Source: a virus. From it: 44,336 bases of DNA. Within the stretch, counting starts at the first letter, position 1, and every line of letters starts with the position of its first letter. The notes under the pieces are model-generated. The model had not been told where the DNA came from. It did no database searches and was given only the letters and a program-made list of their open reading frames with translations. Both the position numbers and the translations under genes were made by a program. Shown piece by piece: positions 1 through 44,336 of the stretch. The DNA lies in the IMG/VR virus record IMGVR_UViG_3300020437_001194, positions 1-44,336 of that record; one strand, written 5' to 3'.

Positions 1-2
1 AA

Positions 3-1142
3 AGGTATGAATCAATCAACAAAATCCTACGATACCAATGCGGGTTCAAACGAACACACACCATCTCGGAAGCACTAAAGGATAGAAGGACATATCACAG
101 GTATAATCTTGTCGGTTTGGTTTCAAGTAGGAGAACTACAAAGTCGGGAGGTTTGATGATTGAATTTGAAGACAAGACAGGAACTATTTCTGCATTTATC
201 AGAAAGGAAGATTCCGCATCACAAACTGTTGTCAATGATGATGTGATTGGCATTACGGGAACTTTCGGCAAAGATAGTGATATCTTTTGGGTGGATAGAG
301 TTCAGTTCGGAGACATAGCACCCAAGCATCAAAATAAGGGAGGGGCAGAATACGACCCCGTTTCTATTGCCTTTATTTCAGATATTCACATGGGTTCCAA
401 GTATTTCCTTGAAGATACATGGGACAAAATGATGAAATGGTTGAATGAGGATGAACTTGCGAAGAACATCAAGTATCTCGTTATGGCGGGTGATGTTTGT
501 GATGGCATTGGGATTTATCCGGGTCAGGAAAACAATCTAATTTTCGACAATGCCTATGACCAATACGAGTTCTGTGCAAGGAAACTTGATGAGTTGCCTG
601 ACCACATTACTCCGATTATTTTGCCCGGCAATCATGATGCCGTCAGACCTGCACAACCACAACCCATGCTTGAACCTACGATTCAACAACAATTCAATTC
701 GACAATTCATGTGGGGAATCCTGCAAGGGTGAATCTGAATGGGATTGATGTTCTTGCATATCATGGTCAGGGAATGGATGACATCATCCCTCAAATTGAC
801 CATGTAAGTTATGAGAATTCAGTTGAAGGCATGAAAGAGATGTTGAAGAAAAGACACATGACTCCACAATGGGGGGAGAGAAGTGCATTATCGCCTGAAG
901 AAAGCGATGATATGGTGATTCATACACCACCTGACATTTTCATTACGGGACACACGCATAGCCATGCCTTTGAATGGTATCGAGGCGTTCCTTGTGTTGT
1001 TTCATCAACTATGCAAGGCCAAACAGACTTCATGAATATGCTTGGTTATGCTTCACAAAAAGGACATTTGACCATTTACAACATTCAAAATAGAGAGGCA
1101 AAGGTGGTATCTTTCCACGCAAATGATGATATCAATTTCTGA
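3..1142 (+). CDS. polB: DNA polymerase D small subunit (DP1), 5' partial
   Basis: Small subunit of archaeal family D DNA polymerase, the partner of the DP2 polymerase subunit; it carries the 3'-5' proofreading exonuclease. An OB-fold-like stretch (about nt 100-310, with GTISAFI and a GITGTF strand) is followed by a calcineurin-like phosphoesterase domain with all metal-binding motifs visible: SDIHMGS near 378, GDVCDG near 489, PGNHD near 624 and GHTHSH near 948. The active site therefore looks intact, unlike the inactive eukaryotic B-subunits. The frame is open to the left edge; codons read from position 3 and upstream residues (YQCGFKRTHTISEAL) fit the OB-fold, so the true start lies outside the window and the TTG at 117 is not the start. 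The gene symbol polB follows archaeal practice for DP1 and does not mean a family B polymerase. DP2 is not in the window. Confidence 0.9.
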   Translation, partial: RYESINKILRYQCGFKRTHTISEALKDRRTYHRYNLVGLVSSRRTTKSGGLMIEFEDKTGTISAFIRKEDSASQTVVNDDVIGITGTFGKDSDIFWVDRVQFGDIAPKHQNKGGAEYDPVSIAFISDIHMGSKYFLEDTWDKMMKWLNEDELAKNIKYLVMAGDVCDGIGIYPGQENNLIFDNAYDQYEFCARKLDELPDHITPIILPGNHDAVRPAQPQPMLEPTIQQQFNSTIHVGNPARVNLNGIDVLAYHGQGMDDIIPQIDHVSYENSVEGMKEMLKKRHMTPQWGERSALSPEESDDMVIHTPPDIFITGHTHSHAFEWYRGVPCVVSSTMQGQTDFMNMLGYASQKGHLTIYNIQNREAKVVSFHANDDINF

Positions 1143-1151
1143 GGTGAAAAA

Positions 1152-1835
1152 ATGGGCATACATCCAAAATCTAAAGTTTATGGTAGGGTTGAAATTGGTG
1201 AGAACAGTTTCGTTGATATGGGTTGTGTAATTTTTGGTCCCGTTGAAATCGGAGACAATACTCACATACAAGCAGGAACAATTATTGGCGCACCTCCTGA
1301 GCATAAATCAAAGGAATCCAAGTATGGAGTCGTTATTGGAAATAATTGTGTGATTGGAACTAATTGCACCATTACTGCCTCAACAGATGAGCGACCAACA
1401 ACGATAGATGATGGTTGTTATTTGATGTCGGGTGTTCATGTATCTCATGATTGTTGGATTCAGGAAAATGCCACACTTGCTCATAAGGTAGTTCTCGCAG
1501 GTCATGTTGTTGTGGGTCGAGAAGCAAACCTTGGAGTTGGCTCTATGGTTCATCAGCATACCACTATTGGAGGTGGTTGCATGGTTGGGATGGGTAGTGT
1601 TGTGGTGAAAGATGTATATCCATTCATAAAAATTCATGGGAATCCTGCAAAGTATTGTGGATTGAATCATCATAGATTAAAAAGGTTTCGCTCTTACTCG
1701 GAAGATGTTGAAGACGAAGCCCTATTTTCTTCAGATTTATCGAAATACACCATCCCATATCTTGTCGAGTTTCATGATGAGTGTGGAAAGCGAGGCAGAG
1801 GAAGAATAATCTCTTATCCTTGGGTGGTGCTATAA
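1152..1835 (+). CDS. LpxA-like left-handed beta-helix acyltransferase
   Basis: A 227-residue protein built of hexapeptide repeats (IGENSF, IGDNTH, IGNNCV, IGTNCT), typical of trimeric left-handed beta-helix acyltransferases. The C-terminal half resembles UDP-GlcNAc O-acyltransferase (LpxA) in detail: HVSHDC in place of HIAHDC with the catalytic-type histidine, then LAGHVVVG, SMVHQH, GSVVVKDV, and NPAKYCGLN followed by LKRF. Family members transfer an acyl group from acyl-CoA or acyl-ACP to a nucleotide sugar. Archaea make no lipid A, so the substrate is more likely a UDP-amino sugar for a surface glycan. The start follows GAGGTGA; its stop overlaps the next gene's start. With the aminotransferase at 5518 and the oxidoreductase at 6645 it would complete a GnnB/GnnA/LpxA-like or WbpE/WbpB/WbpD-like set (inference). 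Confidence 0.82.
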   Translation: MGIHPKSKVYGRVEIGENSFVDMGCVIFGPVEIGDNTHIQAGTIIGAPPEHKSKESKYGVVIGNNCVIGTNCTITASTDERPTTIDDGCYLMSGVHVSHDCWIQENATLAHKVVLAGHVVVGREANLGVGSMVHQHTTIGGGCMVGMGSVVVKDVYPFIKIHGNPAKYCGLNHHRLKRFRSYSEDVEDEALFSSDLSKYTIPYLVEFHDECGKRGRGRIISYPWVVL

Positions 1836-2776
1836 TGGATTGGTGGGAAGGAGACATGACTTTTGAGAGGCAAGAACCAAAAGAAATTTTGATGATTCTT
1901 CAACCGAGAGCCATTCCTGAGGCGATTGAAAGTTTGAACGCCCTCAATATCGAAAAGGTTTGGTTCAGAGGATATACTGAGGTTGAATTAGAAACTCACC
2001 TTAATGAGTTTATTCAAACAACAGATTACGACTACTATTGGATTATTGCTGATGATGTAGTTGTTGATGAAAAACCGATAGAACTTTTGCGACCCCTACT
2101 ACATGAAGGTAAGGTGGTTTCAGGATATTGTCTTTTGGGAGAGGATACTGATAGAGTTAATTTATCAATTTCTGAAACTATGACTTGCACTCCTTACTTT
2201 GATGTTCCCGCACTCAATTATTTTTATACGATGCACAAACTGAGGAATTCCCAACAATATGATGTGATTACAGAATCATTAATGACAGGAGAAATTTCAC
2301 AATCATCATCCACAGGGAGTTTTTGGATAGACAATTTACTCGAAAACAACATCAAGTTTGAAGATGCAGTAAATGATGAAGTAAATCTTTGGGTGGGTGT
2401 TCATGATGATGATTTTATGACTCGAACCGAGGTGAAAAGCAGTAAGCAAAATTATTTCACCACAAAATTCACAGGATGGTCATTTACAGGTATGCCGAGG
2501 GATATTTGGTTGAAATATCCATATCGAACATCTTCAAGAGAGAGTAATACTGATGCACAATTTTCGCTGAGGTATGCGATTAGAGATGGAAATGAAATAT
2601 GGACTCACAAGGATGCTGAACATATTCACTTGAAAAAGACTAAAACTACTACTGAGATGAGTCATTGGATTTTGGGGCTTGAAGATTCTGTGATTCATTT
2701 TGGTGATGGTAAATTGGTTGGTGAAAACATACCTTCAGAATTGGTTTGGAGATTAGGGGATGGTGAGGAAGAGTGA
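1835..2776 (+). CDS. GT-A-like glycosyltransferase, paralogue 1
   Basis: A 313-residue protein, paralogous to the next gene. Both share PRAIPEAIESLN near the N-terminus, then DYDYYWIIADDVVV, VVSGYC, FTGWSFTG and DIWLKYP. The YYWIIADD stretch looks like the hydrophobic strand and acidic DxD-like motif that bind metal and nucleotide-sugar in GT-A glycosyltransferases, so a glycosyltransferase role is inferred; no exact family was recognised. The ATG at 1835 overlaps the acyltransferase stop (TAATG); a second ATG at 1856 is close behind GGAAGGAG and is an alternative start. It probably works with the neighbouring acyltransferase and the sugar aminotransferase and oxidoreductase 3 kb downstream to decorate a glycan. 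No membrane segment is visible, so a cytosolic enzyme is likely. Confidence 0.65.
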   Translation: MDWWEGDMTFERQEPKEILMILQPRAIPEAIESLNALNIEKVWFRGYTEVELETHLNEFIQTTDYDYYWIIADDVVVDEKPIELLRPLLHEGKVVSGYCLLGEDTDRVNLSISETMTCTPYFDVPALNYFYTMHKLRNSQQYDVITESLMTGEISQSSSTGSFWIDNLLENNIKFEDAVNDEVNLWVGVHDDDFMTRTEVKSSKQNYFTTKFTGWSFTGMPRDIWLKYPYRTSSRESNTDAQFSLRYAIRDGNEIWTHKDAEHIHLKKTKTTTEMSHWILGLEDSVIHFGDGKLVGENIPSELVWRLGDGEEE

Positions 2777-3660
2777 AAGAAGTTCTCATGATTTTGAATC
2801 CAAGAGCAATCCCTGAAGCGATTGAAAGTTTGAACACTCTCGATATCGAAAAGGTTTGGTTTCGAGCATTTGATGAACCTTCAGTTTGCGAAGCGATGAA
2901 TAATTTTGTGGCTGATACAGACTATGATTACTATTGGATTATTGCTGATGATGTAATTGTGAACAACAGACCTCTTGAAGTCCTCAGGCCGTTGATTCAG
3001 GAAGGAAAGGTAGTTTCAGGATATTGCAGGTGGTTTGAAGGTTCCGAATATGTCAATCTTCTGCACAAGCCAATTAGTTGTGTATATGCTTGCGATGACC
3101 CCAACTATCAATTTCTCAAAAGATTAAATGAGGTGAATCCTGAAAGATATTCATGGATTCAAAAGGTTCCTGAGGTAAAACCCGATGATGATTCAGTCAA
3201 TGATTTTATGTTCTATGATATGGATTCAACTAAATCACGCTATTTTTACGATGAAGTTCAAAGCATGGGTCAAGAACCAATCAAGACCTACTTCTCAGGT
3301 TGGTCTTTTACGGGAGCGTCAAGAGATGTTTGGTTGAAATATCCATTCATGTGTAGTTTGATGGACTCTCAAAGCGATATCAAGTTTTCTGTCAGATACA
3401 TCAACGATGATGGGGGCGAAATTTTCAGCCACAAAGAGGCATATTTTCACCACATGAAGAAAAACACAAACATTCTCGTTGATGAGTGGAAAGTAGGAGT
3501 CGAACCGCCAACCGTTTATCGAGGAACAGGGTTTGTGGATAGAAGCAAAATCAAAAACCAAGATATCATATTCGTTGATGGTGATTTTTCTCCGAAAGAC
3601 AGAGATTACGATATTTTGTCTGAAGAATCTTATGCAACGGATGTGGAGGTGAAATTATGA
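2773..3660 (+). CDS. GT-A-like glycosyltransferase, paralogue 2
   Basis: A 295-residue paralogue of the gene at 1835; the pair must have arisen by tandem duplication. It repeats the order of motifs: PRAIPEAIESLN, YYWIIADDVIV (acidic DxD-like site), VVSGYC, FSGWSFTGASRD and VWLKYPF. It begins with GTG four bases before the previous stop ends, behind GGTGAGGAAG. The middle (residues about 95-160) differs most from its sister, which suggests different acceptors or donor sugars while the nucleotide-binding half is kept. A cytosolic glycosyltransferase acting on the sugar supplied by the local pathway is the best guess; a non-catalytic paralogue cannot be excluded. Confidence 0.65.
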   Translation: MKEVLMILNPRAIPEAIESLNTLDIEKVWFRAFDEPSVCEAMNNFVADTDYDYYWIIADDVIVNNRPLEVLRPLIQEGKVVSGYCRWFEGSEYVNLLHKPISCVYACDDPNYQFLKRLNEVNPERYSWIQKVPEVKPDDDSVNDFMFYDMDSTKSRYFYDEVQSMGQEPIKTYFSGWSFTGASRDVWLKYPFMCSLMDSQSDIKFSVRYINDDGGEIFSHKEAYFHHMKKNTNILVDEWKVGVEPPTVYRGTGFVDRSKIKNQDIIFVDGDFSPKDRDYDILSEESYATDVEVKL

Positions 3661-3758
3661 GCGAAGAACAAGCGGGACCATGCCGAAGACAATGTGATAT
3701 AGACCCGAAAACATTGGTTTGTAAGAGTTGTGGATTGTCTTACAAGCAACAAGGTTAA
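3657..3758 (+). CDS. 33-residue Cys-rich protein, DUF1289-like
   Basis: A tiny gene whose ATG overlaps the stop of the glycosyltransferase (ATGA). The product has a spaced cysteine pattern, GPCRRQC then a DIDP turn, then VCKSCG, which looks like the PCxxxC-x-x-D-x(5)-C-x-x-C layout of the small DUF1289 family and could bind one zinc. Its function is unknown. Support comes from translational coupling and the metal-site-like cysteine spacing; the family match is by eye only. Confidence 0.5.
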   Translation: MSEEQAGPCRRQCDIDPKTLVCKSCGLSYKQQG

Positions 3759-3791
3759 ATAGGTAATCGGATTAACGGGATTTGGAAATCC
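3754..3791 (+). promoter_or_regulatory. TTAAATAGG promoter box and inverted repeat
   Basis: TTAAATAGG at 3755-3763, overlapping the end of the preceding small gene, matches the boxes that precede many genes here. The perfect inverted repeat GGATTT-GG-AAATCC at 3778-3791 lies where transcription would start and could be an operator. It would serve the run of small genes from 3810. Confidence 0.5.
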
Positions 3792-3809
3792 AATTAATGA
3801 GGGGTTGAA

Positions 3810-3899
3810 ATGAGTTTGGAAGAATTTTGGGCATTTTTAGCAGGATTAAGCATCATTTACTTGACGCAGAAAATTGTATTTAAGGAGGGCGACCAATGA
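3810..3899 (+). CDS. 29-residue single-span membrane peptide
   Basis: A 30-codon frame coding for a peptide that is mostly one hydrophobic helix (FWAFLAGLSIIYL) ending in a short charged tail (KEGDQ). The ATG follows GAGGGGTTGAA, a plausible ribosome site, and the stop overlaps the next gene's ATG (CAATGAG). The small size and simple composition leave real doubt, but the coupled layout and downstream membrane proteins support it. Role unknown. Confidence 0.5.
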   Translation: MSLEEFWAFLAGLSIIYLTQKIVFKEGDQ

Positions 3900-4177
3900 G
3901 CGACACAATGATTGTAGCCTTGTTGTTGAGCAATTTTATCCTTTTGTTTATTTCGTATTGTATCACTTTGAAATCATTGAAAAATTTGACTGATAAGCAA
4001 CAAAGCACCATGTATGGTGTATCTCATGTGTGGGGTTCTGTGAAAGAATTTCGAGCAGAAATGGCTTTGAAGGATATGATGTCTGATTTACCTCTGCCAC
4101 CCCCTCCGTTTGACCCTGACATGGAATTACAATCTAATTTTGATGAGCCGAATGTAGGAGTTGATTTGGGTGCGTGA
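3896..4177 (+). CDS. Small membrane protein with N-terminal anchor
   Basis: A 93-residue protein with one N-terminal membrane segment (residues about 5-26, rich in L, I, F), then a helical amphipathic stretch and an acidic, proline-rich tail containing LPLPPPPFDPD. No family recognised. It overlaps genes on both sides by 4 and 8 bases, so it is in one translation unit with the other small membrane peptides. The layout suggests a short membrane-bound adaptor facing the cytoplasm, but that is inference. Confidence 0.7.
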   Translation: MSDTMIVALLLSNFILLFISYCITLKSLKNLTDKQQSTMYGVSHVWGSVKEFRAEMALKDMMSDLPLPPPPFDPDMELQSNFDEPNVGVDLGA

Positions 4178-4307
4178 TGAAAACAACCACCGAGGCAAAT
4201 TGGAACGGTGGTTAGACAGGCATAATCACAAAATGGAACTCATGAGGACACTCACTTCATTGATTGCCGCAGTATCATCAACTGTGGTTTTGTTTTTCAT
4301 ACTTTGA
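4170..4307 (+). CDS. 45-residue C-terminally anchored peptide
   Basis: Begins with GTG 8 bases before the previous stop ends. The product has a charged N-terminal half (RDENNHRGKLERWLDRHNH) and a hydrophobic C-terminal segment (LIAAVSSTVVLFFIL) that reaches the last residue. This is a tail-anchored layout, like the larger proteins at 11669-14861. Function unknown. Supported by tight overlap and a clear membrane segment; not by any recognised homologue. Confidence 0.55.
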   Translation: MRDENNHRGKLERWLDRHNHKMELMRTLTSLIAAVSSTVVLFFIL

Positions 4308-4323
4308 AGTTTTAGGTTCGGAA

Positions 4324-4368
4324 GATTAATAAGTGGTAGCCGTATAGGGCTACATAACCGAGTAGGTG
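4324..4368 (+). promoter_or_regulatory. TTAATAAG promoter with hairpin-forming operator
   Basis: GATTAATAAGT at 4324-4334 is a TATA-like box. The perfect inverted repeat GTAGCC-(6)-GGCTAC at 4336-4353 sits between the box and the expected start of transcription, where a regulator could bind. A closely similar stretch precedes the gene at 33910 (box at 33863), suggesting that the two are co-regulated. Confidence 0.5.
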
Positions 4369-4374
4369 TATGAT

Positions 4375-4920
4375 ATGGAAAAGACAGTAGTTTTGACAGA
4401 AGACGAATTGATGTGGTGCAAGAATCATGCTATGGAAGTTGTTGAGTATTATGGGGGAAACAATACTCTCGGCTCAGGCCAATACAATCACAACAAAATC
4501 AGTAGCAACATGGTAGGTGTTAAATCTGAAGTAGCAACGGCCAAGTGGTTTCGAGAAAATGTCAAAAATCCGAAAATCGAGGAAAACTACAAGCGATATC
4601 GAAGTAATGGCTTGAAGGGAGACATTGTGTGTAATCGAAAGGTCATCGAAGTGAAGGGTCTGCGACCTCACCAATGGCAAAAATTTAGGAGAATGGTTCC
4701 TCCAAAGCAACTACGGCATTGTGTCCGAAATAGAGCAATCATTGTGTGGACTTTGGCGAAAGGAAATTCACAAGATTCAAAGGTGAAACTTATGGGTTGG
4801 AATTATGCTCATGAGGTGGAAAATCATGGCGTTGAAGTCCGAACAATCTGCGACAACATTTGGTTGCAGGATGATGAGTTGATGCGACCAATGGATACGC
4901 TTATTGATGTTTTGAACTGA
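4375..4920 (+). CDS. PD-(D/E)XK-like nuclease
   Basis: A 181-residue protein with a nuclease-like core: a helix with GVKSEVATAKWF (an acidic residue in the first helix), then KGDIVCNRKVIEVKGLR, which supplies the D and ExK of a PD-(D/E)XK site, and a following basic helix. This pattern is common in phage endonucleases and restriction-like enzymes acting on double-stranded DNA. The specific role (host DNA breakdown, recombination intermediate cleavage, packaging) is not clear. The start is ATG 4375, or GTG 4366 three codons upstream behind GAGTAGGTG. It has its own promoter box and a possible operator. Confidence 0.65.
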   Translation: MEKTVVLTEDELMWCKNHAMEVVEYYGGNNTLGSGQYNHNKISSNMVGVKSEVATAKWFRENVKNPKIEENYKRYRSNGLKGDIVCNRKVIEVKGLRPHQWQKFRRMVPPKQLRHCVRNRAIIVWTLAKGNSQDSKVKLMGWNYAHEVENHGVEVRTICDNIWLQDDELMRPMDTLIDVLN

Positions 4921-4936
4921 AATAAAATCACAAGCA

Positions 4937-4943
4937 TTAAATA
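4937..4943 (+). promoter_or_regulatory. TTAAATA box before 4967
   Basis: TTAAATA at 4937, exactly 30 bases before ATG 4967. This distance recurs through the window and fits a leaderless transcript, so it favours ATG 4967 over the in-frame TTG at 4949. Confidence 0.6.
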
Positions 4944-4966
4944 CCTCGTTGTTAAAAATAGCATCC

Positions 4967-5383
4967 ATGAGTTTTAGGAAATGGATTGGGAAAATTACTT
5001 CCCCCATATTTGTTCCATTAAGGAAAATGGTATCTTGGTCTGATGAAACATTTGGGACTTGCGACCATCGGCTTGTAGTTGTCCCAAGAGATGCAAGTGC
5101 AAAGGTTGGCGAATCTGATGGGCTTGAGCGTAAGGTGAAACCGAAACAAATCTCAATGCTTGAAAAGAAAATTTCCAAAGACAAGGCCAATATCGAAGGT
5201 CTTGGAACTAAGAAAAAAAGTGAACTGTTGTGTTATTTTTGTCGAAGTGAATTGATTTGGATGGGAGATAATACCTTCGAGGAATATGGAATTTCAAGTG
5301 AAGGCGAAGTTGTAAATCTTCGTTGCTCAAAATGTCCCGCCCATTTTGAAGGATTTTTACGAACACGGCCTGTGCATGAGTAG
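4967..5383 (+). CDS. Zinc-ribbon protein of unknown function
   Basis: A 138-residue protein. The N-terminal part is basic and has one moderately hydrophobic stretch (ITSPIFVPL). The C-terminal part holds two pairs of cysteines, CYFC and CSKC, about 37 residues apart, the usual layout of a zinc ribbon that grips one metal ion. A lysine-rich linker (ERKVKPKQ, EKKISKDKA) lies between. Such small ribbons often bind nucleic acid or the transcription apparatus. No family recognised. A promoter box 30 bases upstream fixes the start. Confidence 0.65.
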   Translation: MSFRKWIGKITSPIFVPLRKMVSWSDETFGTCDHRLVVVPRDASAKVGESDGLERKVKPKQISMLEKKISKDKANIEGLGTKKKSELLCYFCRSELIWMGDNTFEEYGISSEGEVVNLRCSKCPAHFEGFLRTRPVHE

Positions 5384-5394
5384 GAGGTTTTGTG

Positions 5395-5475
5395 ATGCCT
5401 GATGTGTGTATAATCATGATTTTGATATTCATTTTTGGATTGGCTTACGGAGTCGGATTAGAGGAAGAACAATAA
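5395..5475 (+). CDS. 26-residue membrane peptide
   Basis: A strong ribosome site (TAGGAGG at 5381-5387) stands 7 bases before this ATG. The product is a single membrane helix (IIMILIFIFGLAYGVG) with an acidic end (LEEEQ). No function known. It is one of at least five very short membrane peptides in the window, so it is probably real despite its length. Confidence 0.55.
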   Translation: MPDVCIIMILIFIFGLAYGVGLEEEQ

Positions 5476-5487
5476 CAACAGGTAAGC

Positions 5488-5497
5488 CTTAAATAGG
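5488..5497 (+). promoter_or_regulatory. CTTAAATAGG promoter before aminotransferase
   Basis: CTTAAATAGG, with TTAAATA starting 29 bases before ATG 5518. The spacing predicts a transcript starting at or next to the start codon, and so chooses ATG 5518 over TTG 5509. Confidence 0.65.
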
Positions 5498-5517
5498 TGT
5501 TGTGAGGGTTGAAAATT

Positions 5518-6645
5518 ATGATTGGAAGAACCATCGTAAGATATGACTCTGATATGCTCAGAGATGCACTAAATGAAGTAATTGAATCAGGACAATTTGT
5601 AAATGGCTCACAGGCGAAAAGGTTTGAGAAGGCCGTATGTGATTATCTTGACATCGAAGGTTGCGTAGCCGTCAATTCAGGAACTACTGCACTATTGCTT
5701 GCATACAAGGCTATGGGTGCAAAGAAAATCTTGACTACTCCCTTCACATTTTCCGCAACTGCTATGGCAGGTATTTTTTTGGATATGGAAGTAATTTTTT
5801 GCGATATTGATGCCGATACTTACTGTATGGATATGAATGATGTCGAAAGATTATTGGAAGAACATGGGGATATTGATGTTGTAGTTCCTGTTCATATCTT
5901 CGGAGTAGGTGCTGATATGGATGCACTTGCTGACTTGAAATCAAGGTATGGTTTTAAGGTTGTAAGTGATTGCGCTCAGGCGTTTGGAACTGTAATTGAT
6001 GGCTATTTGGCAGGTTCCCACCCTTGTATTGATTTAGGTTGTTTTTCCCTGTATCCAACTAAAAATCTTTCTTGTGCAGGAGATGGAGGGTTCATCACCT
6101 TAAACGACCTAAAACTTTACGAAAAACTTATTCGATGGAGAGATAACGGCAGATATTTGGGAACTCCCGTTTTAGGTTCAGGAGGCAATTTTAGGATGAG
6201 TGAGTTTCAGGCGGCTATTGCCGTAAAACTTATTGAGAGATTTCCTCAACAACAAGAATATCGGAATGAAATCGCTGAGTATTACTTGAATGAACTAAAA
6301 CCGCTTGAAGAAAAAGGTATCCTCACACTACCCAAGGTAAAAGAATTCAACGAAAATGGTTGGAGCCATACCTATCACTTATTCTGTATTTACCTAAATC
6401 AACATGAGCCACAAGAAGTAATTCAAAAACTTTCAGATTTGGGTGTTGGTGCTACCCCTGCCTATGGATATTTGATTACTGACTTTGATATGCTTGAAGA
6501 AGGGTGTCCTTACAGTTCTGAGGAATATCCTGTGGCAAGAGAAATCACGGAAAGATTGCTTGCGATTCCACTTAGCCAATACATAACGAAAGAAGAAAGC
6601 GTTAAAGTTGTTGAATCACTATTTGAAGTTTTGGGTGATGCTTGA
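5518..6645 (+). CDS. DegT/DnrJ/EryC1-type sugar aminotransferase
   Basis: A PLP-dependent enzyme of 375 residues, full length for the family, that turns a keto-sugar nucleotide into an amino sugar with glutamate as usual donor. Visible motifs: GSQAKRFEKA near the start, NSGTTALLLAY for phosphate binding, TTPFTFSATA, DCAQAFG (the aspartate that binds the pyridine nitrogen), SLYPTKNLSCAGDGG with the PLP lysine at about residue 182, and GGNFRMSEFQAA. It overlaps the oxidoreductase that follows by one base. Together they match the pairs WbpB/WbpE and GnnA/GnnB, which oxidise the 3-OH of UDP-GlcNAc-type sugars and aminate C3; that assignment is inference from the pairing. Confidence 0.9.
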   Translation: MIGRTIVRYDSDMLRDALNEVIESGQFVNGSQAKRFEKAVCDYLDIEGCVAVNSGTTALLLAYKAMGAKKILTTPFTFSATAMAGIFLDMEVIFCDIDADTYCMDMNDVERLLEEHGDIDVVVPVHIFGVGADMDALADLKSRYGFKVVSDCAQAFGTVIDGYLAGSHPCIDLGCFSLYPTKNLSCAGDGGFITLNDLKLYEKLIRWRDNGRYLGTPVLGSGGNFRMSEFQAAIAVKLIERFPQQQEYRNEIAEYYLNELKPLEEKGILTLPKVKEFNENGWSHTYHLFCIYLNQHEPQEVIQKLSDLGVGATPAYGYLITDFDMLEEGCPYSSEEYPVAREITERLLAIPLSQYITKEESVKVVESLFEVLGDA

Positions 6646-7646
6646 TGAATGTTGGAATTATTGGTTTGGGACACATAGGTAAAAGACACATGGATAATGT
6701 CTTGGAAAATCCTAATTTGGAATTGTTGTGTGTTGCAGAACCTAATTTGGAAGTTGAGGTTCCACAGGGCGTAGGAATCCATTACAACTTTGTGGATATG
6801 TTGAATCACCATGAAGATGAACTAAATCTCGTCATCGTTGCCACACCCAACTGTTTGCACTATCGAATGATAAAGGAATGTGTTGAGAGAGGCATTCCTG
6901 TTTTGGCGGAGAAGCCAATTGTGCTGAATAAGCATGAGGCCAAACTTATTTCTCAGTTGGTCAATAAAAAGCAAGTTCCTGTATTTGTCAATTATCCTTT
7001 GAGGTTTTTGAAGTCCGTATCTGAAGTAAAGAATCGGTTGGGCGAAATAGGCAAACCAAACATGGCTATCTTCAATGTTTTTTGGAACAGGAATGAAGAA
7101 TACTACACCGCCTCAGATTGGAGAGGGACTCGCTCTGAAGAGGGTGGACCGTTATTCAATGAGTTTATCCACCACCTCAATTTGTTGAAATACTTGTTTG
7201 GAGAGATTGAGAATGTTGGAGGGAATGTGTATGACTTCAACCACTCATATACCGAGGTGGAAGATTCAGGAAATTTCAACTTCACATTTATGAGTGGGGG
7301 GATGGGTAGTTTGAATTATTCAGTTGCCGCACCAAAAAAATCTTTCGATGTTCAATTGACTGTGATGGGTGATGTGGGGTGCTTCAGATTGAAGGAACTT
7401 TACTTGAACAATCTCAAAATTGATGATGAAGAAGAACAAACTTTTGAAATCAACCTTCAACATTTCTATGATGTCCTTGAAGCAACAAGATTACGCATAA
7501 CTGAGGGAATCGAAGATGAGAGGCTATGCACCGTAAGCGAGGCTTGTGCAGATGTTCATGACATTCAGACCTTTTACTCACAATTCAAAATGACTGACAA
7601 ACCCAAAGGAACTGAACAACCTCTGTTTCTGAAGGGAACCTTTTGA
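6645..7646 (+). CDS. Gfo/Idh/MocA-family sugar oxidoreductase
   Basis: A 333-residue NAD(P)-dependent oxidoreductase. The N-terminal Rossmann fold shows GIIGLGHIGKRH, then IVATPN and the family signature LAEKPIVLN with the EKP lysine. The C-terminal alpha/beta domain has DWRGTRSEEGGPLFNEFIHHLNLLKYLFG, where the conserved histidine pair lies. It begins within the aminotransferase stop (TGATG), so the two are made together. Likely role: oxidise a nucleotide sugar to the keto form used by the neighbouring aminotransferase, as GnnA or WbpB do. Other members act on inositols, so the exact substrate is not certain. Confidence 0.88.
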   Translation: MNVGIIGLGHIGKRHMDNVLENPNLELLCVAEPNLEVEVPQGVGIHYNFVDMLNHHEDELNLVIVATPNCLHYRMIKECVERGIPVLAEKPIVLNKHEAKLISQLVNKKQVPVFVNYPLRFLKSVSEVKNRLGEIGKPNMAIFNVFWNRNEEYYTASDWRGTRSEEGGPLFNEFIHHLNLLKYLFGEIENVGGNVYDFNHSYTEVEDSGNFNFTFMSGGMGSLNYSVAAPKKSFDVQLTVMGDVGCFRLKELYLNNLKIDDEEEQTFEINLQHFYDVLEATRLRITEGIEDERLCTVSEACADVHDIQTFYSQFKMTDKPKGTEQPLFLKGTF

Positions 7647-7693
7647 GAAACCTTCATAAGGGTAATGGGAGAATGAAGGAATAGGTGAGACAA

Positions 7694-7909
7694 ATGTTTG
7701 ATTATCAACAAATTGTAATGGTATTGAGAGAAATTAAAGATGCCCTTCGAGGCATTGAACAACAACTGATTATTCAGAATAGTGGCGAGGCTCCAACCCC
7801 CCACAGATTCACATCCCCGCAAGAGGCGAGAAAACATGGAGTCCAAACACTTGAAGATTATATGAGTGATGTAGGGGAAATTTCCCGATACACTTCAAAC
7901 AGGGAGTGA
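7694..7909 (+). CDS. Small helical protein, unknown
   Basis: A 71-residue protein with an N-terminal helix that reads as a possible coiled coil (VMVLREIKDALRGIEQQLI) and a polar C-terminal half. No family recognised. The GTG at 7685 is an alternative start just inside AGGTGAGA. It stands in a run of small genes of phage style, followed directly by the gene at 7916. Confidence 0.6.
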   Translation: MFDYQQIVMVLREIKDALRGIEQQLIIQNSGEAPTPHRFTSPQEARKHGVQTLEDYMSDVGEISRYTSNRE

Positions 7910-7915
7910 TTTGCT

Positions 7916-8197
7916 ATGCCATACATTGAAGACCATGAAAGGAGAAAATACGATGAAGCAATCAAGAGCATCGTTCACAATCTGAATATAGAGGGGATGT
8001 GTGGTCTATATCCTGCGGGTCATTTGAATTACATCATTAGCGAAATAATCAAACAAACCTTGGATAGACAGGGGCTACGATACCAAACCGCAAATTCGGT
8101 GATGGGTGCATTAGAGTGTTGTAAATTGGAACTGTATCGGAGAGTTATTGCTCCATACGAAGATGAAAAAATCGAATCCAATGGAGATGTTTATTGA
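7916..8197 (+). CDS. Conserved phage-type protein, DUF6899-like
   Basis: A 93-residue protein of a small family seen in phages and other viruses. Recognisable features are the start MPYIEDHERRK, a central GHLNYIISEII, the segment VMGALECCKLELYRR and the ending VIAPYEDEKIESNGDVY, which is the family's hallmark. The function is unknown; it occurs in the early or metabolic gene blocks of many viruses. The gene's stop overlaps the next ATG by one base. This is one of the better signs that the segment belongs to a virus or virus-like element. Confidence 0.75.
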   Translation: MPYIEDHERRKYDEAIKSIVHNLNIEGMCGLYPAGHLNYIISEIIKQTLDRQGLRYQTANSVMGALECCKLELYRRVIAPYEDEKIESNGDVY

Positions 8198-8439
8198 TGA
8201 GGGCAAAATCTGTGGTTCATGTCGAATATGAAGTTTTTAACGCACTTCTTGACTCAGATTTGATTGCAGAAGTAGTCGCAGACTTGAAGATGGAAATGGT
8301 TCCAAATAATGATTCTGTGGCAGAAAAACGATTTGAAGATGGTGTGAAGAGTGCATCACAATACATCCTAAATCTTGCAGACAGAAGGCTTCACCGATTA
8401 CCTGAAAATCATGTGAATTATCAAGCAAAGGGTGAGTGA
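8197..8439 (+). CDS. Small protein, unknown
   Basis: An 80-residue acidic-helical protein (FNALLDSDLIAEVVADLKMEM, then FEDGVKSASQYILNLADRR). No family recognised. ATG overlaps the previous stop (TGATG) and the following gene begins near its end, so it belongs to the run 7916-9025. Confidence 0.55.
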   Translation: MRAKSVVHVEYEVFNALLDSDLIAEVVADLKMEMVPNNDSVAEKRFEDGVKSASQYILNLADRRLHRLPENHVNYQAKGE

Positions 8440-8440
8440 T

Positions 8441-8542
8441 TTGAAAAAGCCAATCAAATGCAGAAAACCACTTGCACATAGACCTGAATTTGAAGGAAAA
8501 TATCATTGTAAGGCTTGTGAAAGAGAGATGAATGGTGAGTAA
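8441..8542 (+). CDS. 33-residue Cys/His-rich peptide
   Basis: A short coupled gene with a TTG start (or GTG 8432, which overlaps the preceding stop). Product has KCRKPLAHR and YHCKACERE, a possible C-H-C-C metal site. Comparable peptides with a single treble-clef-like site are common in phage gene runs. Function unknown. Confidence 0.45.
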   Translation: MKKPIKCRKPLAHRPEFEGKYHCKACEREMNGE

Positions 8543-8870
8543 TTTGAAACCTAAGGTAATCCATATTTCAGGTGCAGACGGCAAACTTTGTGGTCGCCCT
8601 GCTGAAAATTGGGGAGAACGATACTTGAGTGATTCATTTGCTCAAACGCTCCCTACCTGTCCCGATTGTAAATTGGAGTATCGTATGAAATATGGGAGAG
8701 CATTTAGAAGCCCATTATCCTCTCTTGGTGAAGAATCTGATTTTGAGGGCTTGCCTGAGGCTGATGAACCAAACACCTCAGGAGATTTGCCGATGCCGAT
8801 TGTTGAAGCACTCGAAACGAAGGAGAGAGTCAGAACTTTGCGGGAGTATCTTGGTGGAGGGGTTGTATGA
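8532..8870 (+). CDS. Zinc-binding phage-type protein
   Basis: A 112-residue protein. The first half reads VIHISGADGKLCGRP ... TCPDCKLEY, with H, C and CxxC in an order seen in small actinophage-type zinc proteins that begin 'VHL..G...CG'. The acidic second half (GEESDFEGLPEADEP) looks flexible. It overlaps the upstream gene by 11 bases and the next by 4. Its role is unknown; an RNA- or DNA-binding adaptor is possible. Confidence 0.6.
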   Translation: MVSNLKPKVIHISGADGKLCGRPAENWGERYLSDSFAQTLPTCPDCKLEYRMKYGRAFRSPLSSLGEESDFEGLPEADEPNTSGDLPMPIVEALETKERVRTLREYLGGGVV

Positions 8871-9025
8871 GATTTACAGAAAGGTTTCTAATTGAGGGTT
8901 TGGATAATAATGGAAAGTGGAATAAATTCAACATTTATGATTTGTCGTTTGATGAAGTAAAACAAAAGGCCGCAGATGTTCTTCTGAGGACAAACTATGT
9001 TGGCGTGAAAATTGTTCGGATTTAG
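8867..9025 (+). CDS. 52-residue protein, unknown
   Basis: Begins at the ATG that overlaps the preceding stop (GTATGA) and reads through 52 codons with mixed alpha/beta character (RFTERFLIEGLDNNGKWNKF, then DEVKQKAADVLL and NYVGVKIVRI). No family recognised. It ends 19 bases before a promoter box, so it closes the gene run that began at 7694. Confidence 0.5.
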   Translation: MRFTERFLIEGLDNNGKWNKFNIYDLSFDEVKQKAADVLLRTNYVGVKIVRI

Positions 9026-9041
9026 GACAGAACATAGGCAT

Positions 9042-9058
9042 CCTTAAGTAGTAGGCTC
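9042..9058 (+). promoter_or_regulatory. CTTAAGTAGTAGG promoter before 9071
   Basis: CTTAAGTAGTAGG at 9043-9055. The AAGTAGTAGG extension is shared with the divergent pair at 18533-18573, which suggests a common regulator. TTAAGTA lies 27 bases before TTG 9071 and 36 before ATG 9080. Confidence 0.55.
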
Positions 9059-9070
9059 CCCTCGTATGAG

Positions 9071-10564
9071 TTGATTGGCATGGCTAATGGGGATAACTTT
9101 GTAAGAATGTGGATACCTGCAAACCGAGTTCAGAATGCTCGAAGCAAGTTGAATCGAATTAAGAAGACTGCGGATAATCGAGGAATTTCATTCAGTTTTG
9201 ATTTGCCTGAAGTTTCAAGAGAAGACATCAGTTCAAAAGAGATGAGTGAGAGGCGAGAACGATTGAGGCAGTTCGCTTTGACCGAAAATCCCGATGACCC
9301 CCTATATCGAAGCGTCTATGATGCTTTGAACATGGAGGCAAAAAACTTCAGAGCCTACATTATCCCTCCTGCTGACCACACCGAACAACCAACTACTCGA
9401 TATCGAAGGTATGGTTCAGAATTGAAGATGAATTATGATGATATCAGTAGTATGGGTTGGCAAGTAGTTGCAGTTTTGAAACCTGCTTCAGAGGCGTATT
9501 TTTATTCAAACATGACTTCAAACTACATGGTGAACACAATTCCAAACTTGAGTGATATTGGAGCCATTTCTGAACACCTACCACATGAATTGAATTCATT
9601 TTGTGAACATTGTGGAACAGTTAGGCGAAGAAATGAGTTGATTGTGGTTCACAACAAAGAGCAAGACACCTATGCAAGAGTTGGAAGCACTTGTTTGTTT
9701 GAATATACTGCAATAGACCCTAAGTTCACTATGAGTTTTTATGAGTTCCTTGAGACACCCTCGTTTGGCGACCCATCTCTTTTGAAGAAAAGCCCTAAGG
9801 TGCAAGATTTGTATGATTTTATGGAAAAGGCAGTTCGATTGTTTGATTATGCCGACTCATACATCAAGGGAATCGGAAGGTCTATTTTTGAGTCTTACAT
9901 CAAAGAAGTGGATGGCGATTCTTGGCTTGTTCCATTTGGCTACCCTACATCATTAGGATTGTCAGATGGAGAGATTATGATGGGTGCTTTTCAACCTTCA
10001 ATCCTTGACAAGTATTGCCGAAGAATTAGCCCTTCAAGTGAAAAAATTGACGACATGATTACAATGATGATTTCTTATGTCATGCAGTTGAATGCAAGGT
10101 CTGACTTTGAATACAATTTGAAGAGGATTGTGGATGCAGGAGTAGTATCTCCAAGAACTGCGGGCTATGCCGCTTCAATTTACACAGTTTATCGAAGGGC
10201 TGAGGAAAAGGGGCTTGTTCAAGCCGTGTTTTTCCCTCAACCACCTGAGGAATCAGAAGATGAAGGGATGCACTTTGGAGAGATAGGAGATAGGATTGAA
10301 TTCACCGCAAAAGTCATGAGAAAGCAAGTCCGAGAAGGATACTATGGGGATACTACCATGTTGGTTTTTGAAGTTCTCGGTGGCACACACAACGGCTCAG
10401 AAGTGGTGTGGTGGAGTTCATCATCCAAAAGGATGCCTTCAGTTGGAGATGTCGTAAATGTTCGGGGAACAGTCAAGAAGCATGGCGAGTTCAAAGGGAA
10501 GAAAATCACCACCATTACAAGAGGAAAAATCTCTGAAGCGGGCGATTACGAATTAGCAAATTGA
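9071..10564 (+). CDS. Zinc-finger and OB-fold protein, phage orphan family
   Basis: A 497-residue protein. In the middle, CEHCGTVRRRNELIVVHN followed by RVGSTCL forms a likely four-cysteine zinc site of a kind seen in uncharacterised phage and plasmid proteins. The last about 95 residues (from GEIGDRIEFTAKV to GKKITTITRGK) look like an OB-fold with a strand order suited to single-stranded nucleic acid binding. The 5' end could be TTG 9071 (27 bases from the TATA-like box) or ATG 9080. The middle helices have no match that I recognise. A role in DNA replication or repair is suggested by the OB-fold and by a promoter like that of the ERCC4 nuclease, but this is inference. Confidence 0.65.
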   Translation: MIGMANGDNFVRMWIPANRVQNARSKLNRIKKTADNRGISFSFDLPEVSREDISSKEMSERRERLRQFALTENPDDPLYRSVYDALNMEAKNFRAYIIPPADHTEQPTTRYRRYGSELKMNYDDISSMGWQVVAVLKPASEAYFYSNMTSNYMVNTIPNLSDIGAISEHLPHELNSFCEHCGTVRRRNELIVVHNKEQDTYARVGSTCLFEYTAIDPKFTMSFYEFLETPSFGDPSLLKKSPKVQDLYDFMEKAVRLFDYADSYIKGIGRSIFESYIKEVDGDSWLVPFGYPTSLGLSDGEIMMGAFQPSILDKYCRRISPSSEKIDDMITMMISYVMQLNARSDFEYNLKRIVDAGVVSPRTAGYAASIYTVYRRAEEKGLVQAVFFPQPPEESEDEGMHFGEIGDRIEFTAKVMRKQVREGYYGDTTMLVFEVLGGTHNGSEVVWWSSSSKRMPSVGDVVNVRGTVKKHGEFKGKKITTITRGKISEAGDYELAN

Positions 10565-10565
10565 G

Positions 10566-10853
10566 GTGATTAGAGTGGAATTTGAGATTTATGAGGATGG
10601 AGGATACACCTTGATAGAAATTTCACACAACTCAAAATCGCTCGGTGAGTATGTTCTGCCCTCAGGTGTGGCAGGGGAAGATTTTTTCTCTCAATATCTT
10701 AATGACATCAAGATTGAGTTTTTCGATGTTCTTGGGGTTTCAGAATGGTGGATAACTGACAGGGAAGGTATTGTTATTGAAGGTGCTTTTTATGATATTG
10801 AAGAAGCAAAGAAGGCATGGCGAAATTTGGTGATGACTCATCATGAAGTATAA
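10566..10853 (+). CDS. 95-residue protein, unknown
   Basis: Starts with GTG directly behind the previous gene's stop (TGAGGTG). The product is acidic and alpha/beta (VEFEIYEDGGYTLIEIS, ... FDVLGVSEWWI), with a C-terminal helix EEAKKAWRNLVMTHHE. No family recognised. Co-transcribed with the zinc/OB protein upstream. Confidence 0.6.
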   Translation: MIRVEFEIYEDGGYTLIEISHNSKSLGEYVLPSGVAGEDFFSQYLNDIKIEFFDVLGVSEWWITDREGIVIEGAFYDIEEAKKAWRNLVMTHHEV

Positions 10854-10950
10854 AAAGGTATGCACTTGCGAGAATCAGCCCTGTTGGGTTTGTTTCCTGC
10901 TTTTCGACCTTTATTTGAAAGAAATTGAGTGGCTTTTGGATGAGGATTGA
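10843..10950 (+). CDS. 35-residue cysteine-rich peptide
   Basis: The ATG lies inside the end of the preceding gene. The product has VCTCENQPCWVCF, four cysteines as CxC and CxxC within 12 residues, which could hold a metal, followed by an acidic hydrophobic helix. Function unknown. Very short, so moderate to low confidence. Confidence 0.45.
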   Translation: MKYKKVCTCENQPCWVCFLLFDLYLKEIEWLLDED

Positions 10951-10998
10951 GGGCAAAGCCTTTTAAGGGTGGTTGTGTGATTGGCGATTGGTGAGTCT

Positions 10999-11631
10999 AT
11001 GACGAAAAGGGAAATTCACGGAATAAGTGATGAAGATGCAGAGATTATTGATTCATTGGATGAAATTGAGAGGGAGATTTTGATGACAAAAAAGAAGAAT
11101 AGGCTGAAGGGAATGAGAATTTATCTTGCGGGGCCGATTGACCATGCAAAAGATGATGGAGTTGGTTGGAGGAATGAATTGAAAAAATTCATCAAGAAGA
11201 AGGGTGCTTTTGCGCTTGACCCTTGCGACAAGCCAATTTCCTATGCCGCCTACGGAGAAGTCGGAACGGAAAAAACAAAGATGCTTGAACTCAAAAAAAT
11301 GGGAAGATTCTTTGAACTTTCTGAACAGATGAAGAAGATTGCTCATGTTGATTTGAGAATGACAGATGTTTCAGATTGTGTGGTTGTTTATCTGAATCCG
11401 AATATCACAATGTTTGGAACCATTCATGAATTAATCAATAGCCTTCAACAAAGGAAACCAACGCTTGTAGTAATTGAGGGTGGCAAGAAAAATGCTCCGA
11501 ATTGGTTGTTTGGCATCATGGATTACAACTTCATGTTTGATTCTTTTGATGAACTTGAAGAATTTTTGACACTTGTTGATGAGGCTTCATTTGACCCTGA
11601 CTTGACTCGATGGGTTTTCTTTGACCTTTGA
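10999..11631 (+). CDS. Nucleoside 2-deoxyribosyltransferase-like protein
   Basis: A 210-residue protein. After about 35 charged residues comes MRIYLAGPIDHAK, the strand and GP-D turn of the nucleoside 2-deoxyribosyltransferase and DUF4406-like fold. Near residue 130 SDCVVVYLNPNITMFGTIHELI gives the second strand and the catalytic-type glutamate in GTIHE. Family enzymes exchange or hydrolyse the base on a deoxynucleoside; phage members are thought to take part in nucleotide salvage or in handling modified bases. This suits the RNR and deaminase in the window. TTTTAAGG at 10961 is a weak box. TTG 10981 is an in-frame alternative start. Confidence 0.72.
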   Translation: MTKREIHGISDEDAEIIDSLDEIEREILMTKKKNRLKGMRIYLAGPIDHAKDDGVGWRNELKKFIKKKGAFALDPCDKPISYAAYGEVGTEKTKMLELKKMGRFFELSEQMKKIAHVDLRMTDVSDCVVVYLNPNITMFGTIHELINSLQQRKPTLVVIEGGKKNAPNWLFGIMDYNFMFDSFDELEEFLTLVDEASFDPDLTRWVFFDL

Positions 11632-11636
11632 GACAC

Positions 11637-11647
11637 TTTTAAGTATC
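11637..11647 (+). promoter_or_regulatory. CTTTTAAGTATC promoter, anchored-protein array
   Basis: TTTTAAGTATC; TTAAGTA begins 30 bases before ATG 11669. First of the TTTAAGTATC class of boxes, which serves the tail-anchored array, the giant gene, the YN-x-x-RG family and the GluRS-like gene. Confidence 0.6.
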
Positions 11648-11668
11648 TGAACATTCATCATTCAAAAC

Positions 11669-12148
11669 ATGATTGGTGTTGATGTTTTCAATTATGGGCA
11701 TCTTTTTGAATCAAATGAGGTTCATGGGCCAATTCGCCCATGCCCTTGTCCTGAGGATTATGGCGTTTCTATGCACCCTGATTGTTGCGAATTTGTTCCT
11801 GAAGACCAACAACCTGATTTGGATGGCGATGGAACTCCTGACATCTCTGATGCTAATCCACATGACCCTGACATCCAAACACAAGAGCAACAAGACCAAA
11901 AGGAGCAGGAACTTGATGGTGGAAATGGAAATGGAGGCGATGGCTCGGAAGGTGCGGGAATCATTGGGGGCGATGACCCAAGTTATCTATCAGTCGTAAA
12001 TCCTTATGGTATCAATCCTGAAACAGGTAATGCTTATTGTGTTGATTACAATAATTGTCCTCAACAACCAACTCAAATAGACTCAAAAATAATTTCTTAT
12101 GGAATTTTAGGATTGATTGGAGTGGTAGCAGTTTCAATGTTAGGTTAG
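11669..12148 (+). CDS. Tail-anchored protein with calcium-type repeat
   Basis: A 159-residue protein with a cysteine-rich N-terminal part (RPCPCPEDYG, DCCEF), then DLDGDGTPDISDANPHDPD, which resembles the calcium-binding thrombospondin type 3 repeat, a Q/E-rich linker, a glycine/asparagine stretch, and one C-terminal membrane helix (SYGILGLIGVVAVSML) that ends the protein. There is no N-terminal signal peptide. Its start MIGVDVFNYGH weakly echoes the MI-x-x-FGN start of the next proteins. Its position as first of a run of similar anchored proteins suggests a surface or particle component. No family recognised. Confidence 0.7.
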   Translation: MIGVDVFNYGHLFESNEVHGPIRPCPCPEDYGVSMHPDCCEFVPEDQQPDLDGDGTPDISDANPHDPDIQTQEQQDQKEQELDGGNGNGGDGSEGAGIIGGDDPSYLSVVNPYGINPETGNAYCVDYNNCPQQPTQIDSKIISYGILGLIGVVAVSMLG

Positions 12149-12157
12149 GTGAATTAA

Positions 12158-12787
12158 ATGTATGGCAATCAAACTTTTGGAATGTTTTTTGACGCTAATG
12201 ATACGATGCCCTACGGCTCAAAGAAACCTGATTTCCGTATTGATTTAGCGAATGCCAAACTTCCAAAGGATGTTCATCGCTCTAAAATTGAACCTCCTGC
12301 CAAAGCAAACACAGGTCGCTTAAAAATCATTGAACAGGGACAAGGGAGAATAAAGGTTGATGGACTTATGGGGTTGCCTGATTTGAAACCCCAACTTCCT
12401 GAAATGCCCGATTTGGGGGAGCCGATTGGTGAACCTACTGATGATTCAGGAAATTCTGCACAAGACCCTGTAATCGAAGAACCTGTTTCTGAGCCGATTC
12501 AAACTGATAATGATTCAACTGCTAATGGCGAAGTTGAACAAACTGAACCTGAAGCGGAACCTGAACCTGAAGCAAAAACTCAAATTAGTGGAGGAACGGT
12601 TGAATTTGCATTACCTGAATGGTTCAAAGATTCATTTACGAAGGGGGCTAAGGTGGTTGGAGTCGGAATTTTAGGATATGTAGCCTTTGTCGTTGCAGAC
12701 CGATTGGGCGTTGCAGATAAAATTTCTGACGCTTTGAAATCCAATAAGAAAGATGAGCCGCAAAAAAGTTCAGTTACATCTGAATAA
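12158..12787 (+). CDS. Anchored protein with acidic proline-rich stalk
   Basis: A 209-residue protein. It begins MYGNQTFGMF, echoing the FGNQxW start of its neighbours, then MPYGSKKPDF. A long stalk of E, P and D follows (EEPVSEPIQTDND, EQTEPEAEPEPEA), then one membrane segment (VVGVGILGYVAFVVADRLGV, about residues 170-190) and a lysine-rich tail. The basic tail should face the cytoplasm or particle interior, placing the stalk outside if insertion is of that sense. Function unknown; structural member of the array is the best guess. Confidence 0.68.
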   Translation: MYGNQTFGMFFDANDTMPYGSKKPDFRIDLANAKLPKDVHRSKIEPPAKANTGRLKIIEQGQGRIKVDGLMGLPDLKPQLPEMPDLGEPIGEPTDDSGNSAQDPVIEEPVSEPIQTDNDSTANGEVEQTEPEAEPEPEAKTQISGGTVEFALPEWFKDSFTKGAKVVGVGILGYVAFVVADRLGVADKISDALKSNKKDEPQKSSVTSE

Positions 12788-12818
12788 TTCATGAAAAAAC
12801 CTTGTATCTTGCATAATC

Positions 12819-12865
12819 CTTAAATAGGGTGAAATCACAATCTCCGAAACGACACCTTTAACACT
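12819..12865 (+). promoter_or_regulatory. Tandem promoter boxes before 12890
   Basis: CTTAAATAGGG at 12819-12829 and CTTTAACACTC at 12856-12866. The second is 32 bases before GTG 12890 and is repeated before the gene at 38598. The first has no start codon at the usual distance, so it may add a longer leader or an upstream start of transcription. Confidence 0.5.
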
Positions 12866-12889
12866 CAGAATTTCTGATTAATGAGTTAG

Positions 12890-13525
12890 GTGATTCATAT
12901 CTTTGGCAACCAAAATTGGAGTAATTCACTAATTGGAATCATGCCTCAATCGAAATCTGTGGTTTATAGGACAGAATTCAGAAACGAAGATGAGCCAAGG
13001 TATAATGTTTCGGGGTGGAGTGGGCCTTGTTCAAATTTGTGGTGGTCTATTGGAGATATTGATGCAAGTGAATTCATAGATTTACACCTTCAGCGCATGA
13101 ATCAATGCGGTTTAACAACTGCGGATATTTATCAAGCGTGGGATGATTTGCGAGCCACAGGAAGCACCGCAGGAAGAGGCAGAGCCTCCTATGAGAGGGC
13201 TGAAGCCAATCAACAAGAACCGACAACTGAAGGCAGAGAGAACTCAGGAATTGGTAATGGAACCATAAATGGAGATAGTTCTGATGATGGAAATCTCAAT
13301 GGAAATGGAAATGGAAATGGAAATGGAAATGGAAATGGAAATGGAGATGGAGATGGAGATGGAAATGGAAATGGAAATGGAAATGGAAATGGAAATGGAA
13401 ATGGAAATGGAAATGGAAATGGAGCAGGAAATGAGGCTCCCCTCATAGACCCTCAATACATCACTCTTGGAGTAGTAGGAATCTTTGCATTAGTTGGAGT
13501 TAAGATGTTGATGGGTCGAAATTGA
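12890..13525 (+). CDS. Tail-anchored paralogue with Gly-Asn stalk
   Basis: A 211-residue member of the FGNxxW family: MIHIFGNQNWS, then IGIMPQSKSVVYRTEFR, nearly the same as in the genes at 13572 and 14250. A soluble domain follows (YNVSGWSGPCSNLWWS ...), then a stalk of alternating Gly and Asn/Asp coded by a hexamer DNA repeat at 13301-13420, and a C-terminal membrane helix (ITLGVVGIFALVGVKMLMG). There is no signal peptide. The GTG start is the only one that keeps the shared N-terminus. The repeat probably changes length between relatives, so the stalk length may vary. Likely a surface-exposed or particle protein; role unproven. Confidence 0.72.
   Translation: MIHIFGNQNWSNSLIGIMPQSKSVVYRTEFRNEDEPRYNVSGWSGPCSNLWWSIGDIDASEFIDLHLQRMNQCGLTTADIYQAWDDLRATGSTAGRGRASYERAEANQQEPTTEGRENSGIGNGTINGDSSDDGNLNGNGNGNGNGNGNGNGDGDGDGNGNGNGNGNGNGNGNGNGNGAGNEAPLIDPQYITLGVVGIFALVGVKMLMGRN
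13301..13420 (+). repeat. Hexanucleotide repeat (GGAAAT/GGAGAT)20
   Basis: Twenty uninterrupted 6-base units: seven GGAAAT, three GGAGAT (13343-13360), then ten GGAAAT. It is in frame and codes for Gly-Asn (Gly-Asp in the middle). Slippage would add or remove two residues without breaking the frame, so length variation would be tolerated. Confidence 0.95.
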
Positions 13526-13542
13526 TTCAAGTAAAGAGGCAT

Positions 13543-13553
13543 CTTTAAGTATC
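13543..13553 (+). promoter_or_regulatory. TTTAAGTATC promoter before 13572
   Basis: CTTTAAGTATC; the bases from here to the start codon (AAGCGAAACATCCATAGTTG) are almost the same as those before 14250, showing that the promoter was duplicated with the gene. Confidence 0.6.
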
Positions 13554-13571
13554 TAAGCGAAACATCCATAG

Positions 13572-14207
13572 TTGATTACGATGTTTGGAAATCATAGTTG
13601 GAGTGATAAGCGAGTAGGAATCATACCCTCGACAAAATCTGTTTCTTATCGAAGTGAATTCAGAGTATTCAATTCTCCTGATGAACCAAACAAAATCAAT
13701 GTCTTCATTTCGACAGGCGGTGCTTACGCTAATCAAGAAAGGTATCATGTTTTGTATGCAGACCCAACAGGAGGCTTGACAGGCAGAGGCGCAAACACCC
13801 TCTCACAGGCTATTTCTGATGCAGAAAGTGGAGAAAGAAGCAACTCGAAAACCTTTGTAATTGAAAGTTTTTGGAACAAAGATGCAACTGAGGCCGTAAG
13901 AAATGGTGCTTTAGAAATAAACAATAGAAATCCTCCTGAGCCTCTTGTTGGAGGTTGCACCGATTCAGAAGCGAAGAATTACAATCCTGATGCAAATGCA
14001 AACGATGGCTCTTGTGAATATCCTCCGCTTGCAGGTTGCACAGATTCAGAAGCGAAGAATTACAATCCTGATGCTGAAGTTGATGATGGTTCTTGTGAAT
14101 ATAAGACTCTTGCAGACAATGTGCGTGAGGACTTGGCAGAAATCCCTTGGGGTCTTGTAGGTCTTGGTGTAGTTGCTTTGGTTGGATTTAAGTTCTTACA
14201 GGCTTGA
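13572..14207 (+). CDS. Tail-anchored paralogue with two DDGSCEY repeats
   Basis: A 211-residue member of the FGNxxW family (MITMFGNHSWS, VGIIPSTKSVSYRSEFR). After a variable middle domain come two cysteine repeats of the type GCTDSEAKNY ... DDGSCEY, common in secreted proteins of marine bacteria and archaea, then a membrane helix (IPWGLVGLGVVALVGFKFL) and only two more residues. The TTG start lines up with the GTG of the gene at 12890; ATG 13581 is the alternative. The paired cysteines suggest an oxidising, extracytoplasmic site, although no signal peptide is present. Probably arose with the next gene by duplication. Confidence 0.72.
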   Translation: MITMFGNHSWSDKRVGIIPSTKSVSYRSEFRVFNSPDEPNKINVFISTGGAYANQERYHVLYADPTGGLTGRGANTLSQAISDAESGERSNSKTFVIESFWNKDATEAVRNGALEINNRNPPEPLVGGCTDSEAKNYNPDANANDGSCEYPPLAGCTDSEAKNYNPDAEVDDGSCEYKTLADNVREDLAEIPWGLVGLGVVALVGFKFLQA

Positions 14208-14220
14208 ACTTCACAGATAC

Positions 14221-14231
14221 TTTTAAGTATC
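14221..14231 (+). promoter_or_regulatory. TTTTAAGTATC promoter before 14250
   Basis: Same class and surrounding bases as the box at 13543, lying inside the 40-base spacer between two paralogues, so each paralogue has its own promoter rather than sharing one operon transcript. Confidence 0.6.
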
Positions 14232-14249
14232 GAAGCGAAATATCCATAG

Positions 14250-14861
14250 TTGATTACGATGTTTGGAAATCAAAGTTGGAGTGATAAGCGGGTGGGAATC
14301 ATGCCCTCATCAAAATCTGTTTCCTATCGAAGTGAGTTTAGGTTATTTGATGCAACGGACTTTGATATTGAGAAAGATAACCCCGTCATGGGAGTAGTTA
14401 AGGCAAAGTGGGTTGAAGCGACTCAAACATATCACTACAAGGCTTACGGAATGGATGATTATGCCGACACAGGCAAAAAAGATGCCGACCAAGTGAAAAA
14501 CTCAACCCTCGAAACACAGGTTGGAAACATCACCCATTCAGTAGCAAGCAAGATACGGGCGGGGCAAGGATTGGAATTTGAATCTCTTTCCCCTGCCGAC
14601 AATAAAGAGGGATGCACAGATTCCGAAGCCAAGAATTACAATCCTGATGCTGAAGTTGATGATGGTTCTTGTGAATATCCGCTTGCAGGTTGCACAGATT
14701 CAGAAGCGAAGAATTACAATCCTGATGCTGAAGTTGATGATGGTTCTTGTGAATCTAAGACTCTTGCAGACAATGTGAGTGAAGATTTGTCAGAATTGCC
14801 TTGGGGTTTGATTGCGCTTGGAGGCGTAGGAATAGTTGCACTTAAGTTTGTGATGGGGTGA
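14250..14861 (+). CDS. Tail-anchored paralogue with two DDGSCEY repeats
   Basis: A 203-residue sister of the gene at 13572. The first about 32 residues are nearly identical (MITMFGNQSWSDKRVGIMP ...), the middle (residues about 35-110) is unrelated or highly diverged, and the end is again shared: two GCTDSEAKNY ... DDGSCE repeats and a membrane helix (LPWGLIALGGVGIVALKFVMG). Conserved ends with a changed middle are what would be expected if the middle meets a variable partner. Starts TTG 14250 by comparison with its paralogue; ATG 14259 is possible. Confidence 0.72.
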   Translation: MITMFGNQSWSDKRVGIMPSSKSVSYRSEFRLFDATDFDIEKDNPVMGVVKAKWVEATQTYHYKAYGMDDYADTGKKDADQVKNSTLETQVGNITHSVASKIRAGQGLEFESLSPADNKEGCTDSEAKNYNPDAEVDDGSCEYPLAGCTDSEAKNYNPDAEVDDGSCESKTLADNVSEDLSELPWGLIALGGVGIVALKFVMG

Positions 14862-14865
14862 AAAA

Positions 14866-14988
14866 ATGGAAGATGTTAAAATTGAACAATTTACTCTTTA
14901 TGCTTTTGGAGCCGTTTCTTTGTTGGCAATCTATTACAGAATGCGATTCAAAGGATTGAAGAGAAAACTCTCGAAGTTGGGTGATTAA
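14866..14988 (+). CDS. 40-residue membrane peptide
   Basis: Begins four bases after the preceding stop, behind GGGGTGAAAAA. The product has a single membrane segment (FTLYAFGAVSLLAIYY) and a basic tail (RMRFKGLKRKLSKLG), which by the positive-inside rule should be cytoplasmic. It overlaps the next gene by 8 bases. Function unknown. Confidence 0.58.
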   Translation: MEDVKIEQFTLYAFGAVSLLAIYYRMRFKGLKRKLSKLGD

Positions 14989-15343
14989 TTTGGTTTTTGG
15001 GCATCACCCATTTAACCATCATGTTTTGCGATTTGGTGCAGAAGAAAAGCCAAGCCTGAAACAAATCCTTGATTCTGACCCCCTCGGTATGTTGAATGCA
15101 AACTTTTCCATTGGAGGGAGTTGGAATGCAGATGGAAATGTAGTGATTCTTCAAGAAGGAGATGGATTTTACATCATCATTAACAACGACTCGCAAATGA
15201 AAGTCAGGGTGAAAGACCTACAAACAGGAGAAACAAGAACTCTTGTAGCCAATTCTAAAAATCCTGCAATTGAGGCTGAAGGAAACAATGTAGCAGTAAG
15301 ATTGCTTTCAGTAAATTCTCCCAAAGGCTCATTCAGTTATTGA
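14981..15343 (+). CDS. Array-related soluble protein
   Basis: A 120-residue protein whose start MINLVFGHHPFNHHVLRFG resembles the FGN start of the anchored family, but it has no membrane segment. The rest is beta-rich (NADGNVVILQEGDGFYIIIN, MKVRVKDLQTGETRTLV), reminiscent of a small jelly-roll or similar beta sandwich, though I cannot name a fold. GTG start 8 bases before the previous stop ends. Last member of the tandem array; it could be the soluble partner of the anchored proteins. Confidence 0.62.
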   Translation: MINLVFGHHPFNHHVLRFGAEEKPSLKQILDSDPLGMLNANFSIGGSWNADGNVVILQEGDGFYIIINNDSQMKVRVKDLQTGETRTLVANSKNPAIEAEGNNVAVRLLSVNSPKGSFSY

Positions 15344-15347
15344 AAAA

Positions 15348-15359
15348 GGTTAAATAGGT
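15348..15359 (+). promoter_or_regulatory. GTTAAATAGG promoter before 15392
   Basis: GTTAAATAGG; TTAAATA is 42 bases before ATG 15392, which leaves a short leader of about 12 bases containing GGAAGTGG. Confidence 0.55.
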
Positions 15360-15391
15360 GAGTCCTACCTTCCTAAATTGGAAGTGGAAAC

Positions 15392-15739
15392 ATGAACGAT
15401 GATGATTACAACATTTGGAATTGGTTTTTTGACAATGGAAAGAGAGAACGATATAACCCTTTCAACCCCTATTCCAAACCATACACTACAAGGCCATTTA
15501 AGTCATTTATTGATGAAATTTTGAAGTCGGTTGATTTCGATAAAATGAATGATGGAAAGGTAGCCATCGTAAAAATCGAGAGAGATGGCAAAACCTACGA
15601 GGTCAGAATCACAGATACAACTCCACAAAATAACGGCAAGATTGATATCGTTTCGGTGGATTATGAGGATGAGAATACAACCTCTAAGGGAGATTCAAAT
15701 GAAAACTCCACAGATTCACAAGACTACTACACCCCCTGA
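15392..15739 (+). CDS. Acidic 115-residue protein, unknown
   Basis: An aromatic N-terminal part (YNIWNWFFDNGKRERYNPF), a central alpha/beta stretch (FIDEILKSVDFD, then VAIVKIERDGKTYEVRI) and a disordered acidic tail rich in N, S, T, D and E. No family recognised. Own promoter box; begins the run leading to the deaminase and nucleases. Confidence 0.6.
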   Translation: MNDDDYNIWNWFFDNGKRERYNPFNPYSKPYTTRPFKSFIDEILKSVDFDKMNDGKVAIVKIERDGKTYEVRITDTTPQNNGKIDIVSVDYEDENTTSKGDSNENSTDSQDYYTP

Positions 15740-15754
15740 TTAGGATTGAATCTC

Positions 15755-15862
15755 ATGCTTTGTCCTATTTGTTCTGTGCGAGAGCATAGACAGAAGATGA
15801 TTTTTTGTGAACAAGACCACACCTATTACTGTGGGTGCGGATATGCAATTAAGCGGAAGTAG
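15755..15862 (+). CDS. 35-residue zinc-ribbon peptide
   Basis: Sequence begins MLCPICSV and has a second site YYCGCGYAIKR, together four cysteines in CxxC and CxC form, a mini zinc ribbon. Similar minimal ribbons occur in archaeal viruses, but no specific family is claimed. It lies between two well-supported genes in a 128-base gap that it nearly fills. Confidence 0.5.
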   Translation: MLCPICSVREHRQKMIFCEQDHTYYCGCGYAIKRK

Positions 15863-15867
15863 TTGCC

Positions 15868-16284
15868 ATGCACCGAACTAAGCGGTCTGAGAGGCGGGCA
15901 AGGGTGCTTGCCCAAAAGTCAGATATGAATCAAAACTTGGCCGCAATCATAATTCAAGGAGGTAAGATTCTTGGAAGTGGTTTCAATCAAAGAATAGATT
16001 ACAACCACTCGCATCATGCCGAAATCAAGGCATTGAAATCCATGAGGCGACAGAAGAGAACCCCCAAGGGTGCAGACATTCATGTTTATCGGTTTAGGGC
16101 AGACGGAACATACGGGCTTGCCAAGCCTTGTAAGGACTGTATGATTGCCATTAAGGGGGCGGGAATCAAGAGAGTTTTCTATTCAGACTACGATGGTTCG
16201 ATGAAAATGTTGAAGGTTGATGATGTAAATCTTGACGATTATGGTTATCGAAAAAGAAAATGGAAACACACCAAGAACGGATAG
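15868..16284 (+). CDS. Cytidine/deoxycytidylate deaminase-like protein
   Basis: A 138-residue protein with the zinc site of the cytidine deaminase superfamily: SHHAEIKAL (histidine and catalytic glutamate) and KPCKDCMIAI (the two zinc cysteines), with a strand RVFYSD after the helix, as in dCMP and RibD-type deaminases. Its basic N-terminus (RTKRSERRARVLAQK) might contact nucleic acid. In phages such enzymes usually turn dCMP into dUMP for dTTP synthesis, which suits the RNR nearby; deamination of tRNA or DNA is an alternative. Confidence 0.75.
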   Translation: MHRTKRSERRARVLAQKSDMNQNLAAIIIQGGKILGSGFNQRIDYNHSHHAEIKALKSMRRQKRTPKGADIHVYRFRADGTYGLAKPCKDCMIAIKGAGIKRVFYSDYDGSMKMLKVDDVNLDDYGYRKRKWKHTKNG

Positions 16285-16319
16285 TGGATGGTGGGTATTG
16301 GGTGTATCTTCACCACAAG

Positions 16320-16329
16320 ACTTAAGAGG
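16320..16329 (+). promoter_or_regulatory. CTTAAGAGG box before 5' nuclease
   Basis: ACTTAAGAGGC; TTAAGAG begins 29 bases before ATG 16351. This selects 16351 as the start over in-frame upstream codons (from 16288). Confidence 0.55.
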
Positions 16330-16350
16330 CAAAATGGAATTATCCTGATT

Positions 16351-17145
16351 ATGGCTACGATTTTGATTGATGGTGGCTACTTTGTTGGAAGATTTGAGAA
16401 TCATTGGAACCGACATACCAAAAAGAAAAACATGAGGTATTGGTGGGAACAAGGCAAACAAAGAAATATCACAAAGGAAGAATTGTTCGGCCATCTCAAT
16501 CGAATTTTTTCCTACGATATGACCTACCTTCACATGAAAATTAGTGAAATGAATTTCCCACGCAGAGTTATTGTGTGTTATGATGGGATTTACGGAAGAA
16601 GGCCGAGAGGTTCAGCATATCCTGATTACAAGAAAAATCGAAGAGGTGGGGTATCTGCCAATGAGCATAAAGGGATTGATGTAAGGGAAAGGATAGTCAA
16701 ATGTGGGTATGACCCTCATGCCCTTGATGATTATTGGTCGTATGAGTATGATGATTACATGGAAGCCGATGATTTGATTGCAGAACTTTGTTCTGCATTT
16801 CCCCGCAACGAAGAGATTGTAGTGATGACAAAAGACCGTGATTTGTATCAACTCCTTGAACACCCGAATGTGAGAATTCACAATTTCACCAAGTTCATCA
16901 CAGTTGAAGATTTTGAAAGTGAGTATGGAATAGAGCCAAAACAGTTTCTTGACTTGAAATCTTTGGCGGGAGATAAATCAGACAACATACCGGGCATCAA
17001 GGGAGTGGGGCCAAAAACTGCCGCCAAATGGTTGAGAGAATATGGTTGCATTGAAGACATCCCGCTTGATTTGATTGACGAAGAAAGTAAAGAATCTTTG
17101 AAATTGTGGAAGCGAATTTGTTCTATCCCATACCATAGTGCTTAA
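16351..17145 (+). CDS. 5'-3' exonuclease / flap endonuclease, phage-bacterial type
   Basis: A 264-residue structure-specific 5' nuclease that removes RNA primers and 5' flaps. Visible motifs: MATILIDGGYF (first acidic residue), VIVCYDG, YKKNRR, EADDLIAEL, VVMTKDRDLYQLL, and the helix-three-turn-helix SLAGDKSDNIPGIKGVGPKTAAKWL. The layout and length are those of phage T5-type and Pol I-linked nucleases rather than archaeal/eukaryotic FEN1, a mixed heritage next to the archaeal clamp and PolD subunit. No PCNA-binding tail is evident at its C-terminus. Confidence 0.88.
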   Translation: MATILIDGGYFVGRFENHWNRHTKKKNMRYWWEQGKQRNITKEELFGHLNRIFSYDMTYLHMKISEMNFPRRVIVCYDGIYGRRPRGSAYPDYKKNRRGGVSANEHKGIDVRERIVKCGYDPHALDDYWSYEYDDYMEADDLIAELCSAFPRNEEIVVMTKDRDLYQLLEHPNVRIHNFTKFITVEDFESEYGIEPKQFLDLKSLAGDKSDNIPGIKGVGPKTAAKWLREYGCIEDIPLDLIDEESKESLKLWKRICSIPYHSA

Positions 17146-17150
17146 ATAGG
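17140..17150 (+). promoter_or_regulatory. CTTAAATAGG promoter before 17172
   Basis: CTTAAATAGG inside the last codons of the 5' nuclease gene; TTAAATA is exactly 30 bases before ATG 17172. Confidence 0.65.
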
Positions 17151-17171
17151 TCAAAATAAATTGTTCAATTA

Positions 17172-17624
17172 ATGTCAGCAAGAAAGCGATTTAGCAAGAG
17201 GCTATTTGAGGAAAATGACGAATTAGCAAGGAACGCAGTTGAACACCTTCGACATCATTTTGGTGTGGATTGTTTCAAGGATTCCAAGAACCGATACACC
17301 ATTGATAGAGAAGGTTGGCGAGATGAAACACACCTCATGAATATAGAAGTCGAAGTAAAACACAATTGGAAGAAAGGTTTGGAAGCATTTCCCTATGATA
17401 CCATTCACTTACCTAAACGAAAGGAAAAGTATTTCGGCTTAAGCAAGCCCACCTATTTCGTAATTTTTAGTTCAGATTTACAAGGAGCAATTGTATTTTC
17501 CGACAGAACGGCTATGGAGCATGGAAAATTGAAAGAGGTTCCAAACAAATTTGTTCCTAAGGGAGAACTGTTTTATTCAATCCCCATACAGAGAACTGCT
17601 TGGTTGAAATGTGGTGATGTTTGA
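17172..17624 (+). CDS. Possible PD-(D/E)XK nuclease / Holliday-junction-like
   Basis: A 150-residue basic protein. HLMNIEVEVKHNWKKG contains an ExExK-like strand with a following basic residue, and PTYFVIFSSDLQGAIVF gives the next strands, an order seen in small PD-(D/E)XK nucleases of phages. An aspartate expected before the ExK is probably in YTIDREGWRDE. Neighbourhood (5' nuclease, ERCC4 nuclease, PCNA) supports a DNA recombination or repair role. Not a confident family assignment. Confidence 0.58.
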   Translation: MSARKRFSKRLFEENDELARNAVEHLRHHFGVDCFKDSKNRYTIDREGWRDETHLMNIEVEVKHNWKKGLEAFPYDTIHLPKRKEKYFGLSKPTYFVIFSSDLQGAIVFSDRTAMEHGKLKEVPNKFVPKGELFYSIPIQRTAWLKCGDV

Positions 17625-17887
17625 TGGAATTTCACATTGATGAACAAGTTTTGAATGATTATTTGAAATTGCTTCGGACTGATGGTGAGATGAATCACAA
17701 AGGAATCTATGCCCTATTGAGTCAGTTGGCTATGATGGGATATCTGCATCGAGATTCGCACAAAGTTGTATTGCACAACAATGATTCAGAAGCAGACCTT
17801 GATGAGGATTATGAAAAATATCTTGACAACAAAGCGGCAGGAAGGGAAATAACAAATTGGGAGGACAGACAAGATGAATCACAATGA
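17624..17887 (+). CDS. 87-residue protein, unknown
   Basis: N-terminal helical part (EFHIDEQVLNDYLKLLRTDGEMN ... LLSQLAMMGYL) could be a small winged-helix-like unit; the C-terminal half is strongly acidic (SEADLDEDYEKYLD). ATG overlaps the previous stop; it overlaps the next gene by 14 bases. No family recognised. Confidence 0.58.
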   Translation: MEFHIDEQVLNDYLKLLRTDGEMNHKGIYALLSQLAMMGYLHRDSHKVVLHNNDSEADLDEDYEKYLDNKAAGREITNWEDRQDESQ

Positions 17888-18281
17888 TGAATTGATTCTG
17901 ATGTTGAAGGAATTTTTTGAACCTCATGTTTCCACCCTCAACGGCATGGAATATGAAACCATTCAAGGCTCATTGGTTGGGATGGCTCAATTGAGACTTT
18001 TTGATGAATCAGGAATCAAGATTTACGACTTTGTAAATTTTGACCCCAATTTCTGCGAGTGTGTTGCTGATGTTTTCAACATTTTGGAAATTCATGACCG
18101 AGAATGGTTCGATATTGACTTCTTTTCAATGTGTGAGATTCAATCCGATGAGATTGATTCTGCACTCTATGATTTCCTATGTGAGAAAGGTTTTGTGATT
18201 CAAACATCAAAGCAAGATGTATGCAAAACCTATGAAAGTGAATTTTTTGTTGAAATCAATTCAGAGGATGCTCAACATTAA
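17874..18281 (+). CDS. Acidic 135-residue protein, unknown
   Basis: An alpha-helical, acidic, cysteine-containing protein (ELILMLKEFFEPHV, FCECVADVFNILEIHDREW, SALYDFLCEKGFVI). No family recognised. Its 3' end overlaps by 26 bases the 3' end of the minus-strand gene at 18256-18510, so the two transcripts converge. Acid-rich small proteins in virus genomes sometimes mimic DNA, but nothing specific supports that here. Confidence 0.58.
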   Translation: MNHNDELILMLKEFFEPHVSTLNGMEYETIQGSLVGMAQLRLFDESGIKIYDFVNFDPNFCECVADVFNILEIHDREWFDIDFFSMCEIQSDEIDSALYDFLCEKGFVIQTSKQDVCKTYESEFFVEINSEDAQH

Positions 18282-18510
18282 TGTCGCCCAAAGTCCACCT
18301 CAAAGTTTTGATTACTCCCTCAAGGGCTTTCATGTTTCTGAGACATTCGATTATTCTTTTCTTGTTGCCCTTTTCTTTGGCCTGAAGATACTTGATGTCC
18401 CAAGAATTTTTCACTCTCTCAGCCTTGTTCAACATAACTTCAATCTCATCCCATGTTCTTTTGTAAGAAAAATGTTCCGAGTCTTGGTGGTCTGATAAGG
18501 TGTTTGCCAT
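18256..18510 (-). CDS. Small helical protein, divergent minus-strand gene
   Basis: An 84-residue, mostly alpha-helical, charged protein (RTWDEIEVMLNKAERVKNSW, KEKGNKKRIIECLRNMKALEGVIKTLRW). One of only three minus-strand genes in the window. It is believable because a TTTTAAGTAGTAGG box on the minus strand (18528-18541) sits exactly 29 bases before its ATG, the standard spacing here. It is divergent to the ERCC4 nuclease and shares the intergenic control region with it, so it may be its regulator or partner (inference). No family recognised. Confidence 0.65.
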   Translation of the reverse strand: MANTLSDHQDSEHFSYKRTWDEIEVMLNKAERVKNSWDIKYLQAKEKGNKKRIIECLRNMKALEGVIKTLRWTLGDINVEHPLN

Positions 18511-18527
18511 GAGGTGTGCGATAAAGT

Positions 18528-18573
18528 CCTACTACTTAAAAGTTGCTCGAAAATTATTGTGATGATTTAAGTA
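18528..18573. promoter_or_regulatory. Divergent promoter pair, AAGTAGTA class
   Basis: TTTTAAGTAGTAGG on the minus strand (18541-18528) and TTTAAGTAGTAAG on the plus strand (18566-18578) face away from each other, each 29 bases from its start codon. The two boxes are near mirror copies, which suggests one shared regulator for both genes. Confidence 0.65.
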
Positions 18574-18595
18574 GTAAGAGTTTCAATCTTTGAGC

Positions 18596-19327
18596 ATGAA
18601 AATTCATGTGGATTCTCATGAGCCAACATACTTTGTTGAAAACATCAAAGGCTCGGAATCCACCCCCTTGTCAGTAGGTGATTTTGAATTAGTCAGTTCG
18701 GAGGGGAGGAAGGTCATTATCGAAAGAAAAACATGGGATGACGCTTATGGCTCATGGATTTCAAAGAGGCTTGAAGACCAAGTTTCAAGGATGGTCATGG
18801 AATATGATGAATACATTTTGATGATTGAAGGGAATAAAGCAAGTTCAAGATTATTCAGAACCAAAAAATTCAATCAAATCGAATCCCTTCAGTCATTTCT
18901 GAACCGAATGAGTGCAGAAGTAATTCCTGTGATTTACACATCTTCAAAAAAGAAATCAGCACAATACATTCAGAATTTGATGAAACGAATTGAAACGGGA
19001 GATTATCAAACATTGGTGCGAAAAACTACTGTGGTGAAATCATCAAGGAATAAATATCACAACATTCTTCGCCTCATCCCGAACATCACAATTGACAGGT
19101 CTAAATCTCTCTATGCCCATTTCGATAGTCTGTCGGATTTCATCAACAATGTTCACCGAGCAAGGGAGGTGGACTTGGGAAGTAAGAGGTGGATAAATTC
19201 TGTGAGTAAGATACAAGATTTTGTTCATGCAAAATGGGATGAGGGTGGAGAACGAGAAATTTTGAAATCAGTTAGTTCTTCAAGTTCATCAAAAGAAAAA
19301 GAAAAAGAAAAAGAAATTCAGCCTTGA
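18596..19327 (+). CDS. ERCC4/XPF-type structure-specific nuclease
   Basis: A 243-residue protein with an N-terminal ERCC4 nuclease domain: MKIHVDSHEP (first acidic residue), SVGDFEL, VIIERKTWDDAYGSW (the ERKxxxD catalytic core), EYILMIEG. A later region (residues about 155-205) holds helices that may form the helix-hairpin-helix DNA-binding part of the XPF family, ending in a serine- and lysine-rich tail. It lacks the helicase of archaeal Hef. XPF-type nucleases cut branched DNA at forks and flaps and usually work with PCNA, coded next. ATG 18596 is chosen by the box 29 bases upstream. Confidence 0.82.
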   Translation: MKIHVDSHEPTYFVENIKGSESTPLSVGDFELVSSEGRKVIIERKTWDDAYGSWISKRLEDQVSRMVMEYDEYILMIEGNKASSRLFRTKKFNQIESLQSFLNRMSAEVIPVIYTSSKKKSAQYIQNLMKRIETGDYQTLVRKTTVVKSSRNKYHNILRLIPNITIDRSKSLYAHFDSLSDFINNVHRAREVDLGSKRWINSVSKIQDFVHAKWDEGGEREILKSVSSSSSSKEKEKEKEIQP

Positions 19328-19339
19328 CATTAGCAAAGG

Positions 19340-19348
19340 TTAAATACT
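19340..19348 (+). promoter_or_regulatory. TTAAATACTTC promoter before PCNA
   Basis: GTTAAATACTTC; TTAAATA is 40 bases before ATG 19380, 34 before GTG 19374 and 28 before TTG 19368, so the exact PCNA start is not settled. Confidence 0.55.
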
Positions 19349-19379
19349 TCAAATGCAACATTGGCAATTGGTAGTGAAT

Positions 19380-20120
19380 ATGGATTCAAAGGCAAAGATA
19401 GTAATGACATCAGAACTGAGTAAAGAAATTGTAAAAGCAGTTGAGAATACAGAAGAACAGGCAATTTTTGTATTTGATTCTTCAGGATTATTCATTAGGG
19501 TTTCAGACCCCTATCGAGCAAGAGTTGTGGAATTGGTTATCCCCAAGGAGAGGTTCACAGATTATGAATTCACAGGCAATTCAGATTCACAACTCAGGGC
19601 AGGGATTGTGATATCAAGATTGAAGGATATAACCAAGACGCTCAGGAAAGGAGACACCCTCGAATTGGTGTATTCCTCAGGCGAGAGCAGGATTCAAACT
19701 CAAGCAGGGATTCTTCGCAGAGATATTCGATTGATTAAATCAGAACTTTTGGCTGATATTCCTGTGATTTCAGTAGCATTTGAATATGAAGTTGATGTTG
19801 ATTATTCAACCATCAGCCAATTTTTGAAGGCTTCAAACGGAAAAGGCCATTTATGTGATTTCATCACGGATGGGGGATTCATCATGGCTTGTGAAACTGA
19901 TGAAGGAACTGTCAGAATCAAGAGAGAAGTTGATGAGTGTGGGATGCGACCTGCAAATCACATTTCCATGACTACTTTTTCTGTTGAACACACAATAAAG
20001 GCTTTGGCGTTAGGAAACGACTTGATTCGGATTAGAGGCAAACAAGATTCTGCGGTGGAATTCTCTTGGATTTCCAAGACGGGGATTAATATGAGGGCTT
20101 GGGTTGCCCCAAGGGTGTGA
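19380..20120 (+). CDS. pcn: PCNA-type DNA sliding clamp
   Basis: A 246-residue protein, the standard length of an archaeal/eukaryotic PCNA. The N-terminal half (MTSELSKEIVKAVEN, FVFDSSGLFIRVSDPYRARVVELVIP, ERFTDYEF), the connecting segment (SRLKDITKTLRKGDTLEL) and the C-terminal half (HISMTTFSVEHTIKALALGNDLIRIRG, FSWISKTGINMRAWVAPRV) follow the PCNA order. As a ring it would tether the polymerase and nucleases to DNA. Having its own clamp suggests that the element copies its DNA with a dedicated replisome, matching the PolD subunit at the left edge. In-frame starts further upstream (19368, 19374) are possible. Confidence 0.85.
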   Translation: MDSKAKIVMTSELSKEIVKAVENTEEQAIFVFDSSGLFIRVSDPYRARVVELVIPKERFTDYEFTGNSDSQLRAGIVISRLKDITKTLRKGDTLELVYSSGESRIQTQAGILRRDIRLIKSELLADIPVISVAFEYEVDVDYSTISQFLKASNGKGHLCDFITDGGFIMACETDEGTVRIKREVDECGMRPANHISMTTFSVEHTIKALALGNDLIRIRGKQDSAVEFSWISKTGINMRAWVAPRV

Positions 20121-20125
20121 TTTCA

Positions 20126-20338
20126 ATGAGAACTAAACCTACAAATTTCGAGGCCGCAAAATTGGTAATGGGTTTGGGAGAGCAAATTACTGCTGACCAA
20201 ATAATCGGAAGGATGATGGATTTGGGCCGAAAGGAGATTCCAACAAAGAAAGCCATTTCAGTAAAATTTAGGACTGACCCCGATATTGAAGTATTGAAAT
20301 CAGGGAGAAGTGCTACGCTTTTTATCAGATTGAAATAA
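20126..20338 (+). CDS. 70-residue winged-helix-like protein
   Basis: A small basic protein that begins shortly after PCNA. Helices (FEAAKLVMGLGEQITADQIIGRMMDLG) followed by KAISVKFRTDPDIEVLKSGRSATLFIRL look like a helix-turn-helix with a beta wing. A DNA-binding role is plausible. Not recognised beyond that. Confidence 0.55.
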   Translation: MRTKPTNFEAAKLVMGLGEQITADQIIGRMMDLGRKEIPTKKAISVKFRTDPDIEVLKSGRSATLFIRLK

Positions 20339-20345
20339 ACGGCAT

Positions 20346-20356
20346 CTTTAAGTATC
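20346..20356 (+). promoter_or_regulatory. TTTAAGTATC promoter, giant gene
   Basis: CTTTAAGTATC; TTAAGTA lies 29 bases before ATG 20377. Same class as the tail-anchored array and the GluRS-like gene. Confidence 0.6.
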
Positions 20357-20376
20357 AAATCGAGAAGTAAAACATC

Positions 20377-23300
20377 ATGTCTGAAATCAGGACAGAAATT
20401 ATCTCTCAGGAAAAAGAGGTCTTTGACTTTCCTGATGCTGAAACATGGGCGAAATCGGTTAAGGCTGAGTTCAATCGGTTCCCCAACCACCCAAGTAGCA
20501 GATATCAAAGGGGAGGGAACGAACTTAACAAAAATGGAAGCAGACCTTTCCCCAACCGAAAATCCCCACAATCAGGCTACACAAGCACAATGTCAGAAGA
20601 ACTTGTGGACTGTTTGAAAACTCGAATGGCAAATGAACAATCATCAAGTGTGAAAAAGAATGGATTTAGTGTGTTTGAACAAATCACAGGATTTTACTCA
20701 ATTCAAGTAGTTGATGAAAGAACAAGACAAAATCAACAATCGAGGCTAAATCAAATCTGCGAACTCTTAACGAAAAGCCGATATGGACTTATTGACCCAC
20801 TTACGGGAGAGGAAGCAACAATTGATACTGAGTATGGCGAAAGAATTGCATACTCATTCATGGGAGGCGTGAACAACCCAAGATACCTTACTTATTCAGT
20901 TCTTCAAGAACAAAAGGCTGAACCCATCTTGACTGATACCCTTTTGGAATCACAGATGAGGGGCTTCATTTACAACATGGTAATGGAAACGGGAGAAGTG
21001 CCTGAAATTACAAAAGCATTCACGGCAATTATGAGGGAAGGTAGCACAGATTCAGTTTTTGCCTTAATGAGAGGGGATGCAGGTGGCACAAGACGAATGG
21101 TGGGTGAGATTCTTGCTGAACTATCCGATTTGGATTCATCTGAAAGGGTTAGCATGATGCAATCTTTTGAAGTCGAAGAAGCAGAGTTCAAAGAAGGTGG
21201 CGGATTAGAGAGAGTTTCCAAAGAAATATCAATGAAGAAGTTTTTGACATTGGATTTTGATTCAGAGGGAACAAGAACAACTTTGAATGGCATAAGACCT
21301 CCTGCGGAAGGATTAAGTGCAGGTTCAAATTGGCCTGTGGATAGTTCAGGGAATTACATTCTTCATATCACCCAAGAACCTATTCAAATTTTGTGTAAAT
21401 CGGTCAATCGAGCATGGGATGGCAATTCTTGTGAGTCTTTGGATTCTGATTACGAATACAAGGCAGGTTCATTTGATGATATTCGGTGGGGAAATGCCAT
21501 CGCTCTCGCCTACAATGCCGATGATGTCATGAAAGATGGTGAAATAGTGATTGACGATGCGGCAATTTTGAAGTGCAAGGGGAGATTTATTCTCCGATGG
21601 GGTATTGGAGTTTCAGAAGATGGTTCCGAGTTAGGGCCGAGAATCGGTGTGGAAAGAACAGTTTATTCAGTCAATGGGAAAAACCCCTCTTGGCAATCAA
21701 CACTTGGGCAAGGATTAATCAATGTTTTGGAATCTAAAGGTCTATGGGACTTTCAAAGTGTGAGAACTCCTTACAATTACAAGGGATATTCTGATGTGAA
21801 TAGTGGAAGGGGGAGAATTACTTATGGAAAAGTTGCCTTTGGAGTTCAAGAGGGAACGGGACTTGCAGGGGAACGAGATGAAGGATTACCTGACTATTCG
21901 GGTGATGAAACACTTTCGTTTGCTGAATTCCAAAGATTGATTGATTCGATTGACAATGACCGAGTGAGAATCAGTCTTGCAGAAAATCCAATGGTGTATG
22001 TTTCCGATAGGATTATTGGAAATCTCATGACAAAAATTTGGAACTTCTATGAAGATGAAAACAAAGAAAGGCTTTTGTATATGCTTGTAGGACACCGACA
22101 TGGAACTCCATCTTTGTTGCTTCCTGCCCTTGAAGGTCTTGATGCACTTGTTCCTGATTACATGAACATGAGTCAAGGAAATCTTTTGATGGCGTTTATT
22201 CATCACAATAGAAGTGATGCTTCCGTTCACTACAAAGTCAGAGAATTGATTGGAGAAGATGCCGACCTATGGTATTTGCTTCCTCAGGGAACTGTTGATA
22301 CACACTCTTTGATTTTTGCACCTCAAGACATTATGGATTCTGTTGTGGAGACTTACAAGGTAATCTTGTCGGGCGGAGATAAATTTGAAAGATTCAAGGA
22401 ATTGGCTCACAGATACCAACCACAACTGATGGATATGGTTGATGAATCTATGCTATTTGAGACTTTTGAACAACTAATTTCACAACCTAATTTGAGTCAA
22501 GAAAAATACAATGAATTGATTCAATTGGCTTTGGAAAGTGATAGAGCCGACTATATTTCAAACGCTATGGCTCAAATGGTATATCCTTATGGGGAACCTG
22601 AAAATTACGGATGGACTGAAGACTTCTCAGATTTGGAATCAGTTTTCAGAAAGAAGAATTATGATACAAGAATCCCTATGGTTGATTCTCTTGATTTCAT
22701 ATTTAACAATTTCGTTAATCAAAAAGAATTTTCTTTGGAATTATCTTTAATTTCATTCTTTACTGAGTTGGTAGTTTCAAGTCCCGATACAGAAGATTCC
22801 AAGAAATTGTTTGATTGGTTGATGTCTGTGAAAGAAAAATCAGAAGAAGGCTATTGGGAAGATTGGGCGGGAGCCGTTTGTGCATTCATGCTTAAGCCCG
22901 CAGGATTGAACAAACCATCTAACACAAGACGAACTCCATTGATTCCGAATTCTGCATTCGTTCCTCTTTTGAACTTAGTCGTTGATTCGCCAAACGGAGA
23001 AGAATTCATTGACGCTATCTTTGTGAAATCTATGAATTATACAAATCCTACAAAGTATCTTAATTTCTTGTTTAATGGAGATGAGCCTCCTAAATTGAAG
23101 GAAGAAATTCCTGCGGATTTGGCTTATGCCATGATTGTAGTTCCAACAGTTCTTGATATGGTTGATATTTCCAAGTTGGCAAGAACACTTCCACCCGTTG
23201 ATGAATTGTTTTATCTCTTGGAAGAGGCAGTATTCTCCACATATCTTGGCGACCTTTACACTCCCGATGGTGAAAGACCTTTCAAATCTCTCGCCCCTGA

Positions 23301-25845
23301 GGAATTCCAAGATTTTACGATTTTGCTAACTCTTAACAATGGCTTGCCAAAAATTGCAGAATTGTTCAATGGATTTATGGAAAATGAAAATACACCTGAT
23401 GAAATCATGGAACGATTGATTCAAAAACCAAGATTGAATTCTGTGGGATATCGAAGATTATTTGACTACTATGGAATTTCCGAAAATCCACTTACCACAA
23501 TGGGGGTATCCGATGAAGAGTCATTCCGCAGAAGATTCATCCCACAGTTGGCAAAGAAGAAAACCATCTCAGGAAGGTTGCTCAGATACCTTTGGGACAA
23601 TTACCCTGACCAACACTCTGAACTGATGATGAATCCAAATCTTGTTGAAGCAAGGCTCTATGATACTGTCATTGGGTTTGAACCAATTGGTGTTTTGAAA
23701 AATTCTGAAGTTGGAAGCAGAGCATATCGAAAGCACATCAGAAAATTGATGGAAGCCATGACCGTTTCAATTCCATCAACACAACAACAGAACACCTTTG
23801 GAGAGTTCATCAGAAATGTGGGAGATAGATTCAGCCACTTGAATACTCGACCTGAACGATTCCAAAGTGCATTTAGCGGAATGGTTAATGATTCAGGATA
23901 TCAATTCTTGAGAGCAGGAAGGTCGAGATGGTCAAGTGGACTTCCAACGGCTCCTGAGGGCGCAACTGAACAAAACCTTTCAAACACAGGAAGCATTATT
24001 GAATATCCACAAATCATTGAGGATAAGCCTTTCATTTTGCTACGATACTTGACCTTAGCCTCCTATGACCTCGCTGATGGAGGCAAAGAAAATTGGGAAG
24101 GAGTTGCATTACGAAACCCGAATGTGTCGCTTGAAACTTTGTTCCAATATGGATTTTTACCTGAGGGCGATTCAGATGGAGCCGATACAGTTGCACTTTT
24201 GGGTATGCCTCACACCTATGAGTTGAGAGAAAACATATCCGAGGGCATGGAGATATACAGTAGCAATTCACATCACACTTACTATTCTCCAATCATGGTT
24301 TTAGAGGCGGAAATGATTCGAGAGAGTTCAGGAAGCGGTTCGGGAACCATTTATGAGAGGGGGGGAGTAGCAAAAATGCTTGGTATTGAGGTTCAACCTA
24401 TCGGTGAGAATGGATATTCACTTTACCCAATTGATAGAATCATGACCAACAATCGAGAAGAGGCAAGACGGTTCAAACAGACATTGAAGGAGTTCCGAAA
24501 CAATGTTAAATTGAGATACAGTCGAAACAGAGGTAGGTGGGTATATGCAACAGAAGCAGACCGAGAAGTTCAAGAAATGGATGCTGAAAATTATGATGCT
24601 GATGAGGTTTTAGACCAATTCCAAACTTACTTCAGAACATTGGCGCAAAACTACAACCCTGAAGATGATGTGGTTTATCGGATTTTGAACGGTGAACAAA
24701 ACTTAGAAGAAATGTTTGGATGGATATCTCCTGAAGAAAAGGCTGAAATGGGTGAAGAAGGAAGACAACTCAGAAATTACACATTCTCTGACAACTCGGT
24801 GAATATGAGAGATTCCATTTCCACATTCAAATACGATTTTGTTGGATTGCTGACAAAGCGAGGTCTTGATTATGGTGGAGAAGAGGCTGAAACTGTGGAC
24901 TTGCCTGATTGGAGGCTTTCTTTGAGTGCTGAAAAATTATCAAACTTCATACGATATGTTGGAACAAGTCGAATTTTAAGCCTCGATGAAAAATACAACA
25001 TTTACAGGGATTTGGTTGAATTCTTGTGTGCTGATTCAAACAACCTTTTGATGTCCGATGATAGCCGAAGTGGAATTAGCCAACTACGATATCTTTCCTC
25101 TGATGTCAAGTATATGCTTGGAATGAGAAACATCAGATTTGTTGAAAGCAACAGATTAGATGCCGTAAGAGATTCAGGAAATACTGTATCCATTAAAAAA
25201 TCAGATTACAGTTTGGGGCTTCTAATTCAAGCCATGTGTTTGCAGGAAATAGGCAGATATTTAGGAAGCCCTATCACTTTCGACATCCAAAAACTAACCA
25301 AAGAAATCGTTTGGGATGGAGACTACGAAGGAACTCAAGAATTACTTGATGCAATTTTGGTTTTTGACGAGAATGAATTTTCCATGACTTACAACGAGGC
25401 AAAAAAGGCACTTACTTCATTTATCCGAAGAGATTACAGAAAAGCAATCAAACTTCGCTACTTGAATTTCAAGGTCATGAATCGGAACTGCACTTCAGAT
25501 GATGAAATTCCTATTCCTCTTTTGAACAAAGATAAGCGATATCCAAACTACGGTATGGTTCAAAAGTTTGACATCCCAAGATTTGTAGGAACTGCATTAT
25601 GTGAAATATCACAAGCCTACATCAACTACCTGCGCCCTATGGATGTTGCAGGAAACATTGATGCGGGAGATTTGTATTTAATGGTCAATTTGTTGAGATT
25701 TTCATTCCCCGATGAAATGAGGCAAAACATGGATATGGGAAGGTGGGAACAAATTTGCTCACAAATGAAGTCGTTGAGAAACAATAACTTGTTTGCTTTC
25801 TTACAGGCTACTGAAGAATTAAGGGGTTCAGGCGGTCCCGAATGA
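20377..25845 (+). CDS. Giant 1822-residue protein, unknown
   Basis: The largest gene of the window. No signal peptide or membrane segment. The first about 300 residues are polar helices; a middle block (residues about 330-510: SVNRAWDGNSCESLDSDYEY, RWGIGVSEDGSELGPRIGVERTVYS, YKGYSDVNSGRGRITYG) looks like a distinct globular alpha/beta domain. From about 520 to 1150 it is rich in short helical units with phrases such as ENPMVYVSDRIIGNLM, SQPNLSQEKYNELI, QKPRLNSVGYRRLF and MNPNLVEARLYD, suggesting an alpha-solenoid of HEAT- or variant-leucine-repeat kind. The C-terminal 500 residues are again helical. A virion or scaffold protein is possible, but no family was recognised. It heads a block with the 817-residue protein and acetyltransferase. 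Confidence 0.8.
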   Translation: MSEIRTEIISQEKEVFDFPDAETWAKSVKAEFNRFPNHPSSRYQRGGNELNKNGSRPFPNRKSPQSGYTSTMSEELVDCLKTRMANEQSSSVKKNGFSVFEQITGFYSIQVVDERTRQNQQSRLNQICELLTKSRYGLIDPLTGEEATIDTEYGERIAYSFMGGVNNPRYLTYSVLQEQKAEPILTDTLLESQMRGFIYNMVMETGEVPEITKAFTAIMREGSTDSVFALMRGDAGGTRRMVGEILAELSDLDSSERVSMMQSFEVEEAEFKEGGGLERVSKEISMKKFLTLDFDSEGTRTTLNGIRPPAEGLSAGSNWPVDSSGNYILHITQEPIQILCKSVNRAWDGNSCESLDSDYEYKAGSFDDIRWGNAIALAYNADDVMKDGEIVIDDAAILKCKGRFILRWGIGVSEDGSELGPRIGVERTVYSVNGKNPSWQSTLGQGLINVLESKGLWDFQSVRTPYNYKGYSDVNSGRGRITYGKVAFGVQEGTGLAGERDEGLPDYSGDETLSFAEFQRLIDSIDNDRVRISLAENPMVYVSDRIIGNLMTKIWNFYEDENKERLLYMLVGHRHGTPSLLLPALEGLDALVPDYMNMSQGNLLMAFIHHNRSDASVHYKVRELIGEDADLWYLLPQGTVDTHSLIFAPQDIMDSVVETYKVILSGGDKFERFKELAHRYQPQLMDMVDESMLFETFEQLISQPNLSQEKYNELIQLALESDRADYISNAMAQMVYPYGEPENYGWTEDFSDLESVFRKKNYDTRIPMVDSLDFIFNNFVNQKEFSLELSLISFFTELVVSSPDTEDSKKLFDWLMSVKEKSEEGYWEDWAGAVCAFMLKPAGLNKPSNTRRTPLIPNSAFVPLLNLVVDSPNGEEFIDAIFVKSMNYTNPTKYLNFLFNGDEPPKLKEEIPADLAYAMIVVPTVLDMVDISKLARTLPPVDELFYLLEEAVFSTYLGDLYTPDGERPFKSLAPEEFQDFTILLTLNNGLPKIAELFNGFMENENTPDEIMERLIQKPRLNSVGYRRLFDYYGISENPLTTMGVSDEESFRRRFIPQLAKKKTISGRLLRYLWDNYPDQHSELMMNPNLVEARLYDTVIGFEPIGVLKNSEVGSRAYRKHIRKLMEAMTVSIPSTQQQNTFGEFIRNVGDRFSHLNTRPERFQSAFSGMVNDSGYQFLRAGRSRWSSGLPTAPEGATEQNLSNTGSIIEYPQIIEDKPFILLRYLTLASYDLADGGKENWEGVALRNPNVSLETLFQYGFLPEGDSDGADTVALLGMPHTYELRENISEGMEIYSSNSHHTYYSPIMVLEAEMIRESSGSGSGTIYERGGVAKMLGIEVQPIGENGYSLYPIDRIMTNNREEARRFKQTLKEFRNNVKLRYSRNRGRWVYATEADREVQEMDAENYDADEVLDQFQTYFRTLAQNYNPEDDVVYRILNGEQNLEEMFGWISPEEKAEMGEEGRQLRNYTFSDNSVNMRDSISTFKYDFVGLLTKRGLDYGGEEAETVDLPDWRLSLSAEKLSNFIRYVGTSRILSLDEKYNIYRDLVEFLCADSNNLLMSDDSRSGISQLRYLSSDVKYMLGMRNIRFVESNRLDAVRDSGNTVSIKKSDYSLGLLIQAMCLQEIGRYLGSPITFDIQKLTKEIVWDGDYEGTQELLDAILVFDENEFSMTYNEAKKALTSFIRRDYRKAIKLRYLNFKVMNRNCTSDDEIPIPLLNKDKRYPNYGMVQKFDIPRFVGTALCEISQAYINYLRPMDVAGNIDAGDLYLMVNLLRFSFPDEMRQNMDMGRWEQICSQMKSLRNNNLFAFLQATEELRGSGGPE

Positions 25846-25853
25846 GGGGAATC

Positions 25854-25862
25854 CTTAAGTAT
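25854..25862 (+). promoter_or_regulatory. CTTAAGTATATG promoter before 25884
   Basis: CTTAAGTAT; TTAAGTA starts 29 bases before ATG 25884. Confidence 0.55.
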
Positions 25863-25883
25863 ATGAACGGAGAGTGAGAAATT

Positions 25884-28337
25884 ATGGATGTGAAGTGGAA
25901 GTGTGCTACAAGTGGAAAAATTTTCCCTTCCAAGAACAAAGCCAAAAAGTTTCAGCGAAGCATGAACAAAAAAGACCCAAGCAATATCCACCAAGGACTC
26001 ATCAGAATCACGGTTCCTGAGGACAAGCCTCAAAACATTTCCAAAGGAAAGTTGCCTGAAAAGAAAATTCCTGCAAAGAAAACACCCAAAGCAGGTAATC
26101 GAGCAAAGGGAACTTACAAACCAAGTATTCGACAGGATGGTTCAATCTTTCCGACCTATGAGGCAGGAGTTATCAGAATTAAGGAATCCGATTGGAACAC
26201 CATTGGAGAATTATTGCCGAATGGTGCAAGACATGAGATGGTCGAAGAAACAGGACATCACTTGATTTTCTTTGATGCCGATGCTTATGCAGAAATTGAT
26301 TTCCTCATGTATGAATTCAATTTTTGTGAGCAAGAGATGTTCTATGAAGATTTGAAAGTTGCATTGAGGAATTACGATGCTTCAATGGTTATCAGAGCCG
26401 AAGATGTCTGTGAACTTGGAATTTCAACTGTGAATGTAGTGAATGGTCAATGTATTGAAACTACTCCTGTGAAAGCAGGAGAGGGAGAAACCCTTACAGT
26501 CGGTGAATTGCTTGAACAAATCGAACCACTAACAGGGCTTGCGATTGCTTATGGAAAGTTCAAACTACCTCCTGCGAGAACTGCTACAAAAACATACGGA
26601 TATGGAAGCAGAGGAAGTCGAGGAAGCACTTTCACCACCTCAAAGAAAACTACTCCAACCACTACAAGCAAGGCAAAACCTGTTTCAAAGCCAATTACCA
26701 CAACAAACAAAACGGTTCAAACCGCAAACAAAACATTGGCACAACCTAAATCTCAAACAACAATTTACGATGAAAAATGGTCTATGAAGCCAACAATGGA
26801 AAAGCCACAAGATGAAGAAGAAAGCCAAGAAGACGATGAATTGGAATACGATTTCGCCTATGATGATTTTGCTTGGGATATGGCTTTCAGTTCTGAAGAA
26901 GATTTCAGCAGAGGATATAGTTCAGGATGGGGTAGTTCAGTCGCTACTGTAAGTGCCGCACCAATCTTTGATAAGTGCCATCCAATTTACGGAATCAAGG
27001 GAATGAAACTTCAAGTGGATAGGTATGTTGATTTAACCCCTATCACTCAGGGAGGTGCAGATGAAAAAGATGCTGAAACCTTCGGTGCTGAATACGAAGA
27101 TGTGATGAGAGATGTTCAAAACCTTTCCGATGATGATTATGTTGATTTTTGCCAACATTGGGGCATAAACCCTGATGATATGGAAGAATTATCTTCGTTT
27201 GTGATGAAAAATAAGGATTCTCCCGATGTTCAAGGTTGGATTACAGGCAGACTAATGGGTTTTGGTGTTGAAACCTTTGAAGCCCCCAAACCCAAATTAA
27301 CAAAGAATCAATTAGAAGACCTGAAGAAGATGAAGGTTTCAACCTATTACAATAATGGTGAATACGCTTATGTGGAAGTGGATAATCGGGGGTGGAAGCC
27401 GTATAGAACTCGAACTGTTCAAGCCCTGTTAGACAAAGGAATCATCAGCATACGCAGAGGGGAGTCGGATTCAAGATTAGGATTTCTTGGAAGAATCAGA
27501 GACAAGGAAGCATACATAGTTCATTTGAATCCCGTTGCATGGGAATATCCATTCACTTACAGAGAACCGTATATGCCAAACTTAAAACAAGAGGGCAACA
27601 AAATTATCAGGGGGGCTGAAACTTTTGAAGCATCCGAAGGCGGATACAAACTCAATGTTGCTACTGTGCCTGTTGAAGAGGCTTACGCTTGGTCAAAGGG
27701 ACAGTTTGACAAAGCAGGATTAAACATGAAAGATTACATCCCTCATTTCAGGGAAAATTACCAATCACTTCAAGATGAGTGTGCTTCAGCAATTGATGTT
27801 CCAAGAATTGAAATGCCTGTAATTGACCCTGAACAACTGAAACAGTTTGCTACTTCTATGATGGCAGGACATTTAGATGTTTATGCTCCCTTTGCGGAAG
27901 GCAGAACAGAACCTTATTCACCAAATGACCTTTACGAAGATACTGAAAAGGCGTTGAAGTTCCTCTATCTTGGACTGCAAGATGGAATACTTCAAGATGA
28001 TGTGGTGGAGGCTACCATGACTCGAACTACTGTTGGATTAATGCGACCAACACAATCTCAGATTTGGCTTGAAAAATTGATTGACAACATCATTAAATTT
28101 GGAACCCCTCAAGAGGATGGCTCAGGTGCTTATGGTAGGGATGCCATCATTCTTGGAAAAACAATTGCCATTAGCCAAGAAGGATTTATTCTTGACGGAC
28201 ACCACAGGTATGCACAGATTGTATTGGTGAATCCTGCCCTGAAAATGCAAACCTTGTATATCGCACTTCCAATACGAAGGTTGCTTGAAATTTCAAGACC
28301 TTATGGAAATGCAATCGGAAATGACCAAAGAGGCTGA
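25884..28337 (+). CDS. 817-residue multidomain protein with ParB/Srx-like end
   Basis: N-terminal 30 residues MDVKWKCATSGKIFPSK ... look like a basic tag; residues about 75-210 form an alpha/beta domain; 230-300 is a low-complexity Thr/Lys/Pro linker (TTSKKTTPTTTSKAK); 300-350 is acidic and Ser/Gly/Tyr-rich. The C-terminus has DAIILGKTIAISQEGFILDGHHRYAQIVL, a clear match to the phosphate-binding loop of ParB/sulfiredoxin-like domains, which hydrolyse or transfer nucleotide phosphates or act as nucleases. In phages such a domain is sometimes part of morphogenesis or injected proteins. The gene is followed six bases later by a GNAT acetyltransferase. Function not known. Confidence 0.72.
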   Translation: MDVKWKCATSGKIFPSKNKAKKFQRSMNKKDPSNIHQGLIRITVPEDKPQNISKGKLPEKKIPAKKTPKAGNRAKGTYKPSIRQDGSIFPTYEAGVIRIKESDWNTIGELLPNGARHEMVEETGHHLIFFDADAYAEIDFLMYEFNFCEQEMFYEDLKVALRNYDASMVIRAEDVCELGISTVNVVNGQCIETTPVKAGEGETLTVGELLEQIEPLTGLAIAYGKFKLPPARTATKTYGYGSRGSRGSTFTTSKKTTPTTTSKAKPVSKPITTTNKTVQTANKTLAQPKSQTTIYDEKWSMKPTMEKPQDEEESQEDDELEYDFAYDDFAWDMAFSSEEDFSRGYSSGWGSSVATVSAAPIFDKCHPIYGIKGMKLQVDRYVDLTPITQGGADEKDAETFGAEYEDVMRDVQNLSDDDYVDFCQHWGINPDDMEELSSFVMKNKDSPDVQGWITGRLMGFGVETFEAPKPKLTKNQLEDLKKMKVSTYYNNGEYAYVEVDNRGWKPYRTRTVQALLDKGIISIRRGESDSRLGFLGRIRDKEAYIVHLNPVAWEYPFTYREPYMPNLKQEGNKIIRGAETFEASEGGYKLNVATVPVEEAYAWSKGQFDKAGLNMKDYIPHFRENYQSLQDECASAIDVPRIEMPVIDPEQLKQFATSMMAGHLDVYAPFAEGRTEPYSPNDLYEDTEKALKFLYLGLQDGILQDDVVEATMTRTTVGLMRPTQSQIWLEKLIDNIIKFGTPQEDGSGAYGRDAIILGKTIAISQEGFILDGHHRYAQIVLVNPALKMQTLYIALPIRRLLEISRPYGNAIGNDQRG

Positions 28338-28343
28338 TGCCTC

Positions 28344-28823
28344 ATGGTGGTTGCCACTTTAGGAGAGCGATATCGAGGCATGATTAAAACTCTGCTTCAA
28401 TTTGGTAAATTAATTGATTATCGGACTTCAGGGGGGAGCGATAATGAATGGGATATTGCCTTCGAGGGTGGCCGAGTTATTGTGAAGTTTGAATCAGATG
28501 ATTTCGACCCATTCATGAATCTGTATGAAATCATTACCTTCCCACAACACAGAAAAAAAGGATATGCAAGCAAGGTCATGAAAATTATCTGTGATACCGC
28601 AGATTTGTGGGGGGTCAGCATGGAATTAGATGTCAATCCCCATGAAATGCCATACCGATTACAAGAAGCAGGATATGGAAAAACGAGAATGACTCCCGAA
28701 ATGATTGAAAAAATGGATATCATGAATGAAAATCAGTTGAAAAAGTTCTATTCTCGGTTTGGTTTTGAACAAGAATTTGATGGAGATTTGGAATACTTTG
28801 TTCGATATCCTATGACTCTATGA
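28344..28823 (+). CDS. GNAT-family N-acetyltransferase
   Basis: A 159-residue protein with the GNAT acetyl-CoA site: strand MNLYEIITFPQHRKKGYASKVMKIIC holds the Q/R-x-x-GxA-like loop, then a following strand GVSMELDV, and LKKFYSRFGFEQ, the classic C-terminal motif. It transfers an acetyl group to an amine, on a protein, peptide or small molecule; the target is unknown. It is coded just behind the ParB/Srx-like protein. Acetylation of a virion or host protein is possible but not shown. Confidence 0.8.
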   Translation: MVVATLGERYRGMIKTLLQFGKLIDYRTSGGSDNEWDIAFEGGRVIVKFESDDFDPFMNLYEIITFPQHRKKGYASKVMKIICDTADLWGVSMELDVNPHEMPYRLQEAGYGKTRMTPEMIEKMDIMNENQLKKFYSRFGFEQEFDGDLEYFVRYPMTL

Positions 28824-28851
28824 GGACTTAACGCAGACTCTAAGCGGTGGT

Positions 28852-28862
28852 CTTAAATAGGA
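28852..28862 (+). promoter_or_regulatory. CTTAAATAGG promoter before RNR
   Basis: TCTTAAATAGGAGG; TTAAATA lies 34 bases before GTG 28887 and 40 before ATG 28893. Confidence 0.6.
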
Positions 28863-28886
28863 GGTTCCAAACATCTCCTAAATCAG

Positions 28887-30842
28887 GTGAAAATGATGAC
28901 GACAATGTATGAACCCGAAGGATTTGCTGAGACAATTTTTAGACAAAGATATGCTATTTCAGAAAATGAAACTTACTTTCAGGCTTGTGAAAGAGTTGCT
29001 AACCATGTAGCACAAGCAGAAAATGGAAAGCGAGATAAGTGGACTAACCGATTTATTGAGGTTATGGCTGAGAACAGATTTATTCCCGGTGGAAGAATTT
29101 GGTATGGTTCAGGCCGAGCAAAAGGCCAACTCTTGAATTGTTTCGTAGTTCCGACTGCCGATAGCAGAGAAGGATGGGCGAAAGCGGTATCTGATATGTT
29201 GATTATTTCAGGAACAGGCGGTGGAGTCGGAATGAATTTTTCACCCATCAGACCAAGAGGGACACCTATTCGAGGGACAGGTGGCGAGGCGACAGGCTCC
29301 GTATCCTTGATGGAAGTTATCAATCAAACAGGTGAAGTAATCAAAGCGGGTGGAGGTCGAAGGACTGCCCTCATGATGTGCTTGCGATATGACCACGCAG
29401 ATATTTTGGAATTCATGAATAGAAAATTCAATAAATTGGATTTGAATCCTGAAACCGTAAAGGAAACTGTGAGAGATGCCTTTCCGAATCTTCCTCCTGC
29501 TGACCTTGAAAGGGTTGTGGAACTCTTTTCCGCAGAAAACGAGGATATTTTCAAGCATTTGATTAAGCATGAACTTGATATGCGATTGAAGAATGCAAAT
29601 GTTTCAGTTCTTGTGGATGATGAATTCTTTGAAAAGGTCAAGAATGGTGAAAACATTGAGTTCAATTGGAGAAACAAAGAAGTGGGAACAATCCCTGCAA
29701 AGGAAATTTGGGATATGATTGTTTTGAATTCATACACTTCAGGAGAACCGGGTATCTTGAATGAAGGCTTGGCAAACAAGATGAACAACATCCACTACCA
29801 TAAACCACTCATCAGCACAAACCCTTGTGGAGAAATTTGGCTTGAAGAGTATGGGTGTTGTGATTTGGGAGCCATCAACTTGTCTTCACATTTGCTTCCT
29901 GACCGAAGCGATTTCGATTGGGACAAATTGGCGGATACTGCACTTGTGGGAGTTAGGTTCCTTGATGATGTCTTGGATGTGAACACCTACCCAACCCCTG
30001 AAATCGAAGCCAACTGTCGAGAGGTGCGAAGAATTGGACTTGGAATTATGGGTCTTGGTCATTCGCTGATTATGTTGGGTCTGCGATATGATTCCTCTGA
30101 AGGGCGAAGAAAGGTTGAGCAACTTTTCAACTTCTTGAAAAAGAAGTCGTATGAGGCTTCCACTTATCTTGCAGTTGAAAGAGGTGCATTTGAGGCTTTT
30201 GATGCAGATAAATTCCTTGAATCGGGATTCTGCAAAACCCTTACAAAAGGAACAAGGGCGAAGATTCGAGAATATGGGATGAGAAATTGTGCAGTTTTAA
30301 CAATTGCACCCACAGGAACTACATCCATTGTTGCAGGAACTTCAAGTGGAATTGAGCCTGTTTTTGCCGCAGGATACAAGCGAAGATATTACGCTGATTC
30401 TGACGACTCCAATGAAAGAGTCCTTCAAGAAGAGGTTGTGATTGACCCACTATTCACAGAATTGTATCAACAAGGAGTGGATGTTTCAGCCTTCGTTTCG
30501 GCTCATGAAATTTCTGTTGAAGACCATTTGAGAATTCAAGTTTCTGTGCAAAAGCACATTGACAATGCAGTTTCCAAAACCATCAACATTCCGAATGATT
30601 ACGATATTGAGAAGTATAGCCAACTTTTGTTGAAGTATGCTCCACAATTGAAAGGCACAACTGTTTATCGGTCAGGCTCAAGAGGTAATGAACCTTTGGT
30701 TCCACTTTCGGCTTCAGAGGCAGTTGAGTATATTGAAGCCAATGAATCAATTATTGGAACTGCTCAGAGCGATTGTCCGAGTGGAGTCTGTGAGATTTCA
30801 GATGCACCCATTTCCAATGAACCTGAAGTTGTTGCTGAATAA
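28887..30842 (+). CDS. nrdJ: Class II (B12-dependent) ribonucleotide reductase
   Basis: A 651-residue enzyme that reduces ribonucleotides to deoxyribonucleotides using adenosylcobalamin. Motifs in order: RFIPGGRIWYGSG, LLNCFVV (active-site Cys), ISGTGGGVGMNFSPIRPRG, RRTALMMCLRYDHADILEF, LISTNPCGEIW (the radical-site cysteine region), GAINLSSH, RRIGLGIMGLGHSL, ILTIAPTGTTSIVAGTSSGIEPVF, and a C-terminal redox pair DCPSGVC. It lacks the glycine radical of class III, and no small subunit follows, so class II is best. The B12 need would be met by the host or the sea. It supplies dNTPs for the element's own replication. GTG 28887 is the start used; ATG 28893 is possible. Confidence 0.93.
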   Translation: MKMMTTMYEPEGFAETIFRQRYAISENETYFQACERVANHVAQAENGKRDKWTNRFIEVMAENRFIPGGRIWYGSGRAKGQLLNCFVVPTADSREGWAKAVSDMLIISGTGGGVGMNFSPIRPRGTPIRGTGGEATGSVSLMEVINQTGEVIKAGGGRRTALMMCLRYDHADILEFMNRKFNKLDLNPETVKETVRDAFPNLPPADLERVVELFSAENEDIFKHLIKHELDMRLKNANVSVLVDDEFFEKVKNGENIEFNWRNKEVGTIPAKEIWDMIVLNSYTSGEPGILNEGLANKMNNIHYHKPLISTNPCGEIWLEEYGCCDLGAINLSSHLLPDRSDFDWDKLADTALVGVRFLDDVLDVNTYPTPEIEANCREVRRIGLGIMGLGHSLIMLGLRYDSSEGRRKVEQLFNFLKKKSYEASTYLAVERGAFEAFDADKFLESGFCKTLTKGTRAKIREYGMRNCAVLTIAPTGTTSIVAGTSSGIEPVFAAGYKRRYYADSDDSNERVLQEEVVIDPLFTELYQQGVDVSAFVSAHEISVEDHLRIQVSVQKHIDNAVSKTINIPNDYDIEKYSQLLLKYAPQLKGTTVYRSGSRGNEPLVPLSASEAVEYIEANESIIGTAQSDCPSGVCEISDAPISNEPEVVAE

Positions 30843-30850
30843 TCGGCAAC

Positions 30851-30860
30851 CTTAAGTATC
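30851..30860 (+). promoter_or_regulatory. CTTAAGTATC promoter before 30881/30904
   Basis: CTTAAGTATC; TTAAGTA lies 29 bases before ATG 30881, the start of an 8-codon frame, and 52 bases before TTG 30904. Confidence 0.55.
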
Positions 30861-30880
30861 AGGTGGTGATTATTCACCGT

Positions 30881-30907
30881 ATGATGCTTATGGAGGTGAG
30901 GTTTTGA
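30881..30907 (+). other. Possible leaderless 8-codon upstream frame
   Basis: ATG 30881, at the window's usual distance from the promoter box, opens a frame MMLMEVRF ending in a TGA that overlaps the TTG start of the next gene (TTTTGA). The frame also contains the ribosome site GGAGGTGAGG. It may feed ribosomes into the next gene by coupling, or merely be a leader. Confidence 0.4.
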
Positions 30908-31689
30908 AGCCCTCGGCCTACTTTCAGTATCCTGATAGAAATCGAAGGACATTAGAGCGAATTAGGGGGAAAGAGTGGAAAAACGAGGCTCCCCGCAAAT
31001 TACGAGTCAATAATGAATTTGAGTTGAAGCAGGAAATTGGAACAACTGATGTGAATAAATATGCCGAACTGTGCATGGTCGGAATGATTCAGAATCGCAT
31101 ATTTAGAAATCAAACGACTCCATTCAACCAGCGCATAAACGACATTATGGAACTTTATGATGGTGAAGTGGAGAGAGAGCAGATTGAGAAAGTTTTGGTG
31201 GGATTATTTTCAGGGAATACGAATGTTGATGGAGAAAGCATAGATACAGGTAAAAGTTTGTTCACTTCAGAATGGAAGATGCAAAGGAATGACTTTTGGT
31301 TTGGAACAGTAAATACCTCGATTAATGAAGCAGTTATGTTTGAGGAATATGATGTATTGCGATTTCACACAAGAGAAGAGAGGGAGGAATACGAAACCTC
31401 GGAAAATAGATGTTGGGCATTTGGACTTTTGGGAAGAGATGAGTATTACTTTGGACTGATTATTGGAAAGGGAAGTGCGTATTCCCATTTGATTACGAAT
31501 GAGAGTGGAAATAGATTGAATTTCTCATTCAACTACTCAATGGGATTTCCTGATTTGGAGGGATATTACTTGGGTTGGAAATCGGGCGATAGGGCTTTCA
31601 TGGTTTCTCCGATGGATGATGTTTTCCTCAACGCAGGAGGGCAAGAGAGAATTGTTTCTTACAATCACCATAGGGGGTTCAAACTATGA
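30904..31689 (+). CDS. YNxxRG-tail family protein A
   Basis: A 261-residue soluble protein. It ends IVSYNHHRGFKL, the C-terminal tail shared by five proteins in the window. Inside, IEKVLVGLFSGNTN resembles the RI-x-IGLMNNS segment of two minus-strand members (40731 and 41571), so they are related along the chain, not only at the tail. No catalytic motif or known family. TTG start behind GGAGGTGAGG; first of three overlapping genes. Confidence 0.65.
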   Translation: MKPSAYFQYPDRNRRTLERIRGKEWKNEAPRKLRVNNEFELKQEIGTTDVNKYAELCMVGMIQNRIFRNQTTPFNQRINDIMELYDGEVEREQIEKVLVGLFSGNTNVDGESIDTGKSLFTSEWKMQRNDFWFGTVNTSINEAVMFEEYDVLRFHTREEREEYETSENRCWAFGLLGRDEYYFGLIIGKGSAYSHLITNESGNRLNFSFNYSMGFPDLEGYYLGWKSGDRAFMVSPMDDVFLNAGGQERIVSYNHHRGFKL

Positions 31690-32354
31690 AGCGAGTAGCA
31701 GACCTTCCTGTTTTTGATAAATGGTGGGTTAAAGATGTTGCAGATTTCCTTTATCCGATTGATGCAGAGAAAATGAAAAGCGATTACTCAAGAGATATAA
31801 TGATGGAGTTCTTAAATGGAAACGAGGATAGATATTTCCTAAATGAAATGGAAGAAGCCATCAAATTTAACACAGGCGTTGAAGGATTCTCCCCCTTTGT
31901 AAGAAAAATGATACCTGAAGATACATTATCCCCAAGCAGAATAGGAGATTACTGTTATCTGCCTGTTGAAAACTTCCTTGATATGGTAGTTGTGGAGCAA
32001 AGTAATGTTGCAGAATTGGAAAAGATGGGCTATAAATCAGGCGTGATTGTTAAGTTCGCTACGGTTAATGGAAGGCCCGAAAAAATGTGGCCTTTTTCAC
32101 TCATTAATACAGACGGAATGGGTGATTATTATGTTCCAATCGCCCGAAGGCAATTACAGGGATATGTTGTTTCCTATAATCAAGCCCAAATCAAATTCAA
32201 ACCCGATTCAAGAAAATGCAAACTCACCGAGTTTTATGAAAAGATTGGTGGAGGAACGGAGGGTAGCAACCGAAAAACTTTCATGTATCGCCCTGATGCT
32301 GATAGGAGAATTATTCAAGCCTACAATTTCTCAAGAGGATATCGAATCAGGTGA
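31686..32354 (+). CDS. YNxxRG-tail family protein B
   Basis: A 222-residue soluble protein with start ATG overlapping the previous stop (ATGA). It ends IIQAYNFSRGYRIR. The middle (DYYVPIARRQLQGYVVSYNQAQIKF) is beta-rich. Apart from the tail the likeness to its neighbours is faint, and no known family was recognised. Made from the same transcript as A and C. Confidence 0.63.
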   Translation: MKRVADLPVFDKWWVKDVADFLYPIDAEKMKSDYSRDIMMEFLNGNEDRYFLNEMEEAIKFNTGVEGFSPFVRKMIPEDTLSPSRIGDYCYLPVENFLDMVVVEQSNVAELEKMGYKSGVIVKFATVNGRPEKMWPFSLINTDGMGDYYVPIARRQLQGYVVSYNQAQIKFKPDSRKCKLTEFYEKIGGGTEGSNRKTFMYRPDADRRIIQAYNFSRGYRIR

Positions 32355-32356
32355 TA

Positions 32357-33175
32357 ATGATGGTTAAAACTTTGAATGATTTCGAGTGGGCATCAAGATT
32401 AGGAGAGCATCTTTTCTTGATAGAAACCGAAGAACTTGAAACGGCTTCCAAGTATTTTCAAAAACCTAACTCTTACAGACACAATGAATCAGGAAATGTA
32501 GGAATGTTTGAATTGATGAGAAATATGGGAGATTCAAAATATCCTCAAGTGAGCGAAATTTTGAAAGAATTAACAGGCAGAGGAAATCTGAAATTTGATT
32601 ACAGTTCTAAGGGAACTAAATCAATTGGTTTTTCGCACATGGTTGGAACTATTTCTCCTGATGAGTATCCCAAGTTTATTCTCATTGAGAGTAAAGAACA
32701 GGCAAGAGAAATTGATATGATGGATGGAACTCCCCTTTTGCTTGAATTTCCAGAGATATACCCACCATCACCATCATCAAAACAAATTCCCTTCATTTAC
32801 AAGCCTCGATTGACAATTCCTTGGGCTTTTGGTTGGGTTCGGAAAAGTAGGGAAGATGATGGTGCATTTTACTCGACAAGCACATGGTATGCTCAACCAA
32901 TGTCGAAGGAAGTGGGCATTAATTTTGAACAAAATACTACTGTTGGGCAGTTATCACAGTTTAGAAGCATAGAAAAAAGGTTCAGTTCTGCCGAAGACAT
33001 CTATGATAATTTGATGGCAGAAGAAAAAGAGAGATACAGGAGAGCCGTAGCAGTTGGTCGCAGAGAATCATTCATAAAAGGCCAATTGTATTATTACAAA
33101 GTTCCTGATAACGATAACTCAATTTTTGCTTACAACTTTGCGAGTAATCCATTTACTCTTTATGATTGGTATTGA
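32357..33175 (+). CDS. YNxxRG-tail family protein C
   Basis: A 272-residue soluble protein that starts within a few bases of the previous stop (GTG 32351, ATG 32357 or 32360 are all in frame). Its end reads SIFAYNFASNPFTLYDWY: the YNF of the tail is kept but the RG is not, and a short aromatic extension is added. Other segments (FEQNTTVGQLSQFRSIEKRF, ERYRRAVAVGRRESFIKGQL) match no known family. Third and last gene of the set. Confidence 0.63.
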   Translation: MMVKTLNDFEWASRLGEHLFLIETEELETASKYFQKPNSYRHNESGNVGMFELMRNMGDSKYPQVSEILKELTGRGNLKFDYSSKGTKSIGFSHMVGTISPDEYPKFILIESKEQAREIDMMDGTPLLLEFPEIYPPSPSSKQIPFIYKPRLTIPWAFGWVRKSREDDGAFYSTSTWYAQPMSKEVGINFEQNTTVGQLSQFRSIEKRFSSAEDIYDNLMAEEKERYRRAVAVGRRESFIKGQLYYYKVPDNDNSIFAYNFASNPFTLYDWY

Positions 33176-33183
33176 AGCGGAAT

Positions 33184-33195
33184 GTTTTTATACTA
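33184..33195 (+). promoter_or_regulatory. TTTTTATACTATA promoter before 33215
   Basis: TTTTTATACTATA, a classical TATA-like box, different from the TTAAATA and TTAAGTA forms elsewhere. The TATA core lies about 27 bases before ATG 33215, favouring that start over the in-frame 33182. Confidence 0.55.
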
Positions 33196-33214
33196 TACCC
33201 CCTTAGGATGCACT

Positions 33215-33487
33215 ATGGCAGGAAAACTGTATCATAACCGAGATTGGCTATACGAAGAATACATCACAAAAGAAAGAACCATGACTGATATTGCGAAAGA
33301 GTTTGAAATTACTCCTATGGCAATTCAACTATGGTTAGATAAACACAACATCCCAACAAGGCCGAGGGGAAATCACCAAGGAGGCCGACCAATGCCTCGA
33401 AAGCGAGAAGAAACAATCACCATAACTGTAAGAGAATACAACCGATTGATTGAGGTTGAAAACAAGTGGAGGACTCAGAATGAGTGA
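33215..33487 (+). CDS. Helix-turn-helix DNA-binding protein
   Basis: A 90-residue protein with RDWLYEEYITKERTMTDIAKEFEITPMAIQLWLDKHNIPTR, a helix-turn-helix of the kind found at the ends of homing endonucleases and in phage regulators (recognition helix PMAIQLWLDKH). A basic, proline-rich linker and a C-terminal helix (TVREYNRLIEVENKW), perhaps for dimer formation, follow. A transcription regulator is likely. It is the only gene with a canonical TATA-type box, so it might be expressed first, using host factors alone (inference). Confidence 0.7.
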   Translation: MAGKLYHNRDWLYEEYITKERTMTDIAKEFEITPMAIQLWLDKHNIPTRPRGNHQGGRPMPRKREETITITVREYNRLIEVENKWRTQNE

Positions 33488-33566
33488 TATCCACACAGAG
33501 ATGAGGGCATGGAGAAAGCACCTCAAGGATTGCCGAGAATCAGAGAATTCAAATGCTGAGGATTGA
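33480..33566 (+). CDS. 28-residue peptide
   Basis: ATG overlaps the previous stop by 8 bases. The peptide is polar and helical (IHTEMRAWRKHLKDCRESEN). Role unknown. Kept because its start and stop both overlap flanking genes. Confidence 0.38.
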   Translation: MSDIHTEMRAWRKHLKDCRESENSNAED

Positions 33567-33568
33567 AC

Positions 33569-33868
33569 ATGAGCGTTAAATTAACTGAACGAGAGTGGGA
33601 AATCATTCGATGGATTTCCGATGAAACCGAGTTTGAGGGATATGGCGACTACATTTATCATGATGAGTGGGATATGAAGATTTATCGGGGTGTTATTTCA
33701 TCCTTGATTCAAAAGAAGGTTTGTGAAATTGATTACGGATGTTCAGATGAGAAGGATAATGGAGGATACACTTGGCTATACTTGATTGACCCTGAAATTC
33801 ACAAGATTTTGAATGCTGAAAAAGCAGAGATAAATTACCCCACAGGAAAGAAATGGGAGCAAGATTAA
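33569..33868 (+). CDS. Winged-helix-like small protein
   Basis: A 99-residue protein with helices LTEREWEIIRWISDET and YRGVISSLIQKKVCEIDY followed by a hairpin GGYTWLYLIDPE, which reads like a winged-helix domain with a wing. TTG 33563 is an in-frame upstream start. Likely DNA binding; no family recognised. Confidence 0.58.
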   Translation: MSVKLTEREWEIIRWISDETEFEGYGDYIYHDEWDMKIYRGVISSLIQKKVCEIDYGCSDEKDNGGYTWLYLIDPEIHKILNAEKAEINYPTGKKWEQD

Positions 33869-33893
33869 TAAGTAGTGGCTCCATAGGCTAACA
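33863..33893 (+). promoter_or_regulatory. TTAATAAG promoter, copy of 4324
   Basis: GATTAATAAGTAGTGGCTCCATAGGCTAACA lines up with 4324-4358 with few changes, including the bases between box and expected start of transcription. A ribosome site (GGAGGATGGG) follows before ATG 33910. Confidence 0.5.
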
Positions 33894-33909
33894 CAAGGAG
33901 GATGGGAAA

Positions 33910-33996
33910 ATGAAAGAATGGAAAAGATACATCTTGGCATACCAAATTGAGAATGAAGAAGAAGGTTGGGTATTTCAAGAATTTATTGAAGAATGA
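33910..33996 (+). CDS. 28-residue peptide
   Basis: Preceded by a strong ribosome site AAGGAGGATGGGAAA and its own promoter. The peptide is acidic and aromatic (WKRYILAYQIENEEEGW). Unknown role. Confidence 0.45.
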   Translation: MKEWKRYILAYQIENEEEGWVFQEFIEE

Positions 33997-34005
33997 GGGA
34001 ATGAA

Positions 34006-34182
34006 ATGAATGAAGTTATTTTGAAAGCAGAGAATGTTCACACAGGCCGAAGGGCAGAACTGATAGATGTGGATGTTTTCTTTGGAGAAAGGATTGTTTA
34101 TGTGATGCGATATACTGATAGTGGTGATACTTTCAGAATGGATGAATCATACGAAACAAATTGGATTGAAATTGAAGAGTGA
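34006..34182 (+). CDS. 58-residue beta-rich protein
   Basis: A small protein of alternating strands (EVILKAENVHTGRRAELIDVDVFFGERIVYVMRY ... DTFRMDESYETNW). No family recognised. The next gene starts directly after its stop, so both are likely made from the 33863 promoter. Confidence 0.52.
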   Translation: MNEVILKAENVHTGRRAELIDVDVFFGERIVYVMRYTDSGDTFRMDESYETNWIEIEE

Positions 34183-34188
34183 GTGAGA

Positions 34189-34473
34189 ATGATGAGTGAA
34201 AATTACCCAATTCATTATCGAATGGGTCATGTAAGGGGAAGGCTTTCTGCCAAGCAAGCCAAGAAGGTTTATCCTGAAGAACTTGGCGGTGCGGAAGTGG
34301 AAGAAGATGTATTGCCTTACATGGTTCAGTATTGGGGGATTTTCGAGGATGAATTTACTGCATCCCTACGAAACTACAACTTAGATGCAAGCGACCCTGC
34401 TTTCAAAGCCATGAGAGATGGATGGTCAAATGGATTTCTTGATGAGATATTTCCACTAAGGGAGTTGGTTTGA
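34189..34473 (+). CDS. 94-residue protein, unknown
   Basis: Contains IHYRMGHVRGRLSAKQAKKVYPEELGG and later helices (EFTASLRNYNLDASDPAFKAM). GTG 34183 and ATG 34192 are alternative starts. No family recognised; overlapping with the next gene by one base. Confidence 0.58.
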   Translation: MMSENYPIHYRMGHVRGRLSAKQAKKVYPEELGGAEVEEDVLPYMVQYWGIFEDEFTASLRNYNLDASDPAFKAMRDGWSNGFLDEIFPLRELV

Positions 34474-35156
34474 TGAGTATGAATCAAAAGCAAACAGTAG
34501 TGAAAATCAAAAACGATGGCAACCCCATTTACTTGAGGTCGGCTCAAGGCTTTGATACTCGCAGAACTTTCAGAACACTTCTTGAACACCGAGAAGAGGG
34601 AGCCTACAAAATCACAGATATTCATGGTCAATTTATTTTCATTCCTGCTCATGCCTTTGAAACTGCAAGGCGAAGAGTTGAAAATTTACACAAGGAAGAA
34701 ATCAAATTCAGGGAGTTCCCAAAAATTGCTCCATCGGAAATTTACAAACTAATCCGTTTCGCTAACGATGCCACAAAAATACGAAATGATAGGTTTGAAG
34801 AAAGAAGCGGATATGCCGAATATGGTCTTGGAGCAATCAATCTTTTGCTTCAATGTGCAAACAGACTTTCGCTCAATCGAAATGTGCTATGGAAGTTGCG
34901 AAAAAATATGTCGCCTGACATGGTTCATGAGTTGAAGATGAAGTCATACCGTATCAAAAGACAACATCAAAGTGGATTGATTCGAGGTTTGCCCTTTGAA
35001 GAAGCAAGCAAGGTTTTGAAAATCAAGTTTAGTTCCAAGACGATGAGTGGGTATCCCTTTGTGTTTTCGTTTATCCAAATGGATTCTGCCAAATTGTTGT
35101 TGAATACAGTTTATCTGAATGGAGATTCAATGCCTGAAAATACTATTCAAGCATAG
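34473..35156 (+). CDS. 227-residue basic protein, unknown
   Basis: A basic protein: a beta-rich N-terminus (VVKIKNDGNPIYLRSAQGFDTRRTFRTLLEH), a middle helix pair (FETARRRVENLHKEEIKF, SEIYKLIRFANDATKIRNDRF) and a C-terminal set of helices with KMKSYRIKRQHQSGLI. The charge suggests nucleic-acid binding. No family recognised. Its start overlaps the previous gene's stop. Confidence 0.6.
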   Translation: MSMNQKQTVVKIKNDGNPIYLRSAQGFDTRRTFRTLLEHREEGAYKITDIHGQFIFIPAHAFETARRRVENLHKEEIKFREFPKIAPSEIYKLIRFANDATKIRNDRFEERSGYAEYGLGAINLLLQCANRLSLNRNVLWKLRKNMSPDMVHELKMKSYRIKRQHQSGLIRGLPFEEASKVLKIKFSSKTMSGYPFVFSFIQMDSAKLLLNTVYLNGDSMPENTIQA

Positions 35157-35160
35157 AAAC

Positions 35161-35170
35161 ATTTAAGTGG
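35161..35170 (+). promoter_or_regulatory. TTTAAGTGGG promoter before 35194/35203
   Basis: ATTTAAGTGGG; TTAAGTG lies 31 bases before GTG 35194 and 40 before ATG 35203. Confidence 0.5.
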
Positions 35171-35202
35171 GTAATCGCCAAAGTGGAGATTAAGTGAGAA
35201 AC

Positions 35203-35679
35203 ATGGCGTTGAGTAATGAGCAAATTTTGTTTATTGTTGCATTGGTAGCGGCACTTATTTTGCCGCTTTGGATGAGACACAAAGACAAGTTAATGAAGAA
35301 GGCAGAAGAAGTTTTGGATGATGTTGAAGATATCATTGAAGATAAGACAGGTCTTGATATTGAACTATCGGATGCAGTTGGAGAGGTGCTTGAAGATGTG
35401 GCTGATTCCGTATCTGATGCACTTGAAGATGTCGCTGAAGATGGCGTTTTAGATTCGGGTGAACAAATTGTTTCGGATTTGAAGGACTCTGCTGAATCGG
35501 CAGTTGATGAGATTTCCGATGAAGTTTCCGATGCCGTCAAGAATGAGATTCTTGAAAAGTTGAATTCCAAGAAAGTAAGTGAACTCAAAGATTTGCTAAA
35601 GGCACATGGACTAAATGTTGGTGGAGTCAAGCAAGAGTTAGTTGATAGATTGGTTGAAGCAGGAGTTGATGTGGAATGA
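35203..35679 (+). CDS. Membrane-anchored SAP-domain protein
   Basis: A 158-residue protein with an N-terminal membrane segment (ILFIVALVAALILPLWM) followed by RHKDK, so the rest should be cytoplasmic or internal. A long acidic helix of repeating V-x-D units (DDVEDIIEDKTG, VLEDVADSVSDALEDV) follows, and the last 35 residues are a SAP-type DNA-binding motif (KKVSELKDLLKAHGLNVGGVKQELVDRLVEAG). The design suggests a tether between DNA and a membrane, either host or particle. GTG 35194 is an alternative start. It overlaps the next membrane protein. Confidence 0.72.
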   Translation: MALSNEQILFIVALVAALILPLWMRHKDKLMKKAEEVLDDVEDIIEDKTGLDIELSDAVGEVLEDVADSVSDALEDVAEDGVLDSGEQIVSDLKDSAESAVDEISDEVSDAVKNEILEKLNSKKVSELKDLLKAHGLNVGGVKQELVDRLVEAGVDVE

Positions 35680-35852
35680 AGTGGAATTTACTTGGATTGA
35701 TTGCTTGTCTTCTTTCGATTATTGGAAGCATTTACATTTTCGTATATCAAGATGAGAACTTGGGTATCTTTGTAGGTTTGTGGGCTTCGGCACTACTTCT
35801 CCTGTCTGAAAGGGTTCCTCAAGTCCTTGCAGAGATGAAGAATAAAGAATAG
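35676..35852 (+). CDS. 58-residue two-span membrane protein
   Basis: ATG overlaps the previous stop. Two membrane segments (WNLLGLIACLLSIIGSIYIFV and LGIFVGLWASALLLL) separated by the polar turn YQDEN, then a basic tail. No family. Second gene of the membrane module 35203-39699. Confidence 0.6.
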   Translation: MKWNLLGLIACLLSIIGSIYIFVYQDENLGIFVGLWASALLLLSERVPQVLAEMKNKE

Positions 35853-35867
35853 GCTTCAAACAGAAAC

Positions 35868-35877
35868 CATTAAATCT
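35868..35877 (+). promoter_or_regulatory. ATTAAATCTC box before 35906
   Basis: CATTAAATCTCGG; TTAAATC starts 36 bases before ATG 35906. Weaker than the TTAAATAGG boxes. Confidence 0.4.
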
Positions 35878-35905
35878 CGGTAAGTTCAAACCTTAACCGA
35901 GAGTC

Positions 35906-37924
35906 ATGGATGAAGATTTAGACGATTTGACTGAAAAGGCCAAAGTGCTTTCAGAAGCCACAGGTCGAGATGTTGAGGATGTCCTTGAAGATTTGCTTGA
36001 TGATGGCAAACTAAATAGGTCAAATCAAGATGGTGCGAAGGATTTGGTTTCTCAATTGAAAGAGGCCGCAGAACTGATTACAACTGTTCAGGGAATCTCA
36101 AAAGAGATTTCAAGCAACACCGTTCTGAATGGTGGCGACAACAAAACAGAGTTGAAGGTTGATACCACTCTTGAAGGAGATATTGTTGATAGAGCAATTG
36201 AATCTGTTCAACGAAAGGCCGACAATTTGAAGAAACTCCTTGCATCTTTGATTCCATTCTTCCTACTCTTGACAGGTGGAAGCCTTGAAGCCTTTGGTGT
36301 CATTGATATCATGGGTGATGAATCCGATGCTGATTATGATGATGAGTATTGGGTCGAAGTTTGGGGATGCACCGCACCTGACGCAGAAAACTTCATGCCT
36401 GATGCAACCGTTGATGATGGGACTTGTTATTGGGATGACAACAATGGCGGTGGCGGTGGCCCGCCTCCCGTAAATTGTCAATGGTCATGGAATGATTACT
36501 CTTTCTTGGATAATGAAGACCACTTGGTAGTCAGAGCAAACTTTGGTGATGATTCATGCCCGCATGAGATGGAAGGGCGATTCACCGTTGAACTGCACAA
36601 AGATGGCTACTATCAAACCGAACATTCATGGGATAACATCAAGTTCAAGCACAATTATGAAATCAACTTCATCTTTTCAGATTTGGAAGAGGGCGTTTAT
36701 CGAAACCACTTTAGTTTTGAAACATACGATGGCTCAAATTGGAATTGGGATTCTCCTGAAACTCATGAAGTGATGGCAGAGGTGGAATGTAGTGCATTCC
36801 TTCAAAATCAAAATGCCTTCCTTGACGAAGAGGATGCAGAACAAGATGCAGTCAAGATGACTGTTGATATTGCCATCCCTTCTGAGGTCGGTGATGCTTG
36901 CGATTCCCACCAATTTGAATTAACTTGGAGATTGTATGTTGATAATCAAGTGCAATATGAGGAACACTCATGGGAAGACGGATGGATTTCTGATAACGAC
37001 AGAGCAGATTTCGCCTCATTCACCATACAAGATGTTGCAGTAGGAACATACGACCCAAGAATCATTTTGAAACTTGATGGCGATACGGTGATTGATGAGA
37101 AGTGGCTTTCAGACTCAATTACTGTGGCTGAACAAACCATTTTCGGATGCACCGATTCAGAAGCCACCAACTACGATGACTCAGCCAATGAAGACGATGG
37201 TTCATGCGAATATCCTGAGCCTGAAGAACCTTGTGATGTGGAAATTCACAATCACTATCGAGGTCATGTGGCCGATGATGCTGAACAAGACGCTATCTTG
37301 GTGGCCTTTAGAGTGGTTCCAAGCAACTGTGAGGGTGAAGAAATCGAGATTGATATTCAGTTGTTCCAAAACGGATATGATGCAAACTATTCTCATTGGC
37401 AAACTGTGAGTGGAGATGAGGAATACATTGATGTTTCCCACACATTTGACGGAGTGGCCGTAGGAAATTCTTGGACTCCGACCATTATTGCTTCTTTGGA
37501 TAGCGACATTTTGGAACAGGTTTGGTTTTGGGGAATTGATGTGGTGGAACAAGAGCCTGAAACTTGTGAAATCAATTTGTTTTGGATTGAAATAGCGACA
37601 AATTCAACCCATGCTTCAGTAGGTTATGACCTTGATTGTGGGTATGATTCAAACAATCTTGAGGGTTATAATGTATCAGTTCAGTTCTTAGTATATGAAG
37701 TTAATGGTAGCAATAGTGGAAATGGAACAGGCCCGATTCAATATACAACTGACCTTCACTACATTCAAGGATGGGTCGAAGATAACAACTATCTCACTCT
37801 GACCAATTTTACAGAATCAAATGCTACACATTATGACTTCTATTTTTATGCTATTTGGGTTGATGCTGATGGAGAACAACAATTCATTGAACAAACATGG
37901 CTAAATAGAGAACTACAACCTTGA
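35906..37924 (+). CDS. Large surface protein, single-span, disulfide repeats
   Basis: A 672-residue protein. Residues 1-108 form an acidic helical part (KAKVLSEATGRDVEDVLEDLL), 109-130 a membrane segment (LLASLIPFFLLLTGG), and the remaining 540 residues probably lie outside: beta-sandwich-like repeats and two cysteine units of the marine type (GCTAPDAENF ... DDGTCYW near residue 154; GCTDSEATNY ... DDGSCEY near residue 414). The beta repeats share the phrase LxxNxxxxxxxHSW (EHSWDNIKF, EHSWEDGWI, YSHWQTV), suggesting internal duplication of a domain of about 115 residues. A fibre, spike or adhesin is the best guess. The same cysteine unit in genes 13572 and 14250 ties them to the same surface. 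Confidence 0.75.
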   Translation: MDEDLDDLTEKAKVLSEATGRDVEDVLEDLLDDGKLNRSNQDGAKDLVSQLKEAAELITTVQGISKEISSNTVLNGGDNKTELKVDTTLEGDIVDRAIESVQRKADNLKKLLASLIPFFLLLTGGSLEAFGVIDIMGDESDADYDDEYWVEVWGCTAPDAENFMPDATVDDGTCYWDDNNGGGGGPPPVNCQWSWNDYSFLDNEDHLVVRANFGDDSCPHEMEGRFTVELHKDGYYQTEHSWDNIKFKHNYEINFIFSDLEEGVYRNHFSFETYDGSNWNWDSPETHEVMAEVECSAFLQNQNAFLDEEDAEQDAVKMTVDIAIPSEVGDACDSHQFELTWRLYVDNQVQYEEHSWEDGWISDNDRADFASFTIQDVAVGTYDPRIILKLDGDTVIDEKWLSDSITVAEQTIFGCTDSEATNYDDSANEDDGSCEYPEPEEPCDVEIHNHYRGHVADDAEQDAILVAFRVVPSNCEGEEIEIDIQLFQNGYDANYSHWQTVSGDEEYIDVSHTFDGVAVGNSWTPTIIASLDSDILEQVWFWGIDVVEQEPETCEINLFWIEIATNSTHASVGYDLDCGYDSNNLEGYNVSVQFLVYEVNGSNSGNGTGPIQYTTDLHYIQGWVEDNNYLTLTNFTESNATHYDFYFYAIWVDADGEQQFIEQTWLNRELQP

Positions 37925-37933
37925 GGTGAATGA

Positions 37934-38290
37934 ATGAGAAAAATCGAGTGGGATATTAGGATTACTTTTAACAACCTCATGGTTGCTTTGCTTTCAGTCC
38001 CACTTGTCATGATTTTCATGCTACTTTCCTATCAACTCATAACTACTGCTTTTGTTGATGACCAAGTTCGGCAAGATATCGAATCCTACATCGCAGTTCT
38101 CGGTATCCTTAGCGGTCCCGCTTACATGGCGATTTCAAGATTCTTTGATAGGTGGAATGCTGAAGAAGAAGAATACATTGAATCCATACGAAGGTTGCAC
38201 AAAACTGAGAATGACATCAGGAGAGCGCAAGGCAAATTACAAGAAGATGAGGAACCCATCATCATTGTTGAGGCAGATGATGAAGAATGA
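37934..38290 (+). CDS. 118-residue membrane protein
   Basis: Two hydrophobic segments (LMVALLSVPLVMIFMLLSYQLI and YIAVLGILSGPAYMAI) and a charged C-terminal helix ending in acidic residues (EDEEPIIIVEADDEE). Nine bases after the surface protein and overlapping the next gene by 4 bases. No family recognised; a partner of the large surface protein is possible. Confidence 0.65.
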   Translation: MRKIEWDIRITFNNLMVALLSVPLVMIFMLLSYQLITTAFVDDQVRQDIESYIAVLGILSGPAYMAISRFFDRWNAEEEEYIESIRRLHKTENDIRRAQGKLQEDEEPIIIVEADDEE

Positions 38291-38553
38291 TTGTTGAAGG
38301 AGTCAAATGGTTTTTCAAACCTGATAGCGTCTTCGCTACGGAAAGATTGGCTAAAGGTGAGTATGAGGTAATTCCTTCATTGTTGAAAAACGCATTCAAA
38401 AGAGCCATTTTTATCGCACCGGGCATTCGTCTTGTAGGAGTCAGAGGCAAACAATTAGTGGGAGCCTCAGTATTGGGTTCAATCGGTGTTTCACTTTCTT
38501 TGGTGGCATACTTTTTGATGACTCCTGACTACACAACTGACCTCTGCGAATAG
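38287..38553 (+). CDS. 88-residue membrane protein
   Basis: A basic N-terminal half with a region FKRAIFIAPGIRLVGVRG and a C-terminal membrane segment (VLGSIGVSLSLVAYFLM), ending a few residues later. Start overlaps the previous stop. No family recognised. Confidence 0.6.
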   Translation: MIVEGVKWFFKPDSVFATERLAKGEYEVIPSLLKNAFKRAIFIAPGIRLVGVRGKQLVGASVLGSIGVSLSLVAYFLMTPDYTTDLCE

Positions 38554-38559
38554 GGGAAT

Positions 38560-38570
38560 CTTTAACACTC
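38560..38570 (+). promoter_or_regulatory. CTTTAACACTC promoter before 38598
   Basis: TCTTTAACACTCAG, the same 10 bases as at 12856-12866 before the anchored paralogue at 12890, showing a third box class. Confidence 0.5.
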
Positions 38571-38597
38571 AGCACCAACAACGATAGAGGGATACTC

Positions 38598-38993
38598 ATG
38601 AGCAAGATAATCATCGGAACTGTATTCGTATTCGGTGCATCGGGTTTCTATCTGTTAAAAAACATGAAATCTATCCAAGCCATGCTTGAAGAAAAATATG
38701 GCAGAAAGATAATGGATGGTGTTGGTTATTTGGGTGGCGCACTTCAACTTGGAGCAGTCGTAGCAGTATCAAGAGGATGGTTGGCAAATACTGACCCTCT
38801 TTATCATGGTATCAGTTTGGTTGGTTCATCAGGTTTGCTTGCTACTGCTTACTACCATGATGCACTTGCACCTGTTTTGGTGAACTTGATTTGGATGGGT
38901 ATGAACACAGTTGGAATACTTGAAGGAATTTCCAACACTCAAGCAATTATTCGTATGACTGATGCTTCCACTTATGTTCCTACTGCGGCATAA
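38598..38993 (+). CDS. 131-residue multi-span membrane protein
   Basis: At least three hydrophobic segments (IIGTVFVFGASGFYLL; GYLGGALQLGAVVAV; GLLATAYYHDALAPVLVNLIW) with short polar links, ending in a polar tail. No family recognised. Own promoter; belongs to the membrane module. Confidence 0.65.
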   Translation: MSKIIIGTVFVFGASGFYLLKNMKSIQAMLEEKYGRKIMDGVGYLGGALQLGAVVAVSRGWLANTDPLYHGISLVGSSGLLATAYYHDALAPVLVNLIWMGMNTVGILEGISNTQAIIRMTDASTYVPTAA

Positions 38994-38995
38994 TG

Positions 38996-39005
38996 CTTAA
39001 ATATG
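38996..39005 (+). promoter_or_regulatory. CTTAAATATG promoter before 39028
   Basis: GCTTAAATATG; TTAAATA lies 31 bases before GTG 39028 and 40 before ATG 39037. Confidence 0.55.
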
Positions 39006-39027
39006 AGGCCATAATAGTATAGATTAG

Positions 39028-39699
39028 GTGAGCATAATGGAATACCGACACACATTTAATCCCGAAGGAAAAACGGAGATTAGAAAAAAGGCATACCTTG
39101 ATATGAGGGGACATTTTCCTAAAGTGGGAAAGAAAAAAACTATTCCGATTGAACTTAATGAGTATTGGATTAGTGATGAAAACCCCGATAACTCATACGG
39201 ACCAATTAGAAACATAGGGAGAGTTTCATTGGTTGATGATACAATCTATTTTCGGAAAGAACTTCAATCGGATTTTCCTGACTATGGGATTACCTCAAAC
39301 GATAGAAGGTGGGATTGTTTCATTTACATCTATGGATATTCAAACTTTGATGAAAATACCTACATCAATGCAACAATTGAGAAGGTTTGGAATGACACAA
39401 AAGGCAACAGGGGATGGAGATATTCATTCAAGGTTGATGATATAATCTATGGGGGAGATAGGATAGACCTTGAAGGAAAGGATAAAGCACCCTATTTTGA
39501 TTTATACCCTTATGCAAAAAACCAAAATCAAGCACTTCAAAGAATCATAAAAGGTGCAAATAGAGTCTTAGGTGATGATTGGAAAACCATACAAAAACCT
39601 CAACCATCAAAGGAAAACAAATCAAAGAAACCATTCCGAATCCCTATAATTGGAGGGATAGTGGCTTTGGCGAGTGCATGGATTTATCGAAACAGATGA
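39028..39699 (+). CDS. Tail-anchored protein, unknown
   Basis: A 223-residue protein. A soluble region (HMRG and PIELNEYWISDENPDNSYGPIRNIGRVSLVDDTIYF, then YIYGYSNFDENTYINATIEKVWN) is followed by a lysine-rich linker and one C-terminal membrane segment (IPIIGGIVALASAWIYRN). This is the same tail-anchored design as in 11669-14861, but without the FGN start. GTG 39028 is at the usual distance from the box; ATG 39037 is the alternative. Confidence 0.65.
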   Translation: MSIMEYRHTFNPEGKTEIRKKAYLDMRGHFPKVGKKKTIPIELNEYWISDENPDNSYGPIRNIGRVSLVDDTIYFRKELQSDFPDYGITSNDRRWDCFIYIYGYSNFDENTYINATIEKVWNDTKGNRGWRYSFKVDDIIYGGDRIDLEGKDKAPYFDLYPYAKNQNQALQRIIKGANRVLGDDWKTIQKPQPSKENKSKKPFRIPIIGGIVALASAWIYRNR

Positions 39700-39706
39700 A
39701 GCGAAT

Positions 39707-39717
39707 GCTTAAATAGG
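39707..39717 (+). promoter_or_regulatory. CTTAAATAGG promoter before 39750
   Basis: GCTTAAATAGGTTG; TTAAATA is 41 bases before ATG 39750, which has a purine-rich leader (TTGGGGAACC). Confidence 0.55.
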
Positions 39718-39749
39718 TTGTTTCCTCAAGATTGATTTGGGGAACCAAA

Positions 39750-39926
39750 ATGGATAAGATGAAGGTGAAAGTAAATTCGATGGATGAATTTACGAGAATC
39801 AAATTAAAGAATGCAACGGGAGAAATCCTATGCTACATTCGATACAATCCAAACTTAAACACTTTGGAAATACAAGACACAAAAAAACAATCGCTTCGTT
39901 GGGTTCCCCTGAATGAACGGAGATGA
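39750..39926 (+). CDS. 58-residue protein, unknown
   Basis: Beta-rich small protein (VKVNSMDEFTRIKLKNATGEILCYIRY ... LEIQDTKKQSLRWVPL). No family. TTG 39732 is an alternative start, but it is too near the box for the usual spacing. Confidence 0.5.
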   Translation: MDKMKVKVNSMDEFTRIKLKNATGEILCYIRYNPNLNTLEIQDTKKQSLRWVPLNERR

Positions 39927-40015
39927 ATTTACAATTATGGTATGGTTTTGAAAACTTGGAAGAAGAAAGATTTCAACGAAAACTTGATAAAGGTATCAGC
40001 ACAACCATCAATTAA
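39923..40015 (+). CDS. 30-residue peptide
   Basis: ATG overlaps the previous stop by 4 bases (ATGA) and the next gene begins directly after its stop. The product (MNLQLWYGFENLEEERFQRK ...) is helical and polar. Function unknown; kept mainly because of its coupled position. Confidence 0.4.
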   Translation: MNLQLWYGFENLEEERFQRKLDKGISTTIN

Positions 40016-40024
40016 GTGAGAGTT

Positions 40025-40252
40025 ATGAAGACAATGAAAGGACTTACCCAAATTGAAATGCTTATGGAACACTTTGAGAATGTTGATAATATCAGCAACA
40101 TTGAGGCTCAAGCGGTGTATAAGATTCGAGCGTTGCCTCGAAGAATCGCAGACTTGAAAGAGCGAGGATATGATTTCCGAGCAGAGTGGAAGAGAGATTT
40201 GACAGGTCAGAGATACAAGAGATACTTCCTTGTTTCTCGACCCCAAAACTGA
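40025..40252 (+). CDS. HTH_39-like winged-helix regulator
   Basis: A 75-residue protein in the style of the small phage helix-turn-helix proteins that begin TQIEMLMEHFENVDNISNIEAQAVYKIRALPRRIADLKERGY. The helix AQAVYKIRALPRRIADLKE is the recognition region and RYKRYFLV the wing. Members bind DNA and are often found next to phage replication genes. GTG 40016, right after the previous stop, is also in frame. Confidence 0.68.
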   Translation: MKTMKGLTQIEMLMEHFENVDNISNIEAQAVYKIRALPRRIADLKERGYDFRAEWKRDLTGQRYKRYFLVSRPQN

Positions 40253-40259
40253 ATTCAAT

Positions 40260-40331
40260 GGGTGTGTGGTGTAATGGATAGCATCTTGGCCTTCTAAGCC
40301 GAGGATAGGGGTTCGATTCCTCTCACGCCCG
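40260..40331 (+). tRNA. tRNA-Arg (anticodon TCT)
   Basis: A full cloverleaf: acceptor GGGTGTG with CACGCCC, anticodon stem TTGGC/GCCGA with loop CTTCTAA giving TCT, and T arm with GGTTCGATTCC. CCA is not coded. It reads AGA codons. Confidence 0.92.
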
Positions 40332-40354
40332 TTTAATTTTCAAAGGTGAATATC

Positions 40355-40540
40355 ATGGAATATGAAATACCCAAACGATTGAAGGTGGATAGGTATGGCA
40401 GAATTGCTTGTGAAGACTGTGGCAGGTGGGGCTATATAGAAGAAAGAAAGAATTCAACCACACCCGATGGCCGATGGCTTTGTCCTCGATGTTGGTTTCA
40501 AGTTGTCAAAGGCAGACCTCTATGGCAAAAGGTTAAATAG
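40355..40540 (+). CDS. 61-residue zinc-ribbon protein
   Basis: Sequence has CEDCGRWGYI and WLCPRCWFQ, two CxxC pairs about 22 residues apart, a typical zinc ribbon, in a basic context (KRLKVDRYGR). GTG 40346 is an upstream alternative. It stands between tRNA genes. A role in nucleic-acid binding is plausible. Confidence 0.62.
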   Translation: MEYEIPKRLKVDRYGRIACEDCGRWGYIEERKNSTTPDGRWLCPRCWFQVVKGRPLWQKVK

Positions 40541-40541
40541 A
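40531..40541 (+). promoter_or_regulatory. TTAAATAGAGG promoter for tRNA pair
   Basis: GGTTAAATAGAGG; TTAAATA starts 31 bases before the first base of the tRNA at 40564, the same spacing as for coding genes. This confirms that the box marks the start of transcription. Confidence 0.6.
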
Positions 40542-40563
40542 GGTGGCCTATATGGATTATCAT

Positions 40564-40638
40564 GGGCGAGTAGTTTAATGGAAAAACATTCCGTTGCGGG
40601 CGGAAAGACTGCGGGTTCAATTCCCGCCTTGTCCACCA
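40564..40638 (+). tRNA. tRNA-Arg (anticodon GCG), CCA coded
   Basis: Acceptor GGGCGAG pairs with CTTGTCC (with G-T pairs); anticodon stem TTCCG/CGGAA holds the loop TTGCGGG, anticodon GCG, reading CGC and CGT; T arm GCGGGTTCAATTCCCGC. ACCA follows the acceptor, so the CCA end is coded. Confidence 0.88.
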
Positions 40639-40653
40639 TTTTATTCCAAATCT

Positions 40654-40728
40654 GAGCGTATAGTGTAATGGATATCACATTGGCCTCCTAAGCCGAAAAT
40701 CGGGGTTCGATTCCCTGTATGCTCGCCA
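40654..40728 (+). tRNA. tRNA-Arg (anticodon CCT), CCA coded
   Basis: Acceptor GAGCGTA with TATGCTC; anticodon stem TTGGC/GCCGA and loop CTCCTAA giving CCT, reading AGG; T arm with GGTTCGATTCC; then G and CCA. Its body is very like the TCT tRNA at 40260, a likely duplication with an altered anticodon. Sixteen bases after the GCG tRNA and so probably on the same transcript. Confidence 0.9.
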
Positions 40729-40730
40729 AC

Positions 40731-41570
40731 CTACAATCCCTTATGGAAATTGTATGAGTAAATTTTTCTTGGACTTGCAGAAATTAAGACGCTCAACAAA
40801 TCAGGGTCATTGGGGTCAAGACCCGCCAATGCAGATGGAATTGTGATTAAATTCGCCTTCCAAGGAACAGACCAACCATCGAAACTCGTTCCTTCAAACG
40901 AAACTCCCTCAGTTCCCGCCCCAAGATATCGGAAAAATTCATTGACTTGCCTCATTGGAATTGAGTCAATATCTCCCCCATCCTCAGGAGTGAATGGATA
41001 CCTAAACGATGGGTAATCCTCTCTATTTATCATCTTTGTAGGGGTTGGAAACCTACGCAACCTGCGATTTGTTCTGTCGTAAGCCGTTTGCAGACATCCT
41101 TTGAGATAGTTTGATATGAAATACCGCAACTTGGTTTTTGTTTTCTGTGCAGACCTCAAAGGACTCAGGCTCAGTATGTTGCTTGATACCGATTTAAGGC
41201 TACTATTCATCATCCCGATTACAATTCTTCCCGCTAATGTTTTCTTGTCTATTGTCGTCATCCTTGATGAAGTGGAGAGATTTTCTGAATTTTCAAGTTC
41301 TTTCAATATCAAGTTGTATATCGCAATTGTAAGTGGAGGCAAGAAATTTTTCTCATATAATTCGGTTCCACCTATGTTTCGACTGTATTCTTGCCGAGGC
41401 ATCAAAAAAGCACCCCTCTCTCGGATTGCTTGGTCTAATTCCTTAGTGAGTGATATCCATTCAACCAAGTAATCTAAATAGTCTGAAGGCCACTTACGGA
41501 TAACTTCATTGTATGCTTTTTCATACTCTTCCAAGAAGATTCTATTCACCCTTTCATCAAGATTTACCAT
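40731..41570 (-). CDS. YNxxRG-tail family protein D
   Basis: A 279-residue soluble protein on the minus strand. It ends IYSYNFHKGL (K for R in the tail). Two segments align with the gene at 41571: RIVIGMMNSSLKSVSSN against a matching IGLMNNSDTSFSSGN, and FDGWSVPWKANLIT against LEGWQAPYRSALVD, so D and E are clear paralogues. No known family. Its start lies just behind the stop of protein E, giving a two-gene minus-strand operon; its 3' end abuts the tRNA cluster. Confidence 0.68.
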   Translation of the reverse strand: MVNLDERVNRIFLEEYEKAYNEVIRKWPSDYLDYLVEWISLTKELDQAIRERGAFLMPRQEYSRNIGGTELYEKNFLPPLTIAIYNLILKELENSENLSTSSRMTTIDKKTLAGRIVIGMMNSSLKSVSSNILSLSPLRSAQKTKTKLRYFISNYLKGCLQTAYDRTNRRLRRFPTPTKMINREDYPSFRYPFTPEDGGDIDSIPMRQVNEFFRYLGAGTEGVSFEGTSFDGWSVPWKANLITIPSALAGLDPNDPDLLSVLISASPRKIYSYNFHKGL

Positions 41571-42377
41571 CTATTTCGACCCCCTGTAATAGTTGTAAGC
41601 GTAAATGAAGTTGCGTGTGATTTTATCTTCTGCGAAGGGGTCAAACCAATAGAAGGTATCAACCAATGCACTTCTGTATGGGGCTTGCCAACCCTCCAAA
41701 ACATTCGGTAAAGTCTCAATCATTCCATCTAAAGTCAGCCTACCCATAAACGAAATTTGCCCATCACTCAAAAAGCCTTTATTTTCAACTTCTTCATTCC
41801 ACCCATTAGGCAACTCATACAACTCACTAATTGCAGACATGGTGGAAATACATCCCATCACCCACTCTCCTGCACTAAATGGTATGTTTCTGATAAGTCC
41901 TCCACCACCAACACCTATCATTGGAATTCCTGAATTTCTGAGTCCGTTTCTGTATTCAAAGGTCTGTTTTATTTTCAATCTTTCATCTTGACTCAACCTG
42001 AAGCGCAATAGCCCCATCTCCCCCTCCCCCGACAACTTCATCTTTTCCTTATCTGTTTCTGATAAACCCTTCCAACTCATCAAATCGAATGAATTTCCAC
42101 TACTGAATGATGTGTCAGAGTTATTCATCAATCCAATAAGCAAGATAGAGGCTATTCGTTTCCTTATTTCGGGTGGCCTTCGTTGGTCTAACGCCTTGTG
42201 ATAGAAAAGTGAAAGGAATACTTGATGGTCAGGATTGAAAAAACACCTATCGTCTTGAACCGAATTATATCTCCGATAATTCCATTCTTCGGGATTTTCG
42301 CTCCACAAGTCAAGAAACTCTTCCAACTTACTTCCCTCCATCCATTCAGGGGGGGCAGGGTATCTCCGAACCACCAT
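41571..42377 (-). CDS. YNxxRG-tail family protein E
   Basis: A 268-residue minus-strand protein, with a paralogue (protein D) coded downstream. It ends FIYAYNYYRGSK. Its middle has a glycine run (GVGGGGLIRN) and a helix LLIGLMNN shared with D and, weakly, with protein A. It starts at ATG 42377; a TTAAGTATC box on the minus strand lies 40 bases upstream. In-frame codons up to 42425 would put the start upstream of that box, which is unlikely. Function unknown. Confidence 0.68.
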   Translation of the reverse strand: MVVRRYPAPPEWMEGSKLEEFLDLWSENPEEWNYRRYNSVQDDRCFFNPDHQVFLSLFYHKALDQRRPPEIRKRIASILLIGLMNNSDTSFSSGNSFDLMSWKGLSETDKEKMKLSGEGEMGLLRFRLSQDERLKIKQTFEYRNGLRNSGIPMIGVGGGGLIRNIPFSAGEWVMGCISTMSAISELYELPNGWNEEVENKGFLSDGQISFMGRLTLDGMIETLPNVLEGWQAPYRSALVDTFYWFDPFAEDKITRNFIYAYNYYRGSK

Positions 42378-42408
42378 AACACAAGATATCGAGGTTTTGA
42401 TACTTAAT

Positions 42409-42418
42409 GGTTGCCAAC
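42409..42418 (-). promoter_or_regulatory. TTAAGTATC promoter, minus strand
   Basis: CATTAAGTATC on the minus strand (TACTTAATG on plus, 42411-42419), 40 bases before ATG 42377. Same class as the boxes of the plus-strand members of this protein family (30852). Confidence 0.55.
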
Positions 42419-42560
42419 CAAACACTTAACAACCTAATCGCTGATTTCGAGGTATGCTTGAGGTCTGTTGTGGAATCACAATTTTGTTTCTTGTGTTTTT
42501 GGTCTATTTTTTGACAGAAAAGCCCCAACCTGATTTCGAGTTCAATAAGTGGTGAAGCGT

Positions 42561-42662
42561 ATGCGGAAGGATTTTCTATTTGACAACGATTTAGACAATT
42601 TTTTGTTTGCATTTGTTTTGATGTTTATTGTTGGATTTAGTTTGCGCTATCTCATTTTCTAA
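42561..42662 (+). CDS. 33-residue membrane peptide
   Basis: ATG behind GGTGAAGCGT; a GTG at 42552 is also in frame. The peptide has an acidic start (DFLFDNDLDN) and one membrane helix (FLFAFVLMFIVGFSLRYLIF). It fills part of the 320-base spacer between the minus-strand operon and the GluRS-like gene; the rest holds the two promoters and nothing else that I can identify. Confidence 0.45.
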   Translation: MRKDFLFDNDLDNFLFAFVLMFIVGFSLRYLIF

Positions 42663-42669
42663 GCGTCAT

Positions 42670-42680
42670 GTTTAAGTATC
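42670..42680 (+). promoter_or_regulatory. TTTAAGTATC promoter, GluRS-like gene
   Basis: GTTTAAGTATC; TTAAGTA lies 29 bases before ATG 42701. Confidence 0.6.
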
Positions 42681-42700
42681 AGAAAGTGAAGTTCAACATT

Positions 42701-44336
42701 ATGGATTCTCGATGGAAGGAAATTTTGGCATTAGGTGTTGGAGTTTTTGCGACATTCAAAGGATTAGATTACCTTACCAAGAAAACTTTCCTTTCCAAGT
42801 ATTTAGCAGAAGATTGGTCAGGTGAACTGTATGATGTTCCCTTTGCGGTGAATTACTTCTGTGCAAGTGAAGTATTGAAAACAAACGGGCAACCAAGTAA
42901 AAAGGCCGTCAATACAATTCGGCAAGCCCTCATGCGCCCCGAACTTCCTTTCTTGAATTTCGATAGAAAACAGACAAAGGTTCTCATCAAAATGATTCAA
43001 AACAGGCTTCGACACTATGAGGAATTGTATTACTCTGAAGGAGAATTAGCCCTACGAAGAGAAATTGAAAACACAGAACTCAGGCTCATGGAAGTATCCT
43101 CCCCCGAATTGTTTGATTACATGAAGAGAGAAGCATTTTCGGCTCAACTCAGAGGATTGCCTGAATTGCCACCTACACGAATGGATAGGGTAAGGGTTAG
43201 GTTCGCACCGAATCCAAATGGACCGCTTAGTATGGGACATTCTTTTGGAATTATCATTAATGACATCTATGCGAAGGCATACGATGGTGAATACATTTTG
43301 AGGTTTGATGATACTGACCCTGACCAAAAGCGACCCCTTCCTGAACTTTACAGTCAAATCAAAGAAGAGTTTGAATTTTTGACTGATAGAACTCCAAGTG
43401 AATACAAAATTCACATCTCTTCGGAAAATAGCAACCGATACATCACATTGGCGAGAAGGCTCATTGAGGAAGGCAAGGCTTATGTTTCATTTATTCCACA
43501 AGGAGATTTTTCCGAATTTTATCAGCGACCTATGGAAAAGGAAGGCATAGAATCTCCTGACAGGAATAAGAGTATCGAAACAAACCTTCGGCAGTTTGAG
43601 GAAATGATTCAAAACGGATATTACACCGAGGAAGATGGTTCCACAAAAAAACCAACGGACAATCACATCGTAGGGGTGGGGCAAACCACAGTTCCGACAG
43701 TTTGGTTAAAAACACCAATGGATTCATACGGCAAATTCAGGGATATCAAGATTATGAGAGCCACATTCAGAACTCACCCCAACATTGAGGGTTATGTTTG
43801 GCCTTACCTTGCATTTCAGGGAGCCGTTGATGACCATGACTTGAAAGTATCTCACATGATTCGAGGTTGCGACCTTTGGGAAACCGAAATTGCTTATTCC
43901 TTGATTTGGAAGGAACTCGGTTGGAGTCTTGATGAGTTGCCTGTTTTCATGTATTGGCCGAGACTGTTCTTCTCAAACTTTGCAGTTCCTTATTCCGACC
44001 CTCAAACGGGAGAACCTAAATTGCTGAGAGCAATCGGAACATCGAAGTTGGCAAGATTGGTTAGGTTGCCTGAATACGATAACAATTGGTGCAACCCATT
44101 TTTCCCAACGGTTTGTTCTTACATGGCAAAAGGATATCCTGCCTCTTACCTCCGAGACTTTTGGATGGGCGAGGTTTGGGGCAAGCAATTCCCATTCTTC
44201 AACCAAGGAGAAATCACAAAGGATGGGAAAACTTATGAGCCACTTACTCTGAAAATGAGAGAAGCAAGGTGTGAAATGAGGATTGGTCAAAAGTCATTGG
44301 GCTATTTCAAAAATGAACAAGCAAGAGTTCCATACC
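42701..44336 (+). CDS. Divergent archaeal-type GluRS-like synthetase, 3' partial
   Basis: An open frame of 545 codons that runs off the right edge. It matches archaeal glutamyl-tRNA synthetase: RVRFAPNPNGPLSMGH near residue 167, then RFDDTDPDQKRP, and further GYVWPYLAFQGAVDDHDLKVSHMIRG. The HIGH motif reads SMGH, and the KMSKS region reads GTSKLARL near residue 445; both depart from the usual form but keep the last histidine and the SK. The N-terminus adds about 20 residues with a hydrophobic stretch (ILALGVGVFATFKGL), unusual for a soluble synthetase. It would charge tRNA-Glu (or Gln), or serve another tRNA-related role. No Glu tRNA is in the window. Confidence 0.82.
   Translation, partial: MDSRWKEILALGVGVFATFKGLDYLTKKTFLSKYLAEDWSGELYDVPFAVNYFCASEVLKTNGQPSKKAVNTIRQALMRPELPFLNFDRKQTKVLIKMIQNRLRHYEELYYSEGELALRREIENTELRLMEVSSPELFDYMKREAFSAQLRGLPELPPTRMDRVRVRFAPNPNGPLSMGHSFGIIINDIYAKAYDGEYILRFDDTDPDQKRPLPELYSQIKEEFEFLTDRTPSEYKIHISSENSNRYITLARRLIEEGKAYVSFIPQGDFSEFYQRPMEKEGIESPDRNKSIETNLRQFEEMIQNGYYTEEDGSTKKPTDNHIVGVGQTTVPTVWLKTPMDSYGKFRDIKIMRATFRTHPNIEGYVWPYLAFQGAVDDHDLKVSHMIRGCDLWETEIAYSLIWKELGWSLDELPVFMYWPRLFFSNFAVPYSDPQTGEPKLLRAIGTSKLARLVRLPEYDNNWCNPFFPTVCSYMAKGYPASYLRDFWMGEVWGKQFPFFNQGEITKDGKTYEPLTLKMREARCEMRIGQKSLGYFKNEQARVPY

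Follow-up and report, generated by a model that had tools for sequence, protein, structure and literature searches.

A putative virus-borne gene module for the synthesis and transfer of a 2,3-diacetamido sugar in an archaeal virus lineage

Gene organization of the locus

The stretch of DNA analysed, referred to below as the window, is the 44,336-base IMG/VR virus record IMGVR_UViG_3300020437_001194 (positions 1-44,336). The genes for an acyltransferase, two glycosyltransferases, an aminotransferase and a dehydrogenase follow the gene for the small subunit of archaeal DNA polymerase D (DP1), within which the window begins (Table 1). The five open reading frames are all intact at the positions given by an earlier, sequence-only reading of this DNA, and the three enzyme types that it had named, an LpxA-like acyltransferase, a DegT aminotransferase and a Gfo/Idh oxidoreductase, were recovered by Pfam search.

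Table 1. Positions of genes in and next to the sugar locus, with the evidence for each assignment
Position	Strand	Feature	Evidence
117..1142	+	Archaeal DNA polymerase D small subunit (DP1), C-terminal part	NF003118, 387.7 bits, E 9e-116
1152..1835	+	LpxA-like left-handed beta-helix acyltransferase, proposed N-acetyltransferase	227 aa; five Hexapep matches (Pfam), E 5e-24
1835..2776	+	GT-A glycosyltransferase, paralogue 1 (predicted)	42% identical to the 2773 gene; IADDVVVD motif
2773..3660	+	GT-A glycosyltransferase, paralogue 2 (predicted)	AlphaFold model, Foldseek, VIA-align
3896..4177	+	Small protein with hydrophobic N-terminal stretch	40-42% identity over 52 aa to the homologue in relatives
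4366..5383	+	Two small genes (4366-4920 and 4949-5383)	Interrupt the module in the window
5518..6645	+	DegT/DnrJ/EryC1/StrS sugar aminotransferase	PF01041 (DegT_DnrJ_EryC1), E 1e-79, 268.8 bits against a cut-off of 19.8
6645..7646	+	Gfo/Idh/MocA dehydrogenase, WlbA type	PF01408 (GFO_IDH_MocA), E 4e-21

For three of these genes an alternative start is present. The listed frame of the first glycosyltransferase starts at GTG 1781, and its in-frame ATG at 1835 overlaps the stop codon of the acyltransferase gene; the aminotransferase has a longer TTG start at 5509; and the dehydrogenase, with its ATG at 6645, has a TTG start three bases earlier, at 6642. The overlaps of start and stop codons at 1835, 2773 and 6642-6645 suggest translational coupling of the overlapping genes.

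A 123,396-base contig is identical (100%, wherever compared) to the window from about position 1841 onward, and the viral genome is therefore at least 125 kb in size. The assignment of this element to archaea in the sequence-only reading is supported by its replication genes, since PolD small subunit, PCNA and ERCC4 nuclease are encoded near the module in the window and the PolD large subunit is encoded on the overlapping 123-kb contig. Two models for magrovirus (Magrovirales) features, PolB (PF00136) and Terminase_6N, gave no match in the window and the 123-kb contig, which together possibly represent an incomplete genome.

Conservation of the module in related viruses

The same module was found in the same order in two further viral contigs, L014 (IMGVR_UViG_3300027779_002523) and L015 (IMGVR_UViG_3300020470_000006), in both of which DP1 is full-length (434 aa). 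The order in these contigs is DP1, acyltransferase, small hydrophobic protein, three glycosyltransferase paralogues, aminotransferase and dehydrogenase, as against two glycosyltransferase paralogues in the window, where the small hydrophobic protein follows the glycosyltransferases instead of lying between them and the acyltransferase. Because L014 and L015 keep the order, likewise beside the gene for the PolD small subunit, the module is judged to be an inherited unit. Between the window and the two relatives, DP1 is 88% identical in both cases and ribonucleotide reductase 82%, but the module proteins are only 42-57% identical, and the module is therefore retained and yet fast-evolving. Searches of phage collections yielded distant matches to the aminotransferase and acyltransferase only, with no relatives of DP1 or the glycosyltransferases.

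The two small genes at 4366-5383 gave no family match in Pfam and NCBIfam. A homologue of the 4366 gene lies at the left end of both L014 and L015, and a homologue of the 4949 gene lies between the aminotransferase and dehydrogenase genes in one relative; both small genes are probably outside the pathway. Their interruption of the block in the window would fit a set of independent auxiliary genes assembled by chance and having no joint function, but such an assembly is extremely unlikely in view of the overlapping start and stop codons and of a gene set and gene order common to three diverged viruses.

An LpxA-like acyltransferase outside the LpxA clade

Within NCBIfam, the acyltransferase is matched best by LpxA, over the beta-helix and below the cut-off of both models (148.2 bits against 231.05 for TIGR01852 and 156.6 bits against 226 for NF003657); the true LpxA of 11 Bacteroidota genomes scored 292-328 bits with the same LpxA model. 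The catalytic-type histidines are conserved, and H96, H99, D100, H134 and Q135 are retained in the alignment. The RE motif preceding the TxxxGT stretch is present in the LpxA proteins compared, but is absent from the three viral acyltransferases and from 8e62, the best solved relative (E 2e-25). Compared with LpxA, the viral proteins lack the N-terminal first coil, their start lying about one coil further on, and their C-terminal helical domain is incomplete. In Psychrobacter, 8e62 presumably acts as the N-acetyltransferase in 2,3-diacetamido-glucuronate synthesis; it is weighed here only as an LpxA-like protein of 189 aa.

In the phylogenetic tree, LpxA stands alone on one side of a branch with support of 100/99, and the viral acyltransferases are on the opposite side together with 8e62, in a topology with long branches and a root that is not fixed. 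The WlbB-like acetyltransferases of cellular gene clusters form a clade of their own (100/100), and the viral enzymes fall outside this clade as well. The first tree included one mislabelled row, L082_LpxA (a 273-aa frame), which was placed with LpxD; this row was omitted from the second tree. An AlphaFold model of the acyltransferase was discarded (pLDDT 67; Foldseek matches to unrelated beta-helix proteins with E > 0.05), and the fold was therefore assigned from sequence alone. By these comparisons the acyltransferase resembles LpxA without being a true LpxA, and its exact sister group is uncertain because of the long branches. The sequence-only reading had stated that its link to LpxA would fail if the enzyme grouped with sugar acetyltransferases of another pathway. 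The result points that way in part: the viral enzymes do stand apart from LpxA, and also outside the clade of the WlbB-like acetyltransferases.

These results bear directly on the comparison made in the sequence-only reading with GnnA, GnnB and LpxA, the enzymes for lipid A carrying GlcNAc3N. On a full GnnA/GnnB/LpxA scheme the viral trio would make UDP-GlcNAc3N and attach a fatty acyl group to N3, leading to a lipid-linked or lipid-like surface product. The enzyme types are the same, LpxA is the best match of the acyltransferase and the catalytic-type histidines are in place, but the LpxA cut-off is missed, neither the RE motif nor the first coil is present, the C-terminal domain is incomplete, and the LpxA clade excludes the viral proteins. 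Archaea are generally not known to have the acyl-ACP donor. Viral wbpE and gnnA, each as a single gene, have been reported as auxiliary genes of lake-sediment viruses (PMC12783922), and this report is in line with the GnnA comparison. With these features of LpxA lacking in the viral enzyme, transfer of a fatty acyl group is regarded as unlikely, and acetylation of a 3-amino group would be the simplest function for the enzyme. The absence of lipid A from archaea, as stated in the sequence-only reading, is correct, yet poses no puzzle, for methanogens make GlcNAc3NAcA for their N-glycans (PMC2952790).

Aminotransferase and dehydrogenase

The pyridoxal phosphate lysine of the aminotransferase lies in the context SLYPTKNLSCAGDGGFI, which the three viruses have in common, and the lysine of TKNL is invariant in them. 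The solved relatives of this enzyme are a mixture of sugar and cyclitol enzymes, including 8e75/8e77, QdtB, WbpE and NtdA, and the nearest is 7b0d, named scyllo-inositol transaminase. Given this mixture, the substrate of the aminotransferase is therefore not fixed by its sequence.

When a profile of the three viral dehydrogenases was compared with solved structures, only 3q2i (E 1e-34) and 3q2k (E 3e-32) were matched with E below 1e-30, and the motif VFWxRxxxYYxAxxWRGxxxxxGGxxxNxxxHxxDL around the substrate site is common to the viral proteins and these two structures. K91 (in AEKP) and H177 are invariant in the viral alignment and aligned with the WlbA lysine and substrate-side histidine. The structures 3q2i and 3q2k are presumably those of WlbA from C. 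violaceum and B. pertussis. A paper cited in PMC10622841 has a title that fits this identification. Among the solved proteins compared, the dehydrogenase is thus placed by sequence comparison nearest to the WlbA-type C3 dehydrogenases. Its top NCBIfam model is IolG (100 bits, under the cut-off of 355), and the score with the model for archaeal UDP-GlcNAc 3-dehydrogenase (NF040723) was 56.8 bits against a cut-off of 450.

Cellular relatives of the dehydrogenase were searched in one genome per species, and nearly all of them are from Bacteroidota (28-37% identity). In all nine loci inspected, a gene for a hexapeptide acetyltransferase of about 190 aa precedes the dehydrogenase gene and a gene for a protein of about 430 aa follows it, and an aminotransferase gene is located upstream in eight of the nine. 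Where coordinates were checked, UDP-sugar dehydrogenase domains (PF00984) map to neighbours in these loci, an arrangement that would be expected for synthesis of 2,3-diacetamido uronic acids. On a Parabacteroides plasmid, the aminotransferase and dehydrogenase genes overlap in the viral gene order, and a lipopolysaccharide biosynthesis gene lies 5 kb away. From the WlbA-type relation and the context of the cellular clusters, the viral dehydrogenase most likely oxidizes UDP-GlcNAc uronate or UDP-GlcNAc at C3. The likeness to GnnA and GnnB is left without support by these relations, the closest cellular kin being adjacent to UDP-sugar 6-dehydrogenases.

The same evidence weighs on a cyclitol or hexose-phosphate route of the scyllo-inosamine or kanosamine type. 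In such a route, inositol or glucose-6-phosphate would be the substrate of the dehydrogenase, and the aminotransferase would yield an aminocyclitol or kanosamine. The occurrence of 7b0d and NtdA among the aminotransferase matches and of IolG as the top model for the dehydrogenase is consistent with this route, but the dehydrogenase scored 106 and 96 bits against the WlbA-type structures and at most 52 bits against those of inositol dehydrogenases. Considering also the cellular kin next to UDP-sugar dehydrogenases and the presence of an LpxA-like acyltransferase and GT-A transferases in the same block, this route is quite unlikely.

Tandem glycosyltransferases with a predicted GT-A fold

Neither glycosyltransferase gene matched a model of Pfam, NCBIfam or PHROG. 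An AlphaFold model of the 2773 protein, built with an alignment of eight paralogues (pLDDT 75.6), matched UDP-sugar GT-A enzymes in Foldseek (E 1e-4) as well as viral GT-A proteins, and its top VIA-align match was A197 of STIV, with a Z score of 14.8 and an rmsd of 3.8 over 166 residues. The acidic metal/nucleotide motif IADDVxV is kept in every one of the eight paralogues. On the predicted structure, the 2773 protein is a GT-A fold glycosyltransferase, and with the 1835 gene as its paralogue, the presence of two glycosyltransferases claimed in the sequence-only reading is confirmed.

Most pairs of paralogues share 63-75% identity in the first 95 residues and 25-38% beyond. In the model, the first 95 residues would constitute the nucleotide-binding, or donor, half and the remainder the acceptor half. 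Because the first halves are similar and the second halves divergent, we infer that the paralogues may use one donor and several acceptors.

Sugar donors and transferases encoded by tailed phages can serve DNA modification, and the glycosyltransferases might likewise glycosylate bases of the viral DNA, with the cassette supplying an amino sugar. The window does encode nucleoside deoxyribosyltransferase-like and dCMP-deaminase-like proteins, but no gene of the thymidylate synthase/pyrimidine hydroxymethylase family was found in the window, on the 123-kb contig or in either relative, which argues against glycosylation of DNA bases. Since, in addition, the glycosyltransferase model resembles GT-A enzymes acting on proteins and polysaccharides, DNA hypermodification is very unlikely.

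Proposed pathway and comparison with known systems

The block is probably a virus-borne donor-plus-transferase module, by which a UDP-2,3-diacetamido-2,3-dideoxy sugar would be made and then transferred. The dehydrogenase would oxidize C3 of a UDP-N-acetyl sugar, most likely UDP-GlcNAc uronic acid supplied by the host, or else UDP-GlcNAc, and the resulting 3-keto group would be turned into a 3-amino group by the aminotransferase. The UDP-sugar 6-dehydrogenase domain (PF00984) is absent from the 123-kb contig, L014 and L015, and UDP-GlcNAc 2-epimerase was not found in the viral records searched, so that a uronate substrate would be host-derived. The LpxA-like enzyme would then add an acetyl group, not a long-chain acyl group, to the 3-amino group, giving the UDP-2,3-diacetamido-2,3-dideoxy sugar, and the tandem GT-A transferases, three of them in the relatives, would attach the sugar to different acceptor molecules, a glycoprotein on the virion or host surface being most likely. 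Three elements of the sequence-only reading are thus kept as likely parts of the pathway, namely the chemistry of a 3-amino sugar, its N-acylation and the connection with the glycosyltransferases; its comparison with the GnnA/GnnB/LpxA route of lipid A is not.

The three enzyme types and the order of reactions proposed here are like those of WlbA/WbpB, WlbC/WbpE and WlbB/WbpD, the enzymes of Bordetella and Pseudomonas for UDP-2,3-diacetamido-2,3-dideoxy uronic acids. The virus differs from these systems in having neither a 6-dehydrogenase nor a 2-epimerase in the records searched, and in the LpxA-like nature of its acetyltransferase, the acetyltransferases of the cellular clusters being short and WlbB-like. 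Among archaea, the dehydrogenase and aminotransferase genes of Methanococcus maripaludis are presumably neighbours of that for the acetyltransferase MMP0350. This acetyltransferase is required for addition of GlcNAc3NAcA, the second sugar of the N-glycan, and its loss blocks the addition (PMC2952790). The sugar of M. maripaludis is an archaeal 3-amino sugar of the same type as that proposed for the virus, whereas the viral dehydrogenase is far from the archaeal UDP-GlcNAc 3-dehydrogenase model.

Glycosylation is important in the contact between archaeal viruses and their hosts, and the best-studied archaeal viral glycosyltransferase is A197 of STIV, a virus-encoded, essential protein proposed to glycosylate the major capsid protein with a donor presumed to be host-made (PMC10551542). 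The GT-A fold is common to A197 and the model of the 2773 protein, but in the lineage described here, genes for donor-making enzymes adjoin those for two or three transferases. The most likely role of the cassette is to adjust the surface of virus or host; a virus bringing both the donor enzymes and two or three matching glycosyltransferases could set its own surface chemistry independently of host sugars. The retention of gene order together with a divergence much faster than that of the flanking polymerase gene is as expected for a surface trait under pressure. More tentatively, we propose that the module is self-contained, and that archaeal viruses of this lineage, whose genomes reach at least 125 kb, use it to make a 2,3-diacetamido sugar and to decorate virion proteins or the host envelope; an LpxA-like fold would then have been adapted to N-acetylation in a virus whose host lacks lipid A.

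Sugar kits are already known in giant viruses and bacteria. In Megavirinae, clusters of viral genes for an aminotransferase, an acetyltransferase and glycosyltransferases serve to equip the virion fibrils with rare sugars of bacterial-like type (PMC10117803). Among the enzymes listed for them are 4,6-dehydratases and 4-reductases, whereas the route proposed here would start with a C3-type dehydrogenase, and the domain of the host is also different. As far as the open-access literature goes, what seems new is a complete donor-plus-transferase set conserved in synteny within an archaeal virus lineage. For annotation, the present case indicates that lipid A chemistry should not be deduced from a high-scoring LpxA-like match in a virus of archaea, an error easily made.

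Further matches to the acyltransferase were set aside. Those in a plasmid collection are ordinary LpxA, and those in other viral contigs (L002 to L010) lie in a different context, in which no such aminotransferase or dehydrogenase was found. In L009, the one contig of this group that was examined, a portal-like gene is located nearby.

DNA polymerase D encoded by the element

Both subunits of the archaeal DNA polymerase D (PolD) are encoded by the element, the small subunit DP1 in the window and the large subunit DP2 on the overlapping 123-kb contig G001 (IMGVR_UViG_3300038530_004289), while a family B polymerase (PF00136) was not found in the window or on G001. In a 2014 review of archaeal polymerases, viruses were given family B enzymes. 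The carriage of PolD by a virus may be unusual.

Positions of the features identified
Feature	Contig	Position	Remarks
DP1	window	117-1142	
DP2	G001	24759-28223	PF03833, E 8e-70
Three adjacent genes	window	12890-14861	203-211 aa each
1822-aa protein	window	20377-25845	
672-aa protein	window	35906-37924	
Three tandem tRNA-Arg	window	40259-40728	anticodons tct, gcg, cct
HerA/DUF87-like ATPase	G001	70396-71697	
Glycosyltransferase relative and UDP-sugar dehydrogenase-like gene	L059	9977-10717 and 12088-12939	

Other genes of the element

A HerA/DUF87-like ATPase was identified on G001; Terminase_6N gave no match in the window or on G001, and no matches to PHROG structural families were obtained among the large proteins scanned. 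The 1822-aa protein, without a match in Pfam or NCBIfam, showed a partial-length identity of only 37-41% to its relatives in the viral contigs sharing the sugar module. The three adjacent genes of 203-211 aa are related to one another, and short repeated stretches are common to two of them and the 672-aa protein.

A distant relative (28%) of the glycosyltransferase of the probable amino-sugar module was detected in another viral contig, L059, in which about 1.4 kb lies between this gene and a short UDP-sugar dehydrogenase-like gene. The tRNA-Arg trio is located where the direction of genes switches.

Follow-up and report, generated by a model that had tools for sequence, protein, structure and literature searches.

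Five diverged proteins with a common C-terminal tail probably form a lineage-specific paralog family in a large marine archaeal virus or virus-like element

Introduction

Fast-evolving, lineage-specific paralog families of accessory genes are a general phenomenon in viruses. A short conserved C-terminal sequence on several proteins of one system is known from the encapsulin cargo-loading peptides, and in the PGF-CTERM and LPXTG signals a transmembrane helix and a basic end follow the motif.

The five proteins analyzed here, termed a to e, resemble viral accessory paralog families in that they occur as tandem overlapping copies in one lineage, are absent from relatives, and are strongly diverged, but they differ from such families in that a short C-terminal motif is the best-kept part and no member has a known domain. 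As with the encapsulin cargo-loading peptides, it is the extreme C-terminus of the proteins that carries a short conserved sequence; unlike these, a to e are conserved past the tail and have partly related bodies. The C-terminal location is shared with sorting signals of the PGF-CTERM or LPXTG type, but here the YNxxRG position is followed by no more than 0-10 residues, with no such helix.

Results

The window, which is the whole stretch of DNA that was analyzed, is the 44.3-kb virus record IMGVR_UViG_3300020437_001194. Nearly all of it is contained in a second record of this virus, the 123-kb sister IMGVR_UViG_3300038530_004289 (G001). Over 42.5 kb, a single substitution and a 6-base gap separate the two records, too little variation for measuring selection; this near-identity indicates a single genotype, and the second record thus provides no independent evidence. 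The source is a large archaeal virus, or virus-like element, of marine origin with genes for the PolD large subunit (DP2), an MCM domain, and RNR. DP2 and a conserved 218-aa protein led us to four related elements, 136-166 kb in size, and the DP2 of the related elements forms, together with a Red Sea contig, a fully supported clade that is separate from cellular archaea.

Table 1. Positions of the five genes, their C-terminal motifs, and neighboring features in the window.
Feature	Position	Strand	Remarks
TTAAGTATC of putative operon a-b-c	30852..30860	+	52 nt before the TTG of a
Protein a	30904..31689	+	261 aa; TTG start; first gene of putative operon a-b-c; tail IVSYNHHRGFKL
C-terminal motif of a	31651..31686	+	codons AGGGGG, probably also Shine-Dalgarno of b
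Protein b	31686..32354	+	222 aa; ATG overlaps stop of a; tail IIQAYNFSRGYRIR
C-terminal motif of b	32310..32351	+	codons AGAGGA, may be Shine-Dalgarno of c
Protein c	32357..33175	+	272-274 aa; possible starts from 32351; tail IFAYNFASNPFTLYDWY; YNF kept, RG absent
C-terminal motif of c	33122..33172	+	variant: RG absent, longer end
Three tRNA-Arg genes (TCT, GCG, CCT)	40259..40728	+	between both loci, facing the end of d
Protein d	40731..41570	-	279 aa; second gene of putative operon e-d; tail IYSYNFHKGL
C-terminal motif of d	40734..40763	-	AAGGGA; no following gene on the same strand
Protein e	41571..42377	-	268 aa from ATG 42377; tail IYAYNYYRGSK
C-terminal motif of e	41574..41606	-	AGGGGG, probably also Shine-Dalgarno of d
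TTAAGTATC of putative operon e-d	42399..42407	-	30 nt before ATG 42377

The genes a-b-c on the plus strand and e-d on the minus strand look like two operons (Table 1), with b, c, and d each overlapping or abutting the preceding gene. An earlier note made from the sequence had assigned a promoter motif to all five genes; TTAAGTATC was found before the operon heads a and e only, whereas b, c, and d have the preceding gene there instead. The most likely start of e is ATG 42377, as the longer frame to 42425 runs through the promoter motif. Upstream of a, a short frame (MMLMEVRF, window 30881-30907) begins 29 nt past the promoter motif and overlaps the TTG of a; it may possibly encode a leader peptide.

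TTAAGTATC is a genuine element-wide motif that is conserved across related elements. It reads TTAAGTA at window positions 9044, 11639, 20348, 30852, 42407, and 42672, and most copies in G001, G002, G005, and G006 begin 29 (±1) nt upstream of a start codon, a spacing that would fit a probable promoter whose transcripts are nearly leaderless. Several structural-block genes, the GluRS gene, and the gene of an 1822-aa protein have the motif upstream in G001, and none was found before DP2, MCM, PCNA, and FEN1. From this distribution, late expression of both operons would be expected.

All five reading frames and their endings were found where the earlier note had placed them, namely SYNHHRGFKL (a), AYNFSRGYRIR (b), AYNFASNPFTLYDWY (c), SYNFHKGL (d), and AYNYYRGSK (e). 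The consensus I-x(1,2)-[AS]-Y-N-[FYH]-x-[RK]-G stands at or near the end of a, b, d, and e. In c, IxAYNF is kept, RG is absent, and a longer end runs to NPFTLYDWY, so that a count of five proteins with YNxxRG was an overstatement. The following counts are post hoc, as these very proteins had served to define the motif: the 150 ORFs of G001 (38,509 aa) contain 71 YN, 14 [AS]YN, and 4 YNxx[RK]G, and each YNxx[RK]G is located at the C-terminus of a, b, d, or e; [AS]YN within the last ~20 residues occurs five times, exclusively in a to e, where about one protein is expected; and the DNA pattern TAYAAYN6ARRGG has 4 matches in 123 kb, each of them a tail, compared with 0 for the reversed control.

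As the motif had been read off the proteins themselves, we left out one protein at a time, made a profile from the C-terminal 35 columns of the others as a less circular test, and ranked 823 ORFs with each profile. The omitted protein came out at rank 1 for b and d, at rank 2 for e, at rank 3 for a, and at rank 12 for c, which is the weakest member. When the clusters e/d and b/a/c were aligned separately and compared profile to profile, they matched at the tail (E 0.003). The shared ending is real and goes beyond chance.

The conserved unit extends past the tail and includes a hydrophobic stretch and a PxxD block 10-25 residues upstream. When 40 residues upstream of the tail were included, the alignment of the five sequences outscored that of shuffled versions (p about 0.01), but it no longer did so when 60 or 100 were taken. 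The bodies of d and e are related (BLAST E 0.003, shuffle p 0.003), in agreement with the previous observation that the proteins at 40731 and 41571 share segments past the tail. The internal match between a and e that had been proposed alongside it (VGLFSGNTN with IGLMNNS) was not significant (shuffle p 0.38). By the same shuffling, the bodies of a, b, and c mostly could not be aligned with those of d and e past chance, apart from a marginal value for b-d (p 0.04), and among a, b, and c only the pair a-c was marginal (p 0.045), the others not being significant. Near the N-terminus, all five proteins carry [EK]W (post hoc binomial p 2e-4, against a background of [EKD]W in 18% of 715 proteins from five elements), and four of the five have EW followed by x5-10 and L. 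Two AlphaFold2 predictions gave no usable model (pLDDT 32.5 and 32.7). Taken together, the tail, the PxxD block, the N-terminal [EK]W, and the d/e bodies support the claim of the earlier note that the five proteins belong together.

In a, b, and e, the codons for RG (AGG GGG or AGA GGA) are located at the expected ribosome-binding site of the next gene, and RG is therefore partly dual-coded. The gene after c starts past a gap, and c has no RG. The AAGGGA of d is not a ribosome-binding site, because no gene follows d on the same strand; as d nevertheless keeps YNFHKG, the motif must be more than such a site. A DNA-level site in place of a protein motif was also considered and is unlikely, because the third codon positions of the tail differ among the members.

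The same ending, for which the earlier note had proposed a search in other genomes, was found in none wherever we searched. With the Pfam, NCBIfam, PHROGs, and PADLOC profiles, each of a to e yielded 0 families, and PDB sequences matched the family at chance level only. No match was obtained by tblastn with e in phages or with d in plasmids. Scans of IMG/VR with a, e, b, and the e/d alignment returned only the same virus, as did scans with the neighboring 817-aa protein and GluRS. Searches of the four related elements by pattern, by profile, and with phmmer yielded neither the tail nor a member of the family, and no family member was detected in 340 genomes of the class of one Poseidoniales genome; the power of these homolog searches is limited, because the profile is based on five very divergent sequences. 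Within the virus, no other protein carries the tail (~150 ORFs scanned). Among the papers covered by our literature searches, none describes this family.

Discussion

We consider it probable that the five are late accessory proteins from one lineage-specific paralog family, with a structural or partner-binding unit at the C-terminus. Gene duplication within a single large archaeal virus (or virus-like element) would have given rise to the five genes, and the copies would then have diverged until most bodies could no longer be aligned. At the limit of detection, we infer common descent for all five. The best-kept part would be a C-terminal unit of ~30 residues that comprises the hydrophobic stretch, PxxD, a variable spacer, and I-x(1,2)-[AS]-Y-N-[FYH]-x-[RK]-G. 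As to the role of the tail, we infer that this unit most likely serves all copies alike as a structural or partner-binding element, whereas the bodies may vary to meet different targets. Both operons appear to be driven by TTAAGTATC, as for structural-block genes, and the presence of this motif before such genes, whose putative structural identity itself derives from synteny and a nearby packaging-type ATPase, suggests that the five proteins are soluble late accessory proteins, which could be virion-associated or host-interacting.

The earlier note had proposed a signal for recognition, packaging, or processing, and in principle the tail could be a C-terminal signal dedicated to docking, cargo loading, or virion packaging, carried by otherwise unrelated proteins and read by one virus-encoded receptor. 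The location at or near the very end, where conservation is strongest, the bodies of a, b, and c that mostly cannot be aligned with d/e, and the promoter motif common to structural-block genes would all agree with such a signal. However, the PxxD block and [EK]W in all five proteins as well as the d/e bodies show similarity past the tail, no further carrier turned up among the scanned ORFs of the virus, and the tails are confined to two gene clusters. Similarity upstream of the tail, at the N-terminus, and through the d/e bodies thus favors one extremely diverged paralog family over a grafted signal, and we regard the latter as unlikely. For this same reason, a pure address tag on unrelated proteins is less likely; that YNxxRG is a C-terminal address tag by which a virus-encoded receptor loads diversifying effectors into the virion or an assembly site seems quite unlikely to us. 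If it were true, an archaeal virus group with its own D-family DNA polymerase could be using a peptide to label virion cargo. As the set was seen in one virus only, it looks like a lineage-specific gene family and not like a proven sorting tag.

The overlap with ribosome-binding sites could also be taken to mean that RG is a by-product of the next gene's Shine-Dalgarno sequence and that YN reflects coincidence or weak ancestry. This would be in line with the position of the RG codons in a, b, and e and with the lack of RG in c, after which the next gene starts past a gap, but HKG is present in d, which no gene follows on that strand, YN with the preceding I and [AS] is kept in five of five proteins although the third codon positions vary, and the upstream PxxD is unrelated to translation signals, which makes this account very unlikely. 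Finally, a chance resemblance among unrelated orphan genes might be suspected from the searches, which found no homologs, from the post hoc motif, and from the body comparisons, most of which were not significant. The placement of four of four motif instances at C-termini of two clusters, the leave-one-out ranks, and the d/e similarity speak so clearly against chance that we give it hardly any weight.

The paralog family that we favor is new to every library searched, and orphan paralog sets of such kind are common in viruses. In comparison, the virus group around the five genes looks more remarkable than the tail itself. The marine elements of 123-166 kb with a PolD DP2 form a DP2 clade of their own, and two members of the group are present in public MAGs labelled Woesearchaeota and Rickettsiales. 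G001 encodes a HerA/FtsK-like ATPase and an ArsA/Get3-family ATPase (PF02374, 1e-62) at G001:70396-71697 and 75342-76568; a PHROG with the name terminase large subunit matches the HerA/FtsK-like ATPase as well. Many proteins of G001 have an apparent hydrophobic segment at the C-terminus. Adjoining the e-d operon, the three tRNA-Arg genes (window 40259-40728) and a GluRS/GlnRS-like gene (42701-44336) were noted, and in two related elements ARAGORN detected zero tRNA genes.

Two further short motifs were observed in this group. The motif [AG]ExFEA (AETFEA, AEEFEA, and others) occurs in ~30 copies in G001, where 0-1.4 are expected, often in very large proteins and with up to 6 copies per protein; three related copies lie at window 25884-28337, and the related elements are less strongly enriched. 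It may represent a protease cleavage site in polyproteins. In one related element (G004:C16), INW[LI] is found five times compared with 0.4 expected; it sits near the N-terminus of proteins with differing bodies, as in MSEVINWL, MSEIINWI, and MSGVINWL.
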